Assembly: GCA_903828645.1 (NCBI GenBank)
Contig: CAIKNA010000256.1
Coordinates: 1 to 32,588 of the forward strand
DNA from: an uncultured Bacteroidales bacterium
Lineage (GTDB): Bacteria > Bacteroidota > Bacteroidia > Bacteroidales > FEN-979
Direction of reading: 5' to 3'
DNA length: 32,588 bases
Part shown: positions 1 through 32,588 of the stretch, piece by piece
How positions within the stretch are numbered: the stretch's first letter is position 1
Layout: each line of letters opens with the position of its first letter
Made by a program: the position numbers and the translations under genes
The notes under the pieces: generated by a model
The model's database searches: none
Told to the model about the DNA's origin: nothing
The model's input: only the letters and a program-made list of their open reading frames with translations

Positions 1-1059
1 ATCAGGGATATACGGTTTGCCGGAGGCAATGATACGATTATCACTGCATCTGACGATGGGATGGTGAAAATCTGGGTGTTGAGAAACAATGAATGTGAAA
101 TGACCGACAAAAAGGTCTCACAAACACTTGGTTCCCGTATTTCGGAAAAGATGAAAATATTGGTCGTCCTTAATCAGCAAAACAGCCTTTCATATTTCAA
201 TCTTGAAAAAAACCGGCTGGTTGATTTCGGTTACCAGGGCCCCGGAATGAATGTAACTATTTCTCCCGGCAATGACTTTATTTCGACCTCCTCATTTGAT
301 AAAACAGCCAGGATATGGGATACTGCCGGTAAGGAAATTGTAAGATTGGTCCATCCTTTTGAGGTGAGGAGCTCTGAATTTTCACCCGATGGCAAAACCG
401 TTTTAACGGCATGCAGCGACGGTGCCGCCAGGATCTGGGATTTCAGGGGTACAAAACTTAAGGAATTCAAGGCAGACAACGATCCGTTGCGCTGTGCCTC
501 CTTCTCCCCCGACGGGAAAAGAATCATTACCGGTTCTTCAAACAAGGTTGCAATCATCCGGAACCTTGACGGGACAATTGTTCAGCAGCTGAAAATGCAC
601 AAGGCGGATATTGTGAAGGCCAGGTATTCACCCGATGGAACATCGATATTGACTGCCTCATCCGACGGGCAGGCAATCCTCTGGAGTGCAGAGGGTGCAC
701 TCACTAAAATCCTTGACAATTCACACAGAACGGCCATTGAAGAGGTAGGGTTTTCGGCAAACAGCGATTACTTTTTCACGCTTTCAGGGAAGCCCTATAT
801 GATCATGATCTGGTCGCGAAAGGGGGAATTGCTGAATATTATCAATTTAGGGGATACAAAAGGCCACGCTCACTTTGCACAATTTTCGGAGGATGGCCAT
901 TCATTGCTGGTCATCACCAATACCCAGGAAAAAACATTGATTAAAAAATGGCCCTTGCGCGCAGAAGAGATCCTGACAAATGTAAACCAAAGGCATTTGC
1001 TGGGGATCATTCCGGATCTCAAGGAGGAAATGGAAGAATTTACCCTGCCGGGAAAATAG
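1..1059 (+). CDS. WD40 repeat protein, C-terminal part (5' end outside window)
   Basis: The reading frame is open from base 1, so the 352 visible residues are the C-terminal part of a larger protein; the first ATG, at 61, is internal. About seven WD40 blades can be read, each a variant of 'FSPDG...T.S.DG.A.IWD..G', for example FSPDGKTVLTACSDGAARIW and YSPDGTSILTASSDGQAILW, followed by a short tail (AEEILTNVNQRHLLG). This is a beta-propeller used for protein binding or sensing. In Bacteroidota such propellers often follow a STAND-type NTPase domain, but that part would be upstream and is not seen, so the link is only family knowledge. No signal peptide can be judged. The gene converges with the next one, with 13 bp between stop codons and no clear terminator. 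Confidence 0.85.
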   Translation: MRDIRFAGGNDTIITASDDGMVKIWVLRNNECEMTDKKVSQTLGSRISEKMKILVVLNQQNSLSYFNLEKNRLVDFGYQGPGMNVTISPGNDFISTSSFDKTARIWDTAGKEIVRLVHPFEVRSSEFSPDGKTVLTACSDGAARIWDFRGTKLKEFKADNDPLRCASFSPDGKRIITGSSNKVAIIRNLDGTIVQQLKMHKADIVKARYSPDGTSILTASSDGQAILWSAEGALTKILDNSHRTAIEEVGFSANSDYFFTLSGKPYMIMIWSRKGELLNIINLGDTKGHAHFAQFSEDGHSLLVITNTQEKTLIKKWPLRAEEILTNVNQRHLLGIIPDLKEEMEEFTLPGK

Positions 1060-1072
1060 GTTCCTGTTTATT

Positions 1073-2377
1073 TTATCCTCGCTTTCTTAACAGCAGAAAA
1101 TAAGCCGATACGGTAAGCAACACCGTGCCGGCTATGGTTGAACCTATATGCGGATAATAATGGTCATTGACTGAAAACACCTTCATGATGAATTCAGAGG
1201 CGTGAAAGATTACACTTACCACTCCCAGCAACGCGAGAAGGAATATCAGCCTGTTCAGGTTCTTGTCACTTTTTTCATTGATGATCCTGTTTATTTTGAT
1301 GATCTTCTTTTCAAGTTCTTCCACCTCCTCGTCGATTTCCAGCGATTTCTTTATTGTATGATAGATTTTATTTGGCAAGACGTTGTACGATATGGCAAAA
1401 AGGTTGTTGCTGTTGATGAATTTGGTAAAGTTTGCACGAAGTTTCTCCGAATATTTTTCATAAAAACTGATATTCGACAACTCAGAATTTACATGAAACA
1501 GGTAAAATTTCATTTTGAGGCAATGAATATAGATCAACAGGTAGGTCGTTCCCCAGGTCGTGTCGATGTTATTCAACTCATTGCCGATCACAGTAAACGA
1601 ATCAAAGATTGCCAGCGCTTTCCAGTTCGCGTATACAGAGATGCTGTTTGATCTCATCAGCTCCTGGTATAATTCGTCGGAACCCTTTGTTGAATGCTCA
1701 TGGCTTTTTGCCGCAACATGCTGGGCTGTTCCAATGTCAAACAGCCTGTTATTGATCTCATCGATGTCACCGGCGGCATTGATTACCGTAAACACCTTTA
1801 GTTTATTCCCCATGATATCAGACACCAGGTCCAATGAATTTCCGCCGGAAAGGATCTTTTGCTGAATAAAATCAATTGTTGTAAAATCAGTTTCCCCCGA
1901 CCGTATGCGGTTATTGCTTTCGAATAAACGGATCCGGTGAATAAATGATGAGATGGTTTCAAAACCGGCATTCTCATCTGTAAGGTTAACATGAAATGCA
2001 TACATCCCGAGCTTTTCCCTGGATGAATCGGAAATTGTTTCGGGGAAAAGAAAAACATCGACCCTGGCAATGGAAAATTTCAGGCTTTCCTCCTTCTCAT
2101 TCAGTAAAACCAGGTTTTTCAACCCGCTGACATCTGCCAGCCGGAGATGCTGAAACAAGCTGGTACAGGGATGCGCGTGCTTATGACAGTTTTTCGATAC
2201 AATCAGATTGGTAAAATTCGGGTAAAAAATCTGCCTGAGTATTTTTATCCCGGGGTCTTTTTCGAAAAGGTCTTCAAAGTCCTCATAGATGGTTCCGGGA
2301 AAAAGAATATCCTTCTCACGTTCCCTGTAAGAGAACAAACCGCAGAAAACAACCAGGGTGTTCAATTTATTTTCCAT
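1073..2377 (-). CDS. Unknown protein with C-terminal coiled coil and two TM helices
   Basis: This 434-residue protein is not recognised. Residues 1-350 look soluble and mixed alpha/beta with no signal peptide. A charged helical stretch (EIDEEVEELEKKIIKINRI, about 350-375) probably forms a coiled coil. It leads into a hydrophobic helix (FLLALLGVVSVIFHASEFIM), a short loop and a second helix (IAGTVLLTVSAYFLLL), ending in the positive tail RKRG. A long cytosolic domain plus a C-terminal two-helix hairpin is the topology of CorA-type (2-TM-GxN) transporters. However, the loop between the helices has no GMN motif, so I do not assign it there. The ATG at 2377 is the first in frame. It converges with the WD40 gene; no operon partner is visible. 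Confidence 0.7.
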   Translation of the reverse strand: MENKLNTLVVFCGLFSYREREKDILFPGTIYEDFEDLFEKDPGIKILRQIFYPNFTNLIVSKNCHKHAHPCTSLFQHLRLADVSGLKNLVLLNEKEESLKFSIARVDVFLFPETISDSSREKLGMYAFHVNLTDENAGFETISSFIHRIRLFESNNRIRSGETDFTTIDFIQQKILSGGNSLDLVSDIMGNKLKVFTVINAAGDIDEINNRLFDIGTAQHVAAKSHEHSTKGSDELYQELMRSNSISVYANWKALAIFDSFTVIGNELNNIDTTWGTTYLLIYIHCLKMKFYLFHVNSELSNISFYEKYSEKLRANFTKFINSNNLFAISYNVLPNKIYHTIKKSLEIDEEVEELEKKIIKINRIINEKSDKNLNRLIFLLALLGVVSVIFHASEFIMKVFSVNDHYYPHIGSTIAGTVLLTVSAYFLLLRKRG

Positions 2378-2440
2378 CTGAACAAAATTTTAAGATTCAT
2401 AACAATATTGCCTGCCTGATGTCAATCTCTTGCAAGAAGA

Positions 2441-2665
2441 TCCACGAAGAAACCTCGAAGAACCACGAAGTTTTAAACTTTTAAAGTTCAACGGTCGGTT
2501 CCTTTCTTTATGTCATACATAATGAAAACTTCAAAAGTTGATTTCAGTAACCCTATTCCTGGCAACCTCTGAAGCTCAATGGCACAGACAATGACTTTTT
2601 CGACAGGAAATCAATTATTGACGAAAATCCAGGTTCTTCTGGTTTCTTCGAGGTTTCTTCGTGGA
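2441..2665. repeat. Inverted-repeat element, MITE-like, 22-bp perfect arms
   Basis: Two perfectly complementary 22-bp arms lie at 2441-2462 and 2644-2665, about 180 bp apart. They are built from the short unit CGAAGAA, and further CGAAG units lie just outside and inside the arms. The interior has no credible reading frame. This fills most of the 315-bp gap between the 434-residue membrane protein and the T9SS protein. It could be a non-autonomous transposable relic, a dispersed intergenic repeat or a long bidirectional hairpin. No clear target-site duplication was found. Confidence 0.6.
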
Positions 2666-2692
2666 ACTTCGTGTAAAAAACTAAAAGGGTGA

Positions 2693-4306
2693 TTATTGTT
2701 TGACAATTTTCCTCAACCCGGCCTCACCATTCATGCTGACACGAAGCAGGTATATCCCGGGGGCGTAACCGGCCAGGGACAATTCATGCTTTTTTCCGGA
2801 ATGAAATTCGTTCTCCATAACCAGCGATCCCATGTTGTTATAACAGCTGACAGCGACGGTTGATTCACGCTGTTCTCCTGGTAATTCAAGCGTAAATGAA
2901 CCTGGCGTCGGGTTGGGATAGATGATCATCTTCAGCCCGGACAGGAAACAATCATTGTTCCCGCCTGCAATGGTCATGTCGCCCGGAGAGAGGTTTGATC
3001 CAAACACCTGGCTGCAGAACTGGCCGGTCGTCGTAATGAATCCCCGTGCCGATCCCCCGCTCTCTACTTTGAACCCCGGCTTGAACGTTATTTTTTGTCC
3101 CGCAATAAAGGTTGCTGTGCCTCCATTGTGAACAACCACGCTCTGAGATCCTGAAACGGTCAGATTATGCAATGCATCATAGCATTTTGTTACACCACTG
3201 GATAGAAATTCATCCTGGACGCTGCACGAAGGCGAAACCACATACGCCGGGTAAACCCGGATGATGTTTGAATCGACCATGATTGAATCGGCTACAACAT
3301 TGACAGTCAGATTAATGGTATCAAGAGGATTATATACTTTTACAATATTTGCACCATTGGCGGTATACATGGGGATTCCCGGATAATCACTGGTTATGCT
3401 GTAATCTCCCTCTTCAAAATGCCCAAGGCGGAATGACCCGTCTGTTCCGGATACTGAATAGCCCGAAAGTGATGCAACGCTGGGATGCTTTATAATAATC
3501 CCGACATTGTCGATCGGATCGTTGGCCTTCGCGTGGCTGACTTTATATACATTCCCTTTTATAATCGATGGAGCACTTCCTTGTATCGGCGAAGGCTTCG
3601 CGATCATATGGATTGTATCGAGAATCATACTGGCTGTGGCAACAATAGCAGTTGCATCGCTCCACGAAGGCGTATCGCCCAGGTAGGTCGAAATCATGGT
3701 CTGGGGAACGGTGGACGGTGTGACTAAAATCGGAGAACCATCGGCTCCACAGGTATTGTAAAACGTAAAATGGCCGGAATTAACCGGTGTTGTGGCCACT
3801 GTGTCAAGTACGCCGTATTTGGTATTATACATATATGCAGTCCCGCTGCTCAGAAGAGTTCCGTTCAAAGCCTTCACGGTTCCCGAGATATTAATGTCAC
3901 CGGAATTCTCCATCACATGCACCGATCCGCTGTGGGAACCACCCGGCGGAGGCGAGAAGGTGACCGTAAGATAGAAGTAGTCGGTAGCGTAACCCTCCCC
4001 ATTGCAGTAACCATAACCATTCGTTGTCTGACCGTCTCCTGTCACAGGATACCCTGTTGGAAAAAGAACCGGGTTTTTTACATGTGTTGTCCAGGAGCCG
4101 CTGGTATTATGCCAGGAAAAGGTTGCGCCAGGATTGCTGCAAGCATCAGGGAAATTACATATGAGCTGAATAGGTTCGGGACGACATACCGGGTTCCTGA
4201 CGGCAACCTGCGCAAGTACCCTCACCGGCAAGGCAAACATTAAGGGGATAATGATAAATGACCATCTCATTTTTCTTATCCATGCTTTAAAATAAATTGT
4301 TTTCAT
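2693..4306 (-). CDS. T9SS-secreted protein with carboxypeptidase-regulatory-like and coathanger-like domains
   Basis: This 537-residue secreted protein has a signal peptide at about 1-33 ending LPVRVLAQ. An alternative ATG at residue 13 would also keep the signal. Residues 35-240 are Ser/Thr/Gly-rich beta structure. About 248-335 resembles a carboxypeptidase-regulatory-like beta-sandwich (GNVYKVS...DGSFRLGHFEEGDYSI). About 375-432 matches the '3-coathanger stack' pattern (FIAGQKITFKPGFKVESGG). The last ~78 residues are a type A T9SS sorting domain (IIYPNPTPGSFTLEL ... GIYLLRVSMNGEAG ... KIVKQ). The protein should cross the outer membrane through T9SS and be anchored or released after tail removal. 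No catalytic motif is seen; a structural or adhesive role is likely. Its tail and coathanger segments resemble those of the 1595-residue protein at 9614. Confidence 0.85.
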   Translation of the reverse strand: MKTIYFKAWIRKMRWSFIIIPLMFALPVRVLAQVAVRNPVCRPEPIQLICNFPDACSNPGATFSWHNTSGSWTTHVKNPVLFPTGYPVTGDGQTTNGYGYCNGEGYATDYFYLTVTFSPPPGGSHSGSVHVMENSGDINISGTVKALNGTLLSSGTAYMYNTKYGVLDTVATTPVNSGHFTFYNTCGADGSPILVTPSTVPQTMISTYLGDTPSWSDATAIVATASMILDTIHMIAKPSPIQGSAPSIIKGNVYKVSHAKANDPIDNVGIIIKHPSVASLSGYSVSGTDGSFRLGHFEEGDYSITSDYPGIPMYTANGANIVKVYNPLDTINLTVNVVADSIMVDSNIIRVYPAYVVSPSCSVQDEFLSSGVTKCYDALHNLTVSGSQSVVVHNGGTATFIAGQKITFKPGFKVESGGSARGFITTTGQFCSQVFGSNLSPGDMTIAGGNNDCFLSGLKMIIYPNPTPGSFTLELPGEQRESTVAVSCYNNMGSLVMENEFHSGKKHELSLAGYAPGIYLLRVSMNGEAGLRKIVKQ

Positions 4307-4803
4307 AATAACCTGAATTGTTAGTTATTAAAAATAGACCTGTCAGAACGGCCTGCGTGCAAATCTGCAATTCCCTTCCTGACCTTGCAGATACTCAGGG
4401 AGATCGCAATGTGAAAAACAGGAATATAAAAAGGAAGTTGGTGATTGTTTCATAAGAAAGTCAATATGGAATGGGTTCCTCTGCCAATTACTGACTAATG
4501 CAATGTAAATATATGATTTAATTTTCAATTACCTGATTTTTTCAATCTAATTGCGTGTCAATAATTAACAAGTACGTGAAATTTTCAATAAAACACCTCC
4601 CCGAAAAATCGTCCGATGGCAAATATCAACGAGCATATTTTTCCTGTTTTTATGAATAATTCTGTTTAGTAACATATATTTTTTTATTTTTGCCCTGTTC
4701 TAATCCGGATTAATTCTAAATTCAGGCCAGGATGGTTTAAAACAAGATACTTATCAAAAATATTAATCAGTTCTATATTCATCAACTTTAATACTTAACC
4801 GAT
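4307..4803. other. 497-bp divergent intergenic region
   Basis: This AT-rich spacer separates the minus-strand T9SS gene from the plus-strand barrel gene. A 61-codon minus-strand frame at 4343-4528 has no recognisable content. TATTTTTG at 4685-4692 matches the Bacteroidota -7 box TAnnTTTG for the plus-strand gene and would give a leader of about 105 nt; the expected -33 TTTG is poor (TCTG at 4661-4664). No promoter box was found for the minus-strand gene. Confidence 0.4.
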
Positions 4804-5421
4804 ATGAAAAAAACAGTTGCGCTTATTCTTTTTGCATTCTTTGCCGCCGGATTGTCCTACGGTCAAATTGCACTCGGGGTAAAACTGGGATATAACGCCA
4901 ACAAATTGTCAACCAATCTTGATTCTGTCAAGAACCAGGTCAACAGCGGCTTCCACATAGGGGTATGGACACGGATCGGGAACCGGTTTTACGTAGCGCC
5001 CGAATTGCTTTATTCCATGAGCGGAGCTGTTTTCACCAATGAAGGCAACCTGTCAACCAATAACTGGAAACAGAAGATCAAGATCGGGAGTCTCGATGTT
5101 CCTGTAATGGTAGGTTTTAAAATCGTTCATTCCGATTTCATTACCTGGAGGATAGAGCTTGGACCACAGGCATCTTTCAACATCAGTAAAAAAGTTTCAA
5201 ACGAAAATTCTGTTTTGGGTCCTATCCAGGAGTCAAGTATGAGTTCCATGAGCTGGTATGCAATAGGTGGCACCGGCATTGATATTTTATTCCTCAGCCT
5301 GGATATCCGGTACAAATATGGGCTCAACCAGCTCATCAAAGATGCCGGAAATTATCAATTCGACACCAAAGACCAGATGTTCGTGGTCTCTCTTGGATTC
5401 AAGATCTTCGGAAAGAAATAG
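4804..5421 (+). CDS. Outer-membrane beta-barrel protein (PorT-like / OMP_b-brl_2 type)
   Basis: The 205-residue product starts with a clear signal peptide (MKKTVALILFAFFAAGLSYG, cut before QIALG). The mature part is alternating hydrophobic/polar beta strands: GVKLGYNANKLST at the N-terminus, then GFHIGVWTRIGNRFYVAPEL, and a closing strand (MFVVSLGFKIFGKK) that begins four residues short of a typical terminal strand. This is the common small eight-stranded barrel architecture of Bacteroidota. Strands such as LDIRYKYGLNQL also fit. Such proteins sit in the outer membrane; individual functions are mostly unknown, and none is shown here. It stands alone, 86 bp ahead of the channel gene on the same strand. 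Confidence 0.8.
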   Translation: MKKTVALILFAFFAAGLSYGQIALGVKLGYNANKLSTNLDSVKNQVNSGFHIGVWTRIGNRFYVAPELLYSMSGAVFTNEGNLSTNNWKQKIKIGSLDVPVMVGFKIVHSDFITWRIELGPQASFNISKKVSNENSVLGPIQESSMSSMSWYAIGGTGIDILFLSLDIRYKYGLNQLIKDAGNYQFDTKDQMFVVSLGFKIFGKK

Positions 5422-5507
5422 CTCCGAATTTTTTCCGGATTTTTATTGATTCGGATGAGCATTACCTGCCATTCTCACTGATTTTTCAATGACCTGATTC
5501 CGGGAAA

Positions 5508-8021
5508 ATGAGCAGAATTAATAACAAACGACTCCTTTCTGAAAAACGGAATATCGGTGTGCTGATCATCGGTGTGTTTTTTCTTTTCTCCTATCAGCCC
5601 TCCTATCCCGCCAGTTATCCTGAGCAGAAAAATGATTCATCCCTTAATTTGTCAGCCGGTTATGAGCAGTTGTCAGCCCGTACCAAAGTACTGGTGGCCA
5701 GGGAATTTATTAACAGCAGGGTAGATTTCAATGCGCATCAGGCTGTTTTACAGCAAGGCAGAACCTTCGCGCTCATCAAGAACGAACTTGCAAAGGCAAG
5801 AAATTTTCTCAAACAGGGATATTCCTACCAGGAAATAAAAGATGAGATCGACAAGCTTACCGTATGGAAAAAACTAGCCGGTGAAGGCGTTATTACCGGT
5901 AAAGACAATTTACAAACTGTCAGGAACCTGGCGGCCACCTCCATCCTGTTAAAAGAGTTGCTCAACAGGACCAACGACCGGCTGCAAAAGATCGCGTTGT
6001 ATCACAAAACACTGAGCCAGTTCCAGTATAAACTTGATTCCCTGATGATGGACAGTGTTCTTTACATTGTTCCCAACGATTCTGTTTCGCTGATCCGGTA
6101 TTTTCAGCGGCTGATATTGTTAAGCAAGGACTATACACCGGTTAAAGTTCCCTTGAAAACAGCGTTGGACAGCGTTGAAAAACTTGAGATCAAGTTCAGC
6201 ATGATCAAATTCAGCCTCGAATCCGACATCACTGAAACCGAAAACCAACGGAAAACTTTATACGAAAAAATAGGGATTATTGAAACCGGAACTTTCGGAC
6301 GAGGTATTGATAAGAGCAAATCAATTAAGGAGGTTATTGCTTTTTCTTTCAACAAGGCAGAACTGGTATTGCTCTTTTATGTAGCCAACCATCTCAGTTC
6401 ACTCATCCTGATGCTTTTTTTTATCATCGGGATTGCCTTTTACCTGATCCTGCTGAGACGAAAATGCAAGGAAGAGAAGCTGCCTGAAACAATGAAGGAG
6501 GAGCAAACCTTTTTATCCAACCCTTTTCCTGCGGCAACACTTCTGGTCCTTACTCTCTTTCAGTTCTTTCTGCCACTTCCTCCGTTTGTTTTCAGCGGGT
6601 TGCTCTGGCTGATCAGCGGTATTGCTTTGTCGGTGATCATTCGAAAATCGGTCCCTTCGCTAGGGTATACAACCTGGCTTGTTTTCTTTGGATTATTCCT
6701 GGTTGGGTTTTTAGGCAACCTGCTCCTCTTGCAGTCAGCCTTCGAAAGATGGAGTATGCTGCTGTATATTCTTTCAGCAATGGCTTGCGGGATATTCTTC
6801 CTCGTCAGGTTATTTAAACATGAAACCAGGGAAAAGCTGGTCCTGTTGTTTATTACGACCCTGGTTATTTTTGAAATTCTGGCCCTTGTAAACTATTTGT
6901 CGGGAGGATACAACCAGGCAAAAACGTTTATGGCCACAGGGGTTTTTACCATTATTGTTGCCTATTTCCTTTTCTGGACGGCCCGAATCGGGAATGATGT
7001 CCTGCAACTGTCTTTGCATTTCTTCCATGGAAATGAAGAGGATTATCATGCAGGGTCCCGGGAGAAGCCGGCAAAAAGGGCCCCCTCCTTTTTACTTTAT
7101 TTTATATTTTTCGTTGGTTGGTTCATCCTCATCAGCCGGAATTTCTATTTTTATCAAACCTTGTTTGAACCGCTGCAAGAAGCGCTCACCGATACCCAAA
7201 CAATCGGAGCCTTTACCTTTACTTATCAAAGCATTTTCATCTTCTTTGGAATACTGGTTTTTTCGGGGATCATATCCCAGGTCGTTTCGTTCCTTGCATC
7301 TGATCCTGCCACAGGAACCGGTAAATCGAAATCGGGAGGTCTAGGAAGCTGGATGTTGCTTATCCGGATAACCATCATCACTCTTGGCGTAATGCTGGCC
7401 TTTGTTTCTGCGGGAATCCCGATGGATAAGTTTGCCATCATCCTGGGCGCCCTGAGCGTTGGCATCGGTTTTGGCCTGCAAACCCTGATCAACAACCTGG
7501 TGAGCGGAGTGATCATCGCCTTTGAGAAACCGATCAACGTGGGCGACATCGTAGAAATCACCGGCCAGGTAGGTAAAATGAAATCTATCGGGATCCGCAG
7601 CAGTGTCGTAACTACCTGGGATGGCGCCGACGTGATTATTCCAAACGGAGATTTATTGAATCAGCACCTGATCAACTGGACCCTGGGAAGCACCCGGCGA
7701 CGGTACGTCCTTGACCTCGGTGTAGCTTATGGAACCGATCTTCAAAAGACCACGCAACTGTTACTTGATCTGATGCACAAAGATCACCGGATATTGAAAC
7801 ATCCTGAGCCGATCGTGCTGGTCAACGAGTTTGCCAGCAGTTCGGTTGACATGAGTCTGAAGTTCTGGGTGGGGCATTTCAGCATAGGTTTTGACGTGAA
7901 AAGTGATCTGATCCTTGCCATCGATGTGCTTTTCAGGGAATATGGAATCGTAATCCCGTTTCCACAGCAGGATGTGCATATCCGTTCAAACACCGACCTT
8001 CCGGAAATCAAGGCTGATTGA
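5508..8021 (+). CDS. Large MscS-family mechanosensitive channel
   Basis: This 837-residue inner-membrane channel has an N-terminal signal or anchor (IGVLIIGVFFLFSYQPSYPA) and a helical, probably periplasmic region at about 40-280. Roughly ten hydrophobic helices follow between about 285 and 660. The conserved MscS core lies at about 635-820: pore helix GALSVGIGFGLQTLINNLVS, then the beta domain (EKPINVGDIVEITGQVGKMK, DVIIPNGDLLNQHLINWT) and a C-terminal alpha/beta domain. Size and layout resemble the long MscK/MscM-like members rather than the 286-residue MscS. These channels open under membrane tension to release solutes during osmotic down-shock. The ATG at 5508 starts the signal-like segment. 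The gene ends about 30 bp before a hairpin. Confidence 0.9.
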   Translation: MSRINNKRLLSEKRNIGVLIIGVFFLFSYQPSYPASYPEQKNDSSLNLSAGYEQLSARTKVLVAREFINSRVDFNAHQAVLQQGRTFALIKNELAKARNFLKQGYSYQEIKDEIDKLTVWKKLAGEGVITGKDNLQTVRNLAATSILLKELLNRTNDRLQKIALYHKTLSQFQYKLDSLMMDSVLYIVPNDSVSLIRYFQRLILLSKDYTPVKVPLKTALDSVEKLEIKFSMIKFSLESDITETENQRKTLYEKIGIIETGTFGRGIDKSKSIKEVIAFSFNKAELVLLFYVANHLSSLILMLFFIIGIAFYLILLRRKCKEEKLPETMKEEQTFLSNPFPAATLLVLTLFQFFLPLPPFVFSGLLWLISGIALSVIIRKSVPSLGYTTWLVFFGLFLVGFLGNLLLLQSAFERWSMLLYILSAMACGIFFLVRLFKHETREKLVLLFITTLVIFEILALVNYLSGGYNQAKTFMATGVFTIIVAYFLFWTARIGNDVLQLSLHFFHGNEEDYHAGSREKPAKRAPSFLLYFIFFVGWFILISRNFYFYQTLFEPLQEALTDTQTIGAFTFTYQSIFIFFGILVFSGIISQVVSFLASDPATGTGKSKSGGLGSWMLLIRITIITLGVMLAFVSAGIPMDKFAIILGALSVGIGFGLQTLINNLVSGVIIAFEKPINVGDIVEITGQVGKMKSIGIRSSVVTTWDGADVIIPNGDLLNQHLINWTLGSTRRRYVLDLGVAYGTDLQKTTQLLLDLMHKDHRILKHPEPIVLVNEFASSSVDMSLKFWVGHFSIGFDVKSDLILAIDVLFREYGIVIPFPQQDVHIRSNTDLPEIKAD

Positions 8022-8051
8022 TCTTTCACTGTCACTATTTTGTCCATTGGT

Positions 8052-8094
8052 GGGGAAAAAAGGCCCCGAACATGTTGGTTTACAATGTTCAGGG
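8052..8094 (-). terminator. Hairpin terminator, reads best on the minus strand
   Basis: The arms 8064-8073 and 8085-8094 form a 10-bp stem. Read on the minus strand it is fully paired (one U-G pair) and is followed by a run of six T residues (8056-8061); read on the plus strand it has one C-A mismatch. No intact minus-strand gene lies upstream, yet the sequence closely resembles the terminator after tRNA-Phe at 30418-30453. It may also stop transcription from the MscS gene. I suspect it is a displaced copy of the tRNA terminator. Confidence 0.55.
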
Positions 8095-8116
8095 TCTTCT
8101 TTCTGTGGTTTAAACA

Positions 8117-8258
8117 GAACTACTTATTTTGTTGCCCAATTCCTGCCCAATCCGCTTTTTCTTTCGATTTGCTGAACCCGAAATTACTTCCCCTGGAACT
8201 ATGCTTTAAGATTCGAGACGATTAGGCTGATGATAAAGCGCTATTCCAGAGAGAACTG
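8117..8258. repeat. 142-bp dispersed repeat, copy 1
   Basis: Aligned without gaps, this stretch is roughly 80% identical by eye to 19214-19355, with the first 23 bases identical. Frames on both strands contain stops, so it is not an intact gene; the minus strand has short open pieces (such as KSKEKADWAGIGQQNK) that could be a decayed coding end. In both copies the repeat lies just past a terminator/tRNA-like segment, which suggests a conserved end of a mobile element. The rest of the 564-bp gap after the MscS gene (8259-8472) shows no recognised feature. Confidence 0.7.
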
Positions 8259-8472
8259 TGTATTTCTGCCAAAAGACTTTAGCCCCTGGATAAGGGATTT
8301 TCTGTCTATGTTATCACCGGGCCTGCTGAAAAAATTACTATCGAAATATTGACAATATAACCGCAACCCGATTAAATAAATCACGTTGAGCATGAGAATG
8401 ATTGCAGCAACAGGCGATTTGTTTGCCTGTACGAGATGAATATATTTTTCAGATGGGCAAAAAAATCAGGGA

Positions 8473-8505
8473 TTTGTCATGGATAATTAATATATTGTAT
8501 ATTTG
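8473..8505 (+). promoter_or_regulatory. Bacteroidota-type promoter for the beta-helix/repeat-protein operon
   Basis: TTTG at 8473-8476 and TATATTTG at 8498-8505 match the -33 and -7 elements (TTTG, TAnnTTTG), with a 21-bp spacer. Transcription would start near 8512, giving a leader of about 75 nt before the ATG at 8586. This is the best full promoter match in the window. Confidence 0.65.
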
Positions 8506-8585
8506 TAATCAGTTTAAATAAAGAATAATTATTTATATAGTAATGCTGTTTTAACCAAATTTAACAAAACAAAAGGAGAATCAAC

Positions 8586-9590
8586 ATGAAACCAATCTAT
8601 ACAAACATCGCAATAATTCTGGTCTTTGCAGGTTGCATGACCACATGGCCGGCAATGGCAACCATCTGTCGGGTCAATAATTATATTATCAATCCGGGAG
8701 TTTACACGACGTCCATGGCAGCATACACTGCCGCACTCCCCGGCGATACGCTCTCTTTTGAATCTTCTCCCATTGCTTATGGAGCTTTGTCGAATATAAA
8801 TAAGAAATTGGTTCTGATCGGGCCCGGATATTTTCTGAACGATAACCCCGAAACTCAGGCGCTGAAATATCCGGCAACAATAGGTTATATCAGCTTCCAG
8901 CAAGGGTCTGAGGGATCACAGATAGTGGGTATGGTAATGAGCGCCACCTCATATGTTAATACCTCTAATCTGACATTACGGCGCAATTTTTTTCAAGGAG
9001 GAGTCCAGTTCGATAACGATGGGCTATATGCAATTGTTTTCCAAGGAAATGCAATAGAGGGGAATGTTGTCGGAACCAACAATATCGTATCCGGTATTAT
9101 TTTCCAAAACAACATTTTCGGTGCACAGAGCAATGTCAGAATTGCTGATGGATTAGCCAGCTGCACTTTTAATTTTGAAAATAATGTTTTCGGGCCCTTC
9201 TTTCAGACAGTAAACGTATCCAACTCCCAGTTTTTCAATAACATCATGACGAATGGCAGTTTCGGCCAGAACAACAACGTCTTTACAAACAACATCGGGA
9301 ACGGAACCCAGTTCGGAAACCAGGCGGCCAACCAGCAAAATGTCAATCCGGAGTCCGTCTTTGCCTGTTATGCATCGTGCAGCGGTTTTTCTCCCGACGG
9401 AAGGTGGGCGTTGAAACCCGGATCACCGGCATCCTGCGCGGGTGTGAGTGGGACCGACTGTGGAATCTTCGGAGGCACATATCCCTACGTGCTTTCGGGA
9501 TTGCCGGATATCCCGGCCATCTACTATTTCACCCTCTTCAACAACAGCAATACGCTGAATGTCAGCCTGAAAGTAAAATCTCATAATTAG
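8586..9590 (+). CDS. Secreted right-handed beta-helix (pectate-lyase-like fold) protein
   Basis: The 334-residue product has a signal peptide (IAIILVFAGCMTTWPAMA). The body is a ladder of short Asn-rich turns: LRRNFFQGGV, FQGNAIEGNVVG, FQNNIFGAQSN, FENNVFGPFF, FFNNIMTNGSF. This is typical of parallel beta-helix proteins that bind or cleave polysaccharides or serve as surface spacers. No catalytic residues can be assigned. The C-terminus (PAIYYFTLFNNSNTLNVSLKVKSHN) lacks the usual T9SS tail, so it may be periplasmic or travel with its partner. The start is backed by a strong AGGAG eight bases before the ATG, which is unusual because most Bacteroidota genes lack such a site. The next gene begins 23 bp downstream, so the two form an operon. 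Confidence 0.75.
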   Translation: MKPIYTNIAIILVFAGCMTTWPAMATICRVNNYIINPGVYTTSMAAYTAALPGDTLSFESSPIAYGALSNINKKLVLIGPGYFLNDNPETQALKYPATIGYISFQQGSEGSQIVGMVMSATSYVNTSNLTLRRNFFQGGVQFDNDGLYAIVFQGNAIEGNVVGTNNIVSGIIFQNNIFGAQSNVRIADGLASCTFNFENNVFGPFFQTVNVSNSQFFNNIMTNGSFGQNNNVFTNNIGNGTQFGNQAANQQNVNPESVFACYASCSGFSPDGRWALKPGSPASCAGVSGTDCGIFGGTYPYVLSGLPDIPAIYYFTLFNNSNTLNVSLKVKSHN

Positions 9591-9613
9591 TCCTTTTTAT
9601 AAAAACCCAGCGT

Positions 9614-12600
9614 ATGAAAAGGATTGCTAAAAATTGCGAAAAACGGTACCCGGTTTCGTTTTTCGCCGGAAGATCCTGTTGCATGGTTCTGTTCGTTATA
9701 GCCCTGGTGTATAGCCAGCAGGCCTTTACCCAGAACATCGTGCAGGCAGAATACTTCATCGACGCGGATCCAGGCTACGGTGCAGCCAGTCCGATCGCTA
9801 TCTCACCCGCCCCGAACCTCGATAATCTGAATTTTTCGATTCCGGTTTCAGGAGTCCAGGAAGGCATGCATACCCTCTATATCCGGGTAAAAGATGGCCT
9901 GGGAAAATGGAGCCTCACCAGTAACAGACCATTCCTGAAATTAAACCTTGTATCCCCCCCGGACATCTCCAGGCTCGAATATTTTATCGATACCGATCCC
10001 GGGGTAGGTTCCGGTGTCAGTGTGACGGTAACGCCCGGTATCAACCTGAATAATATCGTGGCGAATATTGATGACAGTTCCCTTGCCGTTGGGGTACATA
10101 CCCTCTATTTCAGGGCAAGGGATGCCAGCGGGAAATGGAGTCTTGCTTCAAACCGGCCGTTCTATAAATTCGATCTTCATATAAGGCCGGACATTTCAGA
10201 AGCCGAATATTTTATCGATGCTGATCCCGGCGTCGGGTTGGCTACTGCTTTACCTGTTACAGCCTCTCCGGATATTACAAACCTTGTGTTCCCGATTGAT
10301 ATCACCTGTTACACACCTGGAGATCACGAACTTTATACGCGCTCTAGGGATGCCCTTGGAAAGTGGAGCCTGACCAATGCCGGTCAGTTCACGGTGTTAC
10401 CTCGGGCTATTGCCCGTCCGCAGATCACGGTAACCGGTTCAACCACCTTTTGCGATGGGGGATCTGTAACGTTCACCGCGCCATCGGGACCCGCCAGGTC
10501 CTTTCAGTGGCACAGGAATGAGATACCCATTGTGAATGCCACCAATCCGGTGTATTCAGCCACCGAAAGCGGGATCTATTATTCCACCATCAATCATGGC
10601 GGGGTGTGTACCGATACCACCAATAAGGTGGGCGTTGTGGTGAAAACACTTCCGGTACCGACGATAACCGGGGCTGCGGTTGTCTGTGCCGGTCCGGCGG
10701 GGGTGGTTTATACTACCGAAACCGGTATGCATGGATATACCTGGACTGTCCCCTCAGGTGGTACCATATTGACCGGGAACGGAACGAGTACCCTGATCGT
10801 GGCATGGAATTCCGCCGGTTCGCAAGTTGTCCGGGTCAATTATACCAACGCAGATGGCTGCAGCGCTCCATCCCCTACTGACCATCCCGTCAACGTGTTT
10901 CCTCAAATGGTGGCTGGTTCGATCACAGGAAACCAGACAATCTGCAGTGGTACAGTTCCCGCGTTGCTTACTTCGGTTCCGCCTGCGGGAGGAGCGGTTC
11001 CTTATACCTATCGCTGGCAGTCGTCGCCCAATAATTCAATATTTACAGATATTCCCGGCGCTACAAATTTTAATTTCCAGCCAGGAGTATTGACAGCAAC
11101 AACTTATTACAGGCAGGTACAATCCTGCGCGGGGAGTAATTGTTCGGTAAATACGAATGTGGTGGCTGTAACTGTGAACCCGGTTGTTCCGGTGTCTGTG
11201 AATGTCGGTGTTTCAGCAAACCCGGTATGTGAAGGAGTTGCGGTAACTTTTACTGCTGCTCCGGTTAATGGAGGGAGCAATCCGGGATACCAGTGGAAGA
11301 TTAATAATGTGTTAACGGGGTCAACCGGCAATTCCCTGAATTATATCCCCGTGAACGGGGATATCGTAACGTGTCAGCTGACTTCAAACGCGTTGTGTGT
11401 ATCCGGCAATCCGGCAACTTCCTCACCTGTCAGCATGGCGGTCAACCCGTTCCTTCCTGTCAGTATTTCAATCGGAGCCTTTGCCAACCCGGTATGCGCC
11501 GGAAATGTGGTCACTTTTACTGCAACAGCGACAAATGGCGGTGTCTCCCCTGTTTATACGTGGAAGAAAAACAACACCAACATAGGTACGAATAATCCTG
11601 TCCTTACCTATACCCCGGGTAACGGCGATTCAATAACCTGTTATCTTCATTCCAGTCTGGTATGTAATTCGGGCAACCCGGCGATTTCAAACCAGGTCAT
11701 CGTGAGTGTCAACCAGGTTTTACCGGTAAGTGTCTCCATTGCAGCATCCGTCAACCCCGTGTGTGCGGGTATTCCGGTCACCTACCTGGCAACACCGGTC
11801 AATGGCGGAACAACACCATCGTTCCATTGGAAAAGGAACGGGATATCTGTAGGGTCCGACAACAGCATCTACTCTGATATTCCTGTCAATGGAGAGGTGA
11901 TCACCTGTGAACTGACTTCAGGCGAAGGGTGTACATCGGGCAACCCGGCTTCCAACCAGATTACCATGTCAGTAAATCCACTCCTAACCCCTGATGTTTC
12001 AATTGTCGGATCTGCAAACTATGTCTGTTCCGGTACACCTGTCACATACACTGCCACACCAGTCAATGCCGGATCCGCTCCCTCCTTCGAATGGAATGTG
12101 AACGGGAGCAGTGCCGGATCAAACAGTAGTACCTTCGTGTATGTCCCGTTAAACGGGGATGTCATCACTTGTTTAGTGACTTCAAACGATGCTTGTGCCA
12201 TTGGCAATCCTGCAGTTTCTAACCCGATCACCACGACTGTAAATAATCTTTTCCCTGTCAGCGTTTCGGTGTCAGCATCCGCAAATCCTGCATGCGCAGG
12301 TGCGATTGTCACATTTACGGCTTTACCGGTTAATTGCGGAATCTCACCTTCGTTTCAATGGAAAATGAATGGTTTCGTTGTTGGAACAAGCGTCACATTC
12401 CAATATTCTCCCGTGAATGGCGATGACATAACATGCGTTATGACCTCAAGCGAATTATGTACTACAGGGAACCCGGCCACCTCCAGCCCTTTAACCATGA
12501 CCGTCAACCAGGTTTTGCCTGTTAGTGTTTCGATTGCTGCATCTGACAACCCGGTCTGTGCAGGCACATCTGTGACCTATACTGCCACCCCGGTTAACAG

Positions 12601-14401
12601 TGGTTCTTTCCCTGCCTTCCAGTGGAGAAGGAATGGGATCAATATCGGATCGAACAGCCACCTCTTTTCCTATATTCCCGTAGATGGAGATGTAATCACA
12701 TGTAAGATGACTTCCAATGCAGCATGCACCTCAGGAAACCCGGCCGTGTCAAACCCGGTAACAATGATTGTGAATTCAGGGTTGCCTGTCAGTGTTTCAA
12801 TTGTGGCTTCTGCAAACCCGGTTTGTGCAGGTACAACAGTAACATTTACTGCCATACCTGTCAATGGGGGAATTTCTCCGACATTCCAGTGGAAAAAGAA
12901 CGGGATCAATGCAGGAACAAACAGCAGCACGTTTTCATACGTACCGGCAGATGGAGATATTGTTAAGTGCATCCTGACGTCAAATCTGGGTTGTTCTTCA
13001 GGGAACCCTTCAACTTCCAATGCAGTATCCATGTTGGTGAACCCGGTAGTGCCGGTTAGTGTATCCGTTACGCCTTCAATTAATCCGGCATGCATCGGAT
13101 GGCCAATATCCTTTACTGCGCATCCTGTCAACGGGGGGTCTTCACCAACGTTCCATTGGAATTGTTTCGGGGTTGATTTTCCGGAAACAGACAGTGTCGT
13201 GAACATTGAATTTGCCGATTATGTCAATACTGCAATCTGTACGATGACATCAAGCGCTCTTTGTCCTTCCGCAGCGCAGGTGACATCGACTGTGACAGTT
13301 GAAGGTATTGACATACCTGTACGTCTTGTCCTTATTACTGCCTCCGCCAATCCTGTATGCATGGGTACTTCAGTCACATTTACCGCCAGTTATAATGGAG
13401 GCGGGTTAACTCCATTCCTTCAATGGAAAAAAAACGGGATGAATGTAGGGACAAACAGCCCTGTGTTCAGTTGTATCCCTGAGAACGGTGACGTCTTCAT
13501 ATGCGAAATGACCTCAAGCTACCCATGTCTTGCAATGGGACCACAATATTCTTCTCCCCCAATAACAATGACAGTGCTGGTAAATCCTGCGGCGGCTGGC
13601 CCAATCACAGGATCCACCACCTTATCTGCAGGACTTTCGACCAATATCCATTACAACATTTCGCCGGTTCCCGGTGCAACTTCGTATCAATGGACATTGC
13701 CCCAGGATTGGAATATTGTTTCGGGGGAAGGCACGCCTTCGATCACAGTCTCTCTCCCCCCGACAAGTATTTCAGGAATTGTTACAGTCCAAGGTTCCGC
13801 CGGTACCTGCACGGGCACTGCCTCGAGCCTTGCTGTTACAGTTACTCCCGCAACAAATTTAAATATTAGCAGTAATGTCGGGGGGATGTCGGGTTGCTAT
13901 AATGCGAGTAACGATATTATCCTCACAAATAATTTTGTCTCCTCAGGAACCAGCCTGACATTGATTGCCGGAAACTCAATTACAATTAATTCTTTTACCT
14001 TTTCGGGGGCCGATATAGGGTTCAAAGTTTTTGCAGGGGGATATTTCGATGCACATATTACGACGAATGGCACCTATTGCGGCATGCCGCTGCCGCCACT
14101 GCCGGGTAATCCGGCGATTCTCCCTGAGGATGTTGAAACAGTCTTAGCGGGGTCGTCACTTTTCAACGTCTATCCCGATCCGACAACGGGCATTTTCACG
14201 CTTGAACTGAAGGATGACCCGCAGGGCTTGTCCGGTTGCAATGTTGAGATCTATGGGATGCACGGTGAGATGGTGATGAATGAAAACCTCACCGGGGGAA
14301 GGAAACATAATCTCTCGCTTGAAGGAAGGAGTGCCGGGATCTATTTAATCAGGGTCGGGAACGGCGTTAAGTCAGGGTCTCTAAGGATTATTAAGCAATA
14401 G
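9614..14401 (+). CDS. Giant T9SS-secreted repeat protein with Ig-like domains
   Basis: This 1595-residue protein starts with a signal peptide (MVLFVIALVYSQQAFTQ, about 24-40). About 45-260 holds three ~70-residue repeats beginning 'EYFID.DPG' and ending 'GKWSL..NRPF'. About 265-520 has Ig- or PKD-like domains (SVTFTAPSGPARSFQWHRNE; VVCAGPAGVVYTTETG). About 525-1325 contains nine ~89-residue Ig-like repeats, each with 'VSVSI.ASANPVCAG..VTFTA.PVNGG' and a second Cys in 'ITC.MTS', probably a disulphide. Another PKD-like domain, a coathanger-like domain (about 1415-1495) and a T9SS sorting tail (FNVYPDPTTGIFTLEL ... IIKQ) complete it. It is probably a long surface stalk or adhesin; no enzyme motif is seen. 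It is second in the operon with the beta-helix gene and ends at a strong terminator. Confidence 0.88.
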   Translation: MKRIAKNCEKRYPVSFFAGRSCCMVLFVIALVYSQQAFTQNIVQAEYFIDADPGYGAASPIAISPAPNLDNLNFSIPVSGVQEGMHTLYIRVKDGLGKWSLTSNRPFLKLNLVSPPDISRLEYFIDTDPGVGSGVSVTVTPGINLNNIVANIDDSSLAVGVHTLYFRARDASGKWSLASNRPFYKFDLHIRPDISEAEYFIDADPGVGLATALPVTASPDITNLVFPIDITCYTPGDHELYTRSRDALGKWSLTNAGQFTVLPRAIARPQITVTGSTTFCDGGSVTFTAPSGPARSFQWHRNEIPIVNATNPVYSATESGIYYSTINHGGVCTDTTNKVGVVVKTLPVPTITGAAVVCAGPAGVVYTTETGMHGYTWTVPSGGTILTGNGTSTLIVAWNSAGSQVVRVNYTNADGCSAPSPTDHPVNVFPQMVAGSITGNQTICSGTVPALLTSVPPAGGAVPYTYRWQSSPNNSIFTDIPGATNFNFQPGVLTATTYYRQVQSCAGSNCSVNTNVVAVTVNPVVPVSVNVGVSANPVCEGVAVTFTAAPVNGGSNPGYQWKINNVLTGSTGNSLNYIPVNGDIVTCQLTSNALCVSGNPATSSPVSMAVNPFLPVSISIGAFANPVCAGNVVTFTATATNGGVSPVYTWKKNNTNIGTNNPVLTYTPGNGDSITCYLHSSLVCNSGNPAISNQVIVSVNQVLPVSVSIAASVNPVCAGIPVTYLATPVNGGTTPSFHWKRNGISVGSDNSIYSDIPVNGEVITCELTSGEGCTSGNPASNQITMSVNPLLTPDVSIVGSANYVCSGTPVTYTATPVNAGSAPSFEWNVNGSSAGSNSSTFVYVPLNGDVITCLVTSNDACAIGNPAVSNPITTTVNNLFPVSVSVSASANPACAGAIVTFTALPVNCGISPSFQWKMNGFVVGTSVTFQYSPVNGDDITCVMTSSELCTTGNPATSSPLTMTVNQVLPVSVSIAASDNPVCAGTSVTYTATPVNSGSFPAFQWRRNGINIGSNSHLFSYIPVDGDVITCKMTSNAACTSGNPAVSNPVTMIVNSGLPVSVSIVASANPVCAGTTVTFTAIPVNGGISPTFQWKKNGINAGTNSSTFSYVPADGDIVKCILTSNLGCSSGNPSTSNAVSMLVNPVVPVSVSVTPSINPACIGWPISFTAHPVNGGSSPTFHWNCFGVDFPETDSVVNIEFADYVNTAICTMTSSALCPSAAQVTSTVTVEGIDIPVRLVLITASANPVCMGTSVTFTASYNGGGLTPFLQWKKNGMNVGTNSPVFSCIPENGDVFICEMTSSYPCLAMGPQYSSPPITMTVLVNPAAAGPITGSTTLSAGLSTNIHYNISPVPGATSYQWTLPQDWNIVSGEGTPSITVSLPPTSISGIVTVQGSAGTCTGTASSLAVTVTPATNLNISSNVGGMSGCYNASNDIILTNNFVSSGTSLTLIAGNSITINSFTFSGADIGFKVFAGGYFDAHITTNGTYCGMPLPPLPGNPAILPEDVETVLAGSSLFNVYPDPTTGIFTLELKDDPQGLSGCNVEIYGMHGEMVMNENLTGGRKHNLSLEGRSAGIYLIRVGNGVKSGSLRIIKQ
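11186..13589 (+). repeat. Nine tandem ~267-bp coding repeats
   Basis: Within the giant protein gene, nine consecutive units of about 258-275 bp encode the Ig-like module VPVSV...NPVC...TFTA...GNPA...VNP. Units 1-7 are well conserved. Unit 8 is divergent, with the WKKNG-type core and the GNPA motif lost. Unit 9 retains the core but has lost GNPA. Such arrays can expand or contract by recombination, and short-read assemblies may mis-count them. Confidence 0.8.
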
Positions 14402-14415
14402 AGCCCCGCTGCATG

Positions 14416-14467
14416 AAAAAAGTGAAATGGCCAAACGATTTTCATCCTTTCGCCATTTCACTTTTTT
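14416..14467 (+). terminator. Strong intrinsic terminator after the repeat-protein gene
   Basis: A 16-bp perfect stem (arms at 14416-14431 and 14452-14467) carries six A residues on the 5' side and six T residues on the 3' side, with a 20-nt loop. It lies 15 bp past the stop codon. The A/T symmetry allows it to act in both directions. Confidence 0.85.
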
Positions 14468-14568
14468 GCCGCATATGAACGGCTGTCACCACCTTGTGAA
14501 ACTGAGTCGATTCCGTTCATGATAACCGCGGTGCCCCCGCCCTGATGTTTTCACCCGGTTTGATGATC

Positions 14569-14790
14569 TTAAAATGATACATTTACTGACAGGCTTATCA
14601 CTCTTCCGTCAATCGGGGCCCACAACTGGGGAAACACTGGATTTTCGCAGGGCGGCAATACAATTGGTTCTGATTTAGATTGCCGGTAGTCAGGAAGGTT
14701 TTCTCCATTCAGCACAAATTTCCATCTCCTGAAAGAATATTGGATCATTGCGCTAAACAAGAAATAGTCAGATTTCTTTTTATGGTCGTC
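14569..14790 (-). pseudogene. TonB-dependent receptor remnant (C-terminal end only)
   Basis: About 72 residues on the minus strand match the last strands of a TonB-dependent outer-membrane receptor: KKSDYFLFSAMIQYSF, then KFVLNGENLPDYRQSKSEP, then PVFPQLWAPIDGRVISLSVN and a terminal aromatic (VSF) before TAA. The pattern 'N.ENL.DYRQS...F..LWAP..GR' is one I recognise from receptor C-termini. The plug and most of the barrel are missing, so this is a broken end of a former nutrient-uptake gene. Its upstream side is cut where the IS110-like remnant begins. The coding frame itself is uninterrupted, so the loss may be fairly recent. Confidence 0.65.
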
Positions 14791-14960
14791 TGTGCATTTT
14801 GGCCGAAAACGGTCAAACATTTATTCAAGAATATGGAGCGAACACCCCCGGCATCATGATGATGCGTGCCCTTCTTAAATCAAACCATGTTCATGAAGTG
14901 GCCATGGAGAGCACAGGAGCCTGCTGCGAAGATATGCCCGGTGACCTGTTGGGAAAATCA
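14763..14960 (+). mobile_element. IS110-family transposase remnant (N-terminal piece)
   Basis: The plus-strand frame reads ISFYGRLCILAENGQTF, then IQEYGANTPGIMMMRALL, then HVHEVAMESTGA. This follows the start of the DEDD (RuvC-like) domain of IS110 transposases, where 'vAMESTG.yW' is the landmark. After about residue 65 the similarity stops and the rest of the transposase, including its C-terminal Ser domain, is absent. It abuts the TonB-receptor remnant, with a junction around 14765-14790, suggesting insertion followed by deletion. IS110 elements usually leave no terminal inverted repeats, and none is seen. From about 14960 to 15023 nothing is recognised. Confidence 0.6.
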
Positions 14961-15023
14961 CAGATGTCGGAATCCTGGGGACGATCGTTGGTGGCAAAAT
15001 CGTTTACGAAAGAAACCAGGAGG

Positions 15024-17447
15024 TTATTTCACGATGATTTTTTCACTTGCAACCGCGTTTTTACTTTTGAATATCAACAGGTAAACACCCTTTTCGAGGG
15101 TCGAAAGATCAAGTTGCAATTCAGCGGATACGATTTTCTGACGCATGATCCCGGCTCCCAGGGCATTGATCAACTCAAGCGAACCATCCCGGGTGTCCAG
15201 GCTGCCAAAGTTTACCCGCACCAGCCCGGTGGCAGGGTTTGGATATACTGTAAAACCATGGCTATCCGGTGAATTGATCCCTACCAGTGCCGATTGCTCT
15301 ACCTGAACAACCACGGGTGCCAACCCGGCTGCGTTGACCGTAATGCTGGCTGTGCGGTCCTGGGCTGCCATGTTTTGCTGGTATGTGGCGACCAGGGTTC
15401 CGTTGCCGGTTCCCGAAGGCGTCGGGACGCACCAGGAAGCATCACTGGTGGCTGTCCAGTTCAAATTGGCCGTTACGGTGAAACTGGCAACACCTGCCTG
15501 GCTGGTCACATTCTGAACAGAAGGCGTTACCGCCAGCAAGGGTGCGGCACCTTCCTGCGTGACGGTGACAGTCACCGGGCTCAACCCGGCTAAAGTCACC
15601 GTGATGGCTGCCATGCGGGGAGCAGGGTCGGGGTTCACCGTATAGCTGGCTGTGATCGTGCCATTCCCTGAACCTGAAGTTGGAACGACACACCAAGGCT
15701 GATTGCTGGCGGAGGTCCAGGAGGAATTTGAAGCAACTGTGAAACTGGTTGTGCCGGCTGGCGGGGTCACATTCTGGTTCGAAGGGCTTACCAGAAGAAC
15801 GGGTGCGACAGTGCTTTGTGTAACAGTGACGGTCACAGGCGGGATCCCTGCCGCTGTCACGGTAACAGTGGCTATGCGTTGCGATGCGGTGGTGTTTTCC
15901 AGGTAATTTGCCGCAATGGTGCCGTTGCCGGTGCCTGCCGGGGTGACCGTGCACCATGTCTGATCGGAGACCGCCGTCCAGGCGACCGCGGTGGTGACAT
16001 TGAATTGGGTGTTTCCCGCAGGAGAGGTCACGTTCTGGTTCGGTGGCGTGACGGCAAGCGTCGGCAACCCTCCGGCCTGGTAGATTGAAATGTCATCAAG
16101 ATATACGTTGGCAGCGCCGGAACTGTTGTCGGTGCGGTGCCGGAACCGGAAAAAGCAGTTATTTCCTGTGAATGCATTCAGGCTGTGAATTCGCTGCATA
16201 TAGGAGGAATTACCGGTTGCAGGTGCTAGAGTGTCGACCTTAACCCAGGTTTGCCCGCCATTTCCCGTCACCTCGAAATAGGTCGTGTCGTGGGTCGAGG
16301 TTTTATTTGCAACGGTGTTCTTCCAGTAGAAGGATATCGTGTGGTTTGCAGGCAGCAGCACTTTGGGCGACCTGAGAATGGCTTCGCCACCTGAGGTATA
16401 CCAGGAGGATTTTGCACACAGTTGCCCGCTGTGCTGCAGGGTGTCATACTGGTACCATGAAATGTCGGGAGTGATGGTCCAGGCGCTCTGCACCGGGTAA
16501 GTGTTGAACACGGTTGAATCTTCGAAGCCCTGGTAATAGGGAAACTGGTCGATGACCACTTCTGTTTTGAATTCCCAGAGCGGTGAGGATTCCTGCTGTG
16601 TGCCGTTTTTTGCGATGACCTTCCAGTAATGCCAGGTTGAATCGGCCAGGAGTGACGGGGGTGCATAGCTGAAGGTCCCGGGTCCGGCAACCGGAGCATT
16701 ACCGGCCACAAGGGAGAGGCTTTGCGGGTTGGTCCCGAACCACAGGTCGTAACTGGTGGTGTTCGCCCCAAGCTGCCACGAAAGAGAAGTGCCCACGGAA
16801 ACAACTGTGGCATTATCGGCGGGAACCGGATTTGTCGGCGTAACGGGGCCGGTGCCGTTATAGTAGAACCGCATGTTGGTCAGCGAACCGGGATACGGGT
16901 TGAGGTAACCTGTCTGGCCTGGAAGCGGGAAATTCTGATCATTGCCGCAATTCTTATTGTTGTTGATGGAGGAGCTTGTTGAATTGAAAGCGGGTCCGTA
17001 AGAATTTCCCCAGCGGTTTTCCCAGTGAATGGAAATATTCTGCACGCCGTCATATGGAATAGGTGTAATCAACGTGATCTCATTCCACCCGGTTACAAAG
17101 GTCAGGTTGCCCTGGAAGACAAGGGTATACCCATTATTAAGCGGGTCCTCGTAATTTGCACCGGCATAAACGGAATTGGGGGTAAGCTTGAAGTAGATCT
17201 TCTGGTTGGTTACGGTCTTTGGCCCGTTGGTACAGTTCAGGGCTATCTTGATGATGCTTTTGGCGGTTCCGAGATCGGCATGGTTGTATATCAGCGAACT
17301 CCAGGAGTAATTCCAGCTGGAATATACAGGCATGCTGTTTGAAACCGTCCCGTCGCCAATTTCCACATAATTCTGAGATTTAACATGCAGGGTGAGAGCT
17401 GTCAGCAATATCACGGGATACATCCGGGAGAAGAAACTTTTTGTCAT
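15024..17447 (-). CDS. T9SS-secreted protein with MAM/choice-of-anchor-J-like and three BACON-like domains
   Basis: The ATG at 17447 gives 807 residues and a clean signal peptide (MYPVILLTALTLHVKSQ). The longer frame from 17483 begins with TTG and overlaps a likely -7 box (GATTTTTG, minus strand, 17481-17488), so it is not preferred. About 210-310 looks fibronectin-like (TSYDLWFGTNP; DSTWHYWKVIAKNG). About 315-455 resembles a choice-of-anchor-J/MAM-type jelly roll (YYQGFEDS ... VYLDDISIY). About 460-720 has three BACON-like repeats (NQNVTSPAG...WC.V.P.SGTGNGT). The T9SS tail follows (FTVYPNPATGLVRVNF ... EKIIVK). BACON domains often accompany carbohydrate- or mucin-directed proteins; a binding or adhesion role is inferred, with no catalytic site seen. 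It diverges from the AraC regulator at 17653. Confidence 0.85.
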   Translation of the reverse strand: MTKSFFSRMYPVILLTALTLHVKSQNYVEIGDGTVSNSMPVYSSWNYSWSSLIYNHADLGTAKSIIKIALNCTNGPKTVTNQKIYFKLTPNSVYAGANYEDPLNNGYTLVFQGNLTFVTGWNEITLITPIPYDGVQNISIHWENRWGNSYGPAFNSTSSSINNNKNCGNDQNFPLPGQTGYLNPYPGSLTNMRFYYNGTGPVTPTNPVPADNATVVSVGTSLSWQLGANTTSYDLWFGTNPQSLSLVAGNAPVAGPGTFSYAPPSLLADSTWHYWKVIAKNGTQQESSPLWEFKTEVVIDQFPYYQGFEDSTVFNTYPVQSAWTITPDISWYQYDTLQHSGQLCAKSSWYTSGGEAILRSPKVLLPANHTISFYWKNTVANKTSTHDTTYFEVTGNGGQTWVKVDTLAPATGNSSYMQRIHSLNAFTGNNCFFRFRHRTDNSSGAANVYLDDISIYQAGGLPTLAVTPPNQNVTSPAGNTQFNVTTAVAWTAVSDQTWCTVTPAGTGNGTIAANYLENTTASQRIATVTVTAAGIPPVTVTVTQSTVAPVLLVSPSNQNVTPPAGTTSFTVASNSSWTSASNQPWCVVPTSGSGNGTITASYTVNPDPAPRMAAITVTLAGLSPVTVTVTQEGAAPLLAVTPSVQNVTSQAGVASFTVTANLNWTATSDASWCVPTPSGTGNGTLVATYQQNMAAQDRTASITVNAAGLAPVVVQVEQSALVGINSPDSHGFTVYPNPATGLVRVNFGSLDTRDGSLELINALGAGIMRQKIVSAELQLDLSTLEKGVYLLIFKSKNAVASEKIIVK

Positions 17448-17602
17448 CTTTAAAGAATTTAGGATAATAAATTTAAGCTGCAAAAATCACCAATTATTTA
17501 ACAGGACGTCCGGCCGACAGGTTCAGATTCCTGAATTCGCACCTCTTCTGGTCCACTTTTCCCCAGGATGAAGCACTGAACAGAACTGCTTCTGTAAAGC
17601 AG

Positions 17603-17635
17603 TTTCATGCACCGGGCATGAATTGCGTAACTTTG
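17603..17635 (+). promoter_or_regulatory. Promoter with a 19-bp palindrome, AraC-type regulator gene
   Basis: TAACTTTG at 17628-17635 is a perfect -7 box, and TTTC at 17603-17606 with a 21-bp spacer is a near match to the -33 TTTG. Between them sits a perfect inverted repeat (TTCATGC, 5-bp spacer, GCATGAA) at 17604-17622. A palindrome in the spacer is a classic operator position, so autoregulation or control by another dimeric factor is plausible. The TTG at 17623 lies inside the promoter and cannot be the start codon of this transcript. Confidence 0.55.
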
Positions 17636-17652
17636 CACCAAAGGAAACCTGT

Positions 17653-18912
17653 ATGGATTCGCTCATTACCACATTATACGCGCTCCCGGTATATCAATGC
17701 CTGGTGCTGGCAATCCTGCTCTTTATCTCAAGGGCGGAATCAGGAGGACCTTCCAGGATTATTTTCGGGTTGTTTAACCTGTTGCTGGCCGTTTATTTCA
17801 CATTCAACCTGCTTTACAGGGTTAAGGCCTTCGATGCGATTGCATTCCTTTATTACCCTATCCTCCCGGTCATCCTGTGCTTCATACCCACCTTCTATCT
17901 CTATATCCTGACGGTCACCCGTCACAGGTACCGGTTTACGGCGCGGCATGCACTCCATTTTCTCCCGGCGGCATCGATCCTCCTGCTGAACACTCCATTC
18001 CTGTTCCTGGCATCCGTCCAGAAAACCGATTACCTCTCCTTTTCTTTCGGAACCCGCCCGGCAGGACCGCTGATCATCTACCTTTTCACCGTATACATTG
18101 CCGCCATATACGTAGTCATCAATATCCAGCTGGTGTTTTACCTTGTCCTGACGATCAGGCAGTACCGAAGGCATCTCGAATACATTGAAAACCATTATTC
18201 TTCCACCGAGCATATCGATACGGCCTGGACCAGGTCGGTCATGGTCTCATTCCTGGTCTTCTTCATTATCAACAATTTGCTTTATGTAATCGGGTTCAGG
18301 CAGCACTACGCGGCCGGTATCCTTTATACCGTTTCGATGCTGGGTATCACCCTGTTTGCCGGTGTGCGCGGTCTGAACCAGAAGGAAATCGCCGTTGGCG
18401 TTCCGGAAATTGCAGGAAATGAAGGAACCCGGCCTGTGCCCCCTGGGGAGGCAGGATCAATCCCGGCTGACCTGCCCTCTGAAGCGGGGGCGCCAGCAAA
18501 CACGACGATCAAATACCAGGGGTCAACCATGACGGATGAACAGAAAAGGTTGCTGGCTGAGAAGCTGGAGTCGCTTATGCGTGATGAAAAGGTCTTCACC
18601 CGGAGCAACCTGACCATTGACCACCTGGCGCAAAGGCTGGAGACGAACAGCAAATACATATCCCAGATCATCAACGAGTTTTATCAACAGAATTACTTTC
18701 ATTACGTGAACTCTTACCGAGTTAATGAAGCCAAACTGCTCCTGACCAACCCGGCAAACGATAAATATTCGATCTTGGGGATTTCCAACATGGCCGGTTT
18801 CGCGTCAAAATCGACCTTTAACACCGCCTTCAGGAAATTCACAGGAATAACGCCGAGTGAATTCAGGGACCAGCGTGATGTTAACAGGTTGCCGGAACAG
18901 GAAAGGAGATGA
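17653..18912 (+). CDS. AraC-family regulator with N-terminal membrane domain
   Basis: The ATG at 17653, preceded by AAAGGAAA, gives 419 residues. The N-terminal ~235 residues hold six or seven hydrophobic helices (LVLAILLFI, IIFGLFNLLLAVYFTF, ILPVILCFIPTFYLYIL, AASILLLNTPFLFLA, IIYLFTVYIAAIYVV, SFLVFFIINNLLYVIGF, GILYTVSMLGITLFAGV). A low-complexity linker leads to a double helix-turn-helix at about 310-405 (LTIDHLAQRLETNSKYISQI ... SILGISNMAGFASKSTFNTA, FRKFTGITPSEFR). This is the Bacteroidota membrane-bound AraC type, expected to sense a signal at the inner membrane and bind DNA from there. The ligand is unknown. It is divergent from the BACON protein gene, its most likely target, and its stop lies 171 bp before the tRNA-like repeat. 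Confidence 0.85.
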   Translation: MDSLITTLYALPVYQCLVLAILLFISRAESGGPSRIIFGLFNLLLAVYFTFNLLYRVKAFDAIAFLYYPILPVILCFIPTFYLYILTVTRHRYRFTARHALHFLPAASILLLNTPFLFLASVQKTDYLSFSFGTRPAGPLIIYLFTVYIAAIYVVINIQLVFYLVLTIRQYRRHLEYIENHYSSTEHIDTAWTRSVMVSFLVFFIINNLLYVIGFRQHYAAGILYTVSMLGITLFAGVRGLNQKEIAVGVPEIAGNEGTRPVPPGEAGSIPADLPSEAGAPANTTIKYQGSTMTDEQKRLLAEKLESLMRDEKVFTRSNLTIDHLAQRLETNSKYISQIINEFYQQNYFHYVNSYRVNEAKLLLTNPANDKYSILGISNMAGFASKSTFNTAFRKFTGITPSEFRDQRDVNRLPEQERR

Positions 18913-19035
18913 CTTTGACTGTCATACGATCACTTATGCTGCGCCGGTCGCCAGGGAGAGAAAATTCCAGGCAAAGGACCATCAAAACTGGCCTAAGGAA
19001 TAATCCTCCGGGGCCCAAACAGCAACTTTTAACAG

Positions 19036-19101
19036 CAAAAAGCCCTGAACATTTTAATTTTCAATGCTTTTCTATGATTTTGATGTGGCATCGACTGGAA
19101 T
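19036..19101 (-). repeat. tRNA-Phe 3'-end copy plus degenerate terminator (putative attachment site)
   Basis: TGTGGCATCGACTGGAAT at 19084-19101 is identical to 30470-30487, which covers the last 16 bases of tRNA-Phe plus two flanking bases. The resemblance continues outward: six more matching bases (19076-19081), then a degenerate copy of the tRNA terminator whose CCCTGAAC lies 41 bp from the core, exactly the spacing at the tRNA itself. Only the 3' fragment is present, so it is not a functional tRNA. Such a duplicated tRNA end is what site-specific integration into a tRNA leaves at the far end of the insertion. The surrounding gap (18913-19425) has no credible gene. Confidence 0.7.
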
Positions 19102-19213
19102 AATCCGCATACTATTCAGAACTATTCAGTTGAAACAGTGATTCTGTTATCATGTTGGTCCAGTTGTGATTAACCCTTTCCTCATTAATGTAAAACCAAC
19201 ACGGAACTACTCG

Positions 19214-19355
19214 GAACTACTTATTTTGTTGCCCAAATCCTGTCCAATCCGTTTTTTCTTTAGATTTGCTAAAACCGAAATTACTTCCCGTGGAACCCTA
19301 CTTCAAAATTCGAGACGATCACTCTGATACTAAAGGCCTTTACCAGATACAACTG
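19214..19355. repeat. 142-bp dispersed repeat, copy 2
   Basis: This is the gap-free partner of 8117-8258. It begins 113 bp inside the tRNA-like repeat. Substitutions are spread through it, with longer identical runs at the start and around 19308-19319. It contains stops in the frames examined on both strands. Position and conservation suggest a former element end, possibly part of an integrase gene or its control region; I cannot prove which. Confidence 0.7.
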
Positions 19356-19425
19356 GTCTACTTTAACAAAAGCAGGGTTTTGCGCTTGGATGGAGGTGTT
19401 AAGTGTTAAGCAAGCAAAAAAAGCA

Positions 19426-20187
19426 TTAAAAGTGAAACCCAATCTGAATCAGGTATCTGAACCCTACGCTTAACAAATCCAGTTTCCCATTCGATTTGAA
19501 TGACCTGTTTATTACGAAATCCCCGACCATCGGGTATCTCTCTTTAATTTTATTATATATATTTTCATGCAGTTCTTTTAATTTTTCCAGATTTACATTA
19601 CCGGTTATATCAATACCTCCCCCATAATAACTGACAGCAGGGCCGATCAGTACAAAATCAAGCGTAAACCTCTTCCAGAAAATAAACTGGTAACCCAGTT
19701 CAACGCCGACATTAAAAACATAAATGTTTCCTTTAACTGCCCCTGCACTGTCAAGAGATGTATGCAGTACATCGATATTGTTTTTAAAGTGGTAGCCGTA
19801 ATAGCTTGCAAAAGGGGCAATGTAAACCCCGTCGGGTATTGGCCTGGCATTTCGCTTGCATGGGTAAAACCTGTATTCAAGGGCCAGGTTCATCCCATAT
19901 TTTTCACGACTTGTAATGGCTACAAGGTTTGCGATGTTGTCTTTAAAAAGTTGTGGGAATTCCAGATAGCCAATGGTCAGGGCGATCGTTTGTTTCGGTC
20001 CCAACACGCGTTCATAGCTGAGCGTGATGTTCTTTGTACTCCACAACAACATTGGTGTGGGATTGAATTTGATCACATTCTTATGATAGGGCTGTTTGTA
20101 GCCAAATGTGGTATCATTCTTTGTGGCTGAAACCAGGAATGGCATTACAGCCATCAGTGCCAGTAAAATTCTGCTTTTGTTTTTCAA
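19426..20187 (-). CDS. Outer-membrane beta-barrel protein, possibly DUF3575-like
   Basis: The 253-residue product has a signal peptide (ILLALMAVMPFLVSA). Early strands are NVIKFNPTPMLLWSTKNITLSYERVL, and later ones GMNLALEYRFYPCK, GVYIAPFASYYGYHF, VFNVGVELGYQFIFWKRFTLDF. It ends in a terminal aromatic strand (LIQIGFHF). 'KFNP..L......SYER.L' is typical of small Bacteroidota barrels such as the DUF3575 group, so the family is a guess while the fold is well supported. It is separated from the aquaporin gene by 232 bp and a terminator, so it is probably transcribed alone. No good -7 box was found upstream. Confidence 0.75.
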   Translation of the reverse strand: MKNKSRILLALMAVMPFLVSATKNDTTFGYKQPYHKNVIKFNPTPMLLWSTKNITLSYERVLGPKQTIALTIGYLEFPQLFKDNIANLVAITSREKYGMNLALEYRFYPCKRNARPIPDGVYIAPFASYYGYHFKNNIDVLHTSLDSAGAVKGNIYVFNVGVELGYQFIFWKRFTLDFVLIGPAVSYYGGGIDITGNVNLEKLKELHENIYNKIKERYPMVGDFVINRSFKSNGKLDLLSVGFRYLIQIGFHF

Positions 20188-20365
20188 ATTGAATTACTTT
20201 AATAAGGTGTAATAATTCACTTAATATTCTTTCAAAAATCCTTTATGATCAATTGGGCAAATAACAAACATTCTATTATTTCATTTCCATATCCCGAATG
20301 ACCGGAGACATTTTTTTGATCATTTTGTCCTGAATTTTTCTGAGGCAATTTTCTTTGCTCTTGCG

Positions 20366-20411
20366 GAAAACAATGGAGCAGGATTTAATATCAATCATAT
20401 CCTGCTCCATT
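20366..20411 (-). terminator. Intrinsic terminator at the end of the sulfatase-aquaporin gene run
   Basis: A perfect 13-bp stem (arms 20372-20384 and 20399-20411) with a 14-nt loop lies 8 bp past the aquaporin stop codon. On the minus strand it is followed by TGTTTT. It marks the likely 3' end of the transcript that includes aquaporin Z and separates it from the barrel gene at 19426. Confidence 0.75.
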
Positions 20412-20419
20412 TGCAATTT

Positions 20420-21127
20420 TTAATCCGCGTCTGACGAATTGCCAAACCAATTATAAATAACTGCACCGATGATTCCACCCGCAATCGGAGCCAGCCAGAA
20501 TAACCATAGTTGTCCGATTGCCCAACCACCTGCAAACAAAGCAACACCAGTGCTTCTTGCCGGGTTTACCGAAGTATTGGTAACCGGAATACTGATCAGG
20601 TGAATTAGCGTCAGAGCCAACCCAATCGCCAATGGACCAAAACCGGCCGGAGCTTTTTTATCCGTTGCACCCATGATAACGATGAGAAACATGGCTGTCA
20701 GCACGATTTCTGCAATCAGGGCAGAAAGCAACGAATACCCACCGGGTGAATGCTCTCCATAACCGTTCGAAGCAAATCCGCCGGAGGTGCTGAAACCTTC
20801 TTTACCACTGGCAATCAGGTATAAAATAAGGCCTGCAAAGATTGCACCCAGAACCTGTGCCGCGATATAGGGTAACAGGTTTTTGGCTTCAAACCTTTTA
20901 CCGGCCCAGAGACCAATGGAAATGGCGGGATTGAAATGCCCGCCTGATATATGCCCTACTGCATATGCCATCGTCACCACGGTCAGGCCAAATGCCAGCG
21001 ATACGCCAACAAAACCAATACCCAGCCCGGGAAATGCAGCGGATATTACCGCGCTGCCGCAGCCGCCGAAGACCAGCCAGAAAGTTCCGAAAAATTCAGC
21101 AGTTGTTTTTTTAAAGATTCCGTTCAT
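20420..21127 (-). CDS. aqpZ: Aquaporin Z, water channel of the inner membrane
   Basis: This 235-residue MIP-family protein has six transmembrane helices and both NPA loops (HFNPAIS at about N66, SVNPARSTG at about N188). Selectivity residues fit a water channel rather than a glycerol facilitator: Phe46, His176, Thr185 and Arg191 correspond to the Phe/His/Thr/Arg filter of E. coli AqpZ, and [12 protein letters not shown] is nearly the E. coli sequence. The length matches the family (about 230). It passes water rapidly and helps in osmotic adjustment. It lies 25 bp after the barrel gene at 21153 on the same strand, so it is probably co-transcribed, and it is the last gene before a terminator. 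Its presence behind sulfatases is unexpected. Confidence 0.95.
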
Positions 21128-21152
21128 TTTGGATGATTTTAGAGATTAATAC

Positions 21153-21788
21153 CTATTTTAGAAAAGTATAATACAAACCGATGTTAAAAACGGAACCGGT
21201 ACCTACCGTATTCACACCAAAATCGAAGGCGGAAACTGTATTTGTTTTTTTACCGTCATTGTCTTTATATCCAATCGAACTAAATCCTGCCAATCCATAC
21301 TGGCCAACGGCAGTAAACCTTGGAGAAAATGCATAGGCAACACCAATTCCAATGCGGGTACCAAATCCTGAATGAGTTCCTTTCGTTTCAACTTCCGATC
21401 CTGTGGAATAACTGTAATACTTATCGGTCCCGGAATAGTAATTCAGGTAAAGCCCGGTAAAAGCGCTGAAACTTTCAGTGATTTTGAAGAAATACCTCAC
21501 GTACAATGTCGGGCTGAAGGAGATCGATTTATAGTCCTTTTTGTCCCCGATTTTTCCTGAACTGCCACTTAACCCTGTAACAAATCCCAATTGAACCGAG
21601 TTCGTCAAAAAAGTGCCAAATTCAGGATTGACATCCCAGTTTGATTTAACCGTTTTAACGCCCGAACTGTCAAGTTTATCAGATGAAGCGCCATAACCGG
21701 CTAAACCGCCGATGTACCAGGAACCTTTTTGAGCATTGGCTATCATTACAAAAGCCACAAATGAAATTAGTAAAATTGTCTTTCTCAT
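21153..21788 (-). CDS. Outer-membrane beta-barrel protein (OMP_b-brl type)
   Basis: The 211-residue product has a signal peptide (ILLISFVAFVMIANAQ, then KGSWYIGGLAGYG). The rest is amphipathic strands: VQLGFVTGLSGSSG, ISFSPTLYVRYFFKI, FSAFTGLYLNYYSG, GTRIGIGVAYAFSPRFTAVGQ. It ends in a terminal strand GSVFNIGLYYTFLK with an aromatic near the C-terminus. It is a small barrel of the outer-membrane-protein-A-like size class; its role is unknown. It precedes aqpZ by 25 bp and follows the DUF502 gene by 101 bp. No strong promoter box was seen in that 101-bp gap, so it may belong to the sulfatase transcript or start its own. Confidence 0.75.
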   Translation of the reverse strand: MRKTILLISFVAFVMIANAQKGSWYIGGLAGYGASSDKLDSSGVKTVKSNWDVNPEFGTFLTNSVQLGFVTGLSGSSGKIGDKKDYKSISFSPTLYVRYFFKITESFSAFTGLYLNYYSGTDKYYSYSTGSEVETKGTHSGFGTRIGIGVAYAFSPRFTAVGQYGLAGFSSIGYKDNDGKKTNTVSAFDFGVNTVGTGSVFNIGLYYTFLK

Positions 21789-21889
21789 GTTTTTAATTTT
21801 TAGGTTAATTGATTTGGTTGATAAAATGATTGATTTATTGATAAAACAAAGACATCCGGTTCATAAACATATCATCAGGTAAACATGCC

Positions 21890-22471
21890 TCATGATGATA
21901 ATCCCTGGACCTTTATCCCTTTACCCGAAGTCAGCAAGGCTGTTTTTAATTCTTTTTGGGTCATATCCAGTTTTGTTATATTCAAGGTATCCACAACCCA
22001 CACTTCACCGTAATCTGTGTCGGGTGTCGATGGTAAAAACACTGTAGATCTTTCATCAACCGTGCTTATTAAGAATCCAGGTTTCCATGCACCGGCTATT
22101 TCAACCAGCACAGGCTCGCGCAAATCCTGCCCGGGTTGCAATTTGGCCATCATCTTAGCCTTATGTTTACTGTAGTTAGGCACATACACCAGAACCGTAT
22201 TTTCAATCCATTCTTTCCCACGTGTAACAACCGAAAACCTTACAAGGAGCCCACAGAGGTAAAATATTACCATCAATAATACAGCGGTAATGATGGGTGC
22301 TACTTCCAGCCCATCCACGCCCTTCAAACCCAGCAGTTCTGTAAATTTATGTCCAAACCCATACATGAAACCGTACACTTTCTGAACAATTGCCAGAAGC
22401 ACAAAAGCAGGCAGGAATAAGACAACTCCGGCAATAAATGTATTCTTGACATTTTTAATGACCTCTTTCAT
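21890..22471 (-). CDS. DUF502 family membrane protein
   Basis: This 193-residue protein has two transmembrane helices (TFIAGVVLFLPAFVLLAIV, about 11-29; IITAVLLMVIFYLCGLLVRF, about 60-79). A cytosolic or periplasmic domain follows with the family landmarks WKPGFLISTVD and VFLPSTPDTDYGEVWVV. The length is usual for DUF502. Its function is unknown; members occur widely in bacteria and some plants as predicted inner-membrane proteins. It lies 88 bp after the third sulfatase on the same strand. Nothing in the sequence ties it to sulfate chemistry, and the placement may simply be operon hitch-hiking. Confidence 0.85.
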   Translation of the reverse strand: MKEVIKNVKNTFIAGVVLFLPAFVLLAIVQKVYGFMYGFGHKFTELLGLKGVDGLEVAPIITAVLLMVIFYLCGLLVRFSVVTRGKEWIENTVLVYVPNYSKHKAKMMAKLQPGQDLREPVLVEIAGAWKPGFLISTVDERSTVFLPSTPDTDYGEVWVVDTLNITKLDMTQKELKTALLTSGKGIKVQGLSS

Positions 22472-22559
22472 AATTCTAATGTTATTGAATCCGATCGCAT
22501 TTTCGACTTTTAATTTCCATTGTTTCCCTGTGTGCCGGGAATCGGAATTACCGGTAAAA

Positions 22560-24944
22560 TCATTTTTTAAGGTACGAAATATTCGTTATCCCGATCGTTC
22601 CGTTGAAAGCAAACGGTGCATTGTCGTAATAATCAATCGACACAGGAGAATCCAGATCGATGCCGATGTCAAAGGTTGCATTCGAGGTGAAGTGGAGTGA
22701 CATGGCAGCCGGAACCTTGCCCTGGCCAACTACTTCGCCATTAACCTTCAACGTAATATCCATCGGTCCCCCGATGTTTGCAGTCAGCTTTGATTCGACC
22801 TCGATCTTCACCTTGCCCTGTGGCAGTTTGCCATTGGATTTTATCTTTGTACGCTGAACCTCGAACAGGTTGAATTCATAATTCAGGAAACCATCTTTCA
22901 CATAGCAGGTAATTCCGCCGGAAAAACCGGCAAGCGCATACAGGACACCGTTGGCTTTTGCAGGCACATTCACCTCCATGGTCACCAGGCTGCTTACTTT
23001 CCCAAGCTTAGGGGCTGCCGATTCGGGCATACGGGTTATGGGTTCATCAAAATTCCATTCGGTGAAGGAGGATGCAGGTGCATCTTCCGGGTGGAACATC
23101 GCAGTGGACCACATTCCGCCACCAATAGGAAGATTTTTATTTTTGGCAGATTCAACGATGAAAAGAGCTTTCATCTCCTCAAGTTTCCCAGGATTTGAAG
23201 CAGCCAGATCGTTTGCCTGGCTCCAATCCTCATCAATGTTGTAGAGTTCCCATTTATCGGTAAGCGGCGACCACTCCCTGATGCCTTTCGGCATCCCTCC
23301 CACCCAGGGTTCGCGCGGGCCCGGAGCGCTGGCGAACCAGCCGTCGTGGTATATGCCGCGGCTGGCCATGATGTCAAAGAACTGGGTTTCCCGTGTACCC
23401 TTTACTTTTGGATCGCCAAACGAATAGACCATGCTAACCCCGTCGATCGCATCCTGTTCGAATCCATTGACAACACGCGGGGGTGTGATTTTCGTCAGTT
23501 CGTAAATTGTAGGGACTATGTCAATTACATGGTGAAACTGCGGACGGGGAGCAGGATCTGCCTTGATGCGATCGGGCCAGGAAACGGCCATCGGCTGACG
23601 AATCCCCCCGAAATAGGCTCCCATCAGTTTAGTGCCTTTATAAGGCGTGCTGCCTGCCCATGCCCACCCGGCGTTATACATATTGTCGGTCTTTGGGCCG
23701 CCCAGGGCTGCAAGACCTCCGAGTTCATTTAATGCAGTGATGTGCTGGGAAATTGTGGTCGGGATTCCATTCTGCGCCAGCTGCTCGCTGATGGTGCCAT
23801 TTAGTCCTTCAGAAGAGGAGCCATTGTCGCCCCAGATGTAGAATATCAGTGTATTATTCAACTTCCCTTCCTTTTCAATCTCATCGATGATGCGGCCGGC
23901 ATTGTAATCGGCATGTTCTGCAAATCCGGCGAAAACCTCCATCAGGCGGCGCTGAAATGGTTTCTCCGATTCTGGGATTGACTCCCATGCAGCCATGGAG
24001 GCAGGACGAGGTGTGAGTTGTGCGTTCTGAGGGATCCAGCCTTTGGCTTTGGCTCGTTCAAAGGTCCGCTCCCGGTATTTATCCCAGCCGTCATCGAACT
24101 TGCCTTTATATTTATCCGCCCACTCCTGCATGACCTGGTGCGGGCCATGAGCAGCACCAGGAGCCCAATACATGAAGAAGGGCTTGTCTGGCGCATAAGC
24201 TTTCTGTTCGCGCAGCCATTTGATGGCATCGTCGGCGATATCCTCCGTGAGATGATAATACTTATGGCCGCCCGATGAATGCGGTGTTTCAACATAGGTG
24301 GTATTGCGCACCAGGGTGGGTTCGTACTGCGAAGCTTCACCGGCAAGGAATCCATAGAAATACTCAAATCCATAACCGGTCGGCCAATATTCAAAGGGTC
24401 CCTTGTCCGTGATCTGTTCTTCGGGTGTGTTGTGCCATTTCCCCCAGGCCCCTGTATTGTAGCCATAATCTTTCAGCACTTCGGCAACGGTTGCTGACGA
24501 TTTGGGAATAGTTCCGCTGAAACCGTCAAAATCATTTGCAATCGCTGAGATTTGTCCGTTGCACACTTTGGTATGATTTCGCCCTGTAAGCAGTGAAGCA
24601 CGTGTGGGTGAACACATAGCTGTAGAGTGAAATCGATTGTATGAAATCCCCATGTTCGATATACGATCAAGGGTAGGAGTATTGACCTCGCCACCATAAG
24701 TCGTGGGAGTACCGGGTCCTACATCGTCCATCAGGATGATCAGGATGTTCGGGGCTCCGTCGGCCAATCGTTTTGGATCCACCCGTTTCTTATAAGTGGA
24801 ACTCTCCATGGTCAGCCCTGCCCTACTCCCTGACGGGGTGGGTGTAAAAGGCAAGACCTCCTGGGCAGTTCCAGCACTTGAAATGGCAGCAAGTAGACCA
24901 ATAACCAAGCTTTTAAATAAGGGAACGCTGCTTGTTTTTTTCAT
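22560..24944 (-). CDS. Secreted arylsulfatase-type sulfatase with C-terminal beta domain (paralogue of 26539 gene)
   Basis: This 794-residue type I sulfatase has a signal peptide (LVIGLLAAISSAGTAQ). Metal ligands are in APNILIILMDDVGPG (Asp73, Asp74). The formylglycine motif is CSPTR (Cys111, Arg115) followed by LLTGRNHT, and GKWH and WGDNGSS supply further active-site residues. The catalytic part covers about 60-560. The last ~150 residues form a beta-rich extension (LEMEVNV-like region ending FNGTIGITNISYLKK). Length and motifs fit the Pseudomonas arylsulfatase-like subfamily. The enzyme hydrolyses sulfate esters after Cys is oxidised to formylglycine. It is the third of three sulfatases in a run with a 23-bp gap to the previous one, and it is clearly related to the one at 26539. 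The substrate is unknown. Confidence 0.92.
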   Translation of the reverse strand: MKKTSSVPLFKSLVIGLLAAISSAGTAQEVLPFTPTPSGSRAGLTMESSTYKKRVDPKRLADGAPNILIILMDDVGPGTPTTYGGEVNTPTLDRISNMGISYNRFHSTAMCSPTRASLLTGRNHTKVCNGQISAIANDFDGFSGTIPKSSATVAEVLKDYGYNTGAWGKWHNTPEEQITDKGPFEYWPTGYGFEYFYGFLAGEASQYEPTLVRNTTYVETPHSSGGHKYYHLTEDIADDAIKWLREQKAYAPDKPFFMYWAPGAAHGPHQVMQEWADKYKGKFDDGWDKYRERTFERAKAKGWIPQNAQLTPRPASMAAWESIPESEKPFQRRLMEVFAGFAEHADYNAGRIIDEIEKEGKLNNTLIFYIWGDNGSSSEGLNGTISEQLAQNGIPTTISQHITALNELGGLAALGGPKTDNMYNAGWAWAGSTPYKGTKLMGAYFGGIRQPMAVSWPDRIKADPAPRPQFHHVIDIVPTIYELTKITPPRVVNGFEQDAIDGVSMVYSFGDPKVKGTRETQFFDIMASRGIYHDGWFASAPGPREPWVGGMPKGIREWSPLTDKWELYNIDEDWSQANDLAASNPGKLEEMKALFIVESAKNKNLPIGGGMWSTAMFHPEDAPASSFTEWNFDEPITRMPESAAPKLGKVSSLVTMEVNVPAKANGVLYALAGFSGGITCYVKDGFLNYEFNLFEVQRTKIKSNGKLPQGKVKIEVESKLTANIGGPMDITLKVNGEVVGQGKVPAAMSLHFTSNATFDIGIDLDSPVSIDYYDNAPFAFNGTIGITNISYLKK

Positions 24945-24967
24945 GATAAAAATTTATCCGACTAAAA

Positions 24968-26500
24968 TTATTCTCCCGGATTTTGCATCTGTTGCATCAT
25001 TCCCTGTATCATTTTGGTGAAATCGCCCGAAAGAGGCGTTTGCCGTGGAGGGAAATCCTTGAATGTCATAAGGTGTTTGCCCAACAGCTCGAGCATGGGG
25101 GCGTAAACCCAACCTTTATGCTCCGACATCTGGCGTGTAATGTCACTGTCAACCTGTCTTTCATACGGGTCAAGCAGGAGATTAACAAGAATGGGCCTTC
25201 CGTAACCCTGTAACTGACCATCCCATTTTCCGTTCCGCTTGGAGGCGAAGATCATTTTGTATTGTTTGTATCTTACTGCAGTAAGGTTTGCTTCATCATA
25301 GTAGAAGTAAAAGTCTCTTTTCGAAGCTGATTTCCCCAGAAGAAAATCGGTCTGATCAACTCCTTCAAGTAACACTTTAAATGACTTTCCGTTGTAGGTT
25401 GCTCCATTTTTAAGTTTCTCAGCTACGGAGGGCTCCCCGGCTGCAGATGCCAGCGTCGTGAACCAATCCTCCATGGATACAATCTCGCTGCTTTGCCGGC
25501 CTGCCTCCACTTTGCCCGGCCAGCGTACAAGGCAGGGAACCCTGACGCCTCCTTCCCAGGTGGTACCTTTATCACCTTTAAAAGGCGTGGTTCCGCCTTC
25601 AGGCCACATGTACTGGTATGGGCCATTGTCGGTCGTATAGATGACTATTGTATTGTGGGTAAGTTTCAGGCTATCCAGCAAAGAAAGCAACTGCCCGACT
25701 TCGAGATCGTGTTCTGCCAGGGCATCACCATACACATCATCACCGTTATGCGATGCGCGTGAAAGTCCGGTATATTTTTCCTGAAGGTGCTGGAAGACAT
25801 GTAATTTTGACGGATTGTACCAGACAAAGAAAGGCTTGTCTTCTTTGGATTTTCTTTTAATGTAATCGGTTGTTTTTGCAAGGATCTCCTCATCAAATTT
25901 CTTCATACGTTCAGTAGTCAGCGGCCCTTCATCAACGGTAGGGCCATTGGCAGTGCCTGACACCACCCCGCGGGGATCATATTTTTTCTTGAATCCCGGG
26001 GAATCAGGCCTGTCCTTGTCTTCAGGGTCCTCATTGGCATTCAGATGATATAGGTTACCAAAATATTCATCAAATCCGTGGCGATGGGGCATGAATTTCT
26101 CCAGATCGCCCAAATGATTTTTACCAAATTGGGCTGTATTATAGCCAAGCGTTTTCAGTACCTCGGCGAGAGAAGGGTCTTCTGGTTGCAACCCGATATC
26201 GGTTCCGGCAATGCCAACAGTGGTCAACCCTGTTCTGACCGGAAGTTGCCCTGTGATAAATGCCGCTCTGCCGGCTGTGCAGCTTGCCTGGGCATAAAAT
26301 GATGTCAGTTTCATTCCCTCCTTTGCAAGGCGGTCAATGTTGGGTGTCGGAACACCAGTGATATCTCCGCCATAGCAGCCAAGATTGGTCCAGCCAACAT
26401 CGTCACCCATGATAACAATAATGTTCGGTTTTTTTTGTCCGAAGGCGACTGTCGCAAGGATCATCAGCAGGCATGCGAACACTAAATTCTTAATTTTCAT
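24968..26500 (-). CDS. Secreted sulfatase with CTAGR formylglycine motif
   Basis: From the ATG at 26500 the protein has 510 residues and a standard signal peptide (MKIKNLVFACLLMILATVAFGQ). The longer frame from 26527 adds nine polar residues ahead of it. Metal-binding Asp33-Asp34 are in IVIMGDDVGW. The activation motif is CTAGR (Cys74, Arg78) within SCTAGRAAFITGQLPVR, a CxAxR variant of the usual CxPxR. GKNHLGD, HVFQHLQEKYTGL and YTTDNGPYQYMWPEGG complete the pocket. The size is normal for a single-domain arylsulfatase. The C-terminal 35 residues (FPPRQTPLSGDFTKMIQGMM) are typical of this group. It sits between two sulfatases of a different subtype, with 38 bp and 23 bp gaps, indicating one operon. 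The different pocket suggests a different sulfate position or substrate. Confidence 0.92.
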   Translation of the reverse strand: MKIKNLVFACLLMILATVAFGQKKPNIIVIMGDDVGWTNLGCYGGDITGVPTPNIDRLAKEGMKLTSFYAQASCTAGRAAFITGQLPVRTGLTTVGIAGTDIGLQPEDPSLAEVLKTLGYNTAQFGKNHLGDLEKFMPHRHGFDEYFGNLYHLNANEDPEDKDRPDSPGFKKKYDPRGVVSGTANGPTVDEGPLTTERMKKFDEEILAKTTDYIKRKSKEDKPFFVWYNPSKLHVFQHLQEKYTGLSRASHNGDDVYGDALAEHDLEVGQLLSLLDSLKLTHNTIVIYTTDNGPYQYMWPEGGTTPFKGDKGTTWEGGVRVPCLVRWPGKVEAGRQSSEIVSMEDWFTTLASAAGEPSVAEKLKNGATYNGKSFKVLLEGVDQTDFLLGKSASKRDFYFYYDEANLTAVRYKQYKMIFASKRNGKWDGQLQGYGRPILVNLLLDPYERQVDSDITRQMSEHKGWVYAPMLELLGKHLMTFKDFPPRQTPLSGDFTKMIQGMMQQMQNPGE

Positions 26501-26538
26501 AAGGGAGATATTTATTTTATGTTTCATGAGGTTGTTTA

Positions 26539-28911
26539 TCAGAGAAGCGAAATGTACACTTTATTGATTTTCCCGTTGAATTTAAAAGGTGCTTTCTTTT
26601 GATAGCGAAGGGATACCGGTGAACCCAGGTCAACACCCACGTCAAAGCTTTCACTGGCAGTGAAGGCAGCAGGAACGGTGCGTTTCACCTCTCCTTTGGC
26701 GGATTCTTTGCCATCGATGCTGATCACGATGAATGCAGGTGCCCCCGGTTGCGCAATGGTTGTAACAATTTCAACCTGGTGTTTACCGGGCGACAGTTTT
26801 TCTTTGGGCTCAACGGTGTAATTTTCAATAAGCATCATGTTGTATTCGTAGATCAGCTTTCCATTTTCCATGAAGCAGGTCAGTCCGCCGCCGGAACCGC
26901 CTAATGCATAAAGCACACCGGATGCATTGGCGCCAACTTCCATATCAATCTCCACTTTGTTGCTTTTCTTGCCCAGACCGGGAGCACTGAATTCCGGCAT
27001 TCGGGTAGTATTTTGGTCAAACACCCATGATTTGTATGGAGAGGCAATTACATCTTCCGGATGCAGCCTAAGCCAGATTCCGGCACCGATGGGAAAGTCC
27101 TGATTTTCCTTTGCCTGCTCAAGGAAAAGTGCCTGCATTTTTTTCAACCTTTCGGGCTCTTTCGAGGCAAGGTCATTGGCCTGGGAAAAATCTTCTTTCA
27201 GGTTATACAGTTCCCAGACATCTTTATCTGAATCCCACTTATCCAACCCTTTTTGCCCTGGCAACCAAGGGTAAAGCGGACCAAATGTGCAGGCAAACCA
27301 GCCGTCGCTGTATATACCCCTGCTGCCATTGTTGTCGAAGAACTGCGTCTTGGGAGCAGGAATTGCTTTTGGGTTGTCAAAAGTGTATTTCATGCTGATG
27401 CCATCCATCGGTATTTGCTTAAAACCATTCACCACTTGTGGTGGTCTAATACCCAGGATGTCATAAATGGTAGGGGTTATATCATTCACATGATGAAACT
27501 GGGACCGTGGAGTTTTATCGGGCCTGATCCCTTTGGGCCAGCTGATTACCATTGGATTCCGTGTTCCCCCGAAATGGGATGCGATCAATTTGGTGTATTT
27601 GAATGGTGTGTTGCCGGCCCAGGCCCAACCTGCGTGATACATGTTATCGGTGACGTGGCCGCCAATGGCATCGAGTCCTCCTATTTTTTGAAGCGCTGCC
27701 AGTTGTTGCTGTATGGTATTGGGGATACCATTTTGTGCAAGGAGTTCGCTGATGGAACCATTTTGTCCTTCGGCACTGGATCCGTTATCGCCCCATATAT
27801 AGATGACAATGGTGTTATCCTTTTGTCCCATTGCATCAACCGCATCAAGCACCCTTCCTACCTGGACATCGGCATGTTCAACAAAACCTGCAAACACCTC
27901 CATCAAACGCTCCTGGAATGGTCTTTCCGGTTCAGGGATGCTCTCCCAGGAGGCCATGGTTTTATCGCGCGGGGTGAGTTGGGTGTTGGCAGGGATCCAT
28001 TCCATCTCTTTCTGGCGTTTGAATACCCTTTCGCGATAGGCATCCCAGCCATCATTAAACTTGCCCTTGTATTTGTCGGCCCATTCTTTGAATATCTGGT
28101 GCGGACCATGCCCGGCACCCGGTGCGAAATATAGGAAAAATGGTTTATCTGCGGCATATGCGCGATGCTGGTTGAGCCATGATATGGCATGATCGGCAAG
28201 GTCGGTACTCAGGTGATATTTTTCATCATGCGGCGGTTCGACCTGGTTATAGTTTTCAACAAGGCGCGGTTCCCATTGAGAGGTTTCACCCGCAAGAAAA
28301 CCATAAAAGTGTTCGAACCCATAGGCGTTAGGCCAGTAATCAAATGGGCCCTGTGAGGTGGTTTGGTTGGCAGGGGTATTGTGCCACTTGCCGAATGCCG
28401 ATGTACTGTACCCATAATCTTTTAAAACTTCGGCAACGGTTGCCGCTTCCTTGGGAATTATACCAGTATACCCGTCCCAGTCAACCGCCCGTTCAGCAAT
28501 CGTACCTGACCCGACACGGGTATGATTCCGGCCGGTAAGCAGGGCTGCCCTGGTTGGTGAACAGATCGCAGTGGTGTGAAATTCATTGTAAGCAATGCCC
28601 TCACTGGCCAGTTTTGTCAGCGTGGGAGTATTGATCTCCCCCCCGAAAGTGGATGGCGTTCCAAACCCCACATCATCCATTAAAACAATAATAATGTTGG
28701 GAGCATCCTTGCGAAGATGACCGGGCTGGGTCCGGCGCGTATGTTTGCTGTCTGCCAGTGTTTGTCCGGCTATGCTGGCTGATGGCGCAGAGACGAAGGG
28801 CAGGATATTCCCGCTGTCATTATTCTGTGTTGCAGGTTGCTTATCAGGTGACTGGCATGCGAACAATCCAAAGAATCCAATGACAGCCCAGAACGTTTTT
28901 AATGTTTTCAT
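26539..28911 (-). CDS. Sulfatase lipoprotein, first gene of the sulfatase run
   Basis: This 790-residue enzyme starts with a lipoprotein signal (FWAVIGFFGLFAC, lipid on Cys19). The next residues are Ser-Pro-Asp-Lys, without the strongly acidic stretch of a Bacteroidota surface-export signal, so an inner-leaflet outer-membrane location is as likely. The core matches the 22560 enzyme: Asp79-Asp80 (IVLMDDVGFG), formylglycine Cys117 in CSPTR with Arg121, GKWH, and IWGDNGSS. A C-terminal beta extension ends with FNGKINKVYISLL. Its near-identity in layout to the 22560 product points to gene duplication, with different anchoring. As first gene it follows a likely promoter at 28976 and is divergent from the AraC regulator. 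Confidence 0.92.
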   Translation of the reverse strand: MKTLKTFWAVIGFFGLFACQSPDKQPATQNNDSGNILPFVSAPSASIAGQTLADSKHTRRTQPGHLRKDAPNIIIVLMDDVGFGTPSTFGGEINTPTLTKLASEGIAYNEFHTTAICSPTRAALLTGRNHTRVGSGTIAERAVDWDGYTGIIPKEAATVAEVLKDYGYSTSAFGKWHNTPANQTTSQGPFDYWPNAYGFEHFYGFLAGETSQWEPRLVENYNQVEPPHDEKYHLSTDLADHAISWLNQHRAYAADKPFFLYFAPGAGHGPHQIFKEWADKYKGKFNDGWDAYRERVFKRQKEMEWIPANTQLTPRDKTMASWESIPEPERPFQERLMEVFAGFVEHADVQVGRVLDAVDAMGQKDNTIVIYIWGDNGSSAEGQNGSISELLAQNGIPNTIQQQLAALQKIGGLDAIGGHVTDNMYHAGWAWAGNTPFKYTKLIASHFGGTRNPMVISWPKGIRPDKTPRSQFHHVNDITPTIYDILGIRPPQVVNGFKQIPMDGISMKYTFDNPKAIPAPKTQFFDNNGSRGIYSDGWFACTFGPLYPWLPGQKGLDKWDSDKDVWELYNLKEDFSQANDLASKEPERLKKMQALFLEQAKENQDFPIGAGIWLRLHPEDVIASPYKSWVFDQNTTRMPEFSAPGLGKKSNKVEIDMEVGANASGVLYALGGSGGGLTCFMENGKLIYEYNMMLIENYTVEPKEKLSPGKHQVEIVTTIAQPGAPAFIVISIDGKESAKGEVKRTVPAAFTASESFDVGVDLGSPVSLRYQKKAPFKFNGKINKVYISLL

Positions 28912-28975
28912 GGTGGTTTGGTTTATGATTTAATCTCGTTCCAAGAATCGTTGAATACCATTGTTCAGGCGGTGG

Positions 28976-28983
28976 CAAAAATA
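28976..28983 (-). promoter_or_regulatory. Likely -7 box for the sulfatase operon
   Basis: On the minus strand this reads TATTTTTG, a full match to TAnnTTTG. It would give a leader of about 57 nt before the sulfatase ATG at 28911. No good -33 TTTG lies at the expected distance, which is common at promoters that need an activator, such as the divergent AraC protein. The 248-bp divergent region holds no other recognised site. Confidence 0.45.
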
Positions 28984-29138
28984 ATTCAAAACATATTCAT
29001 TATGGAATCATTCTAAACAGCAAATACTGTCCTTTATCACACAGAAGTGTGAATATTTTTTATATTGTTGATATACAACCTTATATGAACTCTCCAATTA
29101 ATATAAATGTTGTGTTAAATTATCATTCAGGATTAATT

Positions 29139-29146
29139 TATCTTTG
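29139..29146 (+). promoter_or_regulatory. -7 box for the AraC regulator gene at 29160
   Basis: TATCTTTG matches TAnnTTTG perfectly. It lies only 13 bp before the ATG at 29160, so the leader would be about 7 nt, near leaderless. This argues that the 37 codons upstream (frame open from 29049) are not translated from this promoter. The -33 region is weak. Confidence 0.5.
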
Positions 29147-29159
29147 TATTAACAAATGG

Positions 29160-30293
29160 ATGATCATGAATTTCTCATTTTCGGAGTTGTTTAGTTATTT
29201 TGGGGGTACCCTGGGTTTGATCCTGATGTTTGTGATCCTTACGTTCATGAAAGGGAAGGCAACAGTTAAAAACAGCCTGGTGTTGTTTCTTCTGTTCGGG
29301 TCATTGATTGTTATCATTGGTGCCATCACATACTCCGGAAAGGTATTGTCATTACCTTTTCTTTTACGGATTGACAGTCCTCTTCATTACCTGATTGGTC
29401 CTGTCTGTTTTTTTTATACCCTGGCATCATTCAAATCCGACTTTCGGTTCAGGAAGATTCAATTGTTGAACCTACTCCCGTTTTTTATTAACATAATAGA
29501 ATTCATACCATTCTATTTCAGCAGTTCTTCTTATAAAATTGACTATTACAACCAACTGAATTCCGCCGGCTCAGTGATATTACCATGGCATTATCTTTTT
29601 AAGACCATCAGCACCAGCGGTTATTTCATTGTGCAACTATATGTGTTTTACAGGTACAAGTCAAATAAAGGTATAACATCCACCCCACCGGCTTACCTGG
29701 TATCCTGGTTTTTGGTCTTCTTTGCCGGACAGGCTGTGATGCTGGGAGGCTTAATCATTGACCAGTTCACCTCAGTACATTTATTTGATGATCCTTATCG
29801 TTACTCTATTACCATTGAAACTTTTTACCTTTATGTCGTATCAATTGCACTGCTGTTTTATCCCAGCATATTGTACGGAAATCTTTCAGCTGAAATCACT
29901 GCCAAAGACAAATATGTTGGTTCAACACTGACGAACAATGATAAAGTTGCCATCCTTGAAAACTTCGTTGCTTACATGCAAAGTGACAGCAAACCATTTC
30001 TTCGCCCCAAGTTATCCTTGATAGAGGTGGCCGGTCTGCTCGGGCTGAGCACCAAGCACCTTTCACAGGTAATCAATGAGCGAACTACCTTAAATTTTAA
30101 TGAATACCTCAATTCACTGCGGGTTGAGGAAGCTAAAAAGATATTATCCTCCCCTGAATTTATGAAACTGACCATTGACGCGATTGCCTTAAAGGCAGGG
30201 TTTAACTCCAAATCACCCTTTTATGCGGCATTTAAGCAATTTACCGGGATGACCCCCAAGAAGTTTGTTGATTTGCAGAAAGCAAAAACTTAA
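29160..30293 (+). CDS. AraC-family regulator with N-terminal membrane domain, next to sulfatases
   Basis: The ATG at 29160 gives 377 residues. The second ATG at 29166 is also possible; the frame from 29049 would put the start upstream of the -7 box. About 1-235 contains six or seven hydrophobic helices (LGLILMFVILTFM, LVLFLLFGSLIVIIGA, LIGPVCFFYTLASF, LLPFFINIIEFIPFYF, SWFLVFFAGQAVMLGGLII, FYLYVVSIALLFYPSIL). About 270-375 is the paired helix-turn-helix (LSLIEVAGLLGLSTKHLSQV; LTIDAIALKAGFNSKSPFYA; FKQFTGMTPKKF). It should sense a membrane-level or periplasmic cue and control the divergent sulfatase run. Its layout parallels the regulator at 17653, and its stop lies 177 bp before the tRNA-Phe end. 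Confidence 0.85.
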   Translation: MIMNFSFSELFSYFGGTLGLILMFVILTFMKGKATVKNSLVLFLLFGSLIVIIGAITYSGKVLSLPFLLRIDSPLHYLIGPVCFFYTLASFKSDFRFRKIQLLNLLPFFINIIEFIPFYFSSSSYKIDYYNQLNSAGSVILPWHYLFKTISTSGYFIVQLYVFYRYKSNKGITSTPPAYLVSWFLVFFAGQAVMLGGLIIDQFTSVHLFDDPYRYSITIETFYLYVVSIALLFYPSILYGNLSAEITAKDKYVGSTLTNNDKVAILENFVAYMQSDSKPFLRPKLSLIEVAGLLGLSTKHLSQVINERTTLNFNEYLNSLRVEEAKKILSSPEFMKLTIDAIALKAGFNSKSPFYAAFKQFTGMTPKKFVDLQKAKT

Positions 30294-30417
30294 TCCATGG
30301 TAATTTATATCAAAACGATCGTGTGTTTTGTGGATAAAGACTTTCTGAAAATGACTTGTGTTCTGGGTAGTTCCAAGTCGTTCTGCATTAAAACTGGCCC
30401 AAAACTTGCCCAATTTG

Positions 30418-30453
30418 AAAAAGAAAAACCCCGAACGTTTTGTGGTTCAGGGT
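30418..30453 (-). terminator. Intrinsic terminator of tRNA-Phe
   Basis: On the minus strand a 9-bp stem (arms 30445-30453 and 30428-30436, one U-G pair) with an 8-nt loop is followed by a long T-rich run (TTTTCTTTTT). It starts 18 bp past the tRNA 3' end, so it is the natural terminator of that gene. Related but altered copies occur at 19043 and 8064. Confidence 0.75.
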
Positions 30454-30471
30454 TCTAACTTGATTTTTCTG

Positions 30472-30544
<73 letters not shown>

Positions 30545-30728
30545 ATCCTCAAATGAAGTTGCAAAAATAATACATTTTTTCAAATTTTCAAATATAAATA
30601 TGGACGGCGAAAACTCCTGCCGGGCAAAGAGCCGGGGAAAGCCTATTTTATCATCACGGTGCCGGTTCCAAGCGAAGATTATTTATATTTGTCGGATGCA
30701 ATCTCTTTCCAATCTGAATATTTCATAA

Positions 30729-31946
30729 ATGAGGCCATCCTTTTTTAAGCGCACAAAAAGAGCAATTAAACGGGAATTTCGCCGGATAAGAGATGAACAC
30801 CGGAGTACCGGCCGGCGCCGCAGAAAGCCTCCGCTCTCCGTCAGGCTCCGGCATTGGGTAAAAAAAATGAAGGAGCGGAGAACCAGGCCCGAAAGCAGGC
30901 GACCCTCAAAATCACACCTTCCGCCACTGTCAAAAAGAATCACTCACTACCTTCATCTGCAGCGGACGAAATATGCCGTGGTGTTTTCTTCGGAATATTT
31001 GATCATCGCCCTCAATTCGACCGTTTTATACCTCCTCTCCTTTTTCCTGATCCACTTCCTTACCCACCTGGTTACCGGCATGGCAGCATGGTTCTGCGAA
31101 ATCAGTACAACCCTCCATTACACTTTTATCGATTTTCACATCCGCTACTGGAACTGGACCGAGGAGATGGTCATCCTGGTCTTTTCCATCCCTGCAATTT
31201 TCACCCTCCTGATCACCCTGGCATCATCCCTCGCATTTGCCGGGCGGATTAAGATGCCCGCCATTTTCAAACGGTTGCCCTATCTGACCAAAAAACAACG
31301 GTACAAACAAAAGCAACGGCAACGGCAGAAGGATCTTGATTTGCAGGTGCAACGGCTGAATAATAAAACAGGGCCTCCTGAAAAACAGAAACTAAAACAC
31401 CGGATACCCTGGACGGTAAGATTATTTTTACTCTGGACAATCTATCACAGCACCACCTATTTTTTCAGCGGGATGCTCTTCTCTTTTCTTTTTCACCGGA
31501 GATTCGGTTATGTTATATGGTATGCGTTTAATGCCTATGTTTTTGATGTACTCTTTTCCATCGTGGCATTCCTGCTGATGGTTATCATCGGGTACGCATT
31601 CGCGGTGCAGTTTTTTTATTCGGCAAGGATGTACCTGAATGATCTGAACGTCAGGAACAGGATGCCGTTTGTGATCAGCCAGGCAATTTTCCCATTCATC
31701 ATCGGGACAATTCTTACCATTGCCCTGCAAATCCCGGTCTTTGATCCTTCTCTCATTTTGCTGAATTTTTCAATGTTTTTTCTTTTACTGCCTCTTCCTT
31801 CCCGGGCTGCCTATTTCGACAGCCTCCATTTTGACAACCGTGAAAAACCGGTAAAAATTTATTGGAAATGGCTGGTGTGGTCTGCTGTTATTTTAGTTTC
31901 AATTATCATCGCATTGAAAACCGGGATCCAGATCAGGCGGCCTTAG
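30729..31946 (+). CDS. Unknown multi-TM membrane protein with very basic N-terminus
   Basis: This 405-residue protein is not recognised. Its first ~80 residues are extremely rich in Arg and Lys (KRTKRAIKREFRRIRDEHRS, GRRRRKPPLSVRLRHWVKKM), with pI clearly high, and would face the cytoplasm. About eight hydrophobic helices follow (YLIIALNSTVLYLLSFFLI; MVILVFSIPAIFTLLITLAS; WTVRLFLLWTIYHSTTYFFS; VFDVLFSIVAFLLMVIIGYA; AIFPFIIGTILTIALQIPVF; LILLNFSMFFLLLPLP; WLVWSAVILVSIIIALKTG). A basic cytosolic loop at about 180-225 (QRYKQKQRQRQKDLDLQVQ) separates them. 'IYHSTTYF' and 'YFDSLHFD' could be motifs, but no family is assigned. coaX begins 18 bp downstream on the same strand, so the two may be co-transcribed. 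The gene lies on the core side of tRNA-Phe. Confidence 0.8.
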   Translation: MRPSFFKRTKRAIKREFRRIRDEHRSTGRRRRKPPLSVRLRHWVKKMKERRTRPESRRPSKSHLPPLSKRITHYLHLQRTKYAVVFSSEYLIIALNSTVLYLLSFFLIHFLTHLVTGMAAWFCEISTTLHYTFIDFHIRYWNWTEEMVILVFSIPAIFTLLITLASSLAFAGRIKMPAIFKRLPYLTKKQRYKQKQRQRQKDLDLQVQRLNNKTGPPEKQKLKHRIPWTVRLFLLWTIYHSTTYFFSGMLFSFLFHRRFGYVIWYAFNAYVFDVLFSIVAFLLMVIIGYAFAVQFFYSARMYLNDLNVRNRMPFVISQAIFPFIIGTILTIALQIPVFDPSLILLNFSMFFLLLPLPSRAAYFDSLHFDNREKPVKIYWKWLVWSAVILVSIIIALKTGIQIRRP

Positions 31947-31964
31947 CAACCCAACCCCCAACCC

Positions 31965-32588
31965 ATGAACCTCATACTCGACTTCGGGAACACACATAAA
32001 AAACTGGCGCTGTACGATGCCGGGGGGTTGCAACTGGTTCAGTTTCATCCCGTCATCACCCGGGAGCTGATCGCGCAACTGGTGGAGGCGCATCCGGCGA
32101 TCACCTCCTGTATATTATCCTCCGTGGTAAAGCATTCCGATGATATTCCGGTCTACCTGCGGCAAAAAATGTTTTTTATTGACCTGGATGAACATACCCC
32201 GGTCCCGGTCACCAACAGGTACGATACGAAAAGCTCGCTGGGGAAAGACCGGCTTGCCGCCGCAGTTGCCGGTGCCATGACATTCCCGGGCGAAAATGTC
32301 CTGGTAGTGAATGCCGGGACAGCCCTGACGTTCGATTTTGTAACCGGGAAAGGGGAATACCTCGGCGGATCGATCTCCCCGGGAATGCAGATGCGGTTCA
32401 ACGCCTTGCATACTTTTACCGGCAAGCTTCCGTTATTATCGTACCAAGATCCCGCCGGACTGGTGGGGACAAATACCCGGATGAGCATTTTGTCGGGGGT
32501 GATCAATGGAATGGTGGCTGAAATTGAGGGCATTTCTCATGGTTACCAGGAAATTTACCCGGGTTTGAAAATCATCCTCAGCGGCGGG
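31965..32588 (+). CDS. coaX: Type III pantothenate kinase (3' end outside window)
   Basis: The frame from ATG 31965 is open to the last base (208 codons), so the C-terminus, probably about 35 residues, is missing. Landmarks of CoaX (ASKHA fold) are present: the N-terminal phosphate loop LDFGNTHKKLALYD, SSLGKDRLAAAVAGA, and VVNAGTALTFDFVTG, then GGSISPGMQMRFNALHTFTG and TNTRMSILSGVINGM. The enzyme phosphorylates pantothenate, the first step of coenzyme A synthesis, in the cytoplasm; type III enzymes are poorly inhibited by CoA. In many CoaX sequences the second nucleotide motif reads DxGTAxTxD; here its first residue is Asn (NAGTALTFD), a point worth checking. The start is 18 bp after the stop of the upstream gene. 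Confidence 0.95.
   Translation, partial: MNLILDFGNTHKKLALYDAGGLQLVQFHPVITRELIAQLVEAHPAITSCILSSVVKHSDDIPVYLRQKMFFIDLDEHTPVPVTNRYDTKSSLGKDRLAAAVAGAMTFPGENVLVVNAGTALTFDFVTGKGEYLGGSISPGMQMRFNALHTFTGKLPLLSYQDPAGLVGTNTRMSILSGVINGMVAEIEGISHGYQEIYPGLKIILSGG

Follow-up and report, generated by a model that had tools for sequence, protein, structure and literature searches.

The original work on cis-mobilizable elements (CIMEs) is said to be that of Pavlovic et al. in 2004. Integron gene-cassette arrays consist of head-to-tail units in one orientation, with diverse cargo including toxin-antitoxin pairs and with the recombinase outside the unit. CIMEs and their accretion at a shared att site are defined in a passage of PMC5704250. 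Dehalococcoides ssrA islands, in the parts of PMC3146451 that describe them, lie in tandem downstream of one RNA gene, are split by 20-bp 3'-end repeats and carry respiration-gene cargo, with the integration module absent in 15 and present in 16. Tycheposons carry the tyrosine recombinase gene xerD, as stated in a section of PMC10872708. Among open-licence full texts we found none joining Bacteroidetes, tRNA-Phe, integrase and attachment site, and such work may be in print elsewhere.

Here we analyzed a 32,588-nucleotide stretch of DNA from an uncultured Bacteroidales bacterium (contig CAIKNA010000256.1; hereafter the window) together with related genomes, which are fragmented MAGs. We conclude, with a probability of roughly 0.8, that a tRNA-Phe gene has at its 3' end a stack of integrative elements, that an 11.4-kb sulfatase-bearing segment of the window (unit A) forms one of them, and that this unit is CIME-like and integrase-deleted.

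A duplicated tRNA-Phe 3' end bounds the sulfatase segment

30471-30544, minus strand: tRNA-Phe(GAA), the integration target (ARAGORN; Rfam RF00005 match at 30472-30544)
30470-30487, plus strand: core (att) copy within the intact tRNA 3' end (exact 18-mer match)
19084-19101, plus strand: displaced core at the junction of unit B and unit A (18-mer copy; comparison and alignment of core–left-end junctions)

The first-pass annotation had reported that 18 bases of the tRNA-Phe 3' end recur at 19084-19101. The duplication is exact: the 18-mer core TGTGGCATCGACTGGAAT lies on the plus strand at 19084-19101 and 30470-30487 and, far from being scattered over many unrelated sites, has only these two copies in the 5,104,608-base assembly (reversed control, 0). 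It ranks second by length among exact plus-strand repeats of the window; the longest, a 23-mer at 8117 and 19214, comes from the ends of this family of elements. The terminator-like flank had also been described as shared with equal spacing, and indeed CCCTGAAC (from 19043) and CCCCGAAC (from 30429) both lie 41 bp before the core, with 73% identity between the two copies of flank plus core over 64 bp. The segment is bounded by an intact tRNA at one end and a displaced 3' fragment at the other, in direct orientation, the arrangement by which tRNA-targeted tyrosine-integrase islands are recognized.

Unit A and its cargo

19102-30469, or to 30487 with the core, no strand: unit A, an element that lacks an integrase and carries the sulfatases (limits set by the two core copies)
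19102-19403, plus strand: left end (left-end probe matches in the genus; junction alignment)
19229-19248: arm-type repeats within the left end
About 19257-19406, plus strand: N-terminal remnant of a tyrosine integrase, about 45-50 codons and then a stop (tblastn to intact integrases)
19426-20187, minus strand: DUF3575 protein (Pfam)
20420-21127, minus strand: aquaporin Z (annotation)
21153-21788, minus strand: outer-membrane beta-barrel protein (Pfam)
21890-22471, minus strand: DUF502-like protein (Pfam match below cut-off)
22560-24944, minus strand: sulfatase 3 (PF00884, Pfam)
24968-26527, minus strand: sulfatase 2 (PF00884, Pfam)
26539-28911, minus strand: sulfatase 1 (PF00884, Pfam)
29049-30293, plus strand: AraC-family regulator with HTH_18, part of the cargo (Pfam)
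30335-30469, plus strand: right end (right-end probe matches, arm pattern, hairpin)
30395-30414: arm-type repeat pair of the right end (arm pattern search)
About 30425-30454, minus strand: terminator-like hairpin for tRNA-Phe (-18.3 kcal/mol, z -4.1)

Pfam bears out the sulfatase cargo first read from the sequence, with three PF00884 genes, and sulfatases 1 and 3 are paralogues (66% nucleotide identity over 1331 bp); gain of a sulfated-substrate trait through this cargo is plausible. The left end also contains TAGATTTG, a putative Bacteroidetes-type -7 box. None of the annotated unit A genes is an integration or transfer gene and the att-type ends are kept, the combination that marks a CIME. 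The composition shift looked for across 19102-30469 is not clear in GC content, which is 0.452 for 19102-30470 against 0.439-0.492 elsewhere (1-8104, 0.439; 8109-19083, 0.492; 30545-32588, 0.478). Among the four candidates scored per genome in 61 genomes (own included), the whole cargo block was not found elsewhere; matches outside the window in this set were weak or to single genes, mainly the DUF3575 gene (67-75%).

The window holds a stack of units

5508-8021, plus strand: mechanosensitive channel, the last gene before the eroded junction (annotation)
About 8062-8103: terminator-like hairpin before the eroded core (-23.8 kcal/mol, z -6.0)
8104-8108, plus strand: TGTGG stub, an eroded core (directly after the terminator-like hairpin)
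About 8109-19101: unit B, an older element with an eroded left boundary (left-end homologue at its left; Pfam)
8117-8291, plus strand: left end of unit B, with an integrase remnant containing stops (79% to the unit A left end)
8132-8151: arm repeats of the unit B left end (arm pair pattern)
17623-18912, plus strand: AraC-family regulator of unit B (Pfam)
19022-19083, plus strand: right end of unit B (similarity to tRNA flanks in relatives G013 and G003)

The segment had initially been read as one island; it proves to be one of a tandem series with junctions at 8104 (eroded), 19084 and 30470, the tandem order known from CIMEs, and the stack in the window comprises unit A, the older unit B and more beyond. 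By Pfam, unit B encodes secreted Por-tail/BACON/PKD proteins in addition to its AraC regulator. With the core included, its right end resembles the tRNA flanks of G013 (84% identity) and G003 (83%), and the hairpin in unit B's right end is weak (-9.1 kcal/mol, z -1.3; 27 of 200 shuffles equally good) and has probably decayed. Unit B may be a composite, since its right end has no arm pair. Core decay increases with distance from the tRNA, judged from two points only, with 18 of 18 bases kept at 19084 and 5 bp at 8104. On the far side of the eroded junction, a copy of 5224-8025 (88%) is present in G014 and stops about 0.1 kb short of an intact core plus left-end junction.

tRNA-Phe flanks in relatives

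In the genus, flanks of the tRNA-Phe loci are variable on the 3' side and conserved on the 5' side: across 15 loci, right-side sequences match in 66 of 105 pairs and left-side sequences in 8 of 105, several left flanks being short. An exact empty site, in which the tRNA is joined to the sequence and genes left of 19036, had been named as the expected support and was found by blastn in none of 35 loci; unit B genes adjoin the tRNA in 0 of these 35, several of which have <300 bp on that side. When the window with unit A removed was compared with the actual sequence, the joined flanks scored better in G013 (239 versus 196 bits) and G003 (226 versus 203) and the actual sequence better in G017 and G016, so the empty-site reading is favoured in two of four relatives. 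G013 has other genes further left of its tRNA-Phe, G003 has only 102 bp there, and in G017 the genes of window positions 1-4351 adjoin the tRNA-Phe.

Integrase remnants and sharing between species

The first-pass annotation held that no integrase remains, which is inexact: the N-terminal fragment at about 19257-19406 persists, and it is the only trace of an integrase gene near one of the unit A ends. The 50-residue remnant had no Pfam match, so its identity comes from comparison with intact integrases; it is 58% identical to that of G081 over 36 residues (E 5e-5), and a tblastn search of the window with two intact integrases gave no further integrase parts. The intact relatives, of 447 aa in G081 and 402 aa in G033, match Phage_int_SAM_5 and Phage_integrase (G081 under the Phage_integrase cut-off), and repeated motifs immediately precede their start. 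An order-wide search of 393 genomes for the remnant returned only G081 (60% over 37 residues) besides the window's own genome. The integrase is cut to its first codons in the copies examined, and the units are therefore integrase-deleted and CIME-like. A single truncation point common to all copies was considered and dropped, one G012 copy being ~30 codons longer than the window's.

The units could also be ordinary islands, each with its own integrase at insertion that was later deleted in place, and now fixed remnants; this is possible, although we put it at clearly less than even odds. Remnant lengths and stops differ between copies, as independent decay would give, the 8104 junction is eroded, and no intact close relative of the remnant integrase was found in the genus (100 genomes searched, own included). 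Yet none of the 16 in-genus remnant matches (15 places) has an open frame longer than 143 aa, the length of the longest. A related ATPase cassette also speaks against fixation: it is 95.4% identical between G014 and G013 and 97.2% between G001 and G013, no integrase was detected on its contigs by tblastn, and the G013 and G014 tRNA flanks are 71% identical, which together suggest that this cassette spread after integrase loss. The earlier statement that the element would be fixed is therefore doubtful, given an integrase-less cassette of the same family at 95-97% identity between genomes.

Two contig pairs common to two bins were left out of this transfer argument: G017:C53, which equals a G025 contig at 99.8% and is probably misbinned, and G012:C116/G013:C53, identical over 12,656 bp (100%). 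Both stay within the left-end probe, right-end probe and arm-pair counts given below, and G017:C53 is within the set of 35 tRNA-Phe loci and outside the 15-locus synteny count.

Element ends are common to several species

The left-end probe matched 26 times, in 6 of the 19 genus genomes, and the right-end probe (core included) matched in 14 of 19, some around the core only. The arm pair (≤1 mismatch) occurs at 27 places spread over 9 of 43 genomes (reversed control, 0); its three matches in the window's own genome (G000) are all at these unit ends and in a single orientation. In 38 contig sequences chosen beforehand for left-end, right-end or tRNA-Phe matches there are ten core–left-end junctions, one in the window and nine in four related Bacteroidales/Bacteroidetes MAGs; at these junctions AATCCSCATAC, or a sequence close to it, follows the core. 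The same pattern in 84,980 species genomes returned nine stretches, all within these four MAGs, and none in viral contigs; the left end had no match in plasmids and phages.

Mean pairwise identity among the ten aligned junctions is 0.96 in the core, 0.88-0.89 in the arms and ~0.3 from 19405 onward. The eight left-end copies that are 235 bp or longer are 79-90% identical to the window's and shorter copies 73% and up, compared with 69-74% for DNA 5' of the tRNA in the same four species; functional sites may account for part of the excess identity at the ends. No tRNA was found on any contig bearing the nine other-species junctions, so it is the core sequence that places them at tRNA-Phe.

Cargo swapping by homologous recombination through the shared end repeats (for example, by natural transformation), with no site-specific step, seems unlikely. 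Core-less fusions of right and left ends in G012C74 (about 18565), G013C12 (about 7236) and G013C26 (about 3373), the latter two near-identical and from one genome, fit exchange inside the arm repeats. However, the core sequence is that of a tRNA 3' end and its joint to the left end is conserved, a footprint of site-specific insertion, and the window has an intact tRNA at one end; homologous exchange could reshuffle a stack, but not start one. An assembly or binning artefact is highly improbable, for although the genomes are MAGs and two contig pairs are shared between bins, the junction type appears in five separate assemblies (own and four others) at 78-90% between one copy and the others, a divergence not expected from misassembly, and the window holds two units and the tRNA on one contig.

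Proposed tandem accretion of integrase-deleted units

Insertion at the tRNA-Phe 3' end, the core of the first reading, is well supported, because of the nine like junctions, the arm repeats and the integrase remnant, and because of the flank pattern and the joined-flank scores in G013 and G003. Under tandem accretion, a tyrosine integrase would have made the insertions, each placing its unit next to the tRNA, ahead of the older ones, and leaving a 17-18-bp tRNA fragment behind, so that the stack would grow from the tRNA side. A unit has at its conserved left end the core junction, arm-type repeats, a promoter and the first codons of a tyrosine-integrase gene, in its middle free cargo, and at its right end arm-type repeats and a terminator hairpin serving the tRNA. 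At least some units would have been moved after integrase loss by a helper integrase supplied from elsewhere, either in trans or by an adjacent element in cis; no helper was identified in 100 genomes searched for the genus or in 393 of the order, where G081 was the only match outside the window's own genome. Stacks in the other species would likewise lie at tRNA-Phe.

More tentatively, and with the balance of probability against it, the genus may keep a tRNA-Phe-anchored cassette system, in which integrase-free units are exchanged between species and piled up at a single site by a recombinase in trans. Such units would have standard ends, about 300 bp on the left and about 150 bp on the right with its own tRNA terminator, and cargo ranging in size from a DUF2442 unit of about 0.8 kb to the 11-kb sulfatase operon, and the system would be to tyrosine integrases and tRNA sites what integron arrays are to theirs. 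If units do move without their own integrase, the locus would be a plug-in site that adds whole operons as standard packages, among them sulfatases, sensors, secreted proteins, toxin-antitoxin pairs and ATPases. The conserved ends make it simple to catalogue the accessory operons of such genomes by sequence, and to look for the recombinase on which a stack of such helpless elements depends.

Comparison with known systems

Integron arrays resemble this stack in their head-to-tail units, single orientation and diverse cargo including toxin-antitoxin pairs, and the recombinase of the units here would likewise lie outside the unit; integrons are marked by the IntI integrase and attC folding sites. 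The sites found here are 3' fragments of a tRNA, accompanied by arm-type repeats, and the units reach 11 kb. Additive flexible genomic islands and tycheposons, in the section of PMC10872708 concerned, belong to another phylum. CIMEs, as the defining passage of PMC5704250 has them, have similarly lost integration and transfer genes, kept att sites and become arrayed in tandem where a target gene ends. For the units here neither an ICE nor an IME was found as a partner, and the copies of several species are of one left-end type with the first integrase codons only. Dehalococcoides islands share the tandem units at one RNA gene and the 3'-end repeats between them; according to the same parts of PMC3146451, they use the serine recombinase DsiB and an ssrA (tmRNA) target, in contrast to the tyrosine-integrase remnant and tRNA-Phe target here, where no complete integration module was found. 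The Dehalococcoides ssrA islands and CIMEs are the closest precedents for the stack described here.

Duplicated tRNA end and integrase remnant

The 18 bases at the tRNA-Phe 3' end, an att-type core, have an exact second copy at 19084-19101 and no third place in the 5.1-Mb assembly. The distance from the start of a terminator-like arm to the core is 41 bp at both copies, and both the duplication and the spacing proposed in the first-pass annotation are therefore borne out. This 18-mer (19084/30470) and a 23-mer (8117/19214) are the window's two longest exact plus-strand repeats, and both turned out to come from a single element family.

Features of the tRNA-Phe locus
30471-30544, minus strand: tRNA-Phe(GAA)
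19102-30487: unit A, with three sulfatases, aquaporin Z, OMP, DUF502-like protein, DUF3575 protein and AraC regulator
About 8109-19101: unit B, with secreted Por-tail proteins and a second AraC regulator
19229: left-end arm repeats of unit A, TTGCCCAAATCCTGTCCAAT
After these arm repeats, ahead of the first integrase codons: left-end box of unit A, TAGATTTG
30395: right-end arm repeats of unit A, TGGCCCAAAACTTGCCCAAT

The same annotation held that no integrase remains, which proved incorrect: the frame at 19257-19406, translating as SLDLLKPKLLPVEPYFKIRDDHSDTKGLYQIQLVYFNKSRVLRLDGGVKC and then a stop, is an N-terminal remnant matching the start of an intact 447-aa integrase in genome G081 (58% over 36 residues, E 5e-5). 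The G081 gene adjoins two tRNA-Leu genes, and its product scores above cut-off for Phage_int_SAM_5 and below it for Phage_integrase; a 402-aa relative in G033 is above cut-off for both. A second remnant at 8160-8297 contains two stops. Searching 100 genomes gave 19 remnant matches in 8 genomes, 16 of them within the genus (at 15 places, one of which gave two matches) with a longest open frame of 143 aa, and the others in G081 (451), G033 (415) and G035 (40). Among 393 genomes of the order, only G081 matched besides the window's own genome.

Shared ends of the units

The left-end box, TAGATTTG, is a putative -7 box of the Bacteroidetes type. With at most one mismatch, the arm pattern has three matches genome-wide (8132, 19229 and 30395), all in the window, on the plus strand and with one mismatch each. 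Across 43 genomes it occurs at 27 places in 9 genomes (reversed control, 0), a count that takes in G017:C53, a probably misbinned contig that matches 11 kb of a contig from a different genus (G025; L042, L048) at 99.8% identity. The right-end hairpin folds at -18.3 kcal/mol (z -4.1). In 33 of 35 relatives' loci the 55 nt that follow tRNA-Phe have a folding energy of -13.5 kcal/mol or below, with shuffle controls run for the window; the units thus seem to supply the tRNA with a terminator.

We examined junctions in 38 contig sequences, chosen because they carry a relative's tRNA-Phe locus or match one of the two unit ends. At ten places AATCCSCATAC or a near variant comes straight after the core (16 or 17 of 17 bases): one in the window, four in G012, three in G014 and one each in G013 and G018. 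In genome_contigs (84,980 species, possibly not including the window's own genome) the pattern occurs in nine stretches, confined to four MAGs (Kiruna2_bin-1621, Loc080925-6m_bin-0522, Loclat_bin-08999 and a LacPavin MAG) whose record names suggest lake samples. No tRNA was found on the contigs bearing the nine non-window junctions. In an alignment of the ten, conservation peaks at the core and arm repeats and is gone beyond about 19403. Three displaced cores (G013:C52, G002:C103 and G001:C110) carry other left ends, which means that left ends are of at least two types. In the first two, a core variant is followed by TTTCGAAC(A/G)ATT (L158, L163).

Stacked cargo

The AraC regulators of units A and B share 40% identity over 137 residues of their C-terminal parts. 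The left junction of unit B comprises, in order, a terminator-like hairpin, a TGTGG stub and a left end from 8117; its right-end hairpin is weak (equalled by 27 of 200 shuffles) and an arm pair is absent there. G014 has a copy (88% identical) of window 5224-8025, the segment with a mechanosensitive-channel gene, and no more than about 0.1 kb beyond that copy lies an intact core-left-end junction: the cargo is the same, its neighbour different. In G017, about 0.5 kb separates tRNA-Phe from the genes of window 1-4351, and 4352-30338 is missing there. Other stacks carry an MNT/HEPN pair, YoeB toxin, DUF2442, DUF4143 and other AAA ATPases (Pfam), and kinases and response regulators (called by eye).

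MNT/HEPN-type pairs immediately follow left ends in G014, G012 and G013 (L095:1876-2566, L090, L093; Pfam run on the G014 pair). In contig G018:C1 (L159), relatives of the window 1-4306 genes are interspersed with left-end relics and a 1263-aa ORF that by eye resembles a sensor kinase; this may be an earlier stack whose order was scrambled.

Insertion site and possible transfer

Among 105 pairs of 15 genus loci, translated matches are common to 66 on the tRNA 5' side vs 8 on the 3' side, several of the latter short (about 40 residues); these counts are rough because left sequence is <1 kb in four loci and right sequence is 1 bp in one. Joined unit A flanks align better than the actual sequence in G013 (239 vs 196 bits) and G003 (226 vs 203), whereas the actual sequence aligns better in G017 and G016, so these alignments are suggestive of an empty site, not decisive.

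In G022 and G026, from two further genera of the family (L050, L062), an open frame that by eye resembles an excisionase-type helix-turn-helix gene is found about 0.2 kb or less from tRNA-Phe along with different repeat motifs, and the site may therefore attract unrelated elements too. In G020 (L049), the final 40 bases of tRNA-Phe, together with 24 flanking bases, are duplicated 1.8 kb from the tRNA (positions 1518 and 3339, the locus turned with the tRNA on the minus strand); a 514-aa open frame separates the two copies.

Compared with the window, the eight left-end copies that reach 235 bp or more (G012, G013, G014, G018) show 79-90% identity, and DNA on the 5' side of the tRNA in these species shows 69-74%. 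Units may move after integrase loss, mainly because an ATPase cassette on contigs without a detected integrase (tblastn; the G014 copy is cut off on its left by the contig end) is 95.4% identical between G014 and G013 (1447 bp), vs 71% for their tRNA flanks, and 97.2% between G001 and G013 (1434 bp), G001 having a single, weak tRNA-Phe match and no flank for comparison. Exchange by recombination through the shared ends would be a rival to such movement, and fused right-end-left-end joints indicate that recombination of this kind does happen.

AAA_14/DUF4143 and related ATPase genes occur in cassettes of several species (L161:2651-5111; L166:785-1915; L093; L095), at up to 97% identity over >1.4 kb, and in G019, from a different genus, a relative (89%) is found no more than 0.3 kb from tRNA-Phe. 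A 12,656-bp stretch is identical in two MAGs of different assigned species (L160, L157), reflecting either misbinning or very recent transfer.

Comparison with known systems

The available text on Dehalococcoides describes tandem islands at an RNA gene, some of them integrase-less (PMC3146451), and that on CIMEs describes such tandem islands with integrase-less members as well (PMC5704250); the window's stack shares the tandem order and the integrase-less members with both. With the additive islands of freshwater Methylophilaceae (PMC10872708), where added blocks are marked by repeated tRNA ends, it shares repeated tRNA ends bounding its blocks. Apparently new relative to these precedents, as far as the available texts go, is a family that spans multiple species and yielded no integrase-bearing member.
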